A DNA stretch of 64,000 nt from a virus, in IMG/VR virus record IMGVR_UViG_3300032116_000067, positions 36,265-100,264 of that record; one strand, given 5' to 3'. Below the pieces are notes generated by a model. The model saw only the letters and a program-made list of their open reading frames with translations, was not told the origin of the DNA and searched no databases. Of this stretch, positions 1-64,000 are shown in pieces. The position numbers were made by a program, and so were the translations under genes. Numbering within the stretch: position 1 is the stretch's first letter; every line of letters begins with the position of its first letter.

Positions 1-21
1 AAAACATTAAAAATAAATAAA

Positions 22-222
22 ATGAGTGAATCACACGAAAAGTACAAAGAGTACAAGAAAGCTCAACAAGCTAGAGAAAACGCAGCAAGAAGAGGGTCTC
101 AGTATGTAAATGATTACAAACAAAAAGAACGTATTGCTGAACTTGAGTATAAGTTAAAAGATAGAGAAGAGAAAGAAGATAATGATAGAGCATATAGGCT
201 TCTTTCTGATTATGAATATTAA
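22..222 (+). CDS. small charged hypothetical protein
   Basis: A 66-residue, highly charged protein rich in Lys, Glu, Arg and Tyr. A central stretch (residues 33-55) is dominated by E/K/R with Leu spacing and could form a short coiled coil. There are no Cys residues, no membrane segment and no recognised family. The ATG follows an A-rich leader without a Shine-Dalgarno, as elsewhere in this genome. It ends seven bases before the tRNA-like element at 229. Function unknown. Confidence 0.6.
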   Translation: MSESHEKYKEYKKAQQARENAARRGSQYVNDYKQKERIAELEYKLKDREEKEDNDRAYRLLSDYEY

Positions 223-228
223 ATGGTT

Positions 229-353
229 AGTCAGGTGGCGAAATTGGTAGACGCGAGTGGTGTGTTAAATGTGGGAATAGACATAATCCCTAACCCTATA
301 AAAAGGGCTGACCGCTTGTCTCTTAGTTGCAGGTTCGATTCCTGTCCTGACTG
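229..353 (+). tRNA. tRNA-Leu-like RNA with an expanded anticodon arm
   Basis: A 7-bp acceptor stem pairs AGTCAGG (229-235) with CCTGACT (346-352), followed by discriminator G353. The D arm (238-254) has the Leu-type sequence GCG...GGTAGACGC. The T arm (329-345) has a 5-bp stem and the canonical loop TTCGATT. Between D and T arms, AGTGGT (256-261) pairs with ACCGCT (311-316) as an anticodon stem, but the enclosed segment is about 49 nt instead of 7. It contains the potential hairpins GGGA/TCCC and CCCT/AGGG. With G262-A268 read as the loop (GTGTTAA), about 42 nt would be an insert at position 38. It is therefore either a tRNA with an unusual insert or a tRNA-like decoy; the amino-acid identity is not certain. 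Confidence 0.6.
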
Positions 354-368
354 CTAAAAATAAAAGTT

Positions 369-551
369 ATGAGAAAAAATAAAAATAAAACAATGAATAA
401 AATTGAGAAAGCGATTTACGATGTAAAATTACACATCAAAGAAAAGGAAAGGCAGTTATTAATTTGTCAAACAGAACTTAAATCTTTAAAAGATCAATTA
501 GATACATTAGAAGTAATTCAAAACGATGAGTCAATACCTCATAGTTCATAA
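369..551 (+). CDS. small coiled-coil hypothetical protein
   Basis: A 60-residue protein. Its basic N-terminus (residues 1-13, Lys/Asn-rich) leads into a helical stretch with a heptad-like Leu/Ile pattern (about residues 20-50), consistent with a coiled coil. A second ATG at residue 9 is an alternative start. It lies between two tRNA-like elements. No family recognised; function unknown. Confidence 0.55.
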   Translation: MRKNKNKTMNKIEKAIYDVKLHIKEKERQLLICQTELKSLKDQLDTLEVIQNDESIPHSS

Positions 552-564
552 ATAACAGCGTAAC

Positions 565-704
565 AGTCAGGTGGCGGAATTAGTAGACGCACAATGGGAT
601 GCACGGTGTGACTCCGTGGAAGTGCTCCTCAAAAGGTTGAGCTACCCGTTGTAACAAAGACCCGAAGTACAAGGGTTGTGCCGGGGCAGAACCGGCCTTG
701 ACTA
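565..704 (+). ncRNA. second tRNA-Leu-like element, degenerate T loop, expanded anticodon arm
   Basis: The first 26 bases are nearly identical to the element at 229: acceptor AGTCAGG at 565-571 and D arm 574-590 with GTAGACGC. The 3' acceptor strand CTTGACT (697-703) pairs with one G-U. It is directly preceded by a T-arm-shaped hairpin (GCCGG 680-684, 7-nt loop GGCAGAA, CCGGC 692-696) whose loop lacks the TTC signature. CAATGGG (592-598) pairs with CCCGTTG (645-651) as an anticodon stem, but the enclosed region is 46 nt with its own hairpins, CACGG/CCGTG (7-nt loop) and CTCAA/TTGAG. A long variable arm ACCC/GGGT lies at 659-676. It has tRNA shape but is unlikely to be aminoacylated normally. 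Confidence 0.5.
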
Positions 705-1026
705 CACTATCTCCTTTTTAGTTTATAATTCATAAGTATCGACTGAAAAGACGAACTAACGTTCCGGGTGTGCCACCGGATAGTATGCCCTATACGATGA
801 GAAGTACGCTGGCTGCGTACATGGGTAAGTGGCGGTTACTTGGTAACAGCAGGCTGATCACCTGAACATCGACAATGTGAACGATCTATTCCTAACCCAC
901 CTAGAAAATATAGCAGAGAAGACACCGAAAGTCTTCTGTGGGGACAGCCGCAACACCTGTAAGTTGGATAGATTAGGGTGCTTTCTTCTATTTTCTTCAA
1001 ACACTCACTTATAAACTTCTCCATTC
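705..1026 (+). ncRNA. gene-free, hairpin-rich region (probable structured RNA)
   Basis: No convincing reading frame. Perfect or near-perfect hairpins follow each other: TCCGG/CCGGA (763-780), GTACGC/GCGTAC (804-820), GTTAC/GTAAC (835-847), CAGG/CCTG (849-863) and CCCAC (896-900) with GTGGG (938-942). The last encloses AGAAGAC/GTCTTCT (917-937, 7-nt loop). Together with the tRNA-like element upstream this suggests one multi-helix RNA of about 430 nt. I looked for the conserved core elements of group I introns, RNase P RNA, tmRNA and SRP RNA and did not recognise them. No class assigned. Confidence 0.4.
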
Positions 1027-1236
1027 ATGTCTGGTAAAGTATGGTACAAGACAGAAATCAGTTTAGATGCTGATCAAAATGTAGAAATATACCCCGATGA
1101 AGGCTATGGTGGTATAGTAATCAAGGGTAAAGAAATTGAAAGCACTGACTCTTACCGGATCTATCTTAACCGGGCCGAGATGGAACTCCTCATTAGCAAA
1201 ATGAGAGAGATGATGGATCATGTAGAGAAACCTTAA
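1027..1236 (+). CDS. small hypothetical protein, possible relative of the protein at 4418
   Basis: A 69-residue protein with an N-terminal beta-like half and a C-terminal amphipathic helix (about residues 46-66). The ending (strand, then LNRAEMELLISKMREM) resembles the layout of the 87-residue protein at 4418-4681 (strand, then LSEEQCKELAQTLLEAF), so the two may be distant paralogues. No catalytic motif. Function unknown. Confidence 0.6.
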   Translation: MSGKVWYKTEISLDADQNVEIYPDEGYGGIVIKGKEIESTDSYRIYLNRAEMELLISKMREMMDHVEKP

Positions 1237-1251
1237 CTTTTTTCTATCGGT

Positions 1252-1369
1252 GGGGCTGAAGCCGATCGTACAAGGGTAGTACACTGTAACACGTAGGATG
1301 TCCGTTCGACCCGGACAGAGCTGAAGCCCTAGGTCATACGCCCTACGTTTCTACGTCGGGGCTCTTTCT
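1252..1369 (+). ncRNA. third tRNA-like or structured RNA element
   Basis: A textbook T arm is present at 1300-1316: GTCCG, loop TTCGACC, CGGAC. A D-arm-like hairpin GTAC-AAGGGTA-GTAC lies at 1268-1282. Only 17 nt separate them, too few for a full anticodon arm. Immediate flanks do not form a 7-bp acceptor; instead GGGGCT (1252-1257) can pair with AGCCCT (1325-1330), and ACGTAGG (1291-1297) with CCTACGT further downstream. The 3' part can pair AGAGC...CCC with GGGGCTCT and is followed by a T-rich run, like a terminator. Probably a degenerate tRNA or a structured leader. Confidence 0.35.
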
Positions 1370-1393
1370 TTTTACCACTAAACACGATTCACC

Positions 1394-1816
1394 ATGAAGA
1401 TGGTTAAACTATCCGAAGACCACTACATAGTGGTAGATGACACTCATAAGGAAATGTACACAATACCAACCTCACAAGCCAAAGAAATCCTTGGTGGGAT
1501 AGATGTGTATAAGAAAGCTTTGGTATTCACAAAAGAAATAGGTGGCACACATGAACAGGGTCTTGGTTACATTAATGGCTACTATCATGCCCTTGAAGAC
1601 AACAAGGAGCGGAAGTATACAGAGGAGGATGTTATCTCTTATCTAATGCAATCTATGATACAATATGGTATATGGTTAGAAAACGAAGATGATATTACTC
1701 CTGGTAAGATTGTTAATAAGATGGAAGAAATACGCAACAAAGCTCGTGCTTCCCTACAATCCAAAACAGAATGGGAAGTTGAGTTTGTAGATGGTAAACT
1801 AAAGCTCAAATCATGA
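1394..1816 (+). CDS. hypothetical protein, first member of a tandem paralogue pair
   Basis: A 140-residue soluble protein. Three blocks are shared with the next gene: LSEDHY near the N-terminus, ALEDNKE-KYTE-D in the middle, and TEW-VEFVDGKLKLKS at the C-terminus. The middle block (a helix with GY followed by ALEDN) also recalls the C-terminal YSEEDMVNFA region of the protein at 5099. The gene overlaps its paralogue by 4 bp (ATGA), so translation is probably coupled. Family function unknown. Confidence 0.75.
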   Translation: MKMVKLSEDHYIVVDDTHKEMYTIPTSQAKEILGGIDVYKKALVFTKEIGGTHEQGLGYINGYYHALEDNKERKYTEEDVISYLMQSMIQYGIWLENEDDITPGKIVNKMEEIRNKARASLQSKTEWEVEFVDGKLKLKS

Positions 1817-2367
1817 CACTGATAAAACTATCCGAAGACCACTACGTACTAACGGATGATTCTGATATCAGTATTGGAAATATAGTAGCAGAGAAGCTAC
1901 TTACGGGTAAGTATGAGCTATTTACAATCCATACTCTGAATGATATAGATAACCTAACACAGAAGAAAGTCACCCACTCAACAGAACTAATAAATGAAAG
2001 TACACAACCTAACACTGAATTTTATTGGAATACTGTAAATAAACTTTCTCTATCAGAAGTAAAAGAAGTTCTTGGTATAGTGGATGTCAGGAAGAAAGCG
2101 TGGAAGTATAACCCGGTCAAAAAACTGGACGCTGCATTCATTAGAGCTGCTTACATATGTGGTTACAACGAAGCTCTTGAGGACAACAAGGAGCAGAAGT
2201 ACACAGAGAAGGACCTAAGAGCTGTCTTTATGCACGGATTTCTATTAGGTGTAGATAGGGGAGATTACTCTTTAGATATGGAAAACAGAGCATTGTCAAC
2301 TTACACTCAACCTCCAACAGAATGGCAAGTAGAGTTCGTAGATGGTAAACTAAAACTCAAGTCCTAA
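1813..2367 (+). CDS. hypothetical protein, second member of the tandem pair
   Basis: A 184-residue paralogue of the gene just upstream, with the same opening LSEDHY and the same ending FVDGKLKLKS. It differs by an insertion of roughly 45 residues after the N-terminal motif (residues 20-75, Asn/Thr-rich). The start is the ATG that overlaps the upstream stop. The pair looks like a local tandem duplication followed by divergence in the middle. No catalytic motif seen. Confidence 0.75.
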   Translation: MTLIKLSEDHYVLTDDSDISIGNIVAEKLLTGKYELFTIHTLNDIDNLTQKKVTHSTELINESTQPNTEFYWNTVNKLSLSEVKEVLGIVDVRKKAWKYNPVKKLDAAFIRAAYICGYNEALEDNKEQKYTEKDLRAVFMHGFLLGVDRGDYSLDMENRALSTYTQPPTEWQVEFVDGKLKLKS

Positions 2368-2381
2368 AAACACAACACACT

Positions 2382-2603
2382 ATGAAGTATCTATTATTAG
2401 CTATCATTTTATTAGTATCATGTGGACAGCCCACTGTAGAGAAAAAGCCTACCACTTATGTTGTAGACGCTGTTCATCCAGCTCTTCAACTTATATCCAT
2501 AGACAGCTGTGAATATTTGTACGGAGACTGGGGAAACGCAACAGTATTTACCCATAAAGGAAACTGTACCAATCCTATTCACCCTAAACACTTACGTCGA
2601 TGA
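2382..2603 (+). CDS. small putative lipoprotein
   Basis: A 73-residue protein starting with a type II signal peptide: Lys at position 3, a Leu/Ile-rich core and a lipobox LVSC at residues 11-14, so lipidation at Cys14 is expected. The mature part of about 60 residues has three further Cys residues and no known fold. The stop overlaps the next start (ATGA). It could act in the cell envelope, for example in superinfection exclusion, but nothing in the sequence proves that. Confidence 0.65.
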   Translation: MKYLLLAIILLVSCGQPTVEKKPTTYVVDAVHPALQLISIDSCEYLYGDWGNATVFTHKGNCTNPIHPKHLRR

Positions 2604-2812
2604 GTCAGGTACCAGAGTGGGTCTATACCCGGCTGTGTTACTACGACCTGCGTAATCCGGACGGGGTGAGAGATGTCTTGGATATCTACGACGAAGAAGA
2701 TAAGGTCAGCTTCGGTACACATAGTAAACCCGAGTGCAGTTGTGACAACTGTTTCTACGGACGTTCTCTTTTAGCCAACTATATTATTGACAACGTAAAA
2801 CCTACATCATGA
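2600..2812 (+). CDS. small Cys-containing hypothetical protein
   Basis: A 70-residue acidic protein. A CSCDNC motif (residues 47-52) may bind a metal, with an additional Cys at residue 13. It is flanked by 4-bp overlaps with both neighbours, so it belongs to a tightly packed cotranscribed run of small genes (2382-3278). Function unknown. Confidence 0.6.
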   Translation: MSQVPEWVYTRLCYYDLRNPDGVRDVLDIYDEEDKVSFGTHSKPECSCDNCFYGRSLLANYIIDNVKPTS

Positions 2813-3093
2813 TCAAGTTCATTCGTGAAAACACACTAGCCTCTGTACTCTGGGCTATCCTTATTTCAATGGTACTATTTTTCTTATTCTTTACTGAGAT
2901 CGTAGAATACGAACGCACCGGCAGAGTAATAGAACACAACGTCATAGGTGATAAGTATGGTCACAACATTACTTATTTCACAGTCGTACATTTTGGTAAC
3001 GAAATAGAGTCTATAGAAGGGCTTCAGTATTACGTTGTACCTGTGGGTAGTACGGTGACCGTTACGTTTAAGAAACTCTTGATTAAATTATGA
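2809..3093 (+). CDS. small membrane protein
   Basis: A 94-residue protein with one clear transmembrane helix (about residues 10-31, rich in Leu, Phe, Val and Ile) after a short basic N-terminus. It is followed by a soluble domain of about 60 residues with alternating beta-strand-like hydrophobics. Probable topology is N-in with the beta domain outside the inner membrane. It overlaps both neighbours by 4 bp. Function unknown. Confidence 0.65.
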   Translation: MIKFIRENTLASVLWAILISMVLFFLFFTEIVEYERTGRVIEHNVIGDKYGHNITYFTVVHFGNEIESIEGLQYYVVPVGSTVTVTFKKLLIKL

Positions 3094-3278
3094 GCGGAGA
3101 TATAGAAAGAGGTATCTGTGACTTCTGTCATGAAGTTAAACCTGTACAGCGTATGTATCTGGAACCTTCAAAGTACATCAAGTCAAAAGATCCTGTGGTA
3201 AACAAAGAACTTCATAACGAAGGTGACTACTTCATTATCATTCGGACTTGTCATGACTGTGGAACACCTAAAACATAA
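3090..3278 (+). CDS. small zinc-ribbon-like protein
   Basis: A 62-residue protein with two CxxC pairs, CDFC (residues 10-13) and CHDC (residues 54-57), spaced as in a zinc ribbon. The sequence between them is charged and lacks a recognisable enzymatic motif. It is likely a small Zn-binding protein for protein or nucleic-acid contact, one of several in this genome (28300, 38405). Coupled to the upstream gene by ATGA. Confidence 0.65.
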   Translation: MSGDIERGICDFCHEVKPVQRMYLEPSKYIKSKDPVVNKELHNEGDYFIIIRTCHDCGTPKT

Positions 3279-3281
3279 ACT

Positions 3282-3680
3282 ATGGAAAAAGAGTTTGTTC
3301 CTTATACTGAGTCACTTGAACTCAAGCAACTGGGGTTTGATGAACCTTGTTTAGGTGCATGGGCAGAACATGGTTTTATGACACCTAATGATGTTTCTAC
3401 CTTACAAGATGATGTTACTATAGAAGATATAAAGAATACACAGGATGAAAATATGTGTCTATCTCCACTTTATCAACAAGCCTTTCGTTGGTTTAGAGAA
3501 TATCAAGACTGGCCCATAGAGTCTTGGATACAACCATATTTATCAGATAAGCCCCGGCAGCATGAAGCATTTTATTGGAGGCGTGGTGAAACTATATCTA
3601 TCGGAATCTTTTCAACTTATGAAGAAGCAGAACTTGCTTGTCTGCGTAAACTCATAAATCTGGTAAAACAGAAACCATGA
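3282..3680 (+). CDS. conserved phage protein of the FVPY...LELK-LGF-EPC family
   Basis: A 132-residue protein. The N-terminal signature E-FVPY-ESLELKQLGFDEPC, a central QA-RWFRE-Y segment, an aromatic region (AFYWRRGE) and a C-terminal Y-EAELACLRKLI helix are shared with the gene at 4692. I recognise this as a family common in phages and prophages of gut Bacteroidetes, without known function. Its stop overlaps the next start by 4 bp. Confidence 0.75.
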   Translation: MEKEFVPYTESLELKQLGFDEPCLGAWAEHGFMTPNDVSTLQDDVTIEDIKNTQDENMCLSPLYQQAFRWFREYQDWPIESWIQPYLSDKPRQHEAFYWRRGETISIGIFSTYEEAELACLRKLINLVKQKP

Positions 3681-4009
3681 CAGAAGTACAAGAACGTATC
3701 TACTCTGCTGCTATCTGGTACAAAGACCTAGCAGTCCCAGACTGGGTAGGACTATCAAACGCTCCTGATATGCGTGGTATCGTAATCAAGGGTCACAGAC
3801 ACGCTGATATTATTCATACGGTGTATACGCTTATTGGTAAACGCACCTGTTGTAACGGATCCGACTGTGTTGGAGAATTTGAATAGGGCTTTGTCACCAA
3901 CAAGGGTCGGTTTGTAGACAGACAGGAAGCTATGGTGATAGCACGGGCCGCTGATCAGGTCATATCTGATACTACCTCTGATACACTTTATTCTGAAGAC
4001 TTATACTAA
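3677..4009 (+). CDS. conserved small phage protein interrupted by an in-frame amber codon
   Basis: The conventional reading ends at TAG 3884-3886 after 69 codons. The same frame continues without a break for 40 more codons to TAA 4007-4009. The continuation reads GFVTNKGRFVDRQEAM...LYSEDLY. From memory of the family, full-length members contain a Q-GF-T--NRFVDR-EA stretch and end in LFSEDLY, so the TAG seems to sit where Gln is expected (CAG to TAG). The N-terminal part has a GIVIKGHRHADII block. The product is thus 110 codons if the amber codon is read through, or a truncated 69-residue protein if not. TAG is a genuine stop in other genes here, so general reassignment is unlikely. Confidence 0.7.
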
Positions 4010-4188
4010 CTCTGTGATGGTTTTCTGTGGAAAGCGTAAGCACCTAACAAAACCTTGTGGTAGCCGTTGGACTGCAAGGGTAATACGGGAAAACAGATGA
4101 CGACTCGGAAAGACGAGTACCTTTTTTTGCTCCGGGGATCACACCATCCGTTAAACTGGTTGTGTTAAAACTCTTGTTAATTGATGTC
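4010..4188 (+). ncRNA. gene-free structured region with terminator
   Basis: No supportable gene. GTTTTC (about 4019-4024) can pair with GAAAAC (about 4089-4094), enclosing CCTTG/CAAGG. A separate stem-loop with ACAC/GTGT ends lies near 4141-4164. This looks like another folded RNA similar in style to 565-1020, and it includes the terminator listed next. Confidence 0.3.
4103..4128 (+). terminator. Rho-independent-type terminator
   Basis: ACTCG (4103-4107) pairs with CGAGT (4114-4118) around a 6-nt GAAAGA loop; seven T residues follow at 4122-4128. It closes the first block of small genes. Confidence 0.7.
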
Positions 4189-4239
4189 CGTCTCCCGACC
4201 TCGTAGAGTGAGCTTCTACAAATATTGGTTGGGGAGACG
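4189..4239 (+). promoter_or_regulatory. long stable hairpin in the leader of the next gene
   Basis: CGTCTCCC (4189-4196) pairs perfectly with GGGAGACG (4232-4239). Inside, ACC/GGT and a 5-bp GTAGA/TCTAC stem with a 7-nt loop (4203-4219) extend it. There is no T-run after it. It ends 33 bases before the ATG at 4273 and may control or stabilise that mRNA, or be another tRNA-shaped remnant. Confidence 0.45.
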
Positions 4240-4272
4240 AGCCATCATTCTATTAACCTATCAATCCGAATC

Positions 4273-4413
4273 ATGAAAGAAGCGTTACAAGTAATCTTTC
4301 TGTTTAAGAAACCTTCCTGGGACTATTATACCCGGTGGCCTTATATAGGGTTTGGTATTGTAGCCTGGACAGAAGTTCTTCTTGTTCTTATTGCTTTACT
4401 CCTAAGCTTATAA
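4273..4413 (+). CDS. small membrane protein
   Basis: Read from ATG 4273, giving 46 residues. A longer reading from TTG 4225 would start inside the stable hairpin and is rejected. The C-terminal half (residues 26-46) is one transmembrane helix rich in Val, Leu, Ile and Ala; the N-terminal half is aromatic and basic. One of several one-helix proteins in the window. Function unknown. Confidence 0.5.
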   Translation: MKEALQVIFLFKKPSWDYYTRWPYIGFGIVAWTEVLLVLIALLLSL

Positions 4414-4417
4414 AACC

Positions 4418-4681
4418 ATGTCTACAGAGATAAAGACTATCCGCGGCACCCATCATGTGCATAAAAGCATCTTTACGTTTGAAGTAGAACGTCCGCCGGC
4501 CGATATTCATGTAACCCGGTTCTACAACGGTAAAGAGTTAGGCACCCAAGTTCAGATTACCATTCAACAGTTTCAAGGTAATGGGTACACTTCATATATT
4601 CACTTGAGTGAGGAACAGTGTAAAGAACTAGCCCAGACTCTTCTGGAAGCCTTTGATCATAACAAGTATCCTTCAGAGTAA
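4418..4681 (+). CDS. small hypothetical protein
   Basis: An 87-residue protein with beta-rich N-terminal two thirds and a C-terminal helix (LSEEQCKELAQTLLEAF). Similar in layout to the 69-residue protein at 1027. It starts four bases after the upstream stop. No catalytic motif; function unknown. Confidence 0.65.
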   Translation: MSTEIKTIRGTHHVHKSIFTFEVERPPADIHVTRFYNGKELGTQVQITIQQFQGNGYTSYIHLSEEQCKELAQTLLEAFDHNKYPSE

Positions 4682-4691
4682 AAAGATCATA

Positions 4692-5102
4692 ATGGAAGAA
4701 CTTTTTGTACCGTATCAGGAATCCCTAAATCTTAAAGAACTAGGGTATAACGAGCCCTGCTTTGCGTACTACGGGGAGATCAACGGTGGCGAGATAGAAC
4801 TGTTCTACAAGCGTCACTATGATACAGAAGCCAGGTATCTGTTAGCCCCGACGTTTTCCCAGGCTTCCCAGTGGATCCGTGATACATACGGTATTCATTC
4901 CTGGATAGACTGGATGACACGTAGTACACTACACTCTGGATACTTCGTATGCTTCCGCGGTATGGATCACAGGCTCAACGATGACAACTTTGCGTTCATA
5001 CCGGGTGATCATGGTTCAGGGCATTACGTTTTTCCTACGTATTATGAAGCCGAGGTTGCTCGTATTCAGCATCTTATTACTATGGTAAAACAAAGACAAT
5101 GA
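4692..5102 (+). CDS. second member of the FVPY...LNLK-LGY-EPC family
   Basis: A 136-residue paralogue of the protein at 3282. It shares E-FVPYQESLNLKELGYNEPC at the N-terminus, the QA-QWIRD-YGIHSWID segment and the C-terminal Y-EAEVARI-HLI. The ATG at 4692 is chosen because the family motif begins there; an ATG at 4653 adds 13 residues with no family resemblance. The stop overlaps the next start (ATGA). Function unknown. Confidence 0.75.
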   Translation: MEELFVPYQESLNLKELGYNEPCFAYYGEINGGEIELFYKRHYDTEARYLLAPTFSQASQWIRDTYGIHSWIDWMTRSTLHSGYFVCFRGMDHRLNDDNFAFIPGDHGSGHYVFPTYYEAEVARIQHLITMVKQRQ

Positions 5103-5956
5103 AAAACGTACACGTTATTCCAACAGACAAGCCAAGTAAAATAGGTCAATCTATTTTTGATGAGTCTTTACATTTTAATCCAATTTTTAATTATAAATTA
5201 GAAAAGGAAAGGGTTATACCTCAAAACATCTACATCACTTCTAATGAAGAAATTAAAGAAGGAGATTGGATTATTTGGAATAATAAAGTTGTAAAAGCTA
5301 TTGATACTGCTTATTACTCTGCGAAAAAAATTATCCTAACAACAGACCAAGACTTAATCAAAGATGGTGTACAAGCTATTGATGATACATTCTTAGAATG
5401 GTTTGTTAAGAATCCAAGTTGTGAGTGGGTTGAGGTTGAAGAATTTACTGTTAAAGTAGATTTGTTGGAATATAAAACAAGTTACAAAATAATCATTCCA
5501 AAAGAAGAACCTAAACTAGTCAATAACTGTTTTAAGTGTGGTTTAGATTTAGTCATAAAAGAAACTTCTGTACCAGTTTGTACAGATATTGATTGTCGTG
5601 GTATTATACTTAGTAATGAAACATTAAGAGAGTGGGCATTACAAAGAGAAAGACAAAAGCAACATCTCATTGACATAATGAAAGGAGATGAAGAGTTGGG
5701 GTTATATGATGAAGAACCTAAACAAGAACCCACTCTTGAAGAAGCAGGAGTAATTGCCGCTGGTTTATGCCAACATTTAGAAGCAAAAGAACAAGCTATG
5801 TTTATTGCAGGTTTTATTGAATGTGCTAAATGGCAAGCAGAAAGAATGTATAGTGAGGAAGATATGGTTAATTTTGCTTTATTTTTAGAAATACATTTAC
5901 CTATGAAACCTAGAAAAACTCATCGTCAATTACTTGAACAATATAAAAAGAAATGA
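5099..5956 (+). CDS. conserved Bacteroidetes phage protein with IYIT-EEIKEGDW and zinc-ribbon parts
   Basis: A 285-residue protein. The N-terminus (NVHVIPTDKPS, then IYITSNEEIKEGDWIIW, then KIILTTDQDLIKDGVQAIDD and LEWFVKNPSCEWVEVE) matches a family I recognise as very common in Bacteroidetes phages, function unknown. Residues 143-164 hold a CFKC...CTDIDC zinc ribbon. The C-terminal helical region (AAGL...AKWQAERMYSEEDM) is another common phage module. The gene is visibly more AT-rich than its neighbours, which suggests recent exchange. A nine-codon remnant of the same N-terminus appears at 36429. Confidence 0.8.
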   Translation: MKNVHVIPTDKPSKIGQSIFDESLHFNPIFNYKLEKERVIPQNIYITSNEEIKEGDWIIWNNKVVKAIDTAYYSAKKIILTTDQDLIKDGVQAIDDTFLEWFVKNPSCEWVEVEEFTVKVDLLEYKTSYKIIIPKEEPKLVNNCFKCGLDLVIKETSVPVCTDIDCRGIILSNETLREWALQRERQKQHLIDIMKGDEELGLYDEEPKQEPTLEEAGVIAAGLCQHLEAKEQAMFIAGFIECAKWQAERMYSEEDMVNFALFLEIHLPMKPRKTHRQLLEQYKKK

Positions 5957-5957
5957 C

Positions 5958-6305
5958 ATGAACACACCTGTAAGCTTCCCGTTAGCAAAGCTGTGTAAAG
6001 AAAAAGGGTTTGAAGGTAATTACTTCCACTATTGGAATAGGGTAAGTTATTCAGGAGAATGGGAAGTAGACACAAGAATATGGGATACCTCTGTTGATTA
6101 TATTGAAGCACCAACCATAGCAGAAGTCTGTATGTGGCTACACAAGGAACATAAAATATGGATAAGTGTTGACCCTGACAATGACACTGACACATGGTTC
6201 TACACTATATCTCATGGGACATCTACGACGGTCTTTGGTAATTACAGCGGTCCAATAGAAGCCTACGAGGGTGCTATTGAACACGTCTTAACACATCTCA
6301 TCTGA
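5958..6305 (+). CDS. small conserved hypothetical protein
   Basis: A 115-residue protein read from the ATG one base after the upstream stop. Its architecture (short N-terminal PLAKLCKEKGFEGN segment, central APTIAEVCMWLHKEH helix, aromatic strand region, C-terminal AYEGAIEHVLTHLI helix) resembles the family at 3282 and 4692, so it may be a third, diverged copy. Function unknown. Confidence 0.65.
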   Translation: MNTPVSFPLAKLCKEKGFEGNYFHYWNRVSYSGEWEVDTRIWDTSVDYIEAPTIAEVCMWLHKEHKIWISVDPDNDTDTWFYTISHGTSTTVFGNYSGPIEAYEGAIEHVLTHLI

Positions 6306-6338
6306 GTCAGTACTCTTTTACTTTCAATAACCAATCCG

Positions 6339-6926
6339 ATGATCAAAAGGTATTATCCTTTGCGTCTTCCCGACGATACAGCTTGGGAAAGACGAAGGTG
6401 GCTACGTTATGTACCCCGCCCTCTAAAGAACCTTGTACAAGGAATCTACAACATCATCCGCTGGATACCAACGATCTATCGGGATCGAGACTGGGATCAT
6501 GCTTTTCTCAACGATATGCTTCAGAAGAAACTGGAGTATATGAGAAAAGAGCTGGTCTACGCTAACCGGCACCAAGGCGTATGTGAAATCAACAAGGACT
6601 TAACCTTGGCTCTCAATCTGCTTCAGCGGATAAAAGAGGATTATTATGACATTGAGATGTATGACTACTACAAAGTAAATCATACGTTCAAACCGGTGGG
6701 CGCAACAGGTGACTACCTGACCATCGAAGAAACTATCGTAGAAAATAGACTGGCCGGATACTTATTCAAGTACCGACGAATAGCTGATAAGCTACGTAAA
6801 GAACACAACCTGAGCTATAAAGACAACGCTACTCTGGCAAGACTGGTAGCGTATCATAATCAGGACCGTTGTGCACGAATCTTTTGGAAACTTCTTTATT
6901 ACAAACAAAACCAGTGGTGGGACTAA
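6339..6926 (+). CDS. conserved phage protein ending in the WWD motif
   Basis: A 195-residue, basic and aromatic protein. The central RDWDHAFLNDMLQKKLEYM segment, an INKDLTLALNLLQRI helix and the ending CARIFWKLLYYKQNQWWD are typical of a family widespread in tailed phages with no assigned function. No catalytic motif or membrane segment. It lies 11 bases upstream of the AAA ATPase gene. Confidence 0.75.
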   Translation: MIKRYYPLRLPDDTAWERRRWLRYVPRPLKNLVQGIYNIIRWIPTIYRDRDWDHAFLNDMLQKKLEYMRKELVYANRHQGVCEINKDLTLALNLLQRIKEDYYDIEMYDYYKVNHTFKPVGATGDYLTIEETIVENRLAGYLFKYRRIADKLRKEHNLSYKDNATLARLVAYHNQDRCARIFWKLLYYKQNQWWD

Positions 6927-6937
6927 AATCAACAGTT

Positions 6938-7972
6938 ATGAACAACGTATGGGTGCAGTCAGCTAACAACTTTATGCTTCGTGAAGTATCTACTCAGAAG
7001 CAACTATTACCTAAAGGTGTATACAAGTTTCAACTGGATCAGTTTGAAAATCCTTATCTAGCCCAGGTACAAGAAGAGTTTGTCTTCCCGTATAAGATCT
7101 ACGGGGTAGAAACAGACTTTGTAGACCGCGTCATCCGCTCCTGGGAACATACTACCGGCAACTTCGGTATTCTTCTGAACGGGCTAAAGGGTACAGGAAA
7201 GACAGTAACTGCAGAACTGATTGCCAACCGTTTAGAGTTACCGGTCATTATCGTGTCTTTTCACAGTGGTAAACTGATCAGCTTTTTGAACGAGATCCAG
7301 CAAGATGTTGTTGTCTTTGTAGACGAATTTGAGAAGATCTACGACGGTTATGAGAACTCTTTGCTTACCATCATGGATGGAGCACTGAAGACCCAACACC
7401 GGTTGTTCTTCCTGCTTACTACCAACGAACTCCGGGTAGACAAGAATCTGCTCCAGCGTCCCAGCCGGGTGCGTTACGTAAAGACCTTCTCTGATCTGAC
7501 CCTACCGGTCATCATGGAAGTCGTTAAAGACAAACTGGTTCATGATCACTGGTATGACGCTACGGTAAAGTTTATCAGTGAGCTGCCCATTATCACCATG
7601 GACCTGGTTAAATCCGTAGTAGAGGAAGTTAACATTCACGATGAAAGCCCGGAGAACTTCAAAGATGTCTTCAACATTCACGCAGACAAGACCGACATGT
7701 ACAACGTGTACAAGCTGGTAGATGGTGAGAAACAAGAGGTTAACACCTATGTCAACGTTCATCCGGACTATATCACCGAATATAGCGTTAACTCAAACTT
7801 GCATATTAATCACAGACACGTTGGTATCATTACTAAAGTAATCTCTGAAGATCAGTTTGTTATCAAAGAGTACGATGAAAAGACAGATGAGTATACTGAT
7901 GAGGTTGTCTACATCCGAGAAAAAGCCGTAAGAACCCACTTGTCCTTTGTGAACTCTGGCCTCGTATTCTAA
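6938..7972 (+). CDS. AAA+ ATPase
   Basis: A 344-residue protein. Walker A GLKGTGKT lies at residues 81-88, Walker B VVVFVDEFEK at about 124-133, a sensor-1 region LLTTNE follows, and RPSRVR is a candidate arginine finger. The fold is that of a classical AAA ATPase of the FtsH/BCS1 type. The C-terminal third (from about 250) is beta-rich and unassigned. The start at 6938 is chosen over an upstream in-frame ATG that overlaps the previous gene. Family members act as remodelling machines; the substrate here is unknown. Confidence 0.85.
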   Translation: MNNVWVQSANNFMLREVSTQKQLLPKGVYKFQLDQFENPYLAQVQEEFVFPYKIYGVETDFVDRVIRSWEHTTGNFGILLNGLKGTGKTVTAELIANRLELPVIIVSFHSGKLISFLNEIQQDVVVFVDEFEKIYDGYENSLLTIMDGALKTQHRLFFLLTTNELRVDKNLLQRPSRVRYVKTFSDLTLPVIMEVVKDKLVHDHWYDATVKFISELPIITMDLVKSVVEEVNIHDESPENFKDVFNIHADKTDMYNVYKLVDGEKQEVNTYVNVHPDYITEYSVNSNLHINHRHVGIITKVISEDQFVIKEYDEKTDEYTDEVVYIREKAVRTHLSFVNSGLVF

Positions 7973-7983
7973 ACCCTTTTTAT

Positions 7984-8526
7984 ATGACTGATCAATCGTA
8001 TCAGGAACTTAAGAAAACATACCTGGATAACATAACCAGGATGATGACGGATATGGGAGGTATGCCTGCTCATATTGCGATCTTTGGCGTTCATAAGGAT
8101 GAGTCGATAGACGTCCGGGACGCTATTATTCATATTGAGATCCCGAGCTCTATCATGAAATCTGACCGCGGGAAAGACCTCTTTCTAGACAAGATGATAC
8201 CCGGTATTGCTACTAAGATCCGGGATAAGATCACTCCGCACGGGGTAGCCTGGACTTCAGAAGCTTATCTGCGTACCGCTCCTATAGATGGGGAAGTCCC
8301 GGAAAACTGGAAGGATCTTCCGATCCAAAAAGAAGTACTGATCATCAATATGGAGTTTGAACATGTCACAGAGACCCTTATCTATGAGATTGTTCGAGAT
8401 GGTCAACAGGTAACTGAAGATGGTGACCTGGTAGATCAAATTAAGCTTCAAGAGATCGAGGGTATGAAAAGTCCCGAGATGGTCAGCGGCCGCTTTACCG
8501 GGCTGTATCAAAAGTTCAAAGACTAA
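7984..8526 (+). CDS. conserved phage hypothetical protein
   Basis: A 180-residue acidic protein with an alpha-beta pattern and no Cys cluster or membrane segment. Features include AHIAIFGVHKDE near the N-terminus and a C-terminal SPEMVSGRFTGLYQKFK. It follows the AAA ATPase by 11 bases and is closed by a terminator, so the two may work together. I do not recognise a function. Confidence 0.7.
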   Translation: MTDQSYQELKKTYLDNITRMMTDMGGMPAHIAIFGVHKDESIDVRDAIIHIEIPSSIMKSDRGKDLFLDKMIPGIATKIRDKITPHGVAWTSEAYLRTAPIDGEVPENWKDLPIQKEVLIINMEFEHVTETLIYEIVRDGQQVTEDGDLVDQIKLQEIEGMKSPEMVSGRFTGLYQKFKD

Positions 8527-8553
8527 GTAGTCCTTTTTTTTAATCCTCAATGA

Positions 8554-8580
8554 AGCGTGGTAGAGTATCACGCTTTTTTA
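8554..8580 (+). terminator. Rho-independent-type terminator
   Basis: AGCGTG (8554-8559) and CACGCT (8569-8574) enclose a 9-nt loop; a run of T follows to 8579. It closes the 6339-8526 block. Confidence 0.75.
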
Positions 8581-8602
8581 TTCACGTCAATTAACACAAG
8601 TC

Positions 8603-8953
8603 ATGACCAGCGTTAAGAAACTCCCCCAAGACGAGCTAAACAAACTGCACACTCTGCTGATCAATGGGCACGGTCTTACTAAGATTTCCAAGCAAACAGG
8701 TCTTCCTTACAGCCTGGTACAGAGTGTAAGAAAAAGAATGGTTGAAGCAGGTATAGTAAAACCGCTGTATAAAACATCAGGTAAAAAGCGTGCAAGCAGA
8801 AAGCATCGTATCCCTGCAGAAGCCCCGGCCGCTGATATTGCGGTGGCTCAAGATATGCCGCAGTTTACTCTGATGATCAATGGCACCCAGATTGATCTGA
8901 AGAATGTGAAGTCCGTGTTTATCTCTCCGGAGTTGGTTGATGTCAAATATTGA
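8603..8953 (+). CDS. helix-turn-helix DNA-binding protein
   Basis: A 116-residue protein. Residues 6-48 form a resolvase/sigma-like HTH (LHTLLINGHGLTKISKQTG, then LVQSVRKRMVEAG). A Lys/Arg-rich linker (about 50-72) and a C-terminal domain with FTLMINGTQIDLKNV follow. This layout, HTH plus a short C-terminal strand region, is common in small phage proteins and suggests a transcription regulator or DNA-binding adaptor. The target is unknown; candidates are the repeated GTTCTACAA sites. Confidence 0.65.
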   Translation: MTSVKKLPQDELNKLHTLLINGHGLTKISKQTGLPYSLVQSVRKRMVEAGIVKPLYKTSGKKRASRKHRIPAEAPAADIAVAQDMPQFTLMINGTQIDLKNVKSVFISPELVDVKY

Positions 8954-8959
8954 GTTTGT

Positions 8960-9127
8960 ATGATCAAGCTATTGCGTAAAGTGTTCTTTAGAACCGAAGA
9001 TCAAACCGAGGAACTGAAAACCAGGGTCAAGCAGCTTGAAACCAAGTTGGCAGAGCGTCAAGAGGTCATTAATAAGACCAATGCCTACTGGAAAAAGAGG
9101 CTCCGTGACGCCACTCGTAAGTCTTAA
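8960..9127 (+). CDS. very small coiled-coil protein
   Basis: A 55-codon reading frame six bases after the upstream stop. A basic amphipathic N-terminus (IKLLRKVFFR) leads into a heptad-patterned helix (ELKTRVKQLETKLAE) and a basic tail. Composition and spacing match the neighbouring genes, which supports it as real. Function unknown. Confidence 0.5.
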   Translation: MIKLLRKVFFRTEDQTEELKTRVKQLETKLAERQEVINKTNAYWKKRLRDATRKS

Positions 9128-9161
9128 GCCCGGAGTATAGCCCTATTATCCGCCTAATATC

Positions 9162-9192
9162 TTGTAGACCTTTGTAGTATAATATATAGAAC
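9162..9192 (+). promoter_or_regulatory. promoter/operator region with TTGTAGA motif
   Basis: TTGTAGAC (9162-9169), TTTGTAG (9171-9177) and TATAGAAC (9185-9192) lie in an AT-rich gap just before the gene at 9218. Motifs of this type recur before most transcription units here (see findings). Confidence 0.5.
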
Positions 9193-9217
9193 TTAGTTTT
9201 ATATAAATACTACCCTG

Positions 9218-9481
9218 ATGTTGTATCAACTTCCCACGGGACGGGTGATTGAGATCAGCACAGAACAGTACCTAGAGATGTCCGATGAAGAACTGGAATA
9301 CCTTATTGCTTACAACTACGGAGATACCTTGGAAGACCCATGGTTTGGATCCGTCTTGCATAAGAAAGAACCGGTAACCCACTCAGAAGACCCACCCGAT
9401 GTGCTGCCTGACCTGACTGATATACCTGACATAGACAAGATAACGTATACGGATATAGACTACGATCCGGATGAAGAATAG
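9218..9481 (+). CDS. small acidic hypothetical protein
   Basis: An 87-residue, strongly acidic protein. The N-terminal half (QLPTGRVIEISTEQYLEMSDEELEYLIAYNYG) resembles an N-terminal pattern common in phage small proteins. The C-terminal half is an Asp/Glu/Pro-rich tail. The charge could indicate DNA mimicry, but that is only a guess. It sits alone between a promoter-like region and a terminator; its stop is TAG. Confidence 0.65.
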   Translation: MLYQLPTGRVIEISTEQYLEMSDEELEYLIAYNYGDTLEDPWFGSVLHKKEPVTHSEDPPDVLPDLTDIPDIDKITYTDIDYDPDEE

Positions 9482-9506
9482 TCCCCTAGATGGTGTTAAC
9501 CCACCG

Positions 9507-9539
9507 AGCCCCCACGGAAGAACTCCTGGGGGCTTTTTA
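9507..9539 (+). terminator. Rho-independent-type terminator
   Basis: AGCCCCC (9507-9513) pairs with GGGGGCT (9528-9534), followed by TTTTATTTT. A strong stem closing the single-gene unit at 9218. Confidence 0.8.
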
Positions 9540-9565
9540 TTTTCTCACAATCAATACCTTAAACA

Positions 9566-10042
9566 ATGGGTAAAGTAGTAGTAACTGCCGACAAGAACGG
9601 CAACGTAATTAGTGTATCTGAAAACAACCCCGAATACGGTTACGTACGGGTAGAGCAAACTGGTTCATTCATCAATGATCAAGGTTGGCTGAGGATTAGC
9701 CGCCGTTCTGCTCTGATCAAGGGTCTCGTTAAAGACCTAGTAGAAACTGGTTTTACAGAAGGTCAAGAAATGCCCGGTAAGATCGTCGTAAAAGAGTCCC
9801 TGAGTCCGTTCAATCCGGAAAACCCCGACCGTGATCTGAAGATTGCCGGTGATTCCGGTGTAGTATGCCGCCTGGATGATCAACCGATCTTCCGTCAGAC
9901 GTTCTATACCACGAACGAAGCAGCTCAAGATCAGTTCATTGCACATACCAATACGGAAGAAATCCGTGAGGTGCAGGCAGCCCAGAGAGCCATGGTGTCT
10001 CTGAAGATGAGGCCGCAGATGAACCAGGTCGCAGAGATCTAA
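9566..10042 (+). CDS. conserved phage hypothetical protein
   Basis: A 158-residue protein, beta-rich in its N-terminal two thirds (KVVVTADKNGNVI, GYVRVEQTG, EMPGKIVVKESL) with a helical, Gln/Arg-rich tail. It forms its own transcription unit closed by a terminator, and its codon use (GC-richer) suggests good expression. A nucleic-acid-binding beta domain is possible but I cannot assign one. Confidence 0.7.
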   Translation: MGKVVVTADKNGNVISVSENNPEYGYVRVEQTGSFINDQGWLRISRRSALIKGLVKDLVETGFTEGQEMPGKIVVKESLSPFNPENPDRDLKIAGDSGVVCRLDDQPIFRQTFYTTNEAAQDQFIAHTNTEEIREVQAAQRAMVSLKMRPQMNQVAEI

Positions 10043-10063
10043 CATTGAATAATCTAACACAGC

Positions 10064-10099
10064 AAGAGGCCTGAACCTGTAGAGGTTTGGGCCTCTTTA
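10064..10099 (+). terminator. Rho-independent-type terminator
   Basis: AAGAGGC (10064-10070) pairs with GCCTCTT (10091-10097), with inner AACCT/AGGTT pairs. The T-rich 3' flank merges into the next TTGTAGAAC motif. Confidence 0.75.
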
Positions 10100-10100
10100 T

Positions 10101-10150
10101 TTGTAGAACTGAGACATATTGTATACCTTCACCTATCTAATTTGTAGAAG
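10101..10150 (+). promoter_or_regulatory. two TTGTAGAA motifs before the 10151 gene
   Basis: TTGTAGAAC (10101-10109) and TTGTAGAAG (10142-10150) flank an AT-rich stretch. The second copy abuts the ATG. Interpreted as promoter/operator by recurrence; function inferred. Confidence 0.45.
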
Positions 10151-10672
10151 ATGCCTTACAATCCGAACAAAACCATCACGGCTAACTCTAAGGGTATTAT
10201 CATATCCTTTAGAGACGACAACAAACCCAAGTACATTCCGTACAAGAACAAAGAAGTAGATAATCTGCAGCATCTTGGACGTAGTCTGTACCAGACGTTT
10301 GACCTGCCCGCTTTCAACAAGATTCAACAGAAGCTGTATGCCGAAGCTCTTTATGGTATCAACGCTTATGATCAATCTGAGATTATGACGCTGACTCATA
10401 AAGATATTCTGCGGATCACTGCTCTGCATCGCCGCGTTCAGTTCTTTTTGAACCGGTGGAAACAAGAGATCATGGACTGTAAAGTAGATGCTTTGCTGTC
10501 TAAACTCTTTCCCCACTCTAAAGTCGTAAAAGACATGAGCACTGTTAAAGGGTACAACCGGGCGTTCACTGCCAGGTATTCTTTCAAAGAACTGGGACTT
10601 ACCCAGGAAGCTGTCGCTAATAAGCTGGTAGAGATGGGTTTTCTACCACAAAATTTTTTTCAGTTAACGTAA
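10151..10672 (+). CDS. conserved phage hypothetical protein
   Basis: A 173-residue basic protein. Beta-like N-terminus (TITANSKGIIISF) and a long helical centre with LTHKDILRITALHRRVQFFLNRWKQEI. I recall similar proteins in other crAss-like genomes but no function. Positioned upstream of an HNH protein and an SNF2-type helicase. Confidence 0.7.
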   Translation: MPYNPNKTITANSKGIIISFRDDNKPKYIPYKNKEVDNLQHLGRSLYQTFDLPAFNKIQQKLYAEALYGINAYDQSEIMTLTHKDILRITALHRRVQFFLNRWKQEIMDCKVDALLSKLFPHSKVVKDMSTVKGYNRAFTARYSFKELGLTQEAVANKLVEMGFLPQNFFQLT

Positions 10673-10678
10673 TCACTC

Positions 10679-10900
10679 ATGGAAGCAATATTTGTTAGTA
10701 ATGGGGAAACCCAGTTAATACTATCTCCCGAAGACGAGCTGGAACGAATGTTACTTAATAAACTCCTGAACTCCGGCCCTGTTGAGTTTCAGTTGATTAG
10801 TCAACCTGTTGGTGTACTAGGTAAGTCTGTTAAAGATGCAATGATCATCAGACCTAAAACAAACTACGTAAGTGATACAGACAAAACTGAAACTTTGTAA
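10679..10900 (+). CDS. small hypothetical protein
   Basis: A 73-residue protein starting six bases after the upstream stop. No Cys, no membrane helix; a Leu-rich helix at residues 20-32. Its 3' end overlaps the GTG start of the HNH gene by 29 bp, suggesting coupling. Function unknown. Confidence 0.55.
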   Translation: MEAIFVSNGETQLILSPEDELERMLLNKLLNSGPVEFQLISQPVGVLGKSVKDAMIIRPKTNYVSDTDKTETL

Positions 10901-11261
10901 TGGTTGCAAGGAGCTCAAACACATCTGGAAGAGCCATGAAAAAGCGAAGTATTGCAAAGAGTGTTGGTATAAGATAGAAAAACCAAAGAAACTCAAGCCC
11001 GTGTCTGCTAAACAAAAAACAGCACTGGACGAGTACAGCAAGAAACGCATGCTCTTTTTGATAGCCAATCCAGTATGTCAGGCTAAACTGGTCGGATGTA
11101 CTGGGGAGGCTACCGATGTGCACCACACAGCAGGTCGTGTAGGAGATAATTATCTAAACATGTCTAAGTGGAGAGCTCTGTGTCGTAACTGTCATACCTG
11201 GGCTGAGAATAATCCAGAAGAAGCTAAAGAATTAGGACTATCAGAAAACCGATTAACATGA
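10872..11261 (+). CDS. HNH-type, NinG-like nuclease
   Basis: A 129-residue protein from a GTG start, chosen because the first CxxC (CNGC, residues 9-12) lies upstream of any ATG. A second pair, CKEC, lies near residue 34. The C-terminal half holds an HNH core: CQAKLVGC, DVHHTAGR (His-His), then WRALCRNCHTW. Small Zn-containing HNH proteins of this shape in phages are usually recombination or Holliday-junction nucleases (NinG-like). The next gene overlaps by ATGA. Confidence 0.75.
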   Translation: MIQTKLKLCNGCKELKHIWKSHEKAKYCKECWYKIEKPKKLKPVSAKQKTALDEYSKKRMLFLIANPVCQAKLVGCTGEATDVHHTAGRVGDNYLNMSKWRALCRNCHTWAENNPEEAKELGLSENRLT

Positions 11262-11578
11262 ACGTTACAGAGAATACTACCCAGGAGATCGTAAACGCCT
11301 ATACCCGGGACATCAATGACTGGTTAGCTCGTAATAACTATACAGCTAATGCATTTGTTAAGGTACAGATACTGAATCTATTGTTGGGAAGAGACAGACG
11401 TCTTCTTTGCAACAGTGCGTTTGTAGAAGCTGTATTGAAAAATGATCTGCAACGTACCATAGGTTATGCAGACAAAGAGACCATGGCTAACCTTAAGCTG
11501 ATCTATCAGGCGTATTACAACATTGATCCTCCGGTAGAAACCTGGACTCCTGTAAAGAAAGAAAGATTTGAATGGTAA
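11258..11578 (+). CDS. hypothetical protein coupled to the HNH gene
   Basis: A 106-residue, mainly helical protein with no obvious motif. It starts in a 4-bp overlap with the HNH gene and ends three bases before the orphan helicase 5' fragment at 11582, so it was originally directly upstream of the helicase gene. Function unknown. Confidence 0.65.
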   Translation: MNVTENTTQEIVNAYTRDINDWLARNNYTANAFVKVQILNLLLGRDRRLLCNSAFVEAVLKNDLQRTIGYADKETMANLKLIYQAYYNIDPPVETWTPVKKERFEW

Positions 11579-11581
11579 GCT

Positions 11582-11692
11582 ATGAGTAAACGTAATGAGA
11601 TCCAGGATCAAGCCCTGGAGATAGCCTTCAGGCATCAACGCTGTGGCTTGGGTATCTCGATGGGTTTGTTTGTAAAAGTTCTACAATATTAG
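11582..11692 (+). pseudogene. orphaned original N-terminus of the SNF2-type helicase
   Basis: A 36-codon frame whose residues 7-28 (IQDQALEIAFRH, then CGLGISMG) align position by position with residues 10-30 of the intact helicase at 12349 (IQADAIEVALNH, then CSLALSMG). The frame runs out exactly where the Walker A lysine region should begin and enters AT-rich DNA that carries the promoter of the GIY-YIG gene. This is the displaced original 5' end of the helicase gene. Confidence 0.75.
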
Positions 11693-11710
11693 TATATTAT
11701 ATTATAGAAC
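11678..11710 (+). promoter_or_regulatory. promoter/operator of the GIY-YIG gene
   Basis: GTTCTACA (11678-11685) and ATAGAAC (11704-11710) form a spaced inverted pair around TATATTATATTA. The same motif precedes other phage genes, so the inserted element uses the phage's own expression signals. Confidence 0.5.
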
Positions 11711-11723
11711 AAATCTAAACCCT

Positions 11724-12386
11724 ATGAAAATTCCAAGGTCTTTTGGTTTAAAAACTTGTGGTATATACTGTATAACTAATACTAGTAACAAAAAACAGTA
11801 TATCGGTAGTAGTAAAAATATATACCATAGGTTAAAACGGCATCAGTCAGAGCTGCGACGAGGTATTCATGCCAACCCGCATCTTCAAAACAGTTATAAT
11901 AAGCATGGTAAAAACTGCTTTGAGGTCTCAATTCTTGAAGAAGTTCCTGTAGAACTTTTAGTCCAAAAAGAACAGGAGTATATTAATAATCTAGAACCAG
12001 CATATAATATCACACTAGAAGTTATTAGAAATACTCCTTCTCAAGAGTCTAGAAGAAAAATCTCAGCTACTCTAAAACAGCAAAAGTTAATGGGTTTATT
12101 AAAATATCCTACGCATGATGATAAAAAAAAACCAGTGACAATATACGATATAGACTGTAACTGTTTTGGAACTTATGAATCTGAGCGGGCTGCTGCTAAA
12201 AAGTTAGAAGAGCTTTATCCCGGGCTAAAGTACTCTCAATCCGTAGTCAACAGTACTATAAACTTAAAAAACAAAAGAGTAGTTAGTAGATATAAAAGGC
12301 ATTTCTTGCTTAGACCTGAACAGAAATGTATTACTAAAAAAGAGCTATGTGAAACAAAAAAATACAAGAGACAGTATACAAGCTGA
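11724..12386 (+). CDS. GIY-YIG homing endonuclease
   Basis: A 220-residue protein. The N-terminal domain has GIY (residues 13-15), QYIGSS (25-30), a conserved Arg at about 36, HLQNSYNKHG-NCFEVSILEE and EQEYINNLEPAYNI, the standard order for GIY-YIG nucleases (UvrC/I-TevI class). The C-terminal part contains PVTIYDIDCNCFGTYES-RAAAKKL, a NUMOD1-like DNA-recognition module. The gene is clearly more AT-rich than both flanks and splits the helicase gene, as expected of a mobile homing endonuclease gene. Its 3' end overlaps the helicase start by 38 bp. Confidence 0.9.
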   Translation: MKIPRSFGLKTCGIYCITNTSNKKQYIGSSKNIYHRLKRHQSELRRGIHANPHLQNSYNKHGKNCFEVSILEEVPVELLVQKEQEYINNLEPAYNITLEVIRNTPSQESRRKISATLKQQKLMGLLKYPTHDDKKKPVTIYDIDCNCFGTYESERAAAKKLEELYPGLKYSQSVVNSTINLKNKRVVSRYKRHFLLRPEQKCITKKELCETKKYKRQYTS

Positions 12387-13491
12387 TGCTATAGAAGTTG
12401 CTTTAAATCACAAATGTTGTTCGTTAGCCTTAAGCATGGGGGTCGGTAAAACCCTCATCGGACTACGATACTTGGACCATTACCAGCAGTCTAACATGTA
12501 CAAGCTCAATGTGCTGGTAGTGGCTCCAAAGCTCAGCATATTTCAGAGCTGGCAAGATGACGCAGTAAAGTTTGGCCTTCCCCAGGAACTCCTGGAGAAG
12601 GTCACCTTTACCACGTATCTATCACTAAACAAACATAACCCGCATCACTATGACATAGTGGTGTTGGACGAGTGTCACAGTCTTTTAGAGTCCCATCAAA
12701 CTTTCCTGGCTAACTACCACGGTAGAGTACTGGGTCTGACGGGTACTCCGCCCCGGTATCACAACAGTGAAAAAGGCAGGATCGTCGGTAAGTACTGTCC
12801 TGTGATGTTTAAGTACATCACCGATGACGCGGTAGATGATCAGATCCTGAATGATTACCGGATCATCGTACACCGGATGCCATTAAGTACCCAGAATACG
12901 ATACCGGTAACTATGAAGAACAGTACGTTCATGACCTCTGAGCGTAAAAGCTATGACTACTGGAGCAAACGTATCATGGAAGCCCAGAGTAAAAAGCAGG
13001 AACAGATCTCGTCCGTTATGCGAATGAGGGTCCTGATGGACTTTCGAACCAAAGAAGACTACGCCAAGTATCTACTGGAAGAAATAGAAGAAAAGTGTAT
13101 TGTCTTCTGTAACACCCAAGCCCAGGCAGATCGTGTATGCAGTCACTCGGTACACTCCGAGAACCCAGACGCAGAAGCAAACCTTGACATGTTTAAGAAA
13201 GACCAGATCGACAAGCTATCCTGTGTACTGCAGCTCAACGAGGGTATCAATATTCCAAACCTTCGGGCCGGGATCATTATGCATGCATACGGCAACGAGC
13301 GCAAGAGTTCACAGCGTATCGGACGTCTGCTTCGTCTGAACCCAGACGACACAGCGGTGGTGCACATACTCTGCTACCAGAATACGGTAGACGAGCGGTG
13401 GGTCACGGAAGCTTTAAAAGACCTGGACCAGAACAAGATCAAGTATCACGATGTAAACATGAGTAGTCATGAATCTTCATTTCAACGGTAA
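12349..13491 (+). CDS. SNF2/SF2-type DNA helicase
   Basis: A 380-residue protein from a GTG start inside the end of the endonuclease gene. Motif I SMGVGKT lies at residues 29-35, motif II DECH at about 107-110, motif III LTGTPPR at about 130, and motif VI SSQRIGRLLR at about 321. These order and spacings are those of superfamily 2 helicases used by crAss-like phages in replication or recombination. The first 30 residues were supplied by the DNA that came with the endonuclease insertion. The 3' end overlaps the next gene by 23 bp. Confidence 0.9.
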   Translation: MKQKNTRDSIQADAIEVALNHKCCSLALSMGVGKTLIGLRYLDHYQQSNMYKLNVLVVAPKLSIFQSWQDDAVKFGLPQELLEKVTFTTYLSLNKHNPHHYDIVVLDECHSLLESHQTFLANYHGRVLGLTGTPPRYHNSEKGRIVGKYCPVMFKYITDDAVDDQILNDYRIIVHRMPLSTQNTIPVTMKNSTFMTSERKSYDYWSKRIMEAQSKKQEQISSVMRMRVLMDFRTKEDYAKYLLEEIEEKCIVFCNTQAQADRVCSHSVHSENPDAEANLDMFKKDQIDKLSCVLQLNEGINIPNLRAGIIMHAYGNERKSSQRIGRLLRLNPDDTAVVHILCYQNTVDERWVTEALKDLDQNKIKYHDVNMSSHESSFQR

Positions 13492-13864
13492 GTATGTCAA
13501 ACGTAACGGCCGCCTGGAGTTTGCTTCACTGAGTGCAGCTAAACAGTACGAGCTGTTTGTATCACATATTCCGGAGGGTCAGATTGTAGAGTTCTTTTAT
13601 GAGGAGCAGCACGATGATGGTACACTCCCGCAGCTGGCTAAACTGCACGTTCTAATCAAGCAGTTAGCTATGCATATCGGAGAGACGGTAGAGAACATGA
13701 AGATCTTAGTCAAAGATAAAGCAGGACTCTGTATAGCCAGGGAAGTATCCGGTAAAGAATACTTCCTGGCTAAGAGTTTTGCTGAGTGTTCTAAAGATGA
13801 GCTAAGTCTGGCTATTCAAGCAGCCATGGAGATCGGAGAAGAAGTAGGACTTATGGTTTGGTAG
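13469..13864 (+). CDS. conserved phage protein, possibly NinB-like
   Basis: A 131-residue protein. The segment QLAKLHVLIKQLAMHIGETVENMKIL, then KDKAGLC and FAECSKDELSLAIQAAMEIGEE, has the helical layout of small phage recombination proteins such as NinB. The resemblance is by eye and weak. It overlaps the helicase gene by 23 bp, and its 3' end overlaps the convergent gene at 13851 by 14 bp. Confidence 0.6.
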   Translation: MNLHFNGKYVKRNGRLEFASLSAAKQYELFVSHIPEGQIVEFFYEEQHDDGTLPQLAKLHVLIKQLAMHIGETVENMKILVKDKAGLCIAREVSGKEYFLAKSFAECSKDELSLAIQAAMEIGEEVGLMVW

Positions 13865-14135
13865 GCTGTTCTTTATTGAGATCTTCTAAAGTAGCCAATC
13901 CTTTTTCAGATGCTGTTTTTTCAAGATACTGGATCATATAAGCCAAGAAAGCGTAGTGCTGGATCCACTCTTCTTCAAAGTCTTTGTTGATGATCTTTTG
14001 ATAAGCCTCTTGGATCTCTTCTTCAGTTTTGTCAGCAAGCAAAAATAACAACAGCTTCTGTAGACTAATAAGTGTGTTTCCACCAACGGTAATATCAAAA
14101 GTAACATCAGCCTTGATTGTCGTGTATGTAGCCAT
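13851..14135 (-). CDS. conserved phage hypothetical protein, minus strand
   Basis: A 94-residue protein on the opposite strand to its surroundings. The N-terminal beta part (TYTTIKADVTFDITVGGNTLISLQKLLLF) is conserved in my memory of crAss-like genomes; the C-terminal half is an acidic helix. It has its own TAAATTTG promoter on the minus strand and converges on the 13469 gene with a 14-bp overlap and no terminator. Function unknown. Confidence 0.65.
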   Translation of the reverse strand: MATYTTIKADVTFDITVGGNTLISLQKLLLFLLADKTEEEIQEAYQKIINKDFEEEWIQHYAFLAYMIQYLEKTASEKGLATLEDLNKEQPTKP

Positions 14136-14150
14136 AAGATACGTTTCCTA

Positions 14151-14158
14151 CAAATTTA
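14151..14158 (-). promoter_or_regulatory. Bacteroidetes-type -7 element for the minus-strand gene
   Basis: On the minus strand the sequence reads TAAATTTG followed by TAGG, an exact match to TAnnTTTG, 16 bases before the ATG at 14135. It lies in the 32-bp divergent gap before the UDG gene. Confidence 0.6.
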
Positions 14159-14167
14159 GAGAACTTT

Positions 14168-14884
14168 ATGACACAAACTGTAGATCTTGCTGAAATCAAA
14201 AGCAAGCTGATCGAAAAGCTAACACCGTCCGGCTGGGCGGTAAAACTCCGGGGGTTTATTCAGAGTTCTGACTTTGATAAGATCCTCGAGAACCTGCTAA
14301 AGGAGCGAGATGAAGGTAAGCGATTTACGCCACCATTGAAGTATGCTTTCCGGGCTTTTGAAGAATGCCCGACGAGTGATCTTAAAGTAGTAATTATTGG
14401 ACAAGATCCCTATCCGCACTTTGGTGTGGCTGATGGGATTGCTTTCTCATGTGGACTTACTGGTAAACCGCAGCCCAGTCTCAAGAACCTGTTCGAGGCT
14501 ATAGAGCAGACGGTATACCAGGGATATCCCACACACATGGATCCGGATCTATCCCGGTGGTCTCAACAAGGCGTATTGCTTCTTAACACAGCACTAACTA
14601 CCCAGGTAGATAAAGTGGGTACCCACTATGACATCTGGAAAGACTTCATCATGTATGTATTAGACATGTTGAGTCTGACTAACTCAGGACTGATCTTCAT
14701 CTTACTGGGAGCTAAAGCCCAGGAGTTAGAATCAGTCATCGGTCAGAATCATTACATCTTAAAAGCCAGCCACCCTGCGTCGGCTGCGTACACAAAAACA
14801 ACGTGGGACTGTAACGATGTGTTTAACAAGACCAATGAAATCTTGACACAGAACAACGGTCCCCAGTTTCAAATCACTTGGTAA
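14168..14884 (+). CDS. ung: uracil-DNA glycosylase, family 1
   Basis: A 238-residue protein of typical UDG length. The water-activating motif GQDPYP is at about residues 78-83, LLLNTALT at about 135, and the leucine-loop region ASHPASAA at about 200-207 (HPSPLS in E. coli). The enzyme removes uracil from DNA. UDG is a conserved crAss-like gene, lying here just after the helicase region. The companion dCTP deaminase/dUTPase-type protein (40828) and ThyX fit a programme of thymine/uracil control. Confidence 0.95.
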   Translation: MTQTVDLAEIKSKLIEKLTPSGWAVKLRGFIQSSDFDKILENLLKERDEGKRFTPPLKYAFRAFEECPTSDLKVVIIGQDPYPHFGVADGIAFSCGLTGKPQPSLKNLFEAIEQTVYQGYPTHMDPDLSRWSQQGVLLLNTALTTQVDKVGTHYDIWKDFIMYVLDMLSLTNSGLIFILLGAKAQELESVIGQNHYILKASHPASAAYTKTTWDCNDVFNKTNEILTQNNGPQFQITW

Positions 14885-14905
14885 AACTTTTTAATCAATA
14901 CAACT

Positions 14906-15340
14906 ATGGCAGTAAAGCAAGTAGATCTGTATGTATCTCAGATCCTCGAAGACCTCAACAACGGCCTCACATGGCTGAAACGTGACGACCTTGGGTATGG
15001 TAATATCCAAGACAAGTATGGTGCTAAAGACCAGCAGATTGCAATGATCCGTAAACATCCGGCACTTAAAAACGCCGAGACCAACGTCACAGTATTCAAC
15101 ATCATTGACGACACAAAGAAGACTGATGAACCAGCCGCCGTTCCCGTTAGTAACTCCAAAGATGATGGAAGTGTGGCAAGGGTATCAAAACCTGTTGAAG
15201 ACCCAACACCAAAGTACTCATCTGTTGATCACACAGACCGCAGTGACAATACTGGAAAATCTGTATCAGAAGTACCAAAAAGAGACAGCGAGTTCTCTAC
15301 CGGAGAAACCGCAGAGCTCGACGCCTTTGCCAACATCTGA
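14906..15340 (+). CDS. hypothetical protein with disordered tail
   Basis: A 144-residue protein. The first 70 residues are ordered-looking (YVSQILEDLNNGLTWLKRDD, then IQDKYGAKDQQIAMI). The remainder is a Ser/Thr/Asp/Lys-rich low-complexity tail ending in an acidic ELDAFANI. It directly precedes the MoxR-type ATPase by seven bases and may be a partner or substrate. Confidence 0.65.
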   Translation: MAVKQVDLYVSQILEDLNNGLTWLKRDDLGYGNIQDKYGAKDQQIAMIRKHPALKNAETNVTVFNIIDDTKKTDEPAAVPVSNSKDDGSVARVSKPVEDPTPKYSSVDHTDRSDNTGKSVSEVPKRDSEFSTGETAELDAFANI

Positions 15341-15347
15341 TCTTACT

Positions 15348-16985
15348 ATGGATAAGAGTAAGAGACCCAGCCCTACGTATAGTGCTACCATCTATAAACC
15401 AGGTACACAAAGAACCGGTAATGATGGGAATACCTGGCAAGTTCAAGTGAACTCAGCGGGTATCCATCGTTGGGTCAAAATAAGTACATCTGCTGCACTG
15501 TCCAATCCTCCACAAAGTCCGAGTAGTATGATGACATATAAGTTCCAACCCGGTGATCTGGTTGAGATTATAACAAGTGGTTATGGGTGCAATCCCAATA
15601 CCATAGGTAAACTGGTGACTATTGAAAGTCAGGGTAAGTATAGTGACAGACCCGGTTATAGTATAAAAGAAAAAGACCTTGCGACCAACAGTAAGCCTAA
15701 CGATGTTGGTAATCTTGCCTACGGAGGAATGATTGGGGAAGCATCTTTTGTACTTGTGAAAAGCGCACAACAATTAGCTGGTACTACCGGCTCAGTAACT
15801 ATTCCTGCTATGGCAGCAGATGATCGTGTCAAAACCAGTGTTAACAAACTAAACAAATCTATCGTGAAGACAATCACTAAGAAAAGTGCACAAGACGTAC
15901 GTACCATTGAAACTTCTTTGATCAACAAAGAAGAAGTGTTTAAAATGCTGGCCCTGGCAGAGTCTACCGGACTTCCTTGTTTGCTCATCGGTGAACCCGG
16001 TGTAGCAAAGACCAAAACTGTCATCGAGTACGCTAAAGCCTGGCTCAACCGTGACGGAAAAATGAGCCCGAAAGACTTTGCTGAGAAGATCTATATCCTG
16101 GAAACAGACGAGGGTACCAAGGCTTCAGAAGTCAAGGGTATGCCGGATCTTTCAAAGCTTTTTACCGAGAACAAGTATGAGCTCTCCACTCCCATTGCCG
16201 ATGCAGAGATTGTTGTCATCAACGAGGTAGATAAAGCTTCTTCTGCTATTCGTAACGCCATGCTGGGTGTGATGAACGAGAAGTTCCTGTTCAACGGTAA
16301 GCACAAGATCCCCTGTAAGTGGAAGCTGTTCATTGCTACCTGTAACGAGATCCCCAAGGATGAGCAAGACTCTCCGTTCTGGGACCGCTTCATGTTGAAG
16401 ATGACAGTTAACCGCGTATCTGCCGGTGAGATGGTCAAGTACTACAAGAAGGGTGCCCGTAGCTACCGTGAGAAGTTCTCTATCGGTGTACCCAGTGGTG
16501 CAGAAATTGATCAGCTGGAGATCCCGGTAAACAAACTGGAGAAGTATCTCGAAGTAGGTTACACTCACAGCTCTGACCGTACGTTGACTTTTGTACCGAA
16601 GCTGGCCAAAGCCGTAAGTTATGTCTGGGATATCTCTATTGACAAAGCCCTGGTAAAAACGGCCCAGATCATGATCGGTCAGTCTGCCGGTTCAGAACTG
16701 CAGAATAAGCTGATGAGTCCGGAAGTAAAGGCTGTTATGTCCAAGGTAGAGATGCTGCACAGCTATACTACCAACGAGCAGCTGGAGCTCTCTATTGCAG
16801 ACATCGAGTCCCTGATCAATACTTATGTTACCCGTGGTATCATGGATGAAACCCAGGTAGAAGAGATCGAACTGTCTATGCAGTATATCCTGGCTAACCA
16901 CCCGGCCCGTTCTCAAGCTACGTCTGCAGACTTTGACGCCATGATGAGTGAAGCTCCTCACGAGGCTGTTAACCTCCCTTTCTAA
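15348..16985 (+). CDS. MoxR/CobS-type AAA+ ATPase
   Basis: A 545-residue protein. N-terminal modules: a phage-type segment GNTWQVQVNSAGIHRWVKI (about 27-45), then a beta domain with FQPGDLVEIITSGYG and IGKLVTIESQGKY. The AAA core has Walker A GEPGVAKT (about 214-221), Walker B VVINEVDKA (about 288, with the NE form typical of MoxR), and sensor 1 FIATCNE (about 329). MoxR ATPases work with VWA-domain proteins in metal insertion or protein remodelling; a VWA protein is encoded right downstream. The start at 15348 begins the domain sequence; upstream codons overlap the preceding gene in another frame. Confidence 0.85.
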   Translation: MDKSKRPSPTYSATIYKPGTQRTGNDGNTWQVQVNSAGIHRWVKISTSAALSNPPQSPSSMMTYKFQPGDLVEIITSGYGCNPNTIGKLVTIESQGKYSDRPGYSIKEKDLATNSKPNDVGNLAYGGMIGEASFVLVKSAQQLAGTTGSVTIPAMAADDRVKTSVNKLNKSIVKTITKKSAQDVRTIETSLINKEEVFKMLALAESTGLPCLLIGEPGVAKTKTVIEYAKAWLNRDGKMSPKDFAEKIYILETDEGTKASEVKGMPDLSKLFTENKYELSTPIADAEIVVINEVDKASSAIRNAMLGVMNEKFLFNGKHKIPCKWKLFIATCNEIPKDEQDSPFWDRFMLKMTVNRVSAGEMVKYYKKGARSYREKFSIGVPSGAEIDQLEIPVNKLEKYLEVGYTHSSDRTLTFVPKLAKAVSYVWDISIDKALVKTAQIMIGQSAGSELQNKLMSPEVKAVMSKVEMLHSYTTNEQLELSIADIESLINTYVTRGIMDETQVEEIELSMQYILANHPARSQATSADFDAMMSEAPHEAVNLPF

Positions 16986-17028
16986 CAAACGGTCGTAGAA
17001 GATACATTGGTATAAAACCTCCTGAAAA

Positions 17029-17058
17029 AGAGATCCCGGTAATAACGCCGGGATCTCT
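17029..17058 (+). promoter_or_regulatory. strong hairpin between MoxR and VWA genes
   Basis: AGAGATCCCGG (17029-17039) pairs perfectly with CCGGGATCTCT (17048-17058) around an 8-nt loop. No T-run follows, so it is more likely an mRNA-processing or stability element, or a weak attenuator, than a terminator. Confidence 0.5.
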
Positions 17059-17093
17059 CCAGGAGCTCTACGATCTGTTATTAAACCTCTAAT

Positions 17094-18620
17094 ATGGCTG
17101 CTGGAAAACAATACAAGAACGTATACACGATTCTTGAGAAAGTAAAAAAAGGTGAGATCAAAACTCACTATAAACAAAGTGAAGGTCTCTTTGGTAAACT
17201 GGACTTCTATAAGAAGCCGGATCTGATCAAGCCGTATTTACACTACATTGATCAAAGTAAAATCGACCACATAGTTGAAACTGGTATTCGGGACACCCGT
17301 CAAGTACAAACAGAGTTTGCTCATTTTGCTCAGTCATCAAAGTTTAAAGCTTTAGAAGCTGATAAGAAACCTGACTTGCAGCAGTTTCATGAGAAGCTCA
17401 AAGAGAACTATGAAAAGTTTCCCAAGCATCTGAAGCATGACATCTTTAAGATGTACTACCAGAAGATGCAGAAGCTTGATTTTGTAGAGCGTACATCTGG
17501 TAATGAAACCAAATACCGGTTCCTAGAAAAAGCCAACAATCCGGTCGGTAAGATCATGACGGAAGGGTCTAACATGAAGTCAGCCATCTTCGCCCGTAAC
17601 ATGATGATGTATTACCTGATGCAAATGACGCAGCTGGAATACATAGATCCGGAAGCTCATGATCAAATGCAAAAGGGTCTTAACGGGAACGAAGAGTCTG
17701 ACTTTGACAGTGAAGCTGCCCAGAAAGCCTTTGATAAGATGACCGATTCGGCTGCTTCTAAGAAAGCCATGGACCGGGCGTTAGATCAAGCTCAAGAGAC
17801 CTGTAAAGCTATGGATGAAAACATAGACAAAGACATTCAGGAAAAGATGTTTGATCAAGCTAATAAGCCTGGTAAAAATGACGGTACACCGGAGGCTGGT
17901 AAGATGAGTCCGGAGTATATCCGCACCATTGCAGCCAAGCTCTCTGAGATCAAGCTCTCTATGGGTGCGTTGAAAGATAAGCTCAAGAAGCTCCTGGATA
18001 AAAGTGCAAGCTACTTCTCTTCCCGGAAGATCACAACGTACGAGGATTTGTTCAACGCCACGGATATATCTGGTCTTGAAGACTATGAACTGCTTCATCC
18101 CAAGCTCAGAAAGATCTTTGCTGAAGACGTACAGGTCAAAGACACCAAAAGTGTGGGTAAGATCGACGTGTACATAGATATCTCAGGCTCTATGTCTTCT
18201 GGTTGTGGTGTACAAGATCTAAACGGTAGGGATGTTAGCCGGATACAGTTTGCCAAATCTATGGTAGCTAAGCTCAAAGAGATGGACATGCTCAACGATG
18301 TATATCTATTTGATACCCGGCTTAAAAAGTATCGTAACGATATGATCTCCATTTCTATGATTGACACCGGAGGCGGTACTACCATTGACGTAGCGGTGCA
18401 GAACATAGCCCGGGTAGATCGTAACGGCATCATCATTACAGATGCAGAAGACAGGTGTCATACATTTACTGACAGAGCTTTCTTTATAGGTCTTAACGGG
18501 GCCCGGTTCTCCTCTTTTGATGACGATGTTATTGCACAATACTCACGCCGGAACCAGGTTGTTGTCTTTGATGGAAAGACAATCAAGAAAGTAGATAGTA
18601 AAGGGCATGTGGTAAAATAG
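17094..18620 (+). CDS. VWA-domain protein, partner of the MoxR ATPase
   Basis: A 508-residue protein. A helical N-terminal region (1-340) carries a Met-rich helix at about 165-180 and several Lys/Glu-rich helices. The C-terminal von Willebrand A domain starts at about 355 with the MIDAS motif DISGSMS (D-x-S-x-S) at about residues 362-368. A GGGTT motif near 425 and ITDAED near 447 supply further metal-ligand positions. VWA/MoxR pairs form chaperone-like complexes. The gene ends at a bidirectional terminator and its stop is TAG. Confidence 0.85.
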   Translation: MAAGKQYKNVYTILEKVKKGEIKTHYKQSEGLFGKLDFYKKPDLIKPYLHYIDQSKIDHIVETGIRDTRQVQTEFAHFAQSSKFKALEADKKPDLQQFHEKLKENYEKFPKHLKHDIFKMYYQKMQKLDFVERTSGNETKYRFLEKANNPVGKIMTEGSNMKSAIFARNMMMYYLMQMTQLEYIDPEAHDQMQKGLNGNEESDFDSEAAQKAFDKMTDSAASKKAMDRALDQAQETCKAMDENIDKDIQEKMFDQANKPGKNDGTPEAGKMSPEYIRTIAAKLSEIKLSMGALKDKLKKLLDKSASYFSSRKITTYEDLFNATDISGLEDYELLHPKLRKIFAEDVQVKDTKSVGKIDVYIDISGSMSSGCGVQDLNGRDVSRIQFAKSMVAKLKEMDMLNDVYLFDTRLKKYRNDMISISMIDTGGGTTIDVAVQNIARVDRNGIIITDAEDRCHTFTDRAFFIGLNGARFSSFDDDVIAQYSRRNQVVVFDGKTIKKVDSKGHVVK

Positions 18621-18639
18621 AACATACCTAATATACAAA

Positions 18640-18670
18640 AAGCCGGTAGATTCTTCTACCGGCTTATCTT
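18640..18670. terminator. bidirectional terminator between convergent units
   Basis: AAGCCGGTAGA (18640-18650) and TCTACCGGCTT (18655-18665) form an 11-bp perfect stem with a 4-nt loop. There is an A-run on the left and a T-rich flank on the right, so it can serve both the VWA gene and the minus-strand lysis cassette. Confidence 0.85.
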
Positions 18671-18673
18671 TCT

Positions 18674-19252
18674 TTATTGTGGATCCAGGATCTTACCACA
18701 TTTCAGACACTCTAGGTCTCCGTCCTGATCACTATCTCCCCAGATATGATCACACTGTCTATGACTAAAGTATTCGTCGATCTTTCCATCATCGTCATGA
18801 TCGAGACCATCAGCTGAACCGTCATTATCTTCATCTATTTCTTTACTAGCTAGCTTAGCTCCCATCAGGGTAGCCAGCACCGGATCTATAATTGGTTCCG
18901 GAACTGCAGCAACCGGTGCCGGAGGAGGATTATTACTAAAGTCATTGGCTTTAGACATAGCAGTACCGTCTTCCTCGTCCATCTTCTGTACCAGGATCTT
19001 GTCTTTGTCGTTATCAGAAAACCAGTAGTCGATGATCTTACCATAGCTGCCGATAAAAGCACCGAGCATAAGGAGCAAGAGTTCTTTCCACTCACCCGCT
19101 ATCGAGCTGTCTAACTCAATGGCTGTAAAGATAGCGGCTACAATAAGGATGAACGCACCCAGTACCATGGCAGTGATCATCCACCGCTTTCTCATAATAG
19201 AGTGCAAAAGTCTTTCAAAACCAAGCTTACTTGATTCTATTTCGTTACTCAT
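18674..19252 (-). CDS. holin-like membrane protein with acidic repeat and zinc ribbon
   Basis: A 192-residue protein. Two hydrophobic segments (about residues 25-45 and 56-72, RWMITAMVLGAFILIVAAIF and LLLLMLGAFIGSYGKII) are followed by DYWF-SDND, a layout common in phage holins. After a Pro/Ala-rich linker come EF-hand/dockerin-like acidic loops (DEDNDGSADGLDHDDDGKID) and a C-terminal Zn ribbon (CDHIWG...CLKCGKIL). It lies in a cassette with a GH19 endolysin, so a holin role is likely. The Ca-binding-like tail is unusual. Confidence 0.65.
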   Translation of the reverse strand: MSNEIESSKLGFERLLHSIMRKRWMITAMVLGAFILIVAAIFTAIELDSSIAGEWKELLLLMLGAFIGSYGKIIDYWFSDNDKDKILVQKMDEEDGTAMSKANDFSNNPPPAPVAAVPEPIIDPVLATLMGAKLASKEIDEDNDGSADGLDHDDDGKIDEYFSHRQCDHIWGDSDQDGDLECLKCGKILDPQ

Positions 19253-19268
19253 AACTGTAAAGTTTTAG

Positions 19269-19394
19269 TTAGCGTCCCTGTCCGCGATACTTGGACATCC
19301 GCTTTTGTTTCGGTCCCTGGTTCTTAGCAGCTTGACCTTTCTTACGCTTTCCGAAGGTGATCTTGTGAGCACCTCCGCCTTTACCTTTACCCAT
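19269..19394 (-). CDS. very small Gly/Lys/Arg-rich protein
   Basis: A 41-codon frame on the minus strand, 16 bases downstream of the holin-like gene's start in genome order. It has no acidic residue and many Lys, Arg, Gly and Gln, starting MGKGKGGGAHKITFGKRKK. The opening recalls the bTHX/RPS31 ribosomal proteins of Bacteroidetes (MGKGD-KT-RGKI--G), but the match is short. It may bind nucleic acid. Codon use and spacing in the cassette support it as real. Confidence 0.5.
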   Translation of the reverse strand: MGKGKGGGAHKITFGKRKKGQAAKNQGPKQKRMSKYRGQGR

Positions 19395-19415
19395 GGTCTA
19401 TGTTTTAGATTGCTG

Positions 19416-20042
19416 TTAACTCAACAGTGCATGAAACTTCTTGAAATACTTAAGACGGTCAGCAAGACCGTTGGTTCCACCGTTGACCCGTTTGGTAACG
19501 GCAGTAACATGAGCATCAGTAGCTCCCTTATCTGCCAGTGCGTTCAGATTATTCTTACTCCAGAACCATGCTGCACTAAGCAGTGGGTACTTTGTAGCTA
19601 CCAGATCTGGATTCTCTATGATATTATCGGGTACCGACGCATCAAAAGTTAGATAGTTTGATTTACCAGTGAGCTGGATATATCCCCTACCCCGATATCT
19701 ATACCCATCCCCTGAACTTTCTGGACCGTTACCCATACGGTTACCATATACTTTATTGGCTATCTTAACCGGCTGCCGGGCATAAGCTGCAGCCAAAGCT
19801 TCCGTAGAGAAGTACTTCTTAAAGACAGATAAAAGACCTTTGACAGAATAATTTAGGTTCTCTTGAACCAGTTTAAACCCACCAGACTCATGTGCACACT
19901 GTGCCAGGAAGTGAGCCAGGCGTAACGGGGTGTTTACTCCCATTTTCTGGACTACATCCGGGATCTGTGCGATCACAGCATCGGGTACATACCCTTTAAG
20001 TTTATCAAGCTTAAGGTTCATGAACGTCAGAGCTTGGATCAA
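19416..20042 (-). CDS. GH19-type endolysin
   Basis: A 208-residue protein of glycoside hydrolase family 19 (chitinase/lysozyme fold). The catalytic Glu lies in FLAQCAHESGGF (about residues 45-56). The downstream signatures YGNRMGNG, GDGYRYRGRGYIQLTGKSNY and AAWFWSKNNLN are in the family's usual order. It cleaves the peptidoglycan glycan backbone at lysis. There is no signal peptide, so release depends on the holin-like protein. The start overlaps the upstream gene by 4 bp; an internal ATG at residue 8 is an alternative. Confidence 0.92.
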   Translation of the reverse strand: MIQALTFMNLKLDKLKGYVPDAVIAQIPDVVQKMGVNTPLRLAHFLAQCAHESGGFKLVQENLNYSVKGLLSVFKKYFSTEALAAAYARQPVKIANKVYGNRMGNGPESSGDGYRYRGRGYIQLTGKSNYLTFDASVPDNIIENPDLVATKYPLLSAAWFWSKNNLNALADKGATDAHVTAVTKRVNGGTNGLADRLKYFKKFHALLS

Positions 20043-20263
20043 CCGTTGCTTTTCTTCGGCTTGGGCTTGTAATACCTCTTTTTTTTTGGAGTAGTCTGAT
20101 CTGTTGCTGCAGGTGTCAGCACAGCTTTAACGTCAGAAATCGCAGGCTTAACTTCAACAGGCTTCGGAGCCTCTTTGATCTCTTGCAAAATGGTTACCGG
20201 GGTTTCAACTACGGGCTTCTTCTTCTTGAGCAGCCCTAACAAAGTACTGATTATGTTTTTCAT
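20039..20263 (-). CDS. small basic protein of the lysis cassette
   Basis: A 74-residue protein: an amphipathic or weakly hydrophobic N-terminal helix (IISTLLGLL), a Lys cluster, then a Pro/Val/Lys-rich extended tail ending KKKRYYKPKPKK. The shape (membrane-touching head, extended basic tail) suggests a membrane-associated accessory lysis protein. It overlaps the endolysin start (ATGA). No family recognised. Confidence 0.55.
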   Translation of the reverse strand: MKNIISTLLGLLKKKKPVVETPVTILQEIKEAPKPVEVKPAISDVKAVLTPAATDQTTPKKKRYYKPKPKKSNG

Positions 20264-20276
20264 ATGGGATTAGGTA

Positions 20277-20915
20277 TTAGTTATTCTTCTTGCCGATCTT
20301 CCAGTAAGACTGGAATCCGTAATAAACCTGCCGGTTGATATCAGAGCCGATCTTAAGTCCGTAGAGATGATCGCGTTTTGTCTTGAGCATCAAACCCGCC
20401 TCTAGAGAGAAAGGCACAAAGACTTTAAAAGTATTGATGCCGCCTCCAATATAAAGTTCGTTACGCTTGACTTCGGGTTTTACGATTGTGACTGTTTCTG
20501 TTACTTGAGGAATCTTATACGAATACGTAAAAGCCCTGTTGTTCAGGGTATTATGCTGTACAGTGTCCGTTATTGTAACATAACCGATACTGTCAATCAT
20601 AATCGTGTCTCTATAGATGTTCTTAGAGAGAAACAGCTGCACTAACGTCTCGTACTGCGCTTTAAGTTTGGGATAGTTTGTATCCGGAATATACTGGGGC
20701 GGAAGAGTATCAATATCATAGATCGTTTCCGTGACAACCATCTCTTTATAAATGATGCTATCCCGGACCAGCCAGGTAGTATCATGCACGATCACCGTAT
20801 CAGCGGTAGGCTTCTTAAAGCACTGAACTACTTTTCTGCACCCGGCCCTTGTCAATATAACCAGCAGGATGAGCAGCAGTATGATCGTAATAAGTTTGAG
20901 AGCTTTGAGAGACAT
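20277..20915 (-). CDS. envelope-spanning protein, spanin-like candidate
   Basis: A 212-residue protein. One N-terminal transmembrane helix (residues 7-24), then a long Thr/Asp/Val/Ile-rich periplasmic segment of repeated DTI/DTL-type motifs (about 35-135). A C-terminal region (about 150-212) of amphipathic beta strands (ELYIGGGINTF, FSLEAGLMLK, LYGLKIGSDI, YYGFQSYWKI) resembles part of an outer-membrane beta barrel. An inner-membrane anchor plus an outer-membrane-like end in a lysis cassette fits a unimolecular spanin function; that role is inferred. Confidence 0.6.
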   Translation of the reverse strand: MSLKALKLITIILLLILLVILTRAGCRKVVQCFKKPTADTVIVHDTTWLVRDSIIYKEMVVTETIYDIDTLPPQYIPDTNYPKLKAQYETLVQLFLSKNIYRDTIMIDSIGYVTITDTVQHNTLNNRAFTYSYKIPQVTETVTIVKPEVKRNELYIGGGINTFKVFVPFSLEAGLMLKTKRDHLYGLKIGSDINRQVYYGFQSYWKIGKKNN

Positions 20916-20943
20916 AATAACTTGTGGTTTTTATACTTGCGGG

Positions 20944-21240
20944 TCAAGACTTCTTACCGGAGTCTCTACCTACCCTGACCTCATTGGTGGGAACCAGGGC
21001 AAACTTGGAGAACCAAACCGCGTTGTCTTTCTTAGGATCATTCGGCACACTCGTAATCTGCCCATACACCTGCCTTTCCAGGTTGTCGATCCGGGTCTTG
21101 TCAATGTTACTCTGGGCCATAAGAGCCTTGATGTCAGACTTTATTTCTGTGACATCATTCCAGATCAGTAGTCCAATGATGGACACTAAGCTTGGAAACA
21201 ACCAAAGCTTCAGCGTGTTAGCAGAACTCTCCTTCATCAT
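20944..21240 (-). CDS. small membrane protein with coiled coil
   Basis: A 98-residue protein. One transmembrane helix (about residues 12-27, WLFPSLVSIIGLLIW) is followed by a heptad-patterned helix (EIKSDIKALMAQSNIDKTRIDNLERQV) and a short tail. The arrangement recalls XhlA-type haemolysin/holin accessory proteins and i-spanins. It lies between the spanin-like candidate and the conserved 91-residue protein. A role in lysis is likely but unproven. Confidence 0.6.
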   Translation of the reverse strand: MMKESSANTLKLWLFPSLVSIIGLLIWNDVTEIKSDIKALMAQSNIDKTRIDNLERQVYGQITSVPNDPKKDNAVWFSKFALVPTNEVRVGRDSGKKS

Positions 21241-21242
21241 GA

Positions 21243-21518
21243 TTAGCTAGCTTTTACAAGTTTGAACTCGTATACATTTCCAGCGGGCTTTTTCAGACTG
21301 ATAATCAGACTGTTAGGAATAATATTTCCTTTTTCATCCTTACGAACAAAATAGCGAAGCTTGCTAGGATGAATGATTACGGTCTCACCTGCACCAGCAG
21401 TAACATCTTGGGCAGGAATCTCAATGAGATTAGCCGGTACCTTTGTACCACTCATCATGGTGCTAGGAATAGGCCACCCCAAAGCATCTTTTTGGGCGTA
21501 GAACTTCTTTGTCATCAT
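21243..21518 (-). CDS. conserved small phage protein of the lysis/structural block
   Basis: A 91-residue beta-rich protein: KKFYAQKDALGWPIPSTMMSG, a central AGAGETVIIHPSKLRYFVRKD and a C-terminal SLIISLKKPAGNVYEFKLVK. I recall close relatives in most crAss-like phages, but not a proven role. It is the first gene of the minus-strand unit, directly behind the divergent promoter region 21541-21608. Either of two adjacent ATGs (21518 or 21515) could be the start. Confidence 0.7.
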   Translation of the reverse strand: MMTKKFYAQKDALGWPIPSTMMSGTKVPANLIEIPAQDVTAGAGETVIIHPSKLRYFVRKDEKGNIIPNSLIISLKKPAGNVYEFKLVKAS

Positions 21519-21540
21519 ATAAGATTTACGTAAACTTTAA

Positions 21541-21608
21541 AACTGTAGAATCTAGACCGACCTCTACAATATAATATACAACTTTTTTAGAGAACTTGTC
21601 TATATTTG
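21541..21608. promoter_or_regulatory. divergent promoter region
   Basis: Plus strand: TATATTTG (21601-21608), an exact TAnnTTTG element followed by TAGACC, 20 bases before ATG 21629. Minus strand: TATATTGTAGAG (21574-21563) serves the cassette starting at 21518. Extra CTGTAGAA (21543-21550) and CTCTACAA (21562-21569) copies make paired motifs between the two promoters. Confidence 0.65.
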
Positions 21609-21628
21609 TAGACCCAAATAAGATCACT

Positions 21629-22165
21629 ATGGAAAGTAAGACCTATGCCTTACAGCTAGAAAAAAAGCTGATTGAACAGTTTAGAGAAAACTTCTTTGAC
21701 AAGTTAGGGTACTACCCTACTGTTATGACTGCAGCTCAGGTAAACACAGATGTAGCTATCCCTTACATGCATCTTTCTGTACTAAAAAAGTGTTTTGATC
21801 TTTTCCTTCCAGAGGTTGCAGGGTTTATTCTAAACTTAGAATCTCGTTCACGATCCAGAGAACTAGTAGAGCTCAGAAGTATTTACTGCTACTTGGCTCG
21901 TGAGATGCGGTATAGTCTTACAACGATCGGTAAAAGTATAGGTAATAGGGATCATACTACAGTAATCAACAGCGTTACAAACTTTAAAAACTGGATCGAA
22001 ACAGATGAAAACTTTCGGCATAAGTATTCAGCTATTCTTAGTCATATAAAGCAACAATATGAGTCATCAGTTATGGCAAAGCTTGATCAAGTACAATGTG
22101 AGTCCGAACCAGTTATACTTCCTGGACTCGTGCCGATACAAGATCAAGCCCACCAGCATCATTAA
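21629..22165 (+). CDS. phage protein with DnaA domain IV (DNA-binding domain only)
   Basis: A 178-residue protein. Residues about 80-135 (SRELVELRSIYCYLAREMRYSLTTIGKSIG, then NRDHTTVINS) are the DnaA C-terminal DNA-binding domain, with the RDHTTV signature that reads DnaA boxes. There is no AAA domain, so it cannot act as a full initiator. It may mark or block an origin, or act as a repressor. The ATG at 21629 is preferred over a TTG inside the promoter. First gene of the replication block. Confidence 0.85.
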   Translation: MESKTYALQLEKKLIEQFRENFFDKLGYYPTVMTAAQVNTDVAIPYMHLSVLKKCFDLFLPEVAGFILNLESRSRSRELVELRSIYCYLAREMRYSLTTIGKSIGNRDHTTVINSVTNFKNWIETDENFRHKYSAILSHIKQQYESSVMAKLDQVQCESEPVILPGLVPIQDQAHQHH

Positions 22166-22640
22166 TTTAGATGCTGAACGTCTAGTAGCAGAAAGCAGAG
22201 GTCACATTGACTCAAATGGAAATCTTACCCCAGGAGCAATCTTTATTCTGGATGAGTTTGAAACGCTTTTAGTCAAGACTAAAAAGAAGGTTGCTTCAGA
22301 ACTGTTAGGTACAGATGCACTTACTCACATCAAAACATACCGGGAGCTTTTTCCGGCAAAACGGGTTCCTCGTGTCGGACTACTCCGGCAGACAGTTCAG
22401 GAACTCAAAGAGAAGTTTATCTGGTTTTTTAAGACTTACCCGGAATATGACTGGGCCCTAGTACTGGATGCTACAGACTACTATATCTACACCAAGACTA
22501 AAGAGAACTTGGAGTACATGACCACCAGCAGTTACTTTATCCAACGTACGGATAACTTCACCAAAGCTTCCCGGTCTCTACTGGCAGACTACTGTCAGAT
22601 GATCCTAGACAACCCCGAGATCCTCAATAACGAGGCATAA
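22059..22640 (+). CDS. conserved crAss-like hypothetical protein
   Basis: A 193-residue protein beginning inside the previous gene (107-bp overlap). The opening SLIKYNVSPNQLYFLDSC is part of the conserved family sequence, which supports this start. Later blocks FETLLVKTKKKV, VQELKEKFIWFFKTYPEYDW and TSSYFIQRTD...SLLADYCQMILDNP are highly conserved in my memory of crAss-like genomes. Role unknown; the location suggests replication. Confidence 0.75.
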   Translation: MSHQLWQSLIKYNVSPNQLYFLDSCRYKIKPTSIINLDAERLVAESRGHIDSNGNLTPGAIFILDEFETLLVKTKKKVASELLGTDALTHIKTYRELFPAKRVPRVGLLRQTVQELKEKFIWFFKTYPEYDWALVLDATDYYIYTKTKENLEYMTTSSYFIQRTDNFTKASRSLLADYCQMILDNPEILNNEA

Positions 22641-22642
22641 TA

Positions 22643-22687
22643 TTGTAGAAATTATTTTGGAGTTCTATAACAAGTTCTCTAAATTTA
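22643..22687 (+). promoter_or_regulatory. promoter/operator region
   Basis: TTGTAGAA (22643-22650), AGTTCTATAAC in the middle, and AGTTCTCTAAATTTAC around 22680-22687. The last resembles the 14151 minus-strand promoter AGTTCTCTAAATTTG. It precedes the gene at 22711. Confidence 0.5.
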
Positions 22688-22710
22688 CACCCCACAAAAC
22701 ACAGAAGCAC

Positions 22711-22908
22711 ATGTCTACAGTATCCACAACCCTCAGAGAGTTCTTTGACAAGTTGCCAGATGCTGCTTTCTCTGACACTAAAGACTACAAGATTATCAGC
22801 TTTCCGATGTTAGAACACATAGTCAACAAGCTGGTCTATGAAGCCGAAGTTCGAGGAGAAACGCGCATCTTAAACAACATAGACGTATTGTTGGAGAGTA
22901 CACTCTGA
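22711..22908 (+). CDS. small hypothetical protein before the helicase
   Basis: Read from ATG 22711 (65 residues); an upstream in-frame ATG lies in the promoter region and is rejected. Mainly helical, acidic, no motif. It sits 19 bases before the DnaB-type helicase gene and may be a loader or regulator; no direct evidence. Confidence 0.55.
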   Translation: MSTVSTTLREFFDKLPDAAFSDTKDYKIISFPMLEHIVNKLVYEAEVRGETRILNNIDVLLESTL

Positions 22909-22927
22909 AGTAACCTTCATCTCCTGT

Positions 22928-23980
22928 ATGGAAGTACCTCAGAATATCGGCCGACGGAAGACATACACGTCGGTATTACGAAAAGGTCTCAAGTATGTCG
23001 AGAAACGACGAAACGGGGACATCAAAAGTCTTAAGACTCCATGGCCCAGTTTCAATACCGCTGGCGTAGGCGGTCTGGAGTGGGGCTCAATGTTAACGAT
23101 CGGAGCCCGTCCTGGTGCAGGTAAAACGATGATTGTATCCCAAATGTTACGGGAAGCTCATCGTCAGAACCCGGACCAGAAGTTTAATATCCTGGAGTTT
23201 CAGTTCGAGATGGGTGACGAGCAGTACGCTTCCAGGCAGTTTGCCGGGGAAGTAGCTCAAGACTACGGAGTAATCCTTAGTACCAATCAACAACTTGATG
23301 ACTTCATCCTGGATCAGATCAAAGAGTATATCAATGTCTGTGACATGATGGAGAAACAGGGTATTAAAAGAGACATCATCTCTGAGTCTCTTACTCACCA
23401 AGAGATGGAACAAGAGATCAAACAAGCGTATGTAGATGGTGGGGCCAAGCCCCTGATCGTTACGATCGACCACAGCTGGTTGATCAAACGCAGCAGTTCC
23501 GAGAAAGACAAGTTTGACGTCTTATACAACACCACAGAGATGTTGATGAGTCTCAAACGTAAGATCCCGGTTATTATCATCATGATTACCCAGATGAACC
23601 GTACCATGGAAGAAGCTATCCGTAAGGTTCCTTCCAGTATTGCTAACTACCCGACCAGTTCTGACATCTTTGGCGGTGACGCCCTGATGCAAGGATCCGA
23701 CATGGTAGTAGTACTATCCCGTCCTTACAAGATGGATATTAAGTCTTACGGTCCGTACGCGTACCGGGTAGAAAAAGACGACGTCTTTATGCATCTACTC
23801 AAGATCCGTAACGGTAGTGAAGACAACAGTATCATCTTTATGAAGATGGACGGTAAAAATCAACGGATGATCGAAGTACCACCGGCGGTCCCGGACCGCC
23901 CTGATGGTTCGTTCACAAGATTATCTCAGCGTACCGGTTTTTCAAGAAACGTATCCGCACCTATCGGTGAAGAACTTTAA
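22928..23980 (+). CDS. DnaB-type replicative helicase (RecA-like core)
   Basis: A 350-residue protein. After a short N-terminal region comes a RecA-like core: WPSFNTAGVGGLEWGSMLTIGARPGAGKT (Walker A at residues 59-67) and EFQFEMGDEQYASR (catalytic Glu region). LIVTIDHSWL follows at about 175, then IIIMITQMNR with a sensor Gln, and GGDALMQGSDMVVVLSRP. This is the C-terminal domain of DnaB-family helicases without the usual N-terminal primase-interaction domain. It likely unwinds the phage fork together with the primase at 26024. Confidence 0.9.
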   Translation: MEVPQNIGRRKTYTSVLRKGLKYVEKRRNGDIKSLKTPWPSFNTAGVGGLEWGSMLTIGARPGAGKTMIVSQMLREAHRQNPDQKFNILEFQFEMGDEQYASRQFAGEVAQDYGVILSTNQQLDDFILDQIKEYINVCDMMEKQGIKRDIISESLTHQEMEQEIKQAYVDGGAKPLIVTIDHSWLIKRSSSEKDKFDVLYNTTEMLMSLKRKIPVIIIMITQMNRTMEEAIRKVPSSIANYPTSSDIFGGDALMQGSDMVVVLSRPYKMDIKSYGPYAYRVEKDDVFMHLLKIRNGSEDNSIIFMKMDGKNQRMIEVPPAVPDRPDGSFTRLSQRTGFSRNVSAPIGEEL

Positions 23981-23992
23981 ACTACAATTCCC

Positions 23993-24619
23993 ATGTTTAC
24001 AACAGCACAGTACCAAAACGCACGAAGACGACTCTCGTTTGATGAGTTTAAGTCTCTGTCACCTGATGACCAAAAACAATACAAAGCTCAGGTCCTGGAA
24101 GAAATACGAGCTTTCCACGCTCCCATGCTGGAAGAACTCGGTGCTACCAGACTGGACTTTCAGATCAAGATCCCATTTTACGACAAGCAAGCTCGTAAAG
24201 TAGTCGGCATCTTTGCTTCTGAGTTTAAAAGAGAAAACGGTTTTTACTTTGAACTTACAAGTAGAGAGTTTGAGCCGCTGGATACCAACAGAACAGTTTA
24301 CAAAGTATCATATAATCCATCGTTTGATGAAGAGTATGAGATGAACGAGAAAGGTTCTTACCTCGTACCTTTAGAAGAACTACGTATGGTTACACCAGCC
24401 AGCGTAGCAATCAGCGGACCTTCTGCTTTATTAGATCAGCCCAGATCTAAAGCTGTTACTTCAACACCCCAAAAGAATACGACATCATATAGAGCTCCCG
24501 AGCCTATAGCTGATGCACCATATTCAGAGATGACAATCCGTGACTACTATGCTATTCATACCGGTAAACCGGTTAGCACCAAGTTATGGCTTAACGAACT
24601 GATAAGAACAAACAAGTAA
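23993..24619 (+). CDS. hypothetical protein of the recombination block
   Basis: A 208-residue protein. N-terminal helices (FDEFKSLSPDDQKQYKAQVLEEI), a central beta domain (about 55-125) and a Ser/Thr/Pro-rich linker before a short C-terminal helix (MTIRDYYAIHTGKP). It ends one base before the Sak4-like gene, suggesting functional coupling. No family recognised. Confidence 0.65.
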   Translation: MFTTAQYQNARRRLSFDEFKSLSPDDQKQYKAQVLEEIRAFHAPMLEELGATRLDFQIKIPFYDKQARKVVGIFASEFKRENGFYFELTSREFEPLDTNRTVYKVSYNPSFDEEYEMNEKGSYLVPLEELRMVTPASVAISGPSALLDQPRSKAVTSTPQKNTTSYRAPEPIADAPYSEMTIRDYYAIHTGKPVSTKLWLNELIRTNK

Positions 24620-24620
24620 T

Positions 24621-25304
24621 ATGGCACAAGGCATCCTAGTTATTGCAGAGTCCGGCTCTGGTAAGTCTACCAGTATTCAATCTCTCGATCCTAACGAGAC
24701 ATTTATCATCAACGTGGCTAACAAGCCCCTGCCTTTTAAAGGCTGGAAGAAAAAGTATATCCTGTGGAGTAAAGACAATCCCGCAGGTAACCTGTACAGC
24801 GGATCTACCGCTCAGCAGATAGAAGCGTGTTTACGCTATGTCAACGAAAAACGACCCGAGATCAAGACTGTTATAGTGGATGACTTCCAGTACATGAGTT
24901 CCTTTGAGTTCTTTGACTCAATAGACGAAAAAGGCTACGAGAAGTTCACCCGTATCGGTGCACATCTGGCTCGTATTGCCCGTCTTCCCAAAGACCTCAG
25001 AGATGATTTGACTGTCGTGTTTCTTACGCATGCTGAAGAGTCCACTGACATCGAAGGCAAACGTAAAGTCAAAGCAAAGACGATCGGCAAAATGGTAGAC
25101 GAAAAGCTTTCCCTGGAAGGTCTGTTCTCCATCGTGCTGTTTGGCAAAGTCAAGAAAGAAAAAGAGGGCGGCGTACGCTACGTGTTTGAAACCACCAACA
25201 ACGGTGAGAACACTTGTAAAAGTCCCTGGGGTATGTTTACAGATACTGAGATCCCCAACGATCTGGCATTTGTGAAGAAAGCAATTCACGAATACGAAAA
25301 CTGA
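24621..25304 (+). CDS. Sak4-like RecA-fold ATPase
   Basis: A 227-residue single-domain ATPase. Walker A ESGSGKST (residues 10-17), Walker B VIVDDFQYM (about 85-93), sensor TVVFLTHAEE, and the WG-F ending. Length and order match Sak4-type single-strand-annealing ATPases, which work with SSB; an SSB-like gene is next, 32 bases downstream. Expected role: homologous recombination or annealing during replication. Confidence 0.8.
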   Translation: MAQGILVIAESGSGKSTSIQSLDPNETFIINVANKPLPFKGWKKKYILWSKDNPAGNLYSGSTAQQIEACLRYVNEKRPEIKTVIVDDFQYMSSFEFFDSIDEKGYEKFTRIGAHLARIARLPKDLRDDLTVVFLTHAEESTDIEGKRKVKAKTIGKMVDEKLSLEGLFSIVLFGKVKKEKEGGVRYVFETTNNGENTCKSPWGMFTDTEIPNDLAFVKKAIHEYEN

Positions 25305-25336
25305 GTTTTCATCCTTAACTATAAAAAACAGACAGT

Positions 25337-25945
25337 ATGTTTAGCACTCAAGGACAGGAAGTCAAGACCGGCGGTACTTCTAAGTCATTACAAGCAGGGG
25401 TAGTTTATGCCCACATTAACAGCGGCCAGCTCAGAACCTCCAGCAAAGGAGACAAAAAAGTACTGGAGCTCTATCTCGAGGGACCTGAGTTGGATAACTT
25501 TGAAGGTTGGCCCATCAGTAAAGATAACCCGGAAGGACCTAAGCACAAGGGTCAAACAGCACGCGTTGCTGCTACCATCTGGACGGATGAATTCAACAAT
25601 CCCAACGTATCTCGTAACGAGATCATGTACAAGCTGAGCATCATTGCTACCGAACTCGGTCTGCGTGACCAGCTCAACCAGATCCAGGCCAACTCTATCG
25701 AAGAGTGGGTATCCAAAGTCCTGAACCTGGTAGAAGGCAAGAAGATGTACTGGTTCCTCAAAGGCACCGAAGAAGAGTACAACGGTAAAACCATCATCAA
25801 GCTGTCTTTGCCCAAGTATAAGTTTGCGTCTGTAGACGAAACCAAGCTGGACAAGTTTGATAAGAACAACAAGTATCACTACAAAGCTCTGGTCACTAAG
25901 CCGGTAAGCAGTTTTGAACCTGCGACCGACGACTTTGACATGTAA
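25337..25945 (+). CDS. SSB-like single-stranded DNA-binding protein
   Basis: A 202-residue protein. Beta-rich body with SLQAGVVYAHINSGQLRTSSKGDKKVLELYLEG, a central helix pair, and a C-terminal acidic tail ending in DDFDM, the kind of tip SSBs use to recruit partners. Preceded by the Sak4-like ATPase and followed by a terminator and the primase. The OB fold is inferred from pattern and context. Confidence 0.7.
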   Translation: MFSTQGQEVKTGGTSKSLQAGVVYAHINSGQLRTSSKGDKKVLELYLEGPELDNFEGWPISKDNPEGPKHKGQTARVAATIWTDEFNNPNVSRNEIMYKLSIIATELGLRDQLNQIQANSIEEWVSKVLNLVEGKKMYWFLKGTEEEYNGKTIIKLSLPKYKFASVDETKLDKFDKNNKYHYKALVTKPVSSFEPATDDFDM

Positions 25946-25975
25946 AAAAGCTTTCTTTTCATAGCTGTACATAAC

Positions 25976-26003
25976 GGGGGGTGTTTCTACACTCCCCTTC
26001 TTT
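25976..26003 (+). terminator. Rho-independent-type terminator
   Basis: GGGGGGTGT pairs with ACACTCCCC (one G-U) around a 4-nt loop and is followed by TTCTTTTAT. It closes the helicase-SSB operon. Confidence 0.75.
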
Positions 26004-26023
26004 TATCTTCTAATCCCAGTACT

Positions 26024-26992
26024 ATGTTCAAGACTAAAAACTTGGTACATGACATCAAAGATGTACCTGTACCGTGGATTTTTGAGCACTACTGTAAGCT
26101 CAAAGAAAAGTTAACGGGTGATGATGTGAAGATCAAGAGCTTGTTTACTAAGGAACGCACGCCTTCTATGTGCATCTACTTTGACAATGCTCGTCAAGTA
26201 TATAAGTTCAAAGACTTCTCTTCCGGCAAGTGGGGTGACGCTATTGATCTGGTAAAAGAGATCACACAGAAGCCCTATCATCAAGCCTGTCAACAGGTCA
26301 TCGAAGAGTTTAACGACTTTGTACTGCATAACAACGGCGGGTATAACGTACAAGAGTTCAAACAGTCCAGCCGGTATAAAGTCAGCTCGATCGTTACCCG
26401 GTCCTGGTCTACCCAGGATCAGACTTATTGGACCAAATTTAACATAGGCAGTAAACTACTTAGTGAACACCGGGTAGTTCCCCTGGAGTATTACTGCATG
26501 GAAAAAGATGGTAAACAGCTGACTATCCGGGGTCTGTATCTATACGGGTATTTCAAAGCCGACGGTACACTATACAAGATCTATCAACCCAAGACACAGG
26601 ATAAGAAGTTCATCAAAGTTTCAGACTATGTCCAGGGTTCTGAGCAGCTAAAAGATCACCGGTTCCTGGTGATCACAAGCTCACTGAAAGACATCATGGC
26701 CCTAAAGAGCCTGAAGCTATCAGTAGACTACATTGCTCCTGACTCTGAGAACAGTCTGATCCGTAAAGAACTGATGAACGAGTACTTTAAAAAGTATGAG
26801 AAGATCATCGTTCTTTTTGACTTTGACGAAGCCGGTATCAAAGCCATGGAACGTTACAAAGAACTCTATCCTGATATCCTGACAGCCGTTCTACCTATGA
26901 GTAAAGACCCATCAGATTCTATCCGGGATTATGGAGCCAAAGAGGTTCGTAACCGACTGGTTCCAATCCTGAACAAAAAGCTAGAGAACTGA
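26024..26992 (+). CDS. DnaG-family (TOPRIM) primase
   Basis: A 322-residue protein. N-terminal part with TPSMCIYFDNARQVYKFKDFSSGKWGDAIDLV recalls the DnaG zinc-domain fold but lacks the CHC2 cysteines. The TOPRIM domain is at about 212-290: LVITSSLKDIMALKSL, then IVLFDFDEAGIKAM with the conserved DxD. The first TOPRIM strand has S-S in place of the usual Glu-Gly. Expected to lay down RNA primers for the DnaB-type helicase and PolB encoded nearby. Confidence 0.8.
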   Translation: MFKTKNLVHDIKDVPVPWIFEHYCKLKEKLTGDDVKIKSLFTKERTPSMCIYFDNARQVYKFKDFSSGKWGDAIDLVKEITQKPYHQACQQVIEEFNDFVLHNNGGYNVQEFKQSSRYKVSSIVTRSWSTQDQTYWTKFNIGSKLLSEHRVVPLEYYCMEKDGKQLTIRGLYLYGYFKADGTLYKIYQPKTQDKKFIKVSDYVQGSEQLKDHRFLVITSSLKDIMALKSLKLSVDYIAPDSENSLIRKELMNEYFKKYEKIIVLFDFDEAGIKAMERYKELYPDILTAVLPMSKDPSDSIRDYGAKEVRNRLVPILNKKLEN

Positions 26993-26996
26993 AGAT

Positions 26997-27019
26997 GTTC
27001 TACAGTATATTTGTAGAAC
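26997..27019 (+). promoter_or_regulatory. perfect inverted repeat overlapping a TATATTTG promoter
   Basis: GTTCTACA (26997-27004) and TGTAGAAC (27012-27019) are perfect inverted copies 7 bp apart. The exact TAnnTTTG element TATATTTG (27006-27013) lies inside. The arrangement is what one expects of an operator placed on a promoter. The next gene starts at 27033. Confidence 0.6.
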
Positions 27020-27032
27020 TCAATGCTCTTCT

Positions 27033-27485
27033 ATGAATTCTTGGTTCTACAACAATAGAAAGATCTCCTGCGTAGAAGACCTTCCAAACCATGAAAACCT
27101 TTACGGTTTTATTTACATGATCCAGGATACTGAAACTCTCAGATCCTATGTAGGTAAGAAGGTTTTATACAACACCCGCAAAAAGAAGATCTCTCAAAAA
27201 GTAAAAAAAGCCACTGGTACTCGGAAAACATTTGAGTACCAGGTGAAGGAATCTGACTGGCAGATATATCATGGTTCTTCTAAAGAGCTGCTGGCAGATA
27301 TCACCAAGTACGGTGCAGGTAGATTCAGAAGAGTCATCTTGGAACTATGCTGCACTAAAAAGTATCTGTCTTATGCAGAGCTGGCCTGGCAGATCAAACT
27401 TGATGTACTCAAGTCAGACAGCTACAACGGTAACATCCTGGGCCGTTATTATACCAGGGATATGCAAAACTGTTCTAAAAAGTAA
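27033..27485 (+). CDS. GIY-YIG-like nuclease
   Basis: A 150-residue basic protein. YGFIYMIQD (about 24-32) matches the GIY strand and SYVGKKVLY (about 38-46) the YIG strand. An Arg/Lys-rich stretch and WQIYHGSSKELLADI follow, then RRVILELC and YAELAWQIKLDVL, which provides a Glu-containing helix. Similar single-domain phage proteins are free-standing endonucleases. It has its own promoter, consistent with a mobile gene. Confidence 0.7.
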   Translation: MNSWFYNNRKISCVEDLPNHENLYGFIYMIQDTETLRSYVGKKVLYNTRKKKISQKVKKATGTRKTFEYQVKESDWQIYHGSSKELLADITKYGAGRFRRVILELCCTKKYLSYAELAWQIKLDVLKSDSYNGNILGRYYTRDMQNCSKK

Positions 27486-27489
27486 AACC

Positions 27490-27705
27490 ATGTCAGACGA
27501 AGAATTTGAAGCAATGATCCAAGAAGTACCCCCGGTATATGAGGAAGATTATGTACCCCCTATTATTGATGAGCTAAACAAAGCCAACAACAAGATCAAA
27601 GATCTGTATCACTTTATAGAGATGACAGAAGCTTTGACCTACGATAATGCTACCCGAGTACGTATTCGATCTTTTCTTAAAGAAGAAGGCATATGGAAAT
27701 CATAG
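27490..27705 (+). CDS. small acidic hypothetical protein
   Basis: 71 residues from ATG 27490. Very acidic N-terminal half (DEEFEAMIQEVPPVYEEDYVPP), helical C-terminal half. Ends in TAG inside the start of the next gene (13-bp overlap). Function unknown. Confidence 0.6.
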   Translation: MSDEEFEAMIQEVPPVYEEDYVPPIIDELNKANNKIKDLYHFIEMTEALTYDNATRVRIRSFLKEEGIWKS

Positions 27706-27914
27706 AGTTACAAGAACACATTCAAGAGCCGTCTCCTAGTAACTATACTATGAGGGAAAAGCTGGTAGCAAATATTCTGTATTACTCTAAGGAAAAGTTT
27801 GAAGAGAGAGACCAGTTACTCAAACTAGCTTTTGAGTCTGAAGCACAATTAGTAGACCGCCTTATCAGTATCCTGGATTATTACTACGATCAGACACAAG
27901 AAATTCAGCAATGA
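27693..27914 (+). CDS. small helical hypothetical protein
   Basis: 73 residues, helical and acidic, with aromatic positions near the C-terminus (LDYYYDQ). Overlaps both neighbours (13 bp and 4 bp), so it is probably translationally coupled. Function unknown. Confidence 0.6.
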   Translation: MEIIELQEHIQEPSPSNYTMREKLVANILYYSKEKFEERDQLLKLAFESEAQLVDRLISILDYYYDQTQEIQQ

Positions 27915-28348
27915 TAACTACAACCGAAATAATTCAAAAGTACCCGAAGATCTTTCAGGACTACGAAGGTAATCCTCACCGGGTCAACTGGTATGATGTT
28001 CCAGACGGGTGGCTGGCAGTCATAGATATACTGTGTGGCTCTATCCAAGATTACATTGATAATACCTGGAGGTACACGACCGGCGGAAACAGAGTTTCTC
28101 CGGCACAAGTTACCTGTACCCAGATGAAAGAGAAGTTCGGAGGTCTACGCTTCTATGTCAACAACAGTGACGAACAAATAGAAGGTATGATCCGCATGGC
28201 TGAGTTCATGTGTGAGCATATCTGTCAAAAATGCGGATCCAAAGAGAACATCGGCCAGACCCAAGGTTGGATAGCCACACTATGTGGTACCTGCGGCTCT
28301 GATGTTATTACATGGAAACCATATAAACAAGAATCCAATGAAGCTTGA
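27911..28348 (+). CDS. conserved phage zinc-binding protein
   Basis: A 145-residue protein. N-terminal GWLAVIDILCGSIQDYI and central VTCTQMKEKFGGLRFYVN, then a C-terminal Zn ribbon: CQKCGSK...GQTQGWIATLCGTCG. This combination (GW..., KFGGLRFY, QGWI-TLC--C) is a common phage and prophage family of unknown function. The 3' end overlaps the nuclease start. Confidence 0.75.
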   Translation: MITTTEIIQKYPKIFQDYEGNPHRVNWYDVPDGWLAVIDILCGSIQDYIDNTWRYTTGGNRVSPAQVTCTQMKEKFGGLRFYVNNSDEQIEGMIRMAEFMCEHICQKCGSKENIGQTQGWIATLCGTCGSDVITWKPYKQESNEA

Positions 28349-29366
28349 AAGCATCATGCAAGAATCCGTAGAACTCATGGAACAAGAGTTCTACAATAAA
28401 AAGATGTACTTCTCGTACAGTAGTCTGAATAAGCTGATCTGGAACCCCCAGGTCTTTTATCAGATGTACGTATTGGGAATGAAAGAAGAACGAGTAGAAA
28501 GCCACCTGGTACAGGGTAAGATTATCCACGTCCTGTTACTAGAAGAAGACAAGTTCAATGATCTTTTCATCGTATCCCCTACCAGTTTACCCACCGGTAA
28601 CCTGCGTACTGTAGTTGACCGGGTCTTTAACCACTACAAAGAACTGTCACGCAACGGTGATCCCCGGGAAAAGCTCGAAGAGTTTGATAAAGCAATCCTG
28701 GATGTGATGGCTGATATGAACTATCATCAGTCACTGAAGACCGATCAGCAACGTCTGGATAAAATCCTGACGGCTGAAGCCTTCAACTACTGGAGATTTC
28801 TCCAGATGAAGCAAGACAAGACCATCATTGACGCGGATACTTTAAAGTTCTGCCAGAGTGCTGTAGAGATCATCAAGACCAACCAACAGGTCTGTAATCT
28901 CTTAGGTATGAATACTACTGAGTTTGATAGCAAACAGGTGATCAATGAAGAACAGATACAATTAGATCTTGGTAATAAAGTCTATGGACTCAAAGGCATT
29001 ATTGATAACATCGTTATTGATTACGACAACAAAGTAATCTACATCAATGACATCAAGACCACGTCAAAAGATCTCAAAGACTTCCCTGAAAGTATTGAGT
29101 ACTACTCATACTGGATGCAGGCTGTGATCTATATGATGTTGGTTACTAAAGAGCATATAGACTTGATTCAGTCAGGCTTTACTGCCAGGTTCCACTTTGT
29201 GGTAATAGACCGTGCTTTTCAAAGCTACGCCTTCCCGGTTACGGAAAAGACGATGAATAGCTGGTTGGATAGATTCAACGCTATCCTGGAGAAAGCAGAA
29301 TGGCATTATCACAATAAAAACTACGAGCTTCCTTACGAGTTCGCACAAGGGCTGGTAGTTCTCTAA
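28338..29366 (+). CDS. PD-(D/E)XK nuclease (RecB/Cas4-like)
   Basis: A 342-residue protein. The N-terminal SYSSLNKLIWNPQVFYQMYVLG is the usual opening of RecB-type phage exonucleases. The catalytic core is KGIIDNIVIDYDNKVIYINDIKTT (about 219-242), giving the D...D-x-K pattern. A YWMQAVIYMML helix follows and supplies the QxxxY-like motif. Likely a DNA exonuclease paired with the Sak4/SSB recombination system. The ATG at 28338 overlaps the previous gene by 11 bp. Confidence 0.85.
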   Translation: MKLESIMQESVELMEQEFYNKKMYFSYSSLNKLIWNPQVFYQMYVLGMKEERVESHLVQGKIIHVLLLEEDKFNDLFIVSPTSLPTGNLRTVVDRVFNHYKELSRNGDPREKLEEFDKAILDVMADMNYHQSLKTDQQRLDKILTAEAFNYWRFLQMKQDKTIIDADTLKFCQSAVEIIKTNQQVCNLLGMNTTEFDSKQVINEEQIQLDLGNKVYGLKGIIDNIVIDYDNKVIYINDIKTTSKDLKDFPESIEYYSYWMQAVIYMMLVTKEHIDLIQSGFTARFHFVVIDRAFQSYAFPVTEKTMNSWLDRFNAILEKAEWHYHNKNYELPYEFAQGLVVL

Positions 29367-29376
29367 AAGAGAACCA

Positions 29377-29940
29377 ATGATGATTGATAGTCTGTATACC
29401 AAGTACTTTCAGAAGTCCCGGTGCTTTCTGTTCCCTATACTGGGCATCAAGAAAAGCTCCAACTTCTCCCCGTCTGGTATCTACATCTCAGTAGAAGGTG
29501 TGGTCCAGCCGGAAGACCTCAAGTTAGTTTGTGCCTATAAGACAGATGTGTCTGAGGGGTTTAAGATCTTCGAAAAGACGATGTTGCTTGACAACCCGCA
29601 CTTTGAAAGGGTCCTTAAGATCCGTGACTATAACATCTATGTCTTTGATTTTCAAAAACATTCACAGGACTGGTTTCAGTTCATCATGGGAAAGTACTCC
29701 AAACTGTCGTCTATAACCAAACGAGCCATCAAGACGCACTATGGAGAAAATTCCAGTGAGTACAAGTACGTAGACTCCTGGTTATACCCGGAGAAGTACT
29801 ACGAGGTGTACGCCAAGCTTTTAGATGTTGATGTAAGTACCCTAAAAGGCATTGGAGAACTCTGTGATCCCTGTGACTTAGAGAAAGAGACTTTAAAAAT
29901 CCCTGTAGAAGATTTGGAGATCTTACAGAAAACCACTTAA
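29377..29940 (+). CDS. conserved crAss-like hypothetical protein
   Basis: A 187-residue protein with KSRCFLFPILGIKKSSNFSP near the N-terminus, LVCAYKTD, a NIYVFDF strand and a C-terminal ALL/LIP-type acidic region. I recall related proteins in crAss-like genomes next to replication genes, without function. Its stop codon TAA is the start of the next promoter's TAAATTTG. Confidence 0.7.
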   Translation: MMIDSLYTKYFQKSRCFLFPILGIKKSSNFSPSGIYISVEGVVQPEDLKLVCAYKTDVSEGFKIFEKTMLLDNPHFERVLKIRDYNIYVFDFQKHSQDWFQFIMGKYSKLSSITKRAIKTHYGENSSEYKYVDSWLYPEKYYEVYAKLLDVDVSTLKGIGELCDPCDLEKETLKIPVEDLEILQKTT

Positions 29941-29966
29941 ATTTGTAGACCTTAATCTGTAGAACT
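29938..29966 (+). promoter_or_regulatory. promoter overlapping the upstream stop codon
   Basis: TAAATTTG (29938-29945), an exact TAnnTTTG, overlaps the TAA of the previous gene and continues as TAGACC. A second CTGTAGAAC follows immediately before the ATG at 29967. Confidence 0.6.
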
Positions 29967-30368
29967 ATGAATAAATCAATGATGCTCGTAACCGGCAGCT
30001 GGGGTAACCAGAAGACGTTCAAGCTGATTCCGCTCTCTCCCGATTGTCCATATAACGAAGCAATCTTTGATCGTGACAGTAAAGTACTGGCTCTGATCGG
30101 TAAAGAGAAGAAGCAGAGCATGCACATGGTAGCCAAGCTGGATGATAACGGTGATGTAAAGACCATGAGAATAGGCCGCCGGACCAACGGTAAAGACTAC
30201 GCTGAAGAGCGTAAGACACTGGAGACGTACTACGAGTACTACATCGAGAACCCGGAAGAAATCAAAGCTCTAGTGAACTTCTTTGCGTTCAACGCAGACA
30301 CGTTTGATTTCAATCAATACCTGGAGCAGGCGTACGAAGGGCAACCTGCTAACCTTATCACTGTCTAA
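29967..30368 (+). CDS. conserved phage hypothetical protein
   Basis: A 133-residue protein: beta-rich first half (MMLVTGSWGNQKTFKLIPLSPDCPYNEAIFD, then VLALIGKEKKQSMHMVAKLD) and helical second half with ETYYEYYIENPEEI. Own promoter and own strong terminator, so probably expressed at a distinct level. No function recognised. Confidence 0.7.
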   Translation: MNKSMMLVTGSWGNQKTFKLIPLSPDCPYNEAIFDRDSKVLALIGKEKKQSMHMVAKLDDNGDVKTMRIGRRTNGKDYAEERKTLETYYEYYIENPEEIKALVNFFAFNADTFDFNQYLEQAYEGQPANLITV

Positions 30369-30380
30369 GACAGCCCTGTG

Positions 30381-30428
30381 AGCAAAAACCCAAGAAGGCA
30401 GGTAACACTGCCTTTTTTTGGGCTTGCT
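30381..30428 (+). terminator. Rho-independent-type terminator, two-tier stem
   Basis: Inner stem AAGGCAG (30395-30401) / CTGCCTT (30408-30414) with T-run; an outer GCAA...CCCAA / TTGGG...TTGC stem extends it. Confidence 0.8.
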
Positions 30429-30461
30429 CCATAACGAAAAGGGGGAACAGCTTAACTGAAC

Positions 30462-32696
30462 ATGTCGAACATGGCAAACCAACAGACGCACTGGGTGATG
30501 GACTATGAAACGATCTGTAATTGTTTTGTAGCCGTGTTTACCCACTACAAAGAAGATACACGTCGTGTTTTTGTCGTCCATGAAAACCGCAATGACTTCC
30601 CACAGTATGTACAGTTTCTAAAAGACTGTGTATCCAATAAAGAGTGGCATATTTCTTACAACGGTCTTGCTTTTGACGCACAGATCACGCAGTGGGTGCT
30701 GCAAAACCAACAGAAACTTCTTCCCCTATCTTCTCCGAATCTCGTTAAAGAAATCTATCAGTTTGCACAGGATGTTATATCCCGTACAGACCGGGGAGAG
30801 TTTTCTCTTTATGCACCCTATCAGCTGCAGATCAAGCAGATTGACCTTTTTAAGATGAACCACTGGGACAACCGTGCCAAGATGAGCTCTCTAAAGTGGA
30901 TCCAATATTCCATGGACTGGGAGAATATCGAAGAGATGCCGCACCCGCACAATCAACCGGTGCTCAGTCAGGACACGTTAGAGAAAGTCATCACGTATTG
31001 TATCAATGACGTTGAGTCTACCAAGGAAATCCTGAACTTTAGTAAAGATCAGATCAAGCTCCGGCAAACCTTAACCAAGGAATACGGCATTGATCTGTAC
31101 AGTGCTTCAGAGCCCAGGATATCCAAGGAACTCTTCTTACACTTCTTGAGTGAAAAGCTAGGTTGGAACAAAATCGAGATCAAACAGCTCCGCACAACCC
31201 GGTCGTATATCATTTTGGCCGAGTGTATTTTACCCTATGTCAAGTTTAAGACTCCGGAGTTCAACAACGTCCTGGACTTCTTCCGTACCAAGGTAATCAC
31301 CTCCACTAAAGACGGGTTTAAGCACAGTGTTACGTATCGTGGTGTACAGACAGACTATGGTCTGGGTGGTATTCACGGCGCGATCTCGTCTGGGATCTAT
31401 GAAGCTAAGCCCGGGTGGACCATCATGACCTCAGATGTTATATCGTTCTATCCTAACCTGGCTATTCGTAACGGGTTTGCTCCAGAGCATCTTCCCAAAA
31501 AAGAGTTCGGTGAGCTGTACGAGTGGTTCTTTGACGAACGGAAGAAGATTCCCAAGTCAGATCCAAAGAACTATGTCTTTAAGATCATCCTGAACTCTAC
31601 GTATGGTTTGACCGGTGACGAGAACTCGTTTCTGTATGACCCCAAGATGACCATGCAGATCACTGTAAACGGGCAGCTCTTGCTGAGCATGCTCTACGAG
31701 ATGATCTATGAGGAGATCCCGGAAGCTATTCCGCTGATGCAGAACACTGACGGTCTAGAGACTATGATACCAACTGCCTATGTACAGAAGTACATGGATA
31801 TCTGTGCCCGGTGGGAGCAATTAACGAATCTCAGTCTTGAGCACGACCAGTATACCAAAATGGTCATCCGGGACGTAAACAACTACATCGCAGTTACTGC
31901 AGAGAAAAAAGCAAAAGACGATCCCAAAGAAGGTCTTACTGCAGAACAGGTATGGAACAAGATGAAGAAGTCTTCTCCGTCTTACAAGTTCCGGACCGAC
32001 GGTACTGATTTCTTCTACACGGCAGTCAAGTGTAAGGGTGCTTTTGAGTGGGAAGATCTTCACAAGAAGAAGGTAGCTGTATTCCATAAGAACAAGAGCT
32101 TCTTAATTATTCCCAAAGCTATCCACGCTTATTTCGTATACGGTACAAAACCCGAAGAGTTCCTGGCCCAGAACACCAACATCTTGGATTACTGCGCCGG
32201 TGTCAAAAGTAAAGGCGGATGGTATTTCGAAACAAGACAACTCGTTGATGACGTACCTGAAAAGTACAAGAATATGAGTATTGAAGAAAAACGACAGTAC
32301 TTATTAGCCAACGGGTGGGAACAATCCTGGAGCGATGACAACTGGGTAAGACACGATGCAGTAAGCAAAGAAGCCAATACGGGTCTTGATACCGAGCGTG
32401 CTTTTAACATCACTGTAAAAAAGCTGTCTGTTGTTCAGAAGACAAAGCTTCAAAAGATCATACGATACTTTGTTTCCAATCAAGGTAACAAAATCATCAA
32501 GTGTCACTCCGATGGCCGGGAGATCCAGGTAGAATCCGGACCCTGGTTACAGACAGTCATTAACCGGATAGACAAGAACAAACCTTTTCAGGATTATGAT
32601 CTTAACCTGAAGTACTATCTCGAAGAGATCTACAAACAGATAGATCAGATGGAAAAGATCAAGCCTAAATCATTTACTCAACTATCACTTTTTTAA
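30462..32696 (+). CDS. family B DNA polymerase with C-terminal clamp-binding motif
   Basis: A 744-residue protein. Exonuclease motif I DYET is at residues 14-17, with SYNGLAFD as motif II. Polymerase motif A SDVISFYPNLA is at about 324, motif B KIILNSTYG at about 372, and motif C QNTDGLE at about 426 (NTD instead of DTD). The last residues are QLSLF, the bacterial beta-clamp-binding pentapeptide, implying recruitment of the host sliding clamp. crAss-like phages carry either PolA or PolB; this one has PolB. An ATG at residue 4 is an alternative start. Confidence 0.92.
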   Translation: MSNMANQQTHWVMDYETICNCFVAVFTHYKEDTRRVFVVHENRNDFPQYVQFLKDCVSNKEWHISYNGLAFDAQITQWVLQNQQKLLPLSSPNLVKEIYQFAQDVISRTDRGEFSLYAPYQLQIKQIDLFKMNHWDNRAKMSSLKWIQYSMDWENIEEMPHPHNQPVLSQDTLEKVITYCINDVESTKEILNFSKDQIKLRQTLTKEYGIDLYSASEPRISKELFLHFLSEKLGWNKIEIKQLRTTRSYIILAECILPYVKFKTPEFNNVLDFFRTKVITSTKDGFKHSVTYRGVQTDYGLGGIHGAISSGIYEAKPGWTIMTSDVISFYPNLAIRNGFAPEHLPKKEFGELYEWFFDERKKIPKSDPKNYVFKIILNSTYGLTGDENSFLYDPKMTMQITVNGQLLLSMLYEMIYEEIPEAIPLMQNTDGLETMIPTAYVQKYMDICARWEQLTNLSLEHDQYTKMVIRDVNNYIAVTAEKKAKDDPKEGLTAEQVWNKMKKSSPSYKFRTDGTDFFYTAVKCKGAFEWEDLHKKKVAVFHKNKSFLIIPKAIHAYFVYGTKPEEFLAQNTNILDYCAGVKSKGGWYFETRQLVDDVPEKYKNMSIEEKRQYLLANGWEQSWSDDNWVRHDAVSKEANTGLDTERAFNITVKKLSVVQKTKLQKIIRYFVSNQGNKIIKCHSDGREIQVESGPWLQTVINRIDKNKPFQDYDLNLKYYLEEIYKQIDQMEKIKPKSFTQLSLF

Positions 32697-32705
32697 CCGT
32701 AAACT

Positions 32706-33569
32706 ATGCCGGTAAAAACACAACTCGTAACAGAGGCAACTATCCGTAGCATACCAACTCCCGCACACGGGAGACGCTACACACCTATCGCACACGGTAC
32801 GATCATCGACAATGCTCGTATCTATCTGGCCAACGCAGGTTTTACTATTAACCAAGAGCTGTATAAAAGCAGCCTTGATGGACAAATTGCACAGGGTACT
32901 TATCACCTGAACTACGGCACCGATCCTGATATGGGTCTGATGTTTGCCTGGTCTAACTCCTACAACAAGCAGATGAGGTTTAAGTGTGCCATCGGTGCAC
33001 ACGTCTTTATCTGTATGAACGGTGTTGTATCCGGTGACCTGGGTAACTACAAACGTAAGCACACTGGCTCAGCCCTGGTTGACGTCATCAACAGCATCAA
33101 AGATCAGATCTCCCAGGCTAAGGTGTACTATGACAACCTGGTAGCTGATAAAGAAATGCTGAAGCAGATCAACCTCAGCAAAGCCAAACAAGGTGAAGTG
33201 ATCGGTCGGCTCTTTATCGAGCAGGAAGTACTCACGCTTACCCAAATTGGTATGGTCCAGCGTGAGATCCAAAAGCCGTCACACACGTACAGCCAGGATC
33301 CGAATTCAGCCTGGGATCTTTACAACCATGTGACCATGGCTCTGAAAGACTCTCACCCGATGAGCTATCTGTCTGATCACCAGAAAGTACACAACTTCTT
33401 TGTGAACGAACTGGGTCAGCTCAAAGGTGTGTACATGGCTATTGATGAGGACACGTTTCCCGATCAAGAACCTGAGGAAGAACCGGTAGCATACCAGCAA
33501 GCTCCGATCCTGGAACCGGTTGATGAGATAGAAGAAGAACTCACAGGTTTTGGTGTGAAGTTTAACTAA
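32706..33569 (+). CDS. DUF932-like phage protein
   Basis: A 287-residue protein. The central block MGLMFAWSNSYNKQMRFKCAIGAHVFICMNGVVSGD followed by K-KHTG matches the pattern of DUF932/LGT-type proteins found in phages and plasmids, function unknown. C-terminal acidic Pro/Glu-rich linker and short conserved tail. Nine bases after the polymerase gene and closed by a terminator. Confidence 0.65.
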   Translation: MPVKTQLVTEATIRSIPTPAHGRRYTPIAHGTIIDNARIYLANAGFTINQELYKSSLDGQIAQGTYHLNYGTDPDMGLMFAWSNSYNKQMRFKCAIGAHVFICMNGVVSGDLGNYKRKHTGSALVDVINSIKDQISQAKVYYDNLVADKEMLKQINLSKAKQGEVIGRLFIEQEVLTLTQIGMVQREIQKPSHTYSQDPNSAWDLYNHVTMALKDSHPMSYLSDHQKVHNFFVNELGQLKGVYMAIDEDTFPDQEPEEEPVAYQQAPILEPVDEIEEELTGFGVKFN

Positions 33570-33582
33570 GATGATCTAAAAC

Positions 33583-33610
33583 AAGGGAGGCCTCCGGGCT
33601 TCCCTTTTAT
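33583..33610 (+). terminator. Rho-independent-type terminator
   Basis: AAGGGA (33583-33588) and TCCCTT (33601-33606) with inner GGCC/GGGC-type pairs, then TTTATTATT. Closes the polymerase operon. Confidence 0.65.
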
Positions 33611-33625
33611 TATTCTTTCCGAACC

Positions 33626-34009
33626 ATGGCAGATAGACTAAGTGAAAAAGCTATTGCACAGCTCTTTGAGACAGTACTGCAGCACGCTAAATGTATTGAA
33701 ATACGTGTAGACTATGCCCGAGCTTTGACTTCTCAGAAACAGAAACATGCGTTGACGCAAGCGTTGAACAAGATTAATTCTGCTATAAACTCTATATGTG
33801 ATCTGTTACCAAACTCTGACGCCATCCTGACTATCAAAAAAGAACTGGACAAGGTAGATCTCGTGTGGGTCATGGTGCTCACTGAACAACTAAGCAGAAT
33901 ACCTGCTTCCAATATGGAAGAAGTGGTAGATATCATTGATAAATACTTGATCGAGAAATTCGATCTATCTGACAAACCTGCTGAGGATAAACCCGAAGCA
34001 ATAAACTAA
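33626..34009 (+). CDS. small helical hypothetical protein
   Basis: A 127-residue, mostly helical protein without Cys clusters or membrane segments; a C-terminal acidic, Pro-containing tail. It lies directly upstream of the nucleotide kinase by six bases. Function unknown. Confidence 0.6.
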   Translation: MADRLSEKAIAQLFETVLQHAKCIEIRVDYARALTSQKQKHALTQALNKINSAINSICDLLPNSDAILTIKKELDKVDLVWVMVLTEQLSRIPASNMEEVVDIIDKYLIEKFDLSDKPAEDKPEAIN

Positions 34010-34015
34010 ACTACT

Positions 34016-34825
34016 ATGGCAATAATAGGTGTATCAGGATACGCCGGGTCGGGTAAAGATACCGTCGGTAAGATGATCCAGATTGCTACTTGCTTCCCAG
34101 GATCAATAACAACGCCTTTAGAAGAGCTGCTTGCTGATTACGATAATCAACAGTGGTGGCTGGAAGAACAGTCTGGTTGGAAGATCAAGAAGTGGGCTGG
34201 TAAACTCAAAGTAGTAGCTTCTATTCTCACCGGTATAGTCGCGGACCAGTTTGAAGACCAGGAGTTCAAGAAAACTTTCTTAGGTCCTGAATGGAGTACT
34301 TGGAAAACTAATAATGGACAAGCTCCTAAAGAAGGTGACGCTGGTATTGCTAATATGATGAGTGTAAGAGACTTATTACAACGACTTGGTACAGACGCTT
34401 TACGAAACGGTCTGCATCCTGATACCTGGGTAAATGCCCTGATGGCTGACTATAAACCTGTATGGAATGACCCTGATCCTATAGCGGGTAATGATTATAC
34501 CATAACCTACCGAGAAAACTACGGTGAAACATCTCTTATTCACTATGGTGGTAGGTCTGAAGCAGAAGTATTTAACCATGAGATCATAGAACCCAACTGG
34601 ATTATCACTGACACCCGTTTTCCCAACGAAGCTCAGGCTATCAAGAATGCCGGTGGTATCATCATCCGTGTAGACCGCCCGGGCTTTAGTGCTATCAATG
34701 CACACCCTTCTGAGACAGCCCTGGATGACTGGGAGTTTGACTACCGGATAGGTAACGCGTCGGATCTGACATCACTGCTTTTTACAGTAGGTAGTATCCT
34801 CAGAAAAGAAAAGATTCTTCAGTAA
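34016..34825 (+). CDS. deoxynucleoside monophosphate kinase
   Basis: A 269-residue P-loop kinase. Walker A GYAGSGKDT lies at residues 8-16. Later blocks are SVRDLLQRLGTDALRNGLHPDTWVNALM, NWIITDTRFPNEAQAIK and HPSETALDDWEFDY. These are the signatures of phage dNMP kinases (T4 gp1-like). It converts dNMPs to dNDPs for DNA synthesis and fits with ThyX, the dCTP deaminase-type protein and the HAD phosphatase downstream. Confidence 0.85.
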   Translation: MAIIGVSGYAGSGKDTVGKMIQIATCFPGSITTPLEELLADYDNQQWWLEEQSGWKIKKWAGKLKVVASILTGIVADQFEDQEFKKTFLGPEWSTWKTNNGQAPKEGDAGIANMMSVRDLLQRLGTDALRNGLHPDTWVNALMADYKPVWNDPDPIAGNDYTITYRENYGETSLIHYGGRSEAEVFNHEIIEPNWIITDTRFPNEAQAIKNAGGIIIRVDRPGFSAINAHPSETALDDWEFDYRIGNASDLTSLLFTVGSILRKEKILQ

Positions 34826-34858
34826 TGCAAAACATCAGGTACACTTTAACTCTTAGTT

Positions 34859-35086
34859 ATGGCAGAAATAACAGTAGTAGACTGGCTTAAGAATCAACTA
34901 CCCTCTCTGTTTGAAAATGATACCAACGGGTTTTATACCAAGATGTTTGAAAAAGCTGAAAAGATATATAGTAAGCAAATAATAGACGCATGGGAAGATG
35001 GTGCTCAATCTGAGCATAGAGCTCATGTTAACGGTAAAGCTGATAACAGTTCTCTTGACTATTACACACAGACATTTAAACCTTAA
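34859..35086 (+). CDS. tiny protein of the (A)VEWL...YYNQT family, copy 1
   Basis: 75 residues. The layout is VVDWLKNQLPSL, a linker, KQIIDAWEDGAQS and a C-terminal DYYTQTF. It is the most diverged member of an array of small paralogues common in Bacteroidetes phages (consensus: AVEWL..., AK-MEKEQI--A---G, EQYYNETYG). Function unknown. Confidence 0.7.
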   Translation: MAEITVVDWLKNQLPSLFENDTNGFYTKMFEKAEKIYSKQIIDAWEDGAQSEHRAHVNGKADNSSLDYYTQTFKP

Positions 35087-35089
35087 CAC

Positions 35090-35344
35090 ATGGCACAAAC
35101 GGCAGTTGAATGGTTCTTTGAAGTATTAGCACACAATGATATTATTGACCACAAAAAACTTTGTGATGATGAAAACCTTTACAATCTATTGTACTCATTG
35201 AAAAACCAAGCAAAACAAATGGAGAAGGAGCAGATAATAAACGACTATAAACATGGTCAAAATAATGGATACATGTATAGGGATGGAGCATCTAATATTA
35301 TTACTGCAGAAGAATATTACAATCAGACTTATGGAAAAGAATAA
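35090..35344 (+). CDS. AVEWL...YYNQTYG family, copy 2
   Basis: 84 residues: TAVEWFFEVLA at the N-terminus, KQAKQMEKEQIINDYKHGQ in the middle, EEYYNQTYGK at the end. Clearly AT-richer than the kinase upstream. It ends just before the ATG of copy 3. Function unknown. Confidence 0.75.
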   Translation: MAQTAVEWFFEVLAHNDIIDHKKLCDDENLYNLLYSLKNQAKQMEKEQIINDYKHGQNNGYMYRDGASNIITAEEYYNQTYGKE

Positions 35345-35345
35345 C

Positions 35346-35570
35346 ATGACGGCAGTTGAATGGTTACAAAATGAACTTGTTGGTTTAGACACAGCATTTT
35401 CGTATTGCACGTTTAATGATAAACTCAAACAAGCCAAACAAATGGAGAAAGAGCAGATAATAGATGCTTATATAATGGGTAGCTATGATATGGCATCAAA
35501 GGAATTTAAGCCTGAACAATACTACAACGAAACTTATGGAAAAACAGACAGCAATACAAGAAATGATTGA
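35346..35570 (+). CDS. AVEWL...YYNETYG family, copy 3
   Basis: 74 residues from ATG 35346, chosen because the family begins with TAVEWL. The centre KQAKQMEKEQIIDAYIMGS is nearly identical to copy 2, pointing to recent duplication; the end is PEQYYNETYGKTD. It overlaps copy 4 by 35 bp. Confidence 0.75.
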   Translation: MTAVEWLQNELVGLDTAFSYCTFNDKLKQAKQMEKEQIIDAYIMGSYDMASKEFKPEQYYNETYGKTDSNTRND

Positions 35571-35778
35571 TGAATTAGACTATGATTTGAAAGCAAGTGG
35601 AATGTTTGTTAATTGGGAATTTTATTTGCAAAGAGAGAAAGAGCAGATCAAAATAGCTTACAACAAAGGTTACCAGGATGGAGAGATAGATAGTCTTGAT
35701 GCGAGAGACGGGGATGTTGAATTCTTTGAAGACGCAGAACAATACTACAACGAAACATTTCTCAAACTTAAAACTTGA
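35536..35778 (+). CDS. YYNETF family, copy 4
   Basis: 80 residues from ATG 35536. The N-terminus is diverged (AIQEMIDELDYDLKASG), but REKEQIKIAYNKGYQDGE and AEQYYNETFLKLKT keep the family pattern. The last codons lie inside the 26-bp repeat unit that also supplies the next start. Function unknown. Confidence 0.7.
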   Translation: MEKQTAIQEMIDELDYDLKASGMFVNWEFYLQREKEQIKIAYNKGYQDGEIDSLDARDGDVEFFEDAEQYYNETFLKLKT

Positions 35779-35781
35779 TAT

Positions 35782-36075
35782 ATGAACAACAAATACATCA
35801 TTGTCAATAAGACAAAGATTCTAGAAGAAATAGAGGAGTTAAAAGCAAGTTTGAATTATATACCTGAGTCTTATGTAGCAAAACATTTAGCTCAAATATA
35901 TGTATATGAGCAGGTGCTTCTTAGATCAACTCCTTTAATTCCTGAAAATGTAAAACCATTACAGGAATTAGTTGATGAAGGATATGACCCTTATGATTCT
36001 GCACATCATTTACAAGTGCAAAAAATGTTAAAGGTAATAGAAAACTACATCTCAAACTTAAAACTTGATATATGA
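35782..36075 (+). CDS. YIIVNKT...STPLIPE family, copy 1
   Basis: 97 residues. Pattern: YIIVNKTKILEEIEELK, a middle helix, LLRSTPLIPE, and the ending ISNLKLDI. A second family of tiny proteins common in Bacteroidetes phages, function unknown. Both its start and its stop lie in copies of the 26-bp repeat. Confidence 0.75.
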   Translation: MNNKYIIVNKTKILEEIEELKASLNYIPESYVAKHLAQIYVYEQVLLRSTPLIPENVKPLQELVDEGYDPYDSAHHLQVQKMLKVIENYISNLKLDI

Positions 36076-36158
36076 ATACAAATATTGAATGTGAAGACGT
36101 ACATAAAGATGATGTGCCAAATGATTATGAAAATAAAAACCTTGTTTGGTGGAATTAA
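36072..36158 (+). CDS. very small ORF between repeat copies
   Basis: 28 codons, start overlapping the upstream stop (ATGA), acidic, ending NLVWWN. It is bounded on both sides by copies of the gene-junction repeat. The similar spacing suggests it is either a tiny expressed gene or the leftover of a deleted family member. Confidence 0.35.
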   Translation: MNTNIECEDVHKDDVPNDYENKNLVWWN

Positions 36159-36168
36159 AACTTGATAT

Positions 36169-36432
36169 ATGAACAACGAATACATCATTGTAAATAAGAC
36201 TCTTCTTGAGAAAAGAATAGAGGAGTTGGAAGTATTATATAAAAATTCTGAAAAACCAAGTATTCAAGGTACTATATATAATCAACTATCTCTTGAATTA
36301 AAAAAAATTCTATCTCAATCAACTCCTTTAATTCCTGAGATTGAAAAGGCTTTTGATGCTGGAGTACATGAAGATTATTTAGATACAATTGGTAAAGAAG
36401 ATTACTTCTCAAACTTAAAACTTGATATATGA
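36169..36432 (+). CDS. YIIVNKT...STPLIPE family, copy 2
   Basis: 87 residues. Opening YIIVNKTLLEKRIEELE, then LSQSTPLIPEIEKAFDAG, ending FSNLKLDI, so it is a close paralogue of the gene at 35782. It starts and ends in repeat units. Function unknown. Confidence 0.75.
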   Translation: MNNEYIIVNKTLLEKRIEELEVLYKNSEKPSIQGTIYNQLSLELKKILSQSTPLIPEIEKAFDAGVHEDYLDTIGKEDYFSNLKLDI

Positions 36433-36522
36433 AAAACATACATATATTACCAACTTGAGAAAGCAGAACAATATTATAACGAAACATATGGCACAGTTAA
36501 CAGCAATGAGGTTTCTGATTAA
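36429..36522 (+). pseudogene. fusion scar of two small-gene families
   Basis: ATG 36429 opens nine codons reading MKNIHILPT before a stop. This is the N-terminus of the family represented at 5099 (M-N-HVIPTDKPS). Immediately after, in a different frame, come EKAEQYYNETYG and a short tail ending at 36522, the C-terminus of an AVEWL/YYNETYG member. A deletion evidently joined the two. The gene at 36488 starts within this scar. Confidence 0.65.
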
Positions 36523-36727
36523 TACCTCAGAAAGTATTAAAAACCTGGATCCCAAAGTTCAGCTTATGATCCTACGAGGTGAGATGCAGGCATTACTTCC
36601 TACAGAAGAAAAGCAGATCGTTGATGCTGTCTATGCGGGTATGGAGTCTCATTCTTTTGATCCTAACCGCGGCCGAGCTCAAGAGTACTATAACCAAACT
36701 TACAAGAATGAAGATCCTGCACCTTAG
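36488..36727 (+). CDS. YYNQTY family member, last of the array
   Basis: 79 residues from ATG 36488, which lies in the sequence for NETYG of the preceding scar. Blocks EKQIVDAVYAGMES and AQEYYNQTYKNE show it belongs to the same array, but its GC content is higher and it overlaps the phosphoesterase start by 20 bp. Function unknown. Confidence 0.65.
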   Translation: MAQLTAMRFLINTSESIKNLDPKVQLMILRGEMQALLPTEEKQIVDAVYAGMESHSFDPNRGRAQEYYNQTYKNEDPAP

Positions 36728-37400
36728 TGACACCCACGGGTTTCACAGTCAGATGCCCTTTAGCCGGTTTGAAGGTATAGATGTAGTGGTACATAGTGGT
36801 GACTGTTCTAATCAGTACAGTCCGGCTTTCAACCAAGGTGAAGTGCAAAGCTTTATCGACTGGTACAAGAATGTACCTGTGTTACGCAAAATCTATGTTG
36901 CCGGTAACCATGATACCTCAATAGAGAGAGGGATGATTACTCCCGGGCACTTTGCTGAAGCAGGTATCATCTACCTGGAAAACCAGAGCATAACAATCGA
37001 CGGGGTCAAGTTCTACGGGTCACCCATTACACCAACGTTTGGTCGGTGGGCTTTTATGAAAGCCAGACACAAGATGTATGACGTATGGCAGCAGGTACCA
37101 GATGATACAGACGTACTGATCAGTCACGGCCCACCCAAAGGTGTCCGGGATCTTAGCTTCAACAGACAAGGTGAGCTTGAGATGTGCGGCTGTCACTCTT
37201 TGATGATGCGTTGTTGGGAGCTTAGAAAGACCCTAAAGCTGGTATGCTTTGGACACCTTCACAACATGCCCGGTATAGATACTAACCAGGGTATATCTCA
37301 GTACTCTAGAACAGACACTGTCTTCTCCAACGCCGCCTGTGTGTATGACGGCAAGTTTGATCTTGGACTTACTTCTTTCGGAAACATCCTCACTATTTAA
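36708..37400 (+). CDS. calcineurin-like metallophosphoesterase
   Basis: A 230-residue protein with the full metallophosphoesterase motif set: SDTH (residues 7-10), HSGD (about 30), AGNHD (about 64-68), SHGPP (about 140) and GHLH (about 184). These provide the two-metal site. Such phage enzymes hydrolyse phosphodiesters or nucleotides; substrate unknown. Start chosen at the family's MKILHLSD. Confidence 0.9.
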   Translation: MKILHLSDTHGFHSQMPFSRFEGIDVVVHSGDCSNQYSPAFNQGEVQSFIDWYKNVPVLRKIYVAGNHDTSIERGMITPGHFAEAGIIYLENQSITIDGVKFYGSPITPTFGRWAFMKARHKMYDVWQQVPDDTDVLISHGPPKGVRDLSFNRQGELEMCGCHSLMMRCWELRKTLKLVCFGHLHNMPGIDTNQGISQYSRTDTVFSNAACVYDGKFDLGLTSFGNILTI

Positions 37401-37411
37401 GAAGACCACCC

Positions 37412-38158
37412 ATGGACCTCAGTAAACCTTCGACGATTACGTCTTTGGAGATAGCTAAACTAACTAACAAAAGTCACTATAACATTATACGTGATATTAA
37501 AAACATCATCCAAGATCTTGATAGCCAAGGCCTTAGTCACCAACTCAATTTTGAGTTGGTAAATTATACCGACGCTGGTGGAAAGCCGAGGCCGATGTAT
37601 GAGCTAACTAAAAAAGGAGCTCTTCTTCTTGCTTCCGGATACGACACCGTTCTGCGGTATAAGATCATAGAACGTCTCGAGAAACTGGAACTCGAAAAGC
37701 GGATGACTACTCCTGCTTTTGAAGTACCCACCCCCAGAGAAATAGCCCACCTGATCCTCAGGCTGGAAGACGAAAAAGAAAAGCTGCAGCTTGAGCTGAA
37801 AGAAGCTACTCCCAAGGTAGAGTATACCGACAAAGTATTGACCAGTAAGACCGGAGTGATAACTACGATCATTGCTAAAGAACTGGGGATGACCGCCAAT
37901 GCCCTTAATACCCGGCTGCAGCAGATGGGTATCCAGTATAAACGCGGAAAGACCTGGGTTCTAAGTGCCAAGTACCAGGATAAAGGGTACACTAAAAGTA
38001 TCACCAGTCCGTACAGGGATAACAACGGTCAAATCTACACCTCTCAGCTTACTGTCTGGACCGAAAAAGGACGTCACTTCATTCACAGTTTGTTCAACTC
38101 ACAGTTAACTCAACAATCCTTGTTTTATGAACACGACACAGAAACAGTCCAAAACTAA
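37412..38158 (+). CDS. Rha/ANT-type phage regulatory protein
   Basis: A 248-residue protein. Residues 1-95 match the Rha domain (TSLEIAKLTNKSHYNIIRDI, then GKPRPMYELTKKGALLLASGY and RYKIIERLEKLE). A coiled-coil linker is at about 105-140. Residues 142-235 match the ANT/KilA-C antirepressor domain (SKTGVITTIIAKELGM, then GIQYKRGKTWVL). These proteins regulate phage gene expression or counter repressors; in a virulent crAss-like phage the target is unclear. Confidence 0.85.
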   Translation: MDLSKPSTITSLEIAKLTNKSHYNIIRDIKNIIQDLDSQGLSHQLNFELVNYTDAGGKPRPMYELTKKGALLLASGYDTVLRYKIIERLEKLELEKRMTTPAFEVPTPREIAHLILRLEDEKEKLQLELKEATPKVEYTDKVLTSKTGVITTIIAKELGMTANALNTRLQQMGIQYKRGKTWVLSAKYQDKGYTKSITSPYRDNNGQIYTSQLTVWTEKGRHFIHSLFNSQLTQQSLFYEHDTETVQN

Positions 38159-38408
38159 ACCAGCCCGGGAAGTTATAACCCCGGCTGAAGAAGTCTTCAT
38201 GTATTACAAGAACGGCATGGCTGGTAGCGGGTGGACTGCTCTCATAGATGCCATCTTTAAGTTAGACAGAATCCAACGAGCCAAGTTGGCTAAAGGATTT
38301 CCGGAACTGGTTACTGTATGTAACCGGTATAACGATGAAATGGGATACTGGAATGATCTCCAGAAAAGATGGATAAAGCATAACCAACTTTCAAACCCAA
38401 CAATATGA
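38127..38408 (+). CDS. conserved small phage protein
   Basis: 93 residues starting inside the end of the Rha/ANT gene (32-bp overlap). Pattern: EEVFMYYKNGMAGSGWTALIDAIFKLD, then LAKGFPELVTVCNRYNDEMGYWNDLQKRW. I recognise this as a common phage family with no known function. Confidence 0.7.
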   Translation: MNTTQKQSKTKPAREVITPAEEVFMYYKNGMAGSGWTALIDAIFKLDRIQRAKLAKGFPELVTVCNRYNDEMGYWNDLQKRWIKHNQLSNPTI

Positions 38409-38626
38409 AAGACAAGTGTGTTCTCTGCGGGGTTGAGACACGCTATGATCAAGACGATCATGTAGACCTGCGTTATGGTTACATAGAAGGCGTCGGTCAG
38501 CTTTGTATCAACTGTTCAACTGAAAACAATAAAGTCATCACCATCCCGGTCAAACTCGTGACGCAAACACCTAACGATATGGAGCTGGGAGAAAAAGTAA
38601 GAAGCATCTATTATGAAAAAAAATGA
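38405..38626 (+). CDS. small zinc-binding protein
   Basis: 73 residues. Two CxxC pairs (CVLC at 5-8 and CINC at about 36-39) with conserved D-RYGYIEGVGQL between them, a typical phage Zn-ribbon protein layout. Overlaps both neighbours (4 and 14 bp). Function unknown. Confidence 0.65.
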   Translation: MKDKCVLCGVETRYDQDDHVDLRYGYIEGVGQLCINCSTENNKVITIPVKLVTQTPNDMELGEKVRSIYYEKK

Positions 38627-38855
38627 CATCTTAGGTTACGGTCTGATCTTCATGACCGTCATGACTATATTCGTTCTATTGGTAGTAGCTGCCGACCATG
38701 ACGCAAATATAGAAAAGGAAAAGAAAAGACGAGACTTCATAAAAGACAGTCTCGAGATCGAGTACTACAAAAAAGTACTCGATCAGACTTATGCTTTTGA
38801 TCACAGTAAAATCCCCGGTGATGCAAGCGACACTACAGTTCGAGCTGCCCGATGA
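38613..38855 (+). CDS. small membrane-anchored protein
   Basis: 80 residues. One N-terminal transmembrane helix (about residues 7-26, GLIFMTVMTIFVLLVVAA), then a charged helical segment probably on the periplasmic or cytoplasmic face. It overlaps both neighbours. Function unknown. Confidence 0.65.
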   Translation: MKKNDILGYGLIFMTVMTIFVLLVVAADHDANIEKEKKRRDFIKDSLEIEYYKKVLDQTYAFDHSKIPGDASDTTVRAAR

Positions 38856-39042
38856 ACAACATGAGTTTGACCAAGCGGTCAACGGACACAAGTACGCGTA
38901 TGTACTGTGGCACCTGGACCAGCATCTAAGAAACAGACTGAAGTACGAAGAAGGTCTATCTCAAGATGTCTATGATGCTCTACAAGCCACCCGGAATCAT
39001 CTTAGAGAACTTACCCAAGAATCTAATCTAGATCTTGGATAA
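38821..39042 (+). CDS. conserved small phage protein (FELP-E--EF family)
   Basis: 73 residues from ATG 38821. Pattern: LQFELPDEQHEFDQAVNGHKYAYVLWHLDQHLRNRLKYE, a family common in phages of many hosts with unknown role. It overlaps the previous gene by 35 bp, and the family start supports that. It ends three bases before the next promoter motif. Confidence 0.75.
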   Translation: MQATLQFELPDEQHEFDQAVNGHKYAYVLWHLDQHLRNRLKYEEGLSQDVYDALQATRNHLRELTQESNLDLG

Positions 39043-39044
39043 TA

Positions 39045-39092
39045 TTGTAGACTTTTTCAGAATAATCTATATCTTTACCAAGCAGTTCTACA
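39045..39092 (+). promoter_or_regulatory. promoter/operator with inverted TTGTAGAC / GTTCTACA pair
   Basis: TTGTAGAC (39045-39052) and GTTCTACA (39085-39092) in inverted orientation flank an AT-rich stretch with TATATCTT. It precedes the gene at 39101. Confidence 0.55.
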
Positions 39093-39100
39093 GATAGGAT

Positions 39101-39373
39101 ATGATTACGTTCAAGGATAATATCAACGGACTACACGACGATACCTGCGTAAAAGTCTATGATCCAGCGGATAAGAAGCTTATCGGAGTTTACCCGAACT
39201 ACCTGACCACTGGTAATAAACTAGGTATAAGTCCATCACTCGTGCAACAGAAATGTGCTAAGAAAACCCGGGTGTTTTCCCCGACGTATGGTAGTGAAGT
39301 AGCATGTCGATTGTCCAGACGGACCGCAGAAGAAGATGCACTAATACAAAAATCCAAAGCCCGTTTTTTATGA
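39101..39373 (+). CDS. small basic hypothetical protein
   Basis: 90 residues, basic, with CVKVYDPADKKLIGVYPNY and KLGISPSLVQQKCAKKTRVFSP segments that look like a small DNA- or RNA-binding fold. Own promoter. Overlaps the next gene by 4 bp. Function unknown. Confidence 0.6.
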   Translation: MITFKDNINGLHDDTCVKVYDPADKKLIGVYPNYLTTGNKLGISPSLVQQKCAKKTRVFSPTYGSEVACRLSRRTAEEDALIQKSKARFL

Positions 39374-39627
39374 AATACGTTTTCACTGGTTTTGTAACGA
39401 TCTGTTTATGGATCATGTTATTTGCTGTCTTACGTACGGCTAACAAGATGGAAGAGCTTCAGCAAGAGCTTGTGCATGCCCGCCAGCAACGAGATAGTAT
39501 AATGGATGAAGTGTTCTTACTTAAGACAGAACTTACGCGACACGAGATCACCAGGGAAGAAATCTTACGTCAATACCCTGAAGTATATGAAGCATATAAC
39601 ACGTTCCTTTCTACGGAAACTGAGTAA
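39370..39627 (+). CDS. small membrane protein with coiled coil
   Basis: 85 residues from ATG 39370. One transmembrane helix (about 4-23, FTGFVTICLWIMLFAVL) followed by a long heptad-patterned helix (MEELQQELVHARQQRDSIMDEVFLLKTEL). The shape is like an Rz/i-spanin or a membrane-tethered coiled coil. Function unknown. Confidence 0.6.
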   Translation: MKYVFTGFVTICLWIMLFAVLRTANKMEELQQELVHARQQRDSIMDEVFLLKTELTRHEITREEILRQYPEVYEAYNTFLSTETE

Positions 39628-39736
39628 GTACAACTGGACTTTCATTATCACCTGGTCAGTGATCCTGTTCATAAGCTACCGCTTGTGGAGCTGGATCTTT
39701 TCAGTGACCTATCAACTATTCAAATCCTTAACCTGA
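39587..39736 (+). CDS. very small membrane protein
   Basis: 49 codons starting in the previous gene's 3' end. Basic N-terminus (RSFLRKLSK) followed by an aromatic transmembrane helix (WTFIITWSVILFISYRLW). Its TGA overlaps the next ATG by one base (TGATG), typical of translational coupling, which supports expression. It could pair with the membrane protein upstream. Confidence 0.5.
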   Translation: MKHITRSFLRKLSKYNWTFIITWSVILFISYRLWSWIFSVTYQLFKSLT

Positions 39737-40188
39737 TGAAGGTATCTTTTGATTTCGACGGGACTCTGGAACTACCGGAGATCCAGGAGTACGCCAAGTC
39801 TCTAATCAAAAAAGGCATAGAGGTATGGATCGTAACCACGCGTTATGATGCCAACCACATGCACCGGTGGAGAGATCAGTTTCCGGAAGCTGAGTGGGCC
39901 GCTATCTTTTCTGAGCATGACGGAGACCCCAACTTTAACGTATGGGGTGTAGCAGAAAGCCTGGGGATACCCCGGCATCATGTCAGGTTTACCTGCATGG
40001 AGTACAAGCATACGTATCTCAATAAGACCAAGTTTGTTTTTCACCTGGATGATAATCCGGAAGAGATGAAACAGGCTAGGGTAAATCAATGTAATGTACC
40101 CTTTGTAGATGTTACCAATCCGAGCTGGAAAGAAGTATGTGATGAACACATAGAGAACTGGTTGATATACAACAACATCAAAGAATGA
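39736..40188 (+). CDS. HAD-superfamily phosphatase
   Basis: A 150-residue protein. The nucleophile motif I DFDGT is at residues 5-9, motif II VWIVTTR at about 31-37, and the motif IV region FHLDDNPEE at about 100. These are the marks of a minimal HAD phosphatase, possibly 5'-nucleotidase or polynucleotide phosphatase-like. It lies directly upstream of thyX, so a nucleotide substrate is plausible. Confidence 0.8.
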   Translation: MKVSFDFDGTLELPEIQEYAKSLIKKGIEVWIVTTRYDANHMHRWRDQFPEAEWAAIFSEHDGDPNFNVWGVAESLGIPRHHVRFTCMEYKHTYLNKTKFVFHLDDNPEEMKQARVNQCNVPFVDVTNPSWKEVCDEHIENWLIYNNIKE

Positions 40189-40841
40189 ACAACACGACGA
40201 ACAAAGTAGAACTTATCGGACACTATGGGGGTGACACAACTCACGCTATGTCAGCCTGGACCAGTACCACCCGTGACTACGATACAAAGAAAGAGCGTAT
40301 GCCGGGTCTGTTAAAGACCCTGGCTGAGAACGGACACCATACCCCGTTTGAAAAAAGCTCACTGCACTTTCTAGTAGATACAGATATCGCTACCCACATC
40401 CATCTGATTAAGCACCGTGTAGGTGTATCTGTGAACGCAGAGTCTGCCAGGTACAAAGAACTCAAGGAAGATAAGTTTTATCTCCCTCAAGACTGGCAGG
40501 GTATAGACATGGACGAAGATACCGACTGGTATCAGCACTTGTTATGGTTCACAGAACTTAGTAATAAACTGTATCACAGAGCATTACAAGATCTTACGCC
40601 GGTCCTCGGTCGCAAGAGAGCCAAAGAGTCCGCTCGGTTCTTCAAGACGTATAACTCTCAGATCACCAGTGATGTCATGTTTAACTTTCGTTCGTTTATA
40701 CACTTTCAAAAGTTAAGAAACGACGAGCATGCACAAGTAGAAGTTAGAGAAGTAGCACAACAGATGCTGCAGCTGGTACAACAACTCCCGGATAATCCTT
40801 TTGAACACTCCTTAAAAGCGTTTGGTTATGGTCCTAAGTGA
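40185..40841 (+). CDS. thyX: flavin-dependent thymidylate synthase ThyX
   Basis: A 218-residue protein. The ThyX signature RHRxxS-type motif appears as KHRVGVSVNAESARY (about 76-90), with the first Arg replaced by Lys. GHHTPFEKSSLHF upstream and NEHAQVEVREVAQQM-type helix downstream are in place. The enzyme makes dTMP from dUMP using FAD and methylenetetrahydrofolate. It overlaps the next gene by 14 bp and the HAD gene by 4 bp. Confidence 0.93.
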   Translation: MNNTTNKVELIGHYGGDTTHAMSAWTSTTRDYDTKKERMPGLLKTLAENGHHTPFEKSSLHFLVDTDIATHIHLIKHRVGVSVNAESARYKELKEDKFYLPQDWQGIDMDEDTDWYQHLLWFTELSNKLYHRALQDLTPVLGRKRAKESARFFKTYNSQITSDVMFNFRSFIHFQKLRNDEHAQVEVREVAQQMLQLVQQLPDNPFEHSLKAFGYGPK

Positions 40842-41364
40842 CAAGAAGATCTTAGAAGAGATTAAAGCAGGTAACATCATCATCGACCCGTTTGAACAGA
40901 AGTATCTAAATCCAAACAGTGTAGACCTGACACTCGCTCCTGCTTGCAAAGTATATGAAGAAGGGCTTATTCTAGATCCAAGAAAACCAAACCCCGTACA
41001 AGAGTTTATTATTCCGGAAGATGGTTTTGTTCTCCGACCCGGTGAGCTTTATCTCTATTCATGTAGAGAAACTATTGGAGTAAAAGGTACTATCTGTGCT
41101 ACAGTAATGGGTAAATCAAGTCTTGGACGACTTGGATTAGACATCCACGTTTGCGCTGGTTTTATAGACTCAGGATTTGTTGGAAGTCTTGTCTTAGAGA
41201 TGAGAGTCGTGCGTCCGCTAAAAGTCTATGCTGGCATGAAGATATGCCAGGTGAAGTTTGAACGCGTTGAAGGTACCATCTTAGAAAGCTACGATCAGAA
41301 GCCAGGATCTAAGTATATGAACCAAACCGGCGTACAAGAATCTAAGTACCATGAGAACTTCTGA
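40828..41364 (+). CDS. dcd: dCTP deaminase / dUTPase-family protein
   Basis: A 178-residue protein from ATG 40828. Blocks NPNSVDLTLAP, GFVLRPGELYLYSCRE, MGKSSLGRLGLDIHVCAGFIDSGFVGSLVLEM and AGMKICQVKFE are those of the Dcd/dUTPase fold; SSLGRLGL plus the Glu in VLEM suggest Dcd or a bifunctional enzyme. The product dUMP would feed ThyX. Residues for exact specificity cannot be settled by eye. Confidence 0.85.
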   Translation: MVLSDKKILEEIKAGNIIIDPFEQKYLNPNSVDLTLAPACKVYEEGLILDPRKPNPVQEFIIPEDGFVLRPGELYLYSCRETIGVKGTICATVMGKSSLGRLGLDIHVCAGFIDSGFVGSLVLEMRVVRPLKVYAGMKICQVKFERVEGTILESYDQKPGSKYMNQTGVQESKYHENF

Positions 41365-41569
41365 GGAAGATTTCTACTATGAAGAAGAAGGTAAGATCGT
41401 ACTCAAAGCTGCCTTTCATATCCGGCGGGGAGTCTGCTGCGGTAACAAGTGCCGCCACTGTCCTTATGAACCCAAGTATCTAAAAGGTAATACTATACTA
41501 CATGAGTCTGAAAAAAGCCCTGTACCTAGACGACGTGAGAACCCCGACAACGACGCTTCCAGGATATGA
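41351..41569 (+). CDS. DUF5522-like Cys-rich small protein
   Basis: 72 residues. The core RGVCCGNKCRHCPYEPKY (about 26-43) matches the CCG--CRHCPY motif of DUF5522-type proteins, likely metal-binding, of unknown function. Overlaps the upstream gene by 14 bp and the downstream one by 68 bp, so its 3' tail is doubly coding. Confidence 0.65.
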   Translation: MRTSEEDFYYEEEGKIVLKAAFHIRRGVCCGNKCRHCPYEPKYLKGNTILHESEKSPVPRRRENPDNDASRI

Positions 41570-41942
41570 ACCGTGGTATGTTGTTCGGAACTATGATGAG
41601 TTTGTAAGCTGGATCACTGAGCACGGGATCCCGGATCTAATCAGCTTTGATCACGACCTGGCAAGAGAACACATGAATGACTACTTTAGTCAATGTCATG
41701 CCCAGGGATACCAGTATCCAGACTATGCCAGCTATACTGAGAAGACCGGTCTGGACTGTGCCAGGTGGTTAGTAGAGTACTGTCAGGACAACAACGTTGT
41801 TCCTAAACTAATATCCGTACACAGCCATAACCCGGTGGGTACGACGAACATCCAAAGTCTAATCAACGGATTTAAAAAACATCTAGGGATGGTGGAAGAC
41901 TGTTTTACTACCCGTCATCCCTTCACCGTACAAACCAGTTAA
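41502..41942 (+). CDS. cyclic-phosphate-processing receiver-domain-like protein
   Basis: A 146-residue receiver-fold protein: LYLDDVRTP at the N-terminus, LISFDHDLA at about 46-54, TGLDCARWLVEYC at about 86-98, ISVHSHNPVGTTNIQSLI at about 106-123. The combination LDD-R-P / SFDHDL / TG-D / HS-NP-G--NI is that of the predicted cyclic-phosphate-processing receiver domain. Its expected role is on RNA or nucleotide 2',3'-cyclic phosphates. Could serve RNA repair or signal removal during infection (inference). Confidence 0.75.
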   Translation: MSLKKALYLDDVRTPTTTLPGYEPWYVVRNYDEFVSWITEHGIPDLISFDHDLAREHMNDYFSQCHAQGYQYPDYASYTEKTGLDCARWLVEYCQDNNVVPKLISVHSHNPVGTTNIQSLINGFKKHLGMVEDCFTTRHPFTVQTS

Positions 41943-41943
41943 T

Positions 41944-42117
41944 ATGCTATGGACAGTAATGTTAGAAGTCTTGAATTCTCAGAGAACTTTGCTAGGTGTA
42001 CAAGTAATCACAGGAGAGGATCCAAACTATAAGATACCGGTATTTAGTACCTATATCGGTTGTATCTTCTTCACTTTAGTGATTACAATAGGTTTCAAAA
42101 AGAAGGAGCACATTTAG
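41944..42117 (+). CDS. small membrane protein at the end of the plus-strand unit
   Basis: 57 codons, with one transmembrane helix near the C-terminus (about 36-51, YIGCIFFTLVITIGF) and a Lys-rich end. It starts one base after the previous stop and ends (TAG) inside the bidirectional terminator. The hydrophobic pattern supports a real gene. Confidence 0.55.
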   Translation: MLWTVMLEVLNSQRTLLGVQVITGEDPNYKIPVFSTYIGCIFFTLVITIGFKKKEHI

Positions 42118-42133
42118 TGCTCCTTTCTTTTTT
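42103..42133. terminator. bidirectional terminator
   Basis: AAGGAGCAC (42103-42111) and GTGCTCCTT (42117-42125) with a 5-nt loop, A-run on the left and T-run on the right. It separates the plus-strand replication block from the giant minus-strand genes. Confidence 0.85.
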
Positions 42134-42136
42134 ATC

Positions 42137-45100
42137 TTAGAGTCTTATATCCCAGTCCTTTCGGAAGTCATCGTCAAAGATAGCTCTCATTAGGATTCCT
42201 TCTTTTAAGATTGGTATCAGTCTTGATGCATACTTCATTGGTTTAGCATCCTCTTGAAGTTCAGTATCATCTACAGCTACTCCATAGAACTGCTTACTGG
42301 TAGCTTTGGTAAAGTTGATAAAGTCAACGGCTAACCCTACAACAGGTAACGGGGCCTGAACTAGTTCAGTAAATGATGTCGGAAGATAGTAGAACGAGAA
42401 TTCCGCGTAGTACTTTTCTAGGGCCCGGGTGATGTACTTTCTCAGACCACGTTCTTCATCTTCATCATCACCAGGTTTGGCAGCAAAGATCAAAGCTAAC
42501 ATACCTACGACTACAGCAAGCTCTCGAAGCTGGGAGCGTATGTTACCAATGTAAAGATCAATGAACTCGGCTTCAGTCAGATTAAACTCTTTTCCGGCTA
42601 GAGCGGCATCGGCACGTTCTTCTATATAACGCTGCTTGGCGGCTTGAATCATGTCTGTACCAGAACTTGAGATAATAGATTTAGCTATAGTCATGGGGTG
42701 CTTGATCAGCTCACTAAAAAACAACCTGGTTTTACCCATGTTGTACAACTCCAGATCTTGATTGTAATCGAGCTTACCAAATCTCTCTTTTACCATTTGA
42801 GGCATCCAAGATCTAAACTGCATAATAGCCATGCCGAGTTGTGTGGTACGGGCGTAGTTGATATCATCTCTGGTAGAGTTACCGATAATTGTCTTGTTAA
42901 CCTGCTTGATCTTACTCTTGAAAGCAAACCATTCTTTAGAAGAGATATCTATTCCTGGTATTTCAAGTTTGTCTTTTACAATCTTGGTTGTAGCATAGAT
43001 AGACTTCGTCTCTTTTAACTCTTTGACTCGGGCGTCGATTTTTTCTTTCAAAGCTTTACGCTCGGCCGGTAATACATTATAGTACACTTGATCGTAGTTA
43101 AACTCCTGCTTGACCATCTTAGTGATGTCAACGATCTTTCCATTGGTGTCAACCATGTGATTCATCATGGTAGCAATAGCTACGGGGTACTGAACAGCTT
43201 TATCGGAAAACCTCTGAATAAAGTAGAGCTTGTCAAGAGAGTTGAAACCAACGATCTTTGATACAGAAAGCTCATTTGTAAAAGCATCTTTGCGGTCTTC
43301 CAGTAAGATATCAGCATAGTGAAGAAGAGCAATGGTTTTTGGATCCCGCTTGGTTACCTGGTACATAGACGTAGCCCAGTCTTTTGTGGTAAAGATGGTC
43401 TTCTTACCTGCAGTAAACAACGCGTTGCCGGTACCGCCTACAAACTGGGCCGTGCCAGATATCGGGTTAAGAGCCAGTGTCTTCAGAGAGAAGAACTTCA
43501 TGAACCACCGTAGACTTTTATTGGCTGAGTATTCTTTATCTCTGAACTTAAACTTACTATCCGTAGTGTTATCTCCCATCTTGTTATAAAGATAGAAGTT
43601 CACAAAGCTTTCCAGAAGCTTAGCGTTGCGTTCATTATCCGGAACAGTTTGCGCTACTCCGTTTTTCTTTACTACGTCTCCCCAGTTGTTAGTGACAATC
43701 TGATCTTTGTTACGCTCAACATGTACCAGGATATTTGCAGCATCTTCTATCTCGCTCAGGGTTTCATAGTTAGCCATTTGAGCGGACCATACGCCAAATA
43801 CTTTAAACAGGTCTTTACTCTTTTGAGAATAGTCCACAGTACCGTCTTCTTTCTCTTCACCAATATCCTTCGTAAAGTGCACCGGGATATTCAAGAGTAC
43901 CTTACCGTTGATAGGATCTACCTTAGGGGTATACTTATCATCCGTACCGACTTCAAGCTCTTCAAAGAATCCCTTTGATGTAAACACACTTCCGCCAAAC
44001 GCTAGCTGGTCTAGTTTGTCTTTGTATATAGAAGGAATAAACCCCCATGAGTACTCGTCAATCATACCAAGATTCTCAGACTTACGCAGAAGTTTCTGAA
44101 ACTCGTTATAAACTTTCAACAGCGGTGCGTTCTCCGGCTTCTGAAGGTTCTTCCATTTGTCTGTGATCCAGGTGTCGTTGAACCTCAGGTATTTGTTCTG
44201 GGCATTTAACCAGGCAGCTGGATTATCACCGTTAGCCGTCACGTTATGGTTAGCAATCCAGTTATTGATTGTCTTCTGCTGAATGGCAGCATTTATCTGG
44301 GGATCCGTATTATAGGTCATGTTCATCACATACTTGGTATATGATGCCAGATCCTTTTCATACCAGGTTTTATCAAAGTTCATGTTTGACTTTACCCAGT
44401 TGATATCAGCTTCTTCAATAGCTTTTTTTCGTACTTTGTAAGCTTCTTTCTTATGCTTACGCAAGAACTGACCGTTCCAGTTTCCTTTTTCATCCATGTC
44501 CAAGATACCATCAAACATCTTATCGGGACTGATGTTCCGAGCTTTGGCCCAATCTCCCAGTTCTTTCTGAAGAGTTCTTAAAGTTTCAAGTGATTGATTA
44601 AACAGCATATCTCGCTTAGCTTGAGAATCCCTAAGTATTCTATAAAAAGCTTTAAAAGCCCGCTGCGAAATCTGACTCAGTGAGTCAAATAACCCAGCTA
44701 TAGGTCCGACCTTAGTTTCGGCGTTTAGTAAATTTTGTATACCTGCTTTATCCTCAGCCATTTTTTGACCAAGCTGCATGATAGCTCTCTTCATTTCCTT
44801 TACAGTAATTTCAGCATTGGAGTTCAGAGAGTTATACCTGTTCAGAATATCCTGATATACTTGTTTCATAGCAGAATTCTTCTCTTCATTCATAGCTTTA
44901 CGCAGCTCAGTCATGTAGTTCTTAAAGTAGAACGTAGTTCCAGAGAAGATCTTGAGAATATCTAGAGACTCTAAAGCATCTCTTTCTGATAAGGTATTGT
45001 TTTTTAACATCTTATCATATCTGTCTACCTCAATACTACCTAACTCAATAAACGTTCTGATGTCTTTTCTTAAATGCAGATCTCGAATAGCTTTACGATA

Positions 45101-48100
45101 CTTGCTGATCTGATCTTGCATTTTGATACGCTCAGATACTTTTGCATTAGAAGCAATGTTTTCAAAACGCTCAAGAAGATCTGTGAGTTTCTTGATCATC
45201 TCAGCCAGATTAGTATCCTCGTCAGTCTCTTCTTTTAATGTCACTGGAAGAAGGTAATCTTTATTAGGATCAGTATACCTGGTATCAACAGGGCCTATTT
45301 CTACACTCTTAAGGCTGTCAAGTTTCTTTTCACCTACTTTACCTGTATAGTTAAAGTTTGTCTTAATAGGTACAGCGCGAATCTTTCCGAACTTAGTGAA
45401 TCCATAGACATTACGAAGAATATTCACATATTCTTGTAACTGTATCTGATAAGCTTTCTCTTTATACGAAGGAAGCTCGGTTTTATCTTTCCCGATTTCC
45501 TGGCTCTTCCAGTCGTATACGTTTACTGTACCGTCTGGAGTGATGGCGATAAAGTCAATACTACCGGCCATGTCTTGTGTCGGGTCATAGATCTTAATCT
45601 CCCGCATGAAGACAGTATTTGGGTCGTAGCTACTGATCAGCTCTCGAACGTATGAATCAAGGGTATTGTAGTAATCAGTGCCGACATACTGTGACCGTGA
45701 AGCTACTGGGGTAGCCCTGCGTTTGTTTGTATTGGGATCTATATAAGAATCAATGATGTCTTCAATAGTAGCGTGGATCATATCTCCATACTCGGCTTTT
45801 AAGAGATCAAGCTCTTTTTTACGCTTGTCTCTTTTATCCTGGCGGAAGATTGACCGGTAGTAAGGATCCACCTTAGCCGTAGTTACGTTTTTAGAGATAG
45901 CTTTATCACCCCTGTAGTAGATGTGACGCTTCTGCCCGGTCCGGGGATCTACGCTGTTATCCAGACGTAAGAGTTTGGCTTCTTCTTTAAGCTTGGTTAC
46001 TCCATCGTTAAGCTGATAATACGTACCGTCTAGTGATTTAGAAGTGTTAAGATCAGATACATCTGCAGATAAGATCTGCTTGGCAACCTGCTCAAAAGGA
46101 TTGTCTTCTACCCTACTAAAAGATTTAGTAACAAACTCCCAAAGCTTAGCCCACCACTTGTTCAAAAAGCTCAGACGCTCGGGAGTTTCTTTACCCTCGT
46201 TCTGTCTGATGATAGCCTGGGCAACCAGTTTACCTATCGCTTCCTTCTTGAGCTTAACGAAGTTGATGCCCCCGCCAGGTAGTCTGTACTCGGGGCGGTT
46301 CTTGTATTGTTCTACGGTTTCACGATAGAGCTCATAGCTGGTGATCTTGTCCATCATCTCTTTGAGTAAGGGACTATTGTCATCCAGCATCTCTACAAAG
46401 AAGTGAGCGGCTTCTTCCGGCAGAGTACTTAGATCTGCGTTACCTTCTATGATCTCAATGATCTTATTGAGCATATCGGCTTTAGCTATAGCTGATACCG
46501 GCTCACCGTTCATGTCTTTGATCTGATTAACTTTCTCTACAGAGACTCCTATCTTATCAAGGAAGTTCTTGATCTTCTGATCAAGCTCTTTGTTTGTCGG
46601 CAGAGAAGTCTCCTTAGCTATTTGCAAATAGGTTGATGACTGTGTACCTGACTGAGCAACAAACTGCTTGAAGCCTTTTACATCTTGTTCACTACCTAAT
46701 ATGTGAATCTGTTCTGGTTCAAAAACAGCTATTTCTGTATTTCCTCTTATAGCACCCGTCATACCATCTACTCCAATAGCTGATAGCTGTGGTGAATAAT
46801 TTCCTATATATTTTCCATGATCACCTGTAACATAAGGATCATGAGGTATGCCGCTCAGTTCAGAAAGGGCTTTTTCAAAGATTCCTAACCCTTTTTGATC
46901 TTTGAAACTTGTTCTATCAATGATTTCTCTTCTGGTAGATAGATTTTTAACATTTAAGATTACGGATTCAGTATGACTTCTATTGGCATCATATTTTTTA
47001 GTTCGATCAGTATAGAAATAAAAACCGTCTCCTAAAACACCTCCGTCAGAAATACCAATCATATCTTTTCTAAAACCTTCTATTTTGATCTGACCTTTAC
47101 CGCCATCGTGATACACAATATCTTTCACATTACTATCAGGAAATATAGTATCAAGATATTGAGAGTATAGTTGTTGAGCTTGTTGTTTTGCAGACCTAGC
47201 TTTTTCAAATATATAATTTGATTTATCAGTCCCTGAGAAGTTTTCAATTATGTCGGGTCTTTTTTCAAGCAGTTTTAAATAAGCAGTCTTACCTAAACCT
47301 TTTCCTTGATATTCTGTTTCAATAACAGACTGAAAAATACTTGTACCTTCTACTTGAAATTCTCCTATATATTTTCCTTTTAACTTTATTATATAATTTT
47401 TACCCATTGGAGAAGATGGTAAACCTTCTTCAATGGTTATATCATTGTAATTATTAAACCCTAAAGCTTCATATACAGCATTAGCTAATTCAGGATTCTC
47501 CTGAAACAATTCAGCTACACCGGGTTTTACCGTAGAGCTTGCATCTTGATTGGTCTGATAGTAAACAAACTCAGAACGAGACACACCTAGATTATTCGGG
47601 GTGGACAGCACATAATCCTGCTGATCTTTTTCACGTTGAAACAGTCTTTCTTCACTGTTTAACGGACTCATCTTAAGCTTACCGGCATAGATATCTTGCC
47701 AGCTTTTAAAGATGTCTACGTCTGTTTCTTGTGACTTATAATAATAAACAAAGAAGTCAGTGGCTATGACGTTTTCACTTGTCATAGGTACTACTTTTCC
47801 TGTAGCTTTCTCAATAACTTCTCCTTTTTCTGCCCAACCGTTTACCTTTCGCTTAGTAACTCGCACGTCATAACCGGCTGCCGGAATAAAGTAAGCGTAC
47901 GTTGTATAGTTATCACCTTTCCAACCATTATGGACAGGGACTGCACCGATCTGATCCATATAGTTTACAAGATCATTATAATCCTGTACGTCTTCTACTA
48001 TAAAATCAAGATCATGTATAGGCTCCGATGACGGTCTGTAGATCTTCTCGCCTTGTCCTGCAATAGCCAAGCTACCAACTAGCTTAAAGTTAAACTTGTT

Positions 48101-48892
48101 CTTAGTGAACGTATTTATAATATTCTGAGCATGGGGATTGCCATCTAACGCTTTTTGAAAGTCAAGCTGCTCTTTAGTGTTGGTCAGGTTTGCTATGTAG
48201 TTCTGATTACCAGAAAGAACATTGACAGCAATCTTATCAGCTAAGTACTTAGAAGCAAAGACAGCTTCAAGAGGATTAGCAAAAAGAGTATCTAACCTGG
48301 CAAAGAACTCTTTAACGATCTGTTTTACTTTGTTCAGTAATGATTTATCTAGCCCATACTGATCATAGTTTTCCACCATGGCTTGCGCGATCAGCTTTCC
48401 TATGGCTTCAATCTTTACCTGCTTCTCATTATTATAGATCGGCATGTACTTGTCATAAACCTCTTGATATCCAGACCATAGCTTGATCTCGGAAAGCAAG
48501 CTCTTTATGTCTGAGTGGTTCTCTCCCATGAGCATTACGATCATGTGGGCCGCCTCTTCCGGGATAGTATCTTTCCTGCGTTCTTTGTTGTACCAGATAA
48601 GCTTGTTTAAAACATCAGTAGCTCCCAAGGCATCTATACCCAGACGTTGTTTCAAGGATTCAAACTCCTTGGATTTTACTCCAAAAGGCTTAAGGAAGTT
48701 TAAAAGAAAATCATCTAACTCTTTATTAGCCTGGGTAGTCAAGGGGCTTGCCAGCTGGTAGTAATTCCGCATGATCTCATCCATCGTCAGATTTGATCCG
48801 GACATATCCAGCACTTTAGCTGCCAGGGGTTCCGATCGTAAAACAGACAGCGTTTGTTGTACAAGGGGTAAGGACTTATTAAGACACTTCAT
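42137..48892 (-). CDS. giant polyvalent protein with MNT-, GNAT-, ART- and PD-(D/E)XK-like domains
   Basis: 2,251 residues from ATG 48892, four bases after the stop of the RNA polymerase gene. A helical module with EEAAH (112-116) is repeated at about 770-940 (EEAAH 826-830). Between them lie three domains. First, a nucleotidyltransferase-like fold: GSLAIAG at 273 and HDLDFIV, D294/D296. Second, a GNAT-like motif YQGKGLGKTAY (528-538). Third, an ADP-ribosyltransferase-like domain: IVYHDGG about 592, GDGFYFYTD about 621, FEPEQIHIL about 724. A PD-(D/E)XK domain follows: H1040, AGSIDFI with D1113, DWK 1127-1129, QLQEY 1151-1155. The remainder is coiled coil and a C-terminal region with FRSWMPQMVKERFG, familiar from crAss-like giant proteins. 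Probably virion-packaged and injected; effector roles inferred. Confidence 0.8.
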   Translation of the reverse strand: MKCLNKSLPLVQQTLSVLRSEPLAAKVLDMSGSNLTMDEIMRNYYQLASPLTTQANKELDDFLLNFLKPFGVKSKEFESLKQRLGIDALGATDVLNKLIWYNKERRKDTIPEEAAHMIVMLMGENHSDIKSLLSEIKLWSGYQEVYDKYMPIYNNEKQVKIEAIGKLIAQAMVENYDQYGLDKSLLNKVKQIVKEFFARLDTLFANPLEAVFASKYLADKIAVNVLSGNQNYIANLTNTKEQLDFQKALDGNPHAQNIINTFTKNKFNFKLVGSLAIAGQGEKIYRPSSEPIHDLDFIVEDVQDYNDLVNYMDQIGAVPVHNGWKGDNYTTYAYFIPAAGYDVRVTKRKVNGWAEKGEVIEKATGKVVPMTSENVIATDFFVYYYKSQETDVDIFKSWQDIYAGKLKMSPLNSEERLFQREKDQQDYVLSTPNNLGVSRSEFVYYQTNQDASSTVKPGVAELFQENPELANAVYEALGFNNYNDITIEEGLPSSPMGKNYIIKLKGKYIGEFQVEGTSIFQSVIETEYQGKGLGKTAYLKLLEKRPDIIENFSGTDKSNYIFEKARSAKQQAQQLYSQYLDTIFPDSNVKDIVYHDGGKGQIKIEGFRKDMIGISDGGVLGDGFYFYTDRTKKYDANRSHTESVILNVKNLSTRREIIDRTSFKDQKGLGIFEKALSELSGIPHDPYVTGDHGKYIGNYSPQLSAIGVDGMTGAIRGNTEIAVFEPEQIHILGSEQDVKGFKQFVAQSGTQSSTYLQIAKETSLPTNKELDQKIKNFLDKIGVSVEKVNQIKDMNGEPVSAIAKADMLNKIIEIIEGNADLSTLPEEAAHFFVEMLDDNSPLLKEMMDKITSYELYRETVEQYKNRPEYRLPGGGINFVKLKKEAIGKLVAQAIIRQNEGKETPERLSFLNKWWAKLWEFVTKSFSRVEDNPFEQVAKQILSADVSDLNTSKSLDGTYYQLNDGVTKLKEEAKLLRLDNSVDPRTGQKRHIYYRGDKAISKNVTTAKVDPYYRSIFRQDKRDKRKKELDLLKAEYGDMIHATIEDIIDSYIDPNTNKRRATPVASRSQYVGTDYYNTLDSYVRELISSYDPNTVFMREIKIYDPTQDMAGSIDFIAITPDGTVNVYDWKSQEIGKDKTELPSYKEKAYQIQLQEYVNILRNVYGFTKFGKIRAVPIKTNFNYTGKVGEKKLDSLKSVEIGPVDTRYTDPNKDYLLPVTLKEETDEDTNLAEMIKKLTDLLERFENIASNAKVSERIKMQDQISKYRKAIRDLHLRKDIRTFIELGSIEVDRYDKMLKNNTLSERDALESLDILKIFSGTTFYFKNYMTELRKAMNEEKNSAMKQVYQDILNRYNSLNSNAEITVKEMKRAIMQLGQKMAEDKAGIQNLLNAETKVGPIAGLFDSLSQISQRAFKAFYRILRDSQAKRDMLFNQSLETLRTLQKELGDWAKARNISPDKMFDGILDMDEKGNWNGQFLRKHKKEAYKVRKKAIEEADINWVKSNMNFDKTWYEKDLASYTKYVMNMTYNTDPQINAAIQQKTINNWIANHNVTANGDNPAAWLNAQNKYLRFNDTWITDKWKNLQKPENAPLLKVYNEFQKLLRKSENLGMIDEYSWGFIPSIYKDKLDQLAFGGSVFTSKGFFEELEVGTDDKYTPKVDPINGKVLLNIPVHFTKDIGEEKEDGTVDYSQKSKDLFKVFGVWSAQMANYETLSEIEDAANILVHVERNKDQIVTNNWGDVVKKNGVAQTVPDNERNAKLLESFVNFYLYNKMGDNTTDSKFKFRDKEYSANKSLRWFMKFFSLKTLALNPISGTAQFVGGTGNALFTAGKKTIFTTKDWATSMYQVTKRDPKTIALLHYADILLEDRKDAFTNELSVSKIVGFNSLDKLYFIQRFSDKAVQYPVAIATMMNHMVDTNGKIVDITKMVKQEFNYDQVYYNVLPAERKALKEKIDARVKELKETKSIYATTKIVKDKLEIPGIDISSKEWFAFKSKIKQVNKTIIGNSTRDDINYARTTQLGMAIMQFRSWMPQMVKERFGKLDYNQDLELYNMGKTRLFFSELIKHPMTIAKSIISSSGTDMIQAAKQRYIEERADAALAGKEFNLTEAEFIDLYIGNIRSQLRELAVVVGMLALIFAAKPGDDEDEERGLRKYITRALEKYYAEFSFYYLPTSFTELVQAPLPVVGLAVDFINFTKATSKQFYGVAVDDTELQEDAKPMKYASRLIPILKEGILMRAIFDDDFRKDWDIRL

Positions 48893-48896
48893 AGGG

Positions 48897-51800
48897 TTAG
48901 AGGTTACACTTTTTGTAGTATTCAAAGTTTTCTTGTTCTGACATCAGCGGGTTAGCATTAGCAGCTGCCCATGTTTTATATGCTGCAGAGTTACGGATCT
49001 GATCATCTGTCTGTGATGCTTCTGGTGCCTGCTGAGTGGCCTCTTTGAAAAGCTGGATGTTTTCTCCAGGTATAACAATATTACCATTAGCTTCTTCAAG
49101 TCTTGGAGAACGAGCTCCTATCTGACCTTCAGCTCTTAGTCCTCTAAAAATAAACCTGGTACCATTCTTATCGTAAACAACATCACCATCTTTTAAATCA
49201 GAGTTGTTTACAGCAGCACGTTGACCAGCAGGACTCCAAATACCTGTAGCATCTTCTCTTGTATATTCTTTAGATGCCAGATAACTAGCCATAGCTACTT
49301 CACCTACATTGTATCCGCTGGTATTATCCAAGTGAGCTTTTGTATCCATGATAAACCGGGCTCTTGCTGCAATAGCTTTATCAATGTTTTGATAAGCACC
49401 CTGAAGCTGTCCATTGTTTACATTTACAAAACGCTGTCCTCTGTTTCCATTAGAAGAAACATAAATAAGATCAGAAGAGCTGTAGTTACCTGTATTAGCC
49501 AGACCTACCTGAGCGTATGCGTTTTCCATACGCTGAGTAGTAGAGTCATTACCTCCACCGGTACCGATAAACTGAGTTGCTTGACGGATCTTAAATAGTT
49601 CTTTAGGCAAGTGCTTCTTAGCAGACTCTTTCACATAACCAGGAGCAGTCACGATAGCTTCTACTTGCTTTTGTTTTGCAGCTACATCACTCGTAACAGA
49701 TCTGCTTTGCTGACTAGCTACTGGAACTACTTCATAGATGTATCTAGACTGCTTACCATCAACAAACTTTTCTGAAAACTGCTGGTTCTTTTGGAAGTCA
49801 GCCCAGTCTTTAAAGCCTTCTGCTTTAGCAAATTCATCACCGGCCCAAGTTCTACCTGTATCACTGGTAGTGACAAGCACGCTATCACCAATGTATTCAA
49901 CGTCAGCTTGACCTTGATATGTCAACTTTACTTGAGTTCCGTCTGGTAATGTATAAATACCATTAGCAAGTTTAGAAGTGCGGTTCGTTATAGTTTTTGT
50001 ACCTGCTTTAATCTTAGCAATATTTCCAGGCTGCATAGCTAAAGAAGCTGCCGGTTGACTAGTACTAGTGACCGAAGCAGGCTGACTAGCTATGAAAAAC
50101 TTACTCTGAGCAGAAGCTACTACCAAAGGTTCTGTCTGTTGAGGAATAACCGGCTTGACTATACTTCCTGGAGTAGTAATAGAGATATTGTTTTCAGGTA
50201 TGTGAGTGTTTTGCAAAGCTCCAGTGTTTAGATCTACGGTATGGTTCTGAGGGAGAATAGAAGGCCGGTTATCAGTATACACCTCTACAAACCTAAAACC
50301 GTCTCCAAGCTTCTGTATAGGACGGAAGACTGCTACGGCTCCATCTCCCATATCTACATCACTCTGTACTTTCTCATATATCACAGTTTCATAAACTTCA
50401 TTGTAACGCTTTTGTTTTAGAAGTTCTCTTTTGCGTTCTTCGTTACTCCGACCTTTGATATCCGGTCGTACAAAAACCCTAGCTACATAATCATATTCAG
50501 CATCCACATAGTCAGTACTTATCAAGATGTTGTTTGTTGTTTTGTCAATCTTGACAAACTTGACCTTAGGTGTGATGGAACTGTTCTTCCAGTTGTTTTG
50601 ATGGAACTGTCTCCACACCAGCTGCGGATCCACTGCTATACCGCTGTTCGTAAAGTTGGTCATGATCTCATTAACCACCCGGGTGTACAGATGTACGGGA
50701 AGGATCTTATTGAAGTTCAAACCACCTTCTTGAAGACCTGTCTGCAAGATAGCAAAAGTACCTAAGTTCTCCACGAAATTCTGTAGAGCTGTGTTACCGG
50801 TAGCTTTAGCGTAAGTGTAAAGGTTCTCTACAGACTCGATCAGAACGTTGTTCTTATAGGTATCCATCCTGTTCTTAAACAGTTTGATGTTATCTACCTG
50901 TGTAGAGTCAGAGTTCAATATCGGTAGCAGCTCTTTTACAACCAGGTTTTCAGAGATGTTTGGATCATTCAGCTCACGCAGATACTTCAACTGCTTACCC
51001 ATAGACATGGCCCCTTTCATCAGACTCTCGTATTGTGCGTTCAGCGAGGTCTGCATACCGTTCTTGATGTACGGGGTAGTCTGAATGATATAAGTGATGA
51101 AGAAGTTCTGGTACTTGTTGATCAGCTCTGCTTGATCTTCCACACCCATCTCAATCTCTGGATTGTTGATCTGACGTTTCAGCGGTTCAAAAGCCGGTTG
51201 AGCTTTCGGGTGCAGAGACATAAAGAACTCCTTAAACAGATTAGGAAGATCCTCTTTCTGAGATTTCATCTCTCCAATGAACGTATCCAGGATAGCTTCA
51301 GGGTTAGCAATAAACTTGCTTTCTGTCATCTTGTTCCAGCGGCTATTCTGCAGCTCGTTCTCAATGATAGACTTAGTTCTGGTGTTATCGTAACCAATAG
51401 CCTTGATAAACTGCTTGAGGAAACGAGACTGCTGACTGTACTCTAAATAATCAACAAGCATGCCCAACTGGAACCGGGCATCTTTTTCGTTCAGCTTATA
51501 CCCTTCAGCATGATAGTTCTTGATAGCATTTCTTAACTGCTCTGTTTTTACCTGTTTGTTTTCTTCTTGGATGCTTACCAAAATCTCTCCAGTTTTCTCA
51601 CGTATTGCTTTAATTGCCTTACGTAAGTTCATGATCTCCCGGTTCTTATACCTAAAGTCATAGTCACCTTTTTCAAGATTGTCAATCTGATTCATCAAGT
51701 TTGTGACGTTCTCATAAGTATCTTTTAGATCAGGAATCTGATTCATGTACGGAGCAGCTACTTTAAGCATCATGATGAAGTTAGACATGTTGTCTCCGTT

Positions 51801-54800
51801 CGTCTTCTTAAAGTAAGACTGGTTCTTTGCCTGTTCTTTGAAGTACTGGTCAATGATCGGCTGATTGAACATGTAACCTATATCTTGAACCGGTACACCT
51901 AACTTCTGCAGATAAAACCACGTATCAGCTGTAGCCAGGTTCAGGTTGAGCTCAAACACAAAAGGATCTTTAGCCGCATCCACAAAACCAGTAAGAGCTT
52001 CGGAAATCAGTTCTGATATCCAGGCACCACTCTGATCTTGCTTAGCGTACAAATAAAGCTCACCTTCTTTGTTCTTATTATGCTTTAGACGAATCACTAT
52101 ATCTTTTGTACGCATGCCGGGGAACAGGTACTGCAGTCTCTTAGGATCGTACGTACCTGTAAGTTTAAGACCGGCAATCTGAGCCATAGTGTGTGATGTG
52201 GTATGAAGAGCCGCGGTGCCCACCATTGTTTTACCGGTGATATAACGCTGACGTACTTCCGCCATAGGAACAAACTTTCTTAAAGCAAGGATAGACTTCT
52301 CAGCGTCCTTTTTACCCTTAAGTTGTTTCATCTCATCGGCCATGTTCTTTAGCGTGGTAGCACCGTTTGTTACAACTAGCTGACGATAATTTTCCGGAAG
52401 AGCCACCAGTTCTTGCATAATCTCTTTAAACCGGTTCTGCAGACTCTTCTTTTCATACTTATGAACAAATTCATTTACAAAATCAGTTTCATCATTGGGA
52501 GCGTCTTCTCCAAAGATGGTGTTAATCAACTGATTAGTAGCTACAGTTGTCCGCGTTTTCTCAGCATACATCTGCTTGGCAATCTCAGTAAGCTGCTCTT
52601 CGGTCAGACCTCTTTCCAGGTATTTTATCTTACCCCCAACAACATAGTAGTTAGAAAGATAGATGTTCAGTTTATCAATGTCAAAGTCAGATCCGGCTTT
52701 ACCTACGATCTCAGAAGGTACTACCATCATATCTCCCATCTCTTGAGGCAGGAATCCTTTGATGACCATGTTCTCAATAGAGTTCATACCCTGGGTTGGG
52801 ATACGGAAACCGACAGCTTTGAGAAGCTCACTATCGAACCACTCAGGTATGATCATATTACCATCTTTGTCTTTAACAAACTGGTACACCCCGTTGGTCA
52901 GTTTCAGTCCCATGTCTTCCGGAGAAACACCATCAAAGAACCAGGGAAGGTATACTTCCATACCCTGGATGCTACCGTTAACGTTACGATAGAACTTCAG
53001 GTCATTAGAGGTAGCCCGGATGGTTTTCTTCTCGTCTTTGGTCAGTTCTTTATCTCCTACTTCCTCATAGATTCCGTCTTTATTCAGGTACATGAAGGTC
53101 CGGTTACCAGCCTCGAAGCCCGTAGAAGCAACCTGTACGGCAGCCTTACCAAACATCTTTTCAGAGATCACCCGGCTGTCAACAATAGAGTTAAGAATGT
53201 TATCAATCTTATTACGGTTAGCCAGGGTATCAAACTTATACATCAGTCCAGTACCGTCGGCAGTAGGCTGAATAGCGTCGATTAGATTGTTTGGAAGATC
53301 TCGCTTTTCAAGCTCGTCCCGCAAAAGCTGGATCATGTTCTTAATATTAGCTACAATGTAGCTACCATCTTCCATCCTTTGTATACCTAGCTCTTCTAAG
53401 AGCTCTTCTTTGCCTAGACGGATCATATCTACCAGAACATCATTGTATTCTTCGATCAGCTCTCCAGCACGTTGTGAAGTAAACTCTCCATTGACTTTAA
53501 AATTGGTCATCACCAGTTTAGTCACCTGAGTACCGCGTACAACTTTTGTTTTAGCAATACCGGGTACTTCTTGCTGAATACCGTAGTACCGGGTATAGAG
53601 TTCCTGGACCGGCAGGTCTTCTGGAAAGTTTACCGACTTGGTGTTACCCCTCTCATCATATTCTACAGTAGCATTAGCCTGTCCGTTGTTGTCATAGATT
53701 GGTAAGAATTCACCTTTATTGTTCAGCATGTTGCCTACTTTCTGACCCGACTCATAACCAATGATGTCTACTTGATTATTTTGAGCACCCAAATAGATGT
53801 TCTCAAACTGTGTGTTCTCCACATGACGGTAAAACTTAGGCTGTACTGAGTGCTTAAGAAACACCGTCTGCATCAGACTGGAGTTCTTTGCATAACCAAA
53901 GTATTGAGGCTTAAGCGGTTGCATGATAGCCCCGGGACTACCCGCTTTGACTATCTGCTTAAACTGCTCCATCTGCTCCTTAGTATAGATCTTAGAGTAG
54001 TCTTTGTATGCTGGATGGTTTTTACGTTTCTGGCTACGGCTTACAATCTCATAGGCTTTTTCATACTCCCACTGGCGAAGCTGTTCTTTGCTAAACTTAG
54101 CTGACAGGTAAAGCATATCCCGGTAGAAATCCGGCATGATATACCCCTGACCATCTTGCTCGGTAAGGTCTATGTAACCTTTGATCTCACCAGTAAACTT
54201 CTTATCCTTGTCTAAGATGAAGCTTTTGAACTTACCATTCTCGTCAAATCGTACACCAATCCTGGCTTCAGCTGCAGATTTGCTAAGATCTTCTCTCATT
54301 GACGCATACATACCCTCTGCAATGTCTTTATAGAAAACAGACAAAGCGGTTACATCCTGAAAAGAGACGTTCTTAAACGTCTGGATTACATCGGCACTAC
54401 GAGACTTACCATCAAGACGAGGCATGTTAGCATCCATCCACTTGATAACTTCATGGTTATCAACGATGGCGTCTTTAGTAGAGTTTGCACCATTAGCCCG
54501 CTTAGCCAGATCTTTATAGATAACTGGGTGACCGAAGATCAACTTGTGCTGCTCAGTAACCGCGATCTCTTTATTGACAGCAAGATAAGTCATCAAGGAC
54601 TCTATCTCGGCCTGGTTCATCTTATCTCCGGTCAAGTTCAAAGTAGCTAAGAGTTCATGGCTGATAGCTTTTGTACTGTATTCGTAGACCGGACTGCCGG
54701 TAGAAGTGTTGCCTATCTGTACCCGAATTATAATATCCAGGTCCATGAGTCCCTGCAGAGTTTCCTCAGTCAAGGTCATAATGTGCAGCTGAATAGCTTC

Positions 54801-57800
54801 GGTTACTGCAGGTTTATTCAAAAAGGCTTGCTTGGTCATTTCACCGGTAAGCACTTTATCAGTAAACTCTTTTACCAGATTGTCACCCAGGATTTCACGA
54901 TAGTGACCCAGCTTCTTAACCTCTTTAGAATAATACTGAATATTGCTGGGTACCTGCTGTTCCCGAATAGCAGCATCCATCTCATCTTCTAACTGATCAA
55001 GATAGATGTCAATGACATTCTGGAAATCCGGAGAAGTAATCTCTGCAGAAGCATCCCGATAACTAACAAAGCTTTGATTGATACCGATACCGAATTCAGT
55101 ACTCTTGTCAGAGTTAATAATCGTATAGTGAATATTCTTAAGCAGATAGTGGATCTCCTGCATCACCCGGTCCGGGTAAGTGAGGTCAGCAGTATTTGTA
55201 CCGTCACTATTCTGCTGAGCTACCCCGGAAATCAAATGATAATTCAGATCCATGTTGGACCGCTTGTTTCCGTCTTCATCAAAGATAAGACCGCCCTGAC
55301 GGAGCAACAGACTACGTGACTGATACGGATGCAGAACTACGGCCCCGCTTCCGTCTATGTATCCAAACTGCGGATTACTTGTAACAAAGTCAGCCAGCGT
55401 CTTAGCGTCGTTCAGTGAGTTCAGAACATAAGTAACGTTAGAAGGAAGTGTGATAGAATATTGAGGCTTACCGTCTGCGGTAAAGTGCATAAGCACGTTA
55501 TCCTCAGCGTTATACTCTACTTCTATGTCTATCAGATCATTGATTGCTTTGTTAACAATGTTCGGACTATAAAGCTCTGCCATAGTGTTAATGGTACCGT
55601 CCGCGATCTTCTCACGGATAGCACTAAAGCTTCTGGCAATAACTACCTTGTGCTTCTTAAGTTGCTCATTGTCAACAGAAAACTTGACACCAACCTGTCC
55701 CAGGATCTCAATCATTTGATTGAACGTGGGTCGGCCCATCATGAAGTAAGGCTTGGACGTGTTAGCCGGATTGCCTTTATAAACATGACTCTCGCGGTCT
55801 ATTACAATCAAACCGTTATCAGCTACTCCCAATAGGGTCTCCGGGCTTTTACGAGAAAGAGGTTGAACAGTAGTCATTACATTGTTCTCCCACTGCTCCC
55901 GAATCTTTACCTGAGAGTTTGTCTGTATAGGATCGGTATCAAAGATGTAGCCGTTTTCTCCAATGATTGTCTTAACCGGAAGGTTTTGTTTATTCATCAA
56001 AGACTTCTCAAAACCTATCATTAGGCTGATATCATCAGCAGTGATCTTTGCTGAATTAAAGTACGCACCCTCGGCACCTGCATACTTCACACGGTTCTTC
56101 AGACGCTGAATCCAAACGTAACCAGGTTTGTATCTACCATTTGGCAGCTTATACTTCTGATCCAGTTTGTTGAACATGTCTGTTAATGCGTCAATAAACC
56201 GACCCCCCTCTATGCGGGAAGCTGATCCATTCAGCTCATTGATCAGTAGATTATGAACATCATCAAAGTCAACCATCTTAGGTAGGCCCAGGTTGTTCTT
56301 TTCAAAGACAATACCCATTGGGTTATTATCTGATTTCGCTACTTCGTTATACGCATCACTAGTGAGTGAGCCAATAAGCATGCGGAAGTTTACAGCGGTA
56401 AGTCTCCGGGGATCTATAAAAATACTATCCCTTATACCCAAGGCATCCGTAACTGAGTCTTCTTTTTTACTAACAAACTCTTCATCGTCCTGGTTAGTGG
56501 ACTCCTTAAACTGAAGACCGAACTTCTTCAATGAAGTCTTCAGATTATTGTATATCTCTTTAGGATAAGCAAAAGCCTGCTCAATCTGATGAGCGTTACG
56601 GTTCTGATTAAGATACTGGGTATAGACATAAGTCAGTTCTTCTTGAGTCAGTTCACGACCCAGTTGAGCACGAACCGGATTAACATAACGTTCGGCAAAG
56701 ATAGAAGACGAACCAATCAAGTACTGCTTCATGTCTTCCATACTCTGAACAAACAGTTCTCTTAGCAGCTGATTAGTTTTGGCTCCTTTGTCAATCAGAC
56801 TGTCAATGTTCTTCTGACTTTTATACAGATTCATGAAGAAGAACCCTGTAAGTCCTTCTGTAAACTGAGTACTGAATTCCTGGGTAGTTCCCGGGATAGC
56901 TTGAGCATACACTGTACCCATAGCTTTGACATCCCGAACAGTCTTGGCGTTTGCGTACTTACCCTTATTGATGGACTTATAAACATCATTGATCAGCTTT
57001 TCAGCTTCTGATTTGTTTGACAAACCAAACCAAGCTTGGATAGCTTCCCACAGTTCTTTGAAGAATGCCAGGATCTTTCCGCCGTATGTACTACGTTCAA
57101 GCATGTAATCCCGCATACCTTCAGCCAACATCTCTCGTACGTCGTACATAGAGGCTTGACTATAAGGTTTGGTCTCTTTCGTGAACGGGTTAGTAAACTC
57201 TCCTTTAAGAGAACGGAACGCCTTAGCCAACTCTACCTGCTCTTCTACAGTCAGATAGCTTCCCCATACTGCTTCAAACGCTTCGTGGAAACCGGTTCCT
57301 TCTTCTGCATTCTCAGCAAGATATACGGCACCATCTTTAAAAGCACCCCAAGCTATACCGTCGATCATCTGGGCTACTTTTTCCAGAGGTATCTGCGGGA
57401 GCTTCTTACTAAACCAAGCCGACAGTTTTTTAAAGTCTTCGTTCTTTTTGACAGTATCTAAAGCTAATCGGTATACATTGTTTACTTTGTCATCTGGAGC
57501 ACTAATGCTCGGCAGACTTTGCTGATACTGATCAGAAAGTATCTTATCAATCAGAGAGCTTGTCTGAGGAGCAGCTGTCTGCGTTGTCGGAGCTACCGGA
57601 GCAGGAGGCGGAGCTACCTGTCCAGGCATGGCAAACGGATTAGCAGTAACAGGGGGATCCTGTACAGGAGCTTGGGGTTGACCACCTGACGGTATAAAGA
57701 AGTTCAGACCAGCAGGAGCTGCCGGTTGAGCTGGTTGAGGTGGTTGCTGTACCGGTGTAGAAGGTATAAAGAACGGATTCTGTGCTACCGGAGCAGCTTG

Positions 57801-60800
57801 TGCTTGAGCTGCGACAGGTTGCTGAGCAGGTGCAGCACTTGGTGTACCTATAAAAAACTTTGAAGTTGTAGTGGGAGCCGGTTGAGTTGCTGCTGATTGT
57901 TGTGACTGTACCGGTAAAAAAGTTAGCTCTTGATCTATAAACTTCGGTAATAAGTATTTAGTAAGTATGTTAACAATCTGTAATTCACTTGTGGCTGTTT
58001 TCAACTGTTCTCCGACATCTTTTAAGATTTGAGCCTCAGTAAATTTTGATTGAAACGCTTCGTATCTTTTTTCATCCAGAATTGAAAAAACTTGATTTAT
58101 TAATCCTGTAGTATCAGAAGCAGATAGAATCTGTGTTTTAAGACTGATTAGCGCGGATCTTTTATCGTTAGAACCAGATGTAGCGGCAGGTTGACCAGAC
58201 GGTATAAAGAAAGACATAGCTCCGGCGTTTGCTACAGGAGCCCCGTTAGGTTGTGGAGCTGCGGCAGGTAAACTTACGTTACCTGATTGTACTATTACTT
58301 TAGGAACGATCGGATTGTCCGGATCCTGAAAAGTAAAGTATACGCTCTTAAGCTGAGGAGTCAGATCGTCAGGGCTGTAAGTTGGCGTGTTGGTGTATAC
58401 CACCGGCGTTCCCAACAGACGTTCTTTACCTTTCAGATCTTGTGTACCCAGCAAGTAGTGAACATAGTTCTGATACTCGACCTTGGTGATCTTATTATTG
58501 TTATCAACAATCACCTGGAAGAAAGGATTCTTAGACTTAACCAGCTTGTTGTTAACTTGATGATATAGATTATCAGTCAACATCTGCTTGGCTCCTTCTA
58601 TAGCATCTGCGGTCAGAGCTACGACATTCTCACCCCGGTGTAGCATTCCGGTATCCGGATTGATAAAGAACTTGTTAGCACTAGGGCTTGTGTTCTTTGG
58701 ATCCGTCCAGAATACCAGACCGTTAAGATAGGTCAGAATATCATCCAGATCCCGGGCTTCTTGTTTAGACAACGGAGTGGTCGGAGAATTCTTACGGGCC
58801 AAAAGACCAGAAAGTACTTTCAGAACATTGACAAAGTTGTCTTTCTCAGCCTGGGAAAGCTGACGGTTGAACACACGGAACGTAGTACCATCTGCCTTTT
58901 GCATAACAACCCGGCCAGGTTTCACATCTACAGCAGTATTATCTTTTACAGTAGAGACGATAAGAGAGACCGACTGTCCATCAGGGTGTTCCAAGTTGTT
59001 ATAGTCCATCGTTTCCTCACTGATCAATCTTCCTTCTAAAGGAAGTTCTTGAGGCAAACCATTAGCATCTTTCTCAACATAAACTTGAAGTCCTTTGCTC
59101 TTACCCGTTACCGGAATATAAGCTGGTTTACTGGCAGCAACGTCTGATTTGATCTTTTCACGAAAAGCTTTAAGACGTTTAATGTGATCGAGTATCTCTG
59201 CGTCAGTAACACCTTTTGGTGTAAAACTTCTTTTTACACTGTTAACGGCAGCCTGGGCATCTGTACCAAACATGGTAGCATTACCATGCATGCTGGTATA
59301 GATCAGTGTTTCTTTAGTTGGGTTTTCCTGTACGTTACCATTTACGTCAACGTACTTGAATTCATTACCAACCTTCTTGACAACAACCAGCTTGATGTCA
59401 TCCTCATAAACATCAGTCCTACGAATACCAAACGTATCGTTAGCTGCCGTTACGGGCATCAGGTAGTACTCATCGTTAATAATGTCAGCAGATGCAGACA
59501 GCTTATAGAACATGGCATTGTTATTCTCCATGTTCAGTTGTGTGTCAGCATCATCCATGAAGTGACGCCCGGCCGTAGTAAACAGACCATTGACTGCCAA
59601 CAAAGGCATCTTTGTGTCATAGTTATAAAAACCCTCTTCCTGAGAAACTTCCTGGTCAGCCAGCTTATCTCCCAGCATATTTTTCTGTACAACTTCAGCT
59701 GCACTAGCTTGACGCTGAGCTGTTTGTGCAGAAGTCTCTGCTTGATATTGAGCGGTGAAGCCTTCCTGGATTGCTTTTAAAAACTCAATTCGTTCCTGTA
59801 AAGACGTAACTAGTTGTTTTTGTTCCAGTGCTGTTTGCAAACGAATAAGCTTAGGTGCCAGCTCATCTCTTTTTTGTATCAGGTATTCCAGTTCGGAAAT
59901 AGCTTCCCTATATTGATTAGCTAACTCTGCTGTATATGCTGTATTAATACCTTTACCACTAGCAAGTCCCTTGCGTAGTGCCTTAACTAATTCTTGTTTG
60001 ACAATATCATCAACTGCAGTATCAAGTCGGGTTCCTAAATCAGCACCTTCCGGTGTAACTGTATTCTGACGCTCGAGCATCTTGAGTGCGTTACGCAACT
60101 GTTCTCGGTCAGTAATATTCATGAGAATATCTGCAACATCCTTATAAGCAAGGATCTTACTTAACGTCTTTCGTAACGTGTTGATCTGAGCCTGTAAAAG
60201 ATTTACCCGCTCATCAATCAGACTAATCTCAGCTTCTGTATCACTGATCATACCTGTAAGCTGATCACTATTGAAGCGAGTAGTGATCTGATTCTTTTCT
60301 GCTACAGCCAGTTCTTTTTGTTCTTCGGAATAGATAACACCGCTCTGGTCCCGAAGGAAAGGTTCCCCGGACTCTTCCAGTTCAATGAGACCTTCATAGT
60401 ACAGTTCATTAGTTCTGTTCAGTGCGTCCAGTAAAGTGGTAAGGTCTTCCTTCTCTTTCTGCAGCATAGCCAGCTGCTGTTCTTTTTTACTGATTTCAGC
60501 CGTGAGTTCCTGAGCCATTTTTTCCATGGCTACGTACACCTCACTCTTCGGACCGCTGATATACGGATTCTTCTCCAGGTACTCAGTAGCTTCCTGGAAC
60601 ATCTCTTTAAGATCCTTAAGTTCTTTTTCAAACTTCTCAAACTCCTGATTATTAGCCTCACGACGGGCCTGGGCTTCAGTTAGTTTTGTTTCAGTTTCAG
60701 TAATCAGATTGTTCAGGTACTCTTGTTGTTTCTCGTACTTTTCTTTGATCTTAGCAGCCTGAGCATCTGCTGCCGGTTTTTGATTAGCAAGTATAGCTTC

Positions 60801-63800
60801 CAAGCTTTGCTTGTTAATCACATAAGTCATATCAAAGTCAGAGTACCGCTTCTTCCCTGTAGTAGGATCCAGGTATACAAAGAGCAAGTCCTTCTTGTCC
60901 TTGGTCAGGGCCACCCGACCCTTGACTATTTTAGTTTTATACTTTCCGTTAGCTTTCTTTATAGGCTTACCACTAGCATTACGTTCAAGAACCCTGTACT
61001 CTATAGACTGATTACGTAAACTAATGTAAAGTTTCTGATCATTCGTTAGAGATTCATATTTTTTCCAGTTCTCAGATATTGCTATATCAGCTAGCTCAGC
61101 TGCGGAAATTTCTAAGGTTTCACCATAAGAAGCAATAGTAATTACAGAACCGTCTTCAGAAATACTTACGATCTTAATCTTATCGTTATTAAAAAGAAGA
61201 ACTGGATTCTTCTTTCCGGTAAACTTTACAGACTTATGAAGCTTGCCAATGTACAACTCACCTTCAGTAATATCAACAGACTTGGGATTGTTATTTTTAT
61301 CTACTCCTGTCAGGGTTATAGTACGTCCCAGAACCGGTGCCGCAGCTGTTTGTGTATCAGCCTGAGCTTCTGCAGTTGCCGTTAAGGGGTCAACGACCTC
61401 CTCTTTGAACATCTGCATGAAGTTTCTCTTACCGTTGATTGTATCAGCGTACTTAGCCCACTCAAAACCAAGAGCACGAATATGATTCTGCATCTCACCC
61501 TTAAGCCGTACTTTCTTTTTATACTGATCTGAAATACCCGGCTGATTACGGTTGGGCTTTTCATACTGATAGAACCCATCTTTGTCTTTTTTCAAAGAAG
61601 CTAAAGTAGTCTGATTATTCTTTTCCAGTTCTTCAGTAGCCTGTTTGATTTCTTTCATTACCTCTTCAGCTACCTGTCTGCGAATAGCAGTATCAGGACT
61701 GGTGCCTAAGTCATCAAGTATTTCTTGCTGAGACTTAAGACGCTGATTCAGTTCATTGAGTTGATCTACAAGTCCATCTGACAAAGAAGAGTTTTGGGTA
61801 TTTACCAGTTGGTTCTGTAGCTCAGTGATATAACCCAGGTTTTCTTCCTGGAGCATCTTGTATACCGCTTGGTCAGCTGCAAGTTTAGTTAAGAAGTTTT
61901 TGCGGGCAGTATCTTCTTTGCTTCCGTCTAACAGAATGTCAGAGTTAATCAGCTTGTTCTGGGTAACAATACTGGCCGCGAGCTTCTTGTATCGGTTAAT
62001 CAGTTCTTTAGCATTATCTCCGGCAACAAAACCAAGTTTAGCAAGCTCCTGTGGAGTTGCTTTTTCTATATTAGTAAGCTTGTCTATAACAGTATCTCCA
62101 ATACCTGCGTTGATATGTGCAATAACATAGTCAGCAAAAGCAGTATCCCGAAGCAGCTCCCGTTGGAACCCAGCGTTAAGTTTACCGGCTTCATCTAATG
62201 CTGCATTAACACCAGTATAACCGGTGAGTACTCCTGCAAGTTTGTTTTGATCAACAATAGGTTTGTTGTTCTGATCAAGAACAATCTGTTCGGTCTTAAT
62301 GTCATTACCGTTTTCGTCCTTAGTTATGACTTCTTTAGTACGGTATATGTTACCAAACTTTAACCAGTTGTCCTGGGCGTTATTATATGCAGTAATAGCT
62401 TGGTCAGTCATAGACTGATCCTCTCGTTGTTGAAAGAACGAAGAGGTTCCGCCACCCAACACACCAAGAATACCACCAAGACCAATACTTTCAGCAGCTT
62501 CTTTATCTCTACCGGTCAGTGCATTGATAGTCTGATCAGTAAACTGTGATATGAAATTACCAATCAACCCAAACTCAGCAATCTTTCCTTTATGACCGTA
62601 CTGTTCTGTCACCCGTTGAATAGCCAGCTGAGCGTTCTCTTCTACAAAACCTTCAGAAACAATACCTTCTACCCCACCTTTAAGAAAAGCACCTTTACCA
62701 GAAGACATGAACTTGCTGAACTTTCCAATGGCTTCTTGAGCTACCATTTTGTCTGAAAGACCTGTAGCTCCAGCAACACCGCGGACAGCAGCTTTTTCAG
62801 CACTGTTGAACATTGAACCCAACCACTTGAGCTCTATTGTATTTGTAGCGGCAAGTAAAGATGCGTTCAGAACAAAAGCATCTTGTGCTCCTTGTCCGGC
62901 AATCCTTCTTTTTTCTTCATCTGTGTAAGGGGCTCCGGTTTCTGGATTGATACGCAGACGTCCGGTCTCATCTGTTGTCAAAGAGTTCATGATGCTAGTC
63001 CGGGTACCCGCAGCTTCAAACATAGCTTCAGACCCGGTAGCCAGGGCCCAAGCATTAAACTTGTCTATGCCGGTCTTAAACACACTATTGGCTTTGGTCA
63101 GATAGTTCTGAGCCATAGCAGCACCTTCTATAGATGCTTCTGCTGCTCCTATGCCAAATCGGGCGCGGGACAGACCTTGGGCTATCTTAGTACCCAGGTT
63201 CAGTTTAGACAGTCCTATCCCAGGTACCCAGGCAGATACCAGAAACGCGGCACCATCTACTGCGTCTGTCATCCAGAAGTCACCGTCTGTAAAGAACTTA
63301 TTCCAAAAGCCTTTTTCCCGATCAGCTGATTCCTGGAAAGTAGGTAACCAGTCTTGTTTTGTTTTCTCATCAAGCTGATCAAAAAGAGCAGTGATTCCAT
63401 TATCAGCAGCATTACTAATGATATCCTCGTTCCAGTTACTTGGATTAGCCAGTCCTAACAGAAAACCAGCACCCTGACCAACTTTGGTCACAACACCAAG
63501 GCCGAAACGAGCTACACCTTTTCCAAAGGTTTTGAAGGGACCTTCAGCTTCTCCATAGAGATCATCCATGTCTACCCCATACCGATAGCCGTAGGGCATG
63601 TCTTCGTACTTTCTTGTCTGTTCGCCGGATATAGTACGAGGACGCAAAAAGTCATTATCAGCAAAAGGAGATAGACGAGCTGCATCAGCCTTAGCTGAAT
63701 TGATAACGTCTTGATATGATGGTGCCTTTTTTGTAGGGGGATCAATAGGTTGACCCTGACCACCAAGAGGATCGGCAGCTTGTTGCTGCATGCCTTCTTG

Positions 63801-63893
63801 AGTATCAGCACCTGATTGCAAACCTAAGTTATCTTCTAAGCCTTGGGGAAGACCAAAGTTATCCAAACCTTGCTCAAAAAGGTTTTCTGTCAT
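48897..63893 (-). CDS. giant virion RNA polymerase fusion protein
   Basis: 4,998 residues in one frame. The RNA polymerase signature GSDFDIDKLNIY has its three aspartates at 3736, 3738 and 3740 and matches the double-psi beta-barrel metal site of crAss-like virion RNA polymerases. N-terminal ~500 residues carry Gly/Ala-rich hydrophobic segments. Long coiled coils span about 650-1500. A Pro/Ala/Gln-rich linker (about 1880-2120) holds repeated FFIPS motifs. HEAFE sits at 2203-2207. The polymerase part fills roughly 2300-4500. The C-terminus has an ASCH-like segment (about 4615-4720) and an IGTGGGNDSTTQR domain (from about 4772). Family members are packaged and transcribe early genes after entry. 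Far longer than the roughly 2,200-residue enzyme known from a Cellulophaga crAss-like phage. Confidence 0.88.
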   Translation of the reverse strand: MTENLFEQGLDNFGLPQGLEDNLGLQSGADTQEGMQQQAADPLGGQGQPIDPPTKKAPSYQDVINSAKADAARLSPFADNDFLRPRTISGEQTRKYEDMPYGYRYGVDMDDLYGEAEGPFKTFGKGVARFGLGVVTKVGQGAGFLLGLANPSNWNEDIISNAADNGITALFDQLDEKTKQDWLPTFQESADREKGFWNKFFTDGDFWMTDAVDGAAFLVSAWVPGIGLSKLNLGTKIAQGLSRARFGIGAAEASIEGAAMAQNYLTKANSVFKTGIDKFNAWALATGSEAMFEAAGTRTSIMNSLTTDETGRLRINPETGAPYTDEEKRRIAGQGAQDAFVLNASLLAATNTIELKWLGSMFNSAEKAAVRGVAGATGLSDKMVAQEAIGKFSKFMSSGKGAFLKGGVEGIVSEGFVEENAQLAIQRVTEQYGHKGKIAEFGLIGNFISQFTDQTINALTGRDKEAAESIGLGGILGVLGGGTSSFFQQREDQSMTDQAITAYNNAQDNWLKFGNIYRTKEVITKDENGNDIKTEQIVLDQNNKPIVDQNKLAGVLTGYTGVNAALDEAGKLNAGFQRELLRDTAFADYVIAHINAGIGDTVIDKLTNIEKATPQELAKLGFVAGDNAKELINRYKKLAASIVTQNKLINSDILLDGSKEDTARKNFLTKLAADQAVYKMLQEENLGYITELQNQLVNTQNSSLSDGLVDQLNELNQRLKSQQEILDDLGTSPDTAIRRQVAEEVMKEIKQATEELEKNNQTTLASLKKDKDGFYQYEKPNRNQPGISDQYKKKVRLKGEMQNHIRALGFEWAKYADTINGKRNFMQMFKEEVVDPLTATAEAQADTQTAAAPVLGRTITLTGVDKNNNPKSVDITEGELYIGKLHKSVKFTGKKNPVLLFNNDKIKIVSISEDGSVITIASYGETLEISAAELADIAISENWKKYESLTNDQKLYISLRNQSIEYRVLERNASGKPIKKANGKYKTKIVKGRVALTKDKKDLLFVYLDPTTGKKRYSDFDMTYVINKQSLEAILANQKPAADAQAAKIKEKYEKQQEYLNNLITETETKLTEAQARREANNQEFEKFEKELKDLKEMFQEATEYLEKNPYISGPKSEVYVAMEKMAQELTAEISKKEQQLAMLQKEKEDLTTLLDALNRTNELYYEGLIELEESGEPFLRDQSGVIYSEEQKELAVAEKNQITTRFNSDQLTGMISDTEAEISLIDERVNLLQAQINTLRKTLSKILAYKDVADILMNITDREQLRNALKMLERQNTVTPEGADLGTRLDTAVDDIVKQELVKALRKGLASGKGINTAYTAELANQYREAISELEYLIQKRDELAPKLIRLQTALEQKQLVTSLQERIEFLKAIQEGFTAQYQAETSAQTAQRQASAAEVVQKNMLGDKLADQEVSQEEGFYNYDTKMPLLAVNGLFTTAGRHFMDDADTQLNMENNNAMFYKLSASADIINDEYYLMPVTAANDTFGIRRTDVYEDDIKLVVVKKVGNEFKYVDVNGNVQENPTKETLIYTSMHGNATMFGTDAQAAVNSVKRSFTPKGVTDAEILDHIKRLKAFREKIKSDVAASKPAYIPVTGKSKGLQVYVEKDANGLPQELPLEGRLISEETMDYNNLEHPDGQSVSLIVSTVKDNTAVDVKPGRVVMQKADGTTFRVFNRQLSQAEKDNFVNVLKVLSGLLARKNSPTTPLSKQEARDLDDILTYLNGLVFWTDPKNTSPSANKFFINPDTGMLHRGENVVALTADAIEGAKQMLTDNLYHQVNNKLVKSKNPFFQVIVDNNNKITKVEYQNYVHYLLGTQDLKGKERLLGTPVVYTNTPTYSPDDLTPQLKSVYFTFQDPDNPIVPKVIVQSGNVSLPAAAPQPNGAPVANAGAMSFFIPSGQPAATSGSNDKRSALISLKTQILSASDTTGLINQVFSILDEKRYEAFQSKFTEAQILKDVGEQLKTATSELQIVNILTKYLLPKFIDQELTFLPVQSQQSAATQPAPTTTSKFFIGTPSAAPAQQPVAAQAQAAPVAQNPFFIPSTPVQQPPQPAQPAAPAGLNFFIPSGGQPQAPVQDPPVTANPFAMPGQVAPPPAPVAPTTQTAAPQTSSLIDKILSDQYQQSLPSISAPDDKVNNVYRLALDTVKKNEDFKKLSAWFSKKLPQIPLEKVAQMIDGIAWGAFKDGAVYLAENAEEGTGFHEAFEAVWGSYLTVEEQVELAKAFRSLKGEFTNPFTKETKPYSQASMYDVREMLAEGMRDYMLERSTYGGKILAFFKELWEAIQAWFGLSNKSEAEKLINDVYKSINKGKYANAKTVRDVKAMGTVYAQAIPGTTQEFSTQFTEGLTGFFFMNLYKSQKNIDSLIDKGAKTNQLLRELFVQSMEDMKQYLIGSSSIFAERYVNPVRAQLGRELTQEELTYVYTQYLNQNRNAHQIEQAFAYPKEIYNNLKTSLKKFGLQFKESTNQDDEEFVSKKEDSVTDALGIRDSIFIDPRRLTAVNFRMLIGSLTSDAYNEVAKSDNNPMGIVFEKNNLGLPKMVDFDDVHNLLINELNGSASRIEGGRFIDALTDMFNKLDQKYKLPNGRYKPGYVWIQRLKNRVKYAGAEGAYFNSAKITADDISLMIGFEKSLMNKQNLPVKTIIGENGYIFDTDPIQTNSQVKIREQWENNVMTTVQPLSRKSPETLLGVADNGLIVIDRESHVYKGNPANTSKPYFMMGRPTFNQMIEILGQVGVKFSVDNEQLKKHKVVIARSFSAIREKIADGTINTMAELYSPNIVNKAINDLIDIEVEYNAEDNVLMHFTADGKPQYSITLPSNVTYVLNSLNDAKTLADFVTSNPQFGYIDGSGAVVLHPYQSRSLLLRQGGLIFDEDGNKRSNMDLNYHLISGVAQQNSDGTNTADLTYPDRVMQEIHYLLKNIHYTIINSDKSTEFGIGINQSFVSYRDASAEITSPDFQNVIDIYLDQLEDEMDAAIREQQVPSNIQYYSKEVKKLGHYREILGDNLVKEFTDKVLTGEMTKQAFLNKPAVTEAIQLHIMTLTEETLQGLMDLDIIIRVQIGNTSTGSPVYEYSTKAISHELLATLNLTGDKMNQAEIESLMTYLAVNKEIAVTEQHKLIFGHPVIYKDLAKRANGANSTKDAIVDNHEVIKWMDANMPRLDGKSRSADVIQTFKNVSFQDVTALSVFYKDIAEGMYASMREDLSKSAAEARIGVRFDENGKFKSFILDKDKKFTGEIKGYIDLTEQDGQGYIMPDFYRDMLYLSAKFSKEQLRQWEYEKAYEIVSRSQKRKNHPAYKDYSKIYTKEQMEQFKQIVKAGSPGAIMQPLKPQYFGYAKNSSLMQTVFLKHSVQPKFYRHVENTQFENIYLGAQNNQVDIIGYESGQKVGNMLNNKGEFLPIYDNNGQANATVEYDERGNTKSVNFPEDLPVQELYTRYYGIQQEVPGIAKTKVVRGTQVTKLVMTNFKVNGEFTSQRAGELIEEYNDVLVDMIRLGKEELLEELGIQRMEDGSYIVANIKNMIQLLRDELEKRDLPNNLIDAIQPTADGTGLMYKFDTLANRNKIDNILNSIVDSRVISEKMFGKAAVQVASTGFEAGNRTFMYLNKDGIYEEVGDKELTKDEKKTIRATSNDLKFYRNVNGSIQGMEVYLPWFFDGVSPEDMGLKLTNGVYQFVKDKDGNMIIPEWFDSELLKAVGFRIPTQGMNSIENMVIKGFLPQEMGDMMVVPSEIVGKAGSDFDIDKLNIYLSNYYVVGGKIKYLERGLTEEQLTEIAKQMYAEKTRTTVATNQLINTIFGEDAPNDETDFVNEFVHKYEKKSLQNRFKEIMQELVALPENYRQLVVTNGATTLKNMADEMKQLKGKKDAEKSILALRKFVPMAEVRQRYITGKTMVGTAALHTTSHTMAQIAGLKLTGTYDPKRLQYLFPGMRTKDIVIRLKHNKNKEGELYLYAKQDQSGAWISELISEALTGFVDAAKDPFVFELNLNLATADTWFYLQKLGVPVQDIGYMFNQPIIDQYFKEQAKNQSYFKKTNGDNMSNFIMMLKVAAPYMNQIPDLKDTYENVTNLMNQIDNLEKGDYDFRYKNREIMNLRKAIKAIREKTGEILVSIQEENKQVKTEQLRNAIKNYHAEGYKLNEKDARFQLGMLVDYLEYSQQSRFLKQFIKAIGYDNTRTKSIIENELQNSRWNKMTESKFIANPEAILDTFIGEMKSQKEDLPNLFKEFFMSLHPKAQPAFEPLKRQINNPEIEMGVEDQAELINKYQNFFITYIIQTTPYIKNGMQTSLNAQYESLMKGAMSMGKQLKYLRELNDPNISENLVVKELLPILNSDSTQVDNIKLFKNRMDTYKNNVLIESVENLYTYAKATGNTALQNFVENLGTFAILQTGLQEGGLNFNKILPVHLYTRVVNEIMTNFTNSGIAVDPQLVWRQFHQNNWKNSSITPKVKFVKIDKTTNNILISTDYVDAEYDYVARVFVRPDIKGRSNEERKRELLKQKRYNEVYETVIYEKVQSDVDMGDGAVAVFRPIQKLGDGFRFVEVYTDNRPSILPQNHTVDLNTGALQNTHIPENNISITTPGSIVKPVIPQQTEPLVVASAQSKFFIASQPASVTSTSQPAASLAMQPGNIAKIKAGTKTITNRTSKLANGIYTLPDGTQVKLTYQGQADVEYIGDSVLVTTSDTGRTWAGDEFAKAEGFKDWADFQKNQQFSEKFVDGKQSRYIYEVVPVASQQSRSVTSDVAAKQKQVEAIVTAPGYVKESAKKHLPKELFKIRQATQFIGTGGGNDSTTQRMENAYAQVGLANTGNYSSSDLIYVSSNGNRGQRFVNVNNGQLQGAYQNIDKAIAARARFIMDTKAHLDNTSGYNVGEVAMASYLASKEYTREDATGIWSPAGQRAAVNNSDLKDGDVVYDKNGTRFIFRGLRAEGQIGARSPRLEEANGNIVIPGENIQLFKEATQQAPEASQTDDQIRNSAAYKTWAAANANPLMSEQENFEYYKKCNL

Positions 63894-64000
63894 AGGATGT
63901 AGAATAATTAGTTACCGGTTCAAAATCACACTCAATCTTTCTGGAGAGTTTACAAGAACTGTAGCCGTATTTATCGCGTCTAAAGAAGTTTCAAATGTAG
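63894..64000 (-). promoter_or_regulatory. leader of the RNA polymerase gene (window edge)
   Basis: 107 bases without a gene. On the minus strand it is AT-rich with TTGAAACTT and GTTCTTGTAAAC but no exact TAnnTTTG or GTTCTACAA element, so this late-type gene may use a different promoter, or be expressed from further upstream outside the window. Confidence 0.3.

Follow-up and report, generated by a model that had tools for sequence, protein, structure and literature searches.

The window analysed here is a stretch of 64,000 nucleotides, which corresponds to bases 36265-100264 of a virus record of 100,264 bases (IMGVR_UViG_3300032116_000067). Within it, the ORF 3677-3886 runs from ATG to TAG and encodes 69 amino acids. 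If the TAG at 3884-3886 is read as a residue, the frame stays open up to the TAA at 4007-4009 and yields a protein of 110 amino acids; the first-pass annotation, according to which this stop interrupts a frame that is clean for 40 more codons, is borne out. The features of the locus, given here with reference to the closest relative (L004/L017), are:

3282..3680, plus strand: upstream neighbour, encoding a protein that begins MEKEFVPY; its stop codon (TGA) and the start codon (ATG) of the interrupted gene overlap, and L017 has the same gene order
3677..3886, plus strand: head of the interrupted gene, an Arn.3-like (phrog_839) 5' part of 69 codons that ends at the premature TAG
3884..3886, plus strand: premature TAG, codon 70 of the gene; the same-locus relative reads CAG here, and all 53 homologues encode Q
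3887..4009, plus strand: tail of the gene, 40 codons with the family-invariant residues GF...F..R.E...SEDLY, closed by a TAA at the family's end point
3890..4560: segment about 3% diverged from L004/L017, compared with 21% for the preceding 213 bases; a probable recombination tract

The interrupted gene is single-copy, and no paralogues of it were found in the genome. The annotation had appealed to a family; homologues elsewhere do carry the tail, but the window holds no further family copy. Diverged paralogues of one protein flank the gene (window 3282-3680 and 4653-5102) and share a start like EEFVPYxESLxLKxLGFxEPC; the relative has three of these paralogues (L017:3371-3775, 5031-5471 and 5468-5869), compared with two in this genome.

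With the TAG read as Gln, the 110-residue protein matches phrog_839 over its full length (E 3.1e-25). The 69-residue head (E 1.6e-5) and the 40-residue tail (E 2.5e-13) each match this family by themselves, and hence the open frame beyond the TAG is more than chance. The family runs on to a SEDLY ending, and the tail is thus part of the gene, in agreement with the conserved motif and ending that had been recognized after the stop. A total of 634 phage records match the 110-residue protein, including full-length ones that end at the same place. Arn.3 of phage T4, encoded in the motA-arn-asiA cluster, is a member of phrog_839 (E 3.5e-73) and its alignment with the profile of the family extends to the SEDLY terminus (hhalign 97.6%). 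A literature search returned no paper naming Arn.3.

Codon 70 encodes Gln in all 53 IMG/VR homologues (33 CAA, 20 CAG), a set that is partly biased, since one of the two search patterns included the Q itself. In a smaller set, retrieved mostly by tblastn, six of seven homologues have Q at this position and Tenacibaculum phage pT24 has S. A stop at codon 70 occurs in none of the 53 homologues; an ending of the family at this point, which would have spoken against an interruption, was thus not encountered, and the Gln anticipated by the annotation is confirmed. At the same locus L004, which is 91% identical at the protein level, carries CAG in place of the TAG of the window. The family motif QGF...R.E...SEDLY is broken by the TAG at its Q codon, while its other residues are present; likewise, the residues invariant in 53/53 homologues are, with the exception of codon 70, all kept in head and tail, so that an independent sign of decay is missing, a point against a nonsense allele; eight of these invariant columns lie in the tail. 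A Gly-to-Asp change at codon 93 was considered as a sign of decay and dropped, as four relatives also have D there. The gene thus has a premature stop at a conserved sense codon and intact homologues at the same locus, and a recent nonsense allele in a small accessory gene is, in our judgement, the most likely and a rather probable reading. The fresh CAG-to-TAG mutation that had been listed among several options is supported by the CAG of the same-locus relative and by the Q of the 53 homologues.

A TAG in a metagenome consensus might also be a sequencing or assembly error, in which case the real phage would carry CAG and an intact gene. Such an error would agree with a one-base transition as the sole defect, other family-invariant residues being intact and codons 1-69 strongly constrained. 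Furthermore, a single assembled sequence of the phage is available. Megablast found no database records close to it, and an IMG/VR pattern scan for the TAG or CAG version, which may omit near-identical records, had the relative as its sole match and gave no second record with TAG. On the other hand, the interruption is the only one among the compared genes, and therefore the assembly is not generally error-ridden; nor does the context contain a homopolymer or low complexity. In the approximately 17 kb in common with the relative, no real gene but this one is broken by a stop in its frame; the remaining cases on the forward strand fall in intergenic DNA or out-of-frame ORFs. A comparison with ORFs from additional relatives, which match 15 kb of the record, disclosed no other interrupted gene. 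A second candidate for a stop at a Q position (window ~8533-8610, FFNPQ*SVVEY) was rejected, as it is intergenic and its stop is a TGA located 5' of the next gene's start. We consider an error unlikely, though the second most likely reading, and infer that the change is real.

The protein of the intact relative, modelled with AlphaFold2 (mean pLDDT 87, pTM 0.80), comprises strands at residues 8-15, 35-39, 68-74 and 79-81 and helices at 42-53 and 82-91. Residue 70 is placed inside strand 68-74, and the tail contains helix 82-91. A stop after residue 69 would cut the third strand and remove the second helix as well as the C-terminal motif, which makes loss of function likely; according to the model, the 69-residue product is probably inactive. 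No match to a solved structure was found in the PDB at E <= 0.001, and the fold search matched other uncharacterised phage proteins only, weakly including "large polyvalent protein" domains. The loss of such an accessory gene is probably tolerable. Alternatively, the 69-residue product could be a functional shortened protein, for which the tail is now dispensable. The strong constraint on the head (dN/dS 0.06) is compatible with this idea, yet that value is an average over a divergence that may greatly predate the stop; the eight invariant columns of the tail, the position of residue 70 within a strand and the helix in the tail also argue against it, and we regard a functional short form as highly improbable.

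The divergence from the relative changes abruptly just past the stop. Over codons 1-71, 44 of 213 bases differ (20.7%), compared with 5 of 117 (4.3%) in the tail, 7 of 265 (2.6%) in the non-coding stretch 4010-4274 and 1.4-2.8% in the next ORFs up to about position 4560. The drop occurs within a few bases 3' of the stop (Fisher p 9e-15, an optimistic value since the break point was picked by eye). The block 3890-4560 takes in the tail, the non-coding stretch and the next ORFs, and as its silent and non-coding sites are little diverged as well, recent recombination is suggested. The non-coding stretch of 265 bases, 97% identical to the relative, contains a hairpin with a trailing T-run near 4100-4127; it has no Rfam match, and its folding energy is ordinary (z -0.39). 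In codons 1-69, dS versus L004 is 1.3 at a dN/dS of 0.06, which indicates that selection preserved the gene through most of this divergence; the stop is hence probably recent.

No further decay is seen in the tail after the stop, and the annotation had taken this as an argument for translation. The argument fails, as the adjoining non-coding DNA is equally conserved (2.6% versus 4.3%, Fisher p 0.52). At the divergence of the block, this branch should have brought only about two changes into the tail, and therefore an intact tail would appear whether it is translated or not.

Readthrough of the stop has to be weighed here: a suppressor tRNA of the host or an unseen one of the phage, or misreading by a near-cognate tRNA-Gln, could provide some full-length protein in a leaky or regulated manner. 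The frame 3' of the stop is intact to the family's end, and Crassvirales are known to use TAG suppression, for which a suppressor tRNA is not always detectable (PMC7886860). However, the tail is no more conserved than the non-coding DNA beside it, TAG works as a terminator in this genome, and searches of the record and of sampled regions of relatives revealed no CUA tRNA. Neither is a stop at codon 70 shared by any of the family members examined. The readthrough site proposed earlier thus lacks positive evidence, and we consider it very unlikely.

The preferred nonsense allele would have arisen by a single C-to-T transition, which converted the conserved Gln codon CAG, codon 70 of 110 in the Arn.3-like gene, into TAG. 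Translation would end after 69 residues, in the midst of a predicted beta strand, leaving a product that is probably inactive. The gene would have been under purifying selection until recently, and the tail would look undamaged for two reasons: the time elapsed is too short, and the segment was recently shared, probably by recombination, with the intact relative.

The genome looks crAss-like in its sequence. Part of an ORF of 4,998 amino acids matches Bacteroides, Flavobacterium, Cellulophaga and uncultured gut crAss-like phages, several of these matches falling at genes annotated as RNA polymerase, and a portal, a major head and a DNA polymerase protein can be identified. The phage uses the standard code. 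In 16 long ORFs, 14,983 codons comprise 767 Gln codons and no TAG. As the annotation had stated, TAG also ends real genes: 13 of 128 non-overlapping ORFs of at least 60 amino acids end in TAG, and two of these genes (87 and 131 amino acids) share their TAG end with the relative. The search for a tRNA with a CUA anticodon, advised earlier, was negative by ARAGORN and Rfam across the whole 100-kb record, which has no terminal repeat and may be incomplete, so that a suppressor tRNA could lie outside. Among 29 calls of ARAGORN at the relaxed setting -ps80, a "Pyl (cta)" at record 28424-28497 (score 28) was dismissed as noise without Rfam support. Of the relatives with gene copies 57-66% identical, three have 12-26 tRNA matches, with no CUA among those named by ARAGORN; in relatives G006 and G009 the tRNA search had no match. 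The sampled 20-kb regions of relatives carry no code-15 signature. A recoded genome or ancestor was rejected on the codon usage of the record and of these samples, and the notion of a relic falls with it, as TAG does not stand for an amino acid in either and the searches revealed no CUA tRNA.

Several non-coding elements were observed in this genome and its relative. Leu-like (class II) tRNA-like elements are located at window 229-353 and ~563-700, at record 35869-35956 (L003:15869-15956) and at L017:246-370 and 522-649. Their acceptor, D-arm (GTCAGGTGGCGAAATTGGTAGACGC) and T-arm are conserved, and mostly long divergent inserts replace the anticodon arm; the element at L017:522 has an anticodon stem-loop (CCAGTG-GAAA-CACTGG). 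The elements look non-decoding. A CUA tRNA hidden among them was rejected, since no U33-CUA loop occurs at window 229-353 or record 35869-35956. A literature search combining tRNA-like elements and crAss-like phages found no paper. A second non-coding stretch common with L017 (window 700-1000, L017 ~650-930) ends in a T-run and has no Rfam match, and upstream of the window a full-length Hatchet self-cleaving ribozyme was detected (78 bits; L003:10306-10438, record 30306-30438). An insertion at window 11580-12390 (record 47844-48650), absent from L017, contains an ORF (11724-12386) that is GIY-YIG-like by eye; on either side of it there is a match to the initial codons of the gene next to it (L017 13785-14918). 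The relative harbours a group I intron (L017:7071-7287, 85.5 bits), for which Rfam gave no counterpart in this genome.

Finally, the locus might mark the beginning of a TAG-to-Gln recoding, with its first TAG in frame, or a switch by which readthrough of an early accessory gene depends on a host suppressor, in either case caught before other genes gained TAG codons. This reading is scarcely probable. A lone in-frame TAG in a crAss-like phage does not constitute evidence of recoding, just as a tail free of decay does not speak for translation where the adjoining non-coding DNA is equally conserved. Should a suppressor turn up, the onset of recoding could be examined at this locus.

A close parallel is the reassignment of TAG to Gln in Crassvirales (code 15; PMC7886860, PMC9523058), with which the locus has in common a crAss-like phage and a TAG at a conserved Gln codon. 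Reported code-15 cases have in-frame TAGs in several genes, mostly late, and often suppressor tRNAs (PMC7886860, PMC9523058), and in published recoded crAss-like phages the TAGs are located in readily identified conserved genes, most of them late (PMC7886860). In contrast, the present genome has a single in-frame TAG, in one small gene, and its long ORFs, virion genes among them, are free of it; unlike many code-15 cases the record has no recognisable suppressor tRNA. Of the hallmarks of code 15, namely multiple in-frame TAGs, a TAG that is not a terminator and a frequent but not obligatory CUA tRNA, none is seen. The incipient recoding of OFRY01000050 (PMC7886860) is similar in having TAGs at conserved positions and relatives on the standard code. 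OFRY01000050, however, had gained a TAG-suppressor tRNA, and its TAGs are in conserved genes such as TerL (PMC7886860), neither of which was seen in the present case. Compared with T4 Arn.3, the interrupted gene and its close relatives are shorter by about 55 N-terminal residues, and the interrupted gene differs from the phrog_839/Arn.3 family in its TAG at codon 70, which breaks its frame.

Follow-up and report, generated by a model that had tools for sequence, protein, structure and literature searches.

A single giant gene of a crAss-like phage predicted to join an ejection companion, a zincin-like domain and a virion RNA polymerase

The giant gene and its neighbour

The window analysed here is a stretch of 64,000 nucleotides, corresponding to bases 36265-100264 of a virus record of 100,264 bases, in which a search for end repeats found none. 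On its minus strand lies an open reading frame of 4,998 codons, followed by a second, separate cargo gene. The frame starts with ATG and contains no internal stop in the standard code. The following features were assigned:

48897..63893, minus strand: giant gene, 4,998 aa, predicted to comprise an N-terminal cargo companion, linker, zincin-like domain, virion RNA polymerase and accessory tail; collinear single ORFs in the contigs L021, L003 and L022
58344..63893, minus strand: predicted gp47/g067-type companion, residues 1-1850 (hhalign matches)
57504..58223, minus strand: Pro/Ala/Gln-rich linker, residues 1891-2130, with repeated FFI[P/G] peptides (sequence; repeat enrichment against shuffles)
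58197..58214, minus strand: linker motif SFFIPS (1894-1899)
57843..57860, minus strand: linker motif KFFIGT (2012-2017)
57759..57776, minus strand: linker motif PFFIPS (2040-2045)
57687..57704, minus strand: linker motif NFFIPS (2064-2069)
57084..57434, minus strand: zincin-like domain, residues ~2154-2270, with a helix, three strands, HE helix and Glu helix (AlphaFold secondary structure, pLDDT 80; homologous to the HEAFH domain of crAss001 gp47)
57273..57287, minus strand: H2203-E-A-F-E2207, HExxE replacing HExxH (sequence, alignment)
57120..57137, minus strand: R2253-E2254-M-L-A-E2258 helix, with E2254 as putative third ligand and R2253 as the paired position (alignment)
50229..56768, minus strand: virion RNA polymerase, residues ~2376-4555, of the size of phi14:2 gp66 (limits from laying gp66 on DFDID; profile and model matches to 6VR4)
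53847..53912, minus strand: KPQYFGY...FLKHS, residues 3328-3349, with lysines 3328 and 3347, of the presumed beta-type barrel (both lysines invariant in 64 sequences)
52674..52688, minus strand: DFDID, residues 3736-3740, metal-binding motif of the beta'-type barrel (sequence and profile match)
50085..50102, minus strand: KFFIAS (4598-4603), in which the linker motif occurs for a fifth time, immediately ahead of the accessory insertion
49224..50096, minus strand: accessory insertion, residues ~4600-4890, largely absent from L021 and without a credible Pfam or phage-record match
48900..49223, minus strand: conserved C-terminal tail, residues 4891-4998, 71% identical to L021 over 104 columns
42137..48892, minus strand: separate downstream cargo gene, 2,251 aa, in the gp49/g065-type position, with its ATG where homologues begin, 4 nt after the stop of the giant
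46706..47119, minus strand: ADP-ribosyltransferase-like domain (ART-PolyVal) in an insertion of the downstream protein (Pfam PF18760, E=5e-6, 27.7 bits, below the 31.2 cut-off)
45401..45814, minus strand: PD-(D/E)XK nuclease-like domain of the downstream protein (Pfam PF12705, E=5e-5, 23.9 bits, above the 22.0 cut-off on the segment)

The genome is assigned to the crAss-like phages (Crassvirales), since its portal (phrog_6547, E=4e-91), TerL (phrog_6681, E=6e-64) and major head protein (phrog_11589, E=1e-29) all match PHROGs families. The portal is 21-32% identical to crAss-like records, with the Leptolyngbya phage Lbo-JY46 as the best match, followed by csAssE-Sib and gut crAss phages. Lbo-JY46 (L020), recorded on a cyanobacterium, encodes within 12354-25260 a portal 32% identical to the one of this phage and a gp47-type protein, all annotated as hypothetical; in the 2,748-aa neighbour of the latter, DxDxD was not matched with the pattern used.

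The original prediction had identified the frame as a crAss-like virion RNA polymerase with extra domains, based on a DFDID motif at residue 3736, and both the position of the motif and the identity of the enzyme were borne out. Searches of the whole giant against Pfam, PHROGs and NCBIfam gave weak matches or none, and as a single sequence it had zero matches in the PDB, so that a profile of 64 aligned sequences was needed. This profile matched the solved phi14:2 enzyme (PDB 6VR4) with E=7e-128 along 1,115 of its positions (residues ~3088-4202), with the DFDID aspartates and lysines 3328 and 3347 invariant in all 64 sequences. An AlphaFold model of residues 3060-4250 (mean pLDDT 89.2, pTM 0.88) retrieved 6VR4 in a Foldseek search (E=1.8e-33, probability 1.00, TMq 0.63) as the sole PDB match below 0.001, while the next matches, mostly largest subunits of cellular RNA polymerases, were not significant. 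The proposed structure prediction and comparison with the solved enzyme are thereby in agreement with a fold of two double-psi beta barrels, a correspondence that applies to the model as a whole rather than to the individual atoms of the barrels. By profile and predicted fold of this core, the enzyme can be firmly assigned as a crAss-like virion RNA polymerase of the phi14:2 gp66 type, with residues ~2376-4555 as its limits estimated from the size of gp66. When the phi14:2 enzyme (2,180 aa, DFDID at residue 1361) is laid on the motif, 2,375 residues precede the polymerase and ~443 follow it, close to the approximately 2,200 and 500 first estimated.

The N-terminal ~1,900 residues are assigned as a companion of the gp47/g067 type. 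In hhalign comparisons, residues up to ~1,850 matched phi14:2 g067 (E=3e-15), an ORF of Lbo-JY46 (E=2e-21) and crAss001 gp47 (E=3e-9), the last of which reached 6e-43 via a second set of environmental giants, whose own homology to the window's giant is at 5e-74. As controls, g065, gp49 and the downstream protein of cr118 (Suoliviridae) were not matched by this region. At the other end, the C-terminal ~440 residues form an accessory tail that is variable and for the most part not present in L021, the nearest relative. An ASCH-like identity of the C-terminal insertion, suggested by a likeness seen by eye, found no support in Pfam or phage records and is not claimed.

The downstream ORF was listed as 42137-48925, but its likely start is the ATG at 48892, because the homologue in L021 begins there. 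Its product is homologous to the counterparts of cr108_1 (E=6e-53), crAss001 (2e-7) and Dulem 41 (3e-7), with phi14:2 g065 reaching just 6e-4. In phi14:2, the genes abut in the order g067-g066-g065; in the window, the counterparts of g067 and g066 make up one gene, and this separate gene occupies the third place. The idea that companions are fused into the giant holds for the one of the gp47/g067 type, which lies upstream of the polymerase, but not for the one of the gp49/g065 type. Measured against the definition of a polyvalent protein, that is several unrelated effector domains in a co-injected chain (PMC5512222), the downstream protein has one Pfam match above the cut-off and two below, the second of these being a GNAT match in its insertion. 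An N-terminal EEAAH domain occurs twice within 46586-48892, as residues 12-222 and 780 onward both match the N-terminal region of L021, and the insertion between the copies, which holds the GNAT-like and ADP-ribosyltransferase-like parts, is absent from L021 and L003.

Continuity of the frame and fused giants among relatives

Since the record is linear and the giant gene lies near the contig end, two genes might have been joined into one long frame by an assembly or sequencing error, an outcome that was initially named as one that would undo the prediction. However, the frame has a stop upstream of the ATG, in the 107 bases that remain up to the contig end, which indicates that the contig edge did not create the start. 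The same fusion is moreover found as one frame in three other metagenome contigs, namely L021 (4,603 aa, 70% identity, collinear), L003 (4,770 aa, 51%) and L022 (4,522 aa, 36%). Mismatches between the window and L021 are concentrated at the third codon position in all segments, also in the linker and at the junction, with frequencies at positions 1/2/3 of 0.19/0.10/0.51 for residues 3501-4000 and 0.37/0.28/0.53 for the linker. The independent contigs, together with this conserved frame and purifying codon pattern across the junction, rule out an assembly artefact, and as the fusion is in addition common among relatives, the probability of such an error is negligible. The frame at 48897-63893 is accordingly taken as real.

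Fusion of companion and polymerase is already known, as fused crAss-like virion RNA polymerases are mentioned in the literature (PMC10770324) and crAss-like genes of up to ~6,000 aa have been described (PMC10136315). Annotated single coding sequences with the polymerase motif are present in the Suoliviridae cr4_1, cr118_1, cr50_1, cr52_1, cr55_1 and cr56_1 (4,461-4,946 aa; some of them need TAG to be read as Gln), and the Flavobacterium phage Fpv1 has a fused giant of 4,401 aa. A survey of IMG/VR yielded 83 loci with 63 complete ORFs containing the motif, which is found at residue 2,000 or later in 61 of them. Sixty of the 63 are fused, with L035 counted as split for its break in the linker zone, a proportion that refers to the 80 best matches to this clade, including some near-identical loci, and not to an unbiased census. 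Among the environmental relatives surveyed, the fused form is the usual one. The expectation of an enzyme of around 2,200 aa with separately encoded companions describes one arrangement among others, given the six Suoliviridae, Fpv1 and the IMG/VR ORFs.

Two apparent exceptions were noted. In cr108_1 (L006, NC_055878.1), a group I intron at 18368-18686 (RF00028, E=2e-20), absent from the features of the record, interrupts the catalytic DxDxD codons. The apparent layout of this polymerase as separate split genes is explained by this intron in the DFDID codons, and after splicing cr108_1 would carry one fused giant too. In L069, the giant is broken at 9869-9909 into 2,512 and 1,653 aa with an overlap of ~40 bases; this split is probably a frameshift or sequencing error, because the near-identical L072 and L075 are unbroken.

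Among known systems, phi14:2 gp66 with g067 and g065 resembles the giant in polymerase sequence and fold, two-barrel motifs and gene order. Its companion and polymerase are, however, separate abutting genes, whereas in the window they form one chain with the zincin-like domain in between; an HExxH/HExxE motif was found in neither the companion nor the polymerase of phi14:2. In crAss001, the parts matching the giant are distributed over gp47 (N-terminal part plus zincin domain) and gp50 (polymerase), and gp47, gp49 and gp50 are three genes on two strands, unlike the fused giant. The giants of the Suoliviridae and Fpv1 are, like the one in the window, single proteins, here of 4,401-4,946 aa with the polymerase motif at residue 3154-3520, although their N-terminal halves were not clearly similar to that of the window's giant when its profile was compared with single sequences. 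The Suoliviridae giants also hold the zincin-like domain, but with a canonical HEA[FW]H where the giant in the window has HEAFE, while no zincin motif was found mid-chain in Fpv1. Further parallels are the virion RNA polymerase (gp50) of coliphage N4 and gp96 of Thermus phage P23-45. The former, too, is a giant polymerase and is ejected as one chain that includes an injection region and an HExxH domain (PMC5512222; PMC12633501), but it has a T7-like fold unrelated to the two-barrel enzyme and carries HExxH after the polymerase. The latter, a giant protein of the virion with 5,002 aa, also contains a fused two-barrel RNA polymerase (PMC10770324), but in this long-tailed phage the polymerase lies at the N terminus and is fused to the tail tape measure.

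The zincin-like domain and its paired switch

Between linker and polymerase, where gut crAss phages have HEAFH or a close variant, the giant carries HEAFE at 2203-2207. As this differs from HExxH, the domain is named zincin-like and is not counted as an active zincin metallopeptidase. The order of its predicted secondary structure fits the zincin core of helix, three strands, HE helix and Glu helix (PMC5512222), and the top PDB matches in Foldseek were SprT-type and M32 peptidases, at non-significant E values of 0.6-1.0.

The paired HExxH/HExxE and charge switch is the freshest observation of this analysis. HExxE is present in 59 and HExxH in 28 of 87 aligned sequences, and most of the environmental relatives share the HExxE form with the giant. 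HExxE is always accompanied by Lys or Arg before E2254, and HExxH by Glu or Asp at this position in 26 of 28 cases, so that a Glu-to-Lys/Arg change 46 residues downstream is paired with the first switch. On the polymerase tree, the first site requires eight changes and the second seven, and seven of eight independent pairs go in the same direction with none opposite (sign test, p = 0.016). The domain's own tree, built without the switch columns, again gives eight and seven changes, and its five to six starred pairs agree in direction without exception (p 0.03-0.06). Since eight changes are still needed on this tree, an explanation of the paired switch by domain exchange is not supported.

These repeated paired changes might mean that the HExxE domain has a structural role alone, as a pseudo-protease connecting companion and polymerase in which the metal site is replaced by a Glu-Lys/Arg pair, a reading that is compatible with the others and has a chance just short of even. 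However, the first His and the catalytic Glu of the HE pair never vary (87/87) and E2254, the putative third ligand, hardly does, which would be odd for a dead site, and for the tree of the domain itself the sign test is not clearly below 0.05. Given the invariant HE pair, the site may have kept activity in a changed form, and the domain is best called zincin-like, with an altered yet maintained site. A broader proposal, which we put forward tentatively and hold to be somewhat doubtful, is that the in-chain metallopeptidase of crAss-like giants has repeatedly been converted between HExxH and HExxE, nearly always with the Glu to Lys/Arg swap beside the third-ligand position. The domain would thereby switch back and forth between an active protease and a non-canonical form that is maintained, and perhaps the processing of the giant after ejection would switch with it. 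Fusion state does not track the motif type: both types occur in fused genomes, and the few split genomes are mostly of the HExxH type.

Packaging, ejection and possible processing

All these observations make it quite probable that the gene encodes one giant crAss-like cargo protein, in which an ejection companion of the gp47/g067 type is followed by a flexible linker, the zincin-like domain, a virion RNA polymerase complete with both barrels, and variable C-terminal accessory domains. From its relatives we infer that the giant would be made late in infection, packaged into the capsid alongside the separately encoded gp49-type protein, ejected with the DNA, and would then transcribe the early genes. 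Virions of crAss001 contain gp47, gp49 and gp50, which are thought to traverse the tail partly unfolded (PMC10172136), and N4 ejects its 383-kDa virion RNA polymerase as a single chain with the HExxH domain kept (PMC12633501). Literature searches for virion proteomics of this phage or of any fused crAss-like giant found nothing usable.

The original prediction had asked whether the chain is cleaved or ejected whole. By analogy with these systems, it is rather likely that the 4,998-aa chain is packed whole and would pass through the tail as one partly unfolded chain. Whole-chain passage is favoured because the fused state is the rule among relatives, because naturally occurring splits lie within or close to the linker/zincin zone and do not follow the protease motif, and because the sole in-chain protease-like site is non-canonical in this lineage. 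These natural breaks lie at about 1858-2141 in L035, that is in the linker zone, and after the zincin-like domain in crAss001, cr128_1 and Dulem 41.

The same breaks imply that both halves can work as separate chains, which would suit a polyprotein that is cut in the Pro/Ala/Gln linker or beside the zincin-like domain, during assembly or after ejection, into a gp47-like protein and a gp66-like polymerase. In line with such processing, zincins in giants of this kind have been proposed to process multidomain polypeptides (PMC5512222), and the linker carries repeated hydrophobic peptides that differ by lineage, namely FFI five times in the window, F[VI][IFL]N four times in L021 and K[WF][AV]I three times in L003. 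In L021 and L003, the repeats particular to each are found in the first linker, and in L003 they are present in the second one as well. The counts were reached in none of 20,000 shuffles, with patterns chosen after the sequences had been seen. These lineage-specific peptides could be docking or cut sites, and the linker could be cleaved by a protease of the host or by a different one of the phage, with the FFI-type peptides as possible targets. Nevertheless, the HExxE motif here and in the majority of aligned relatives, the occurrence of both motif types in fused genomes with mostly HExxH in split ones, and the description of the N4 enzyme with its intact HExxH as a single chain (PMC12633501) all argue against cleavage, and we regard a polyprotein as unlikely.

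The picture derived from phi14:2 and crAss001 is corrected by these findings, since most surveyed environmental crAss-like phages have polymerase and companion in one chain of ~3,700-5,100 residues. How a protein of ~550 kDa is ejected through the tail thus becomes a general question for the crAss-like group, and the fused and split relatives, together with those carrying HExxH or HExxE, provide a ready set for testing the ejection of the giant.
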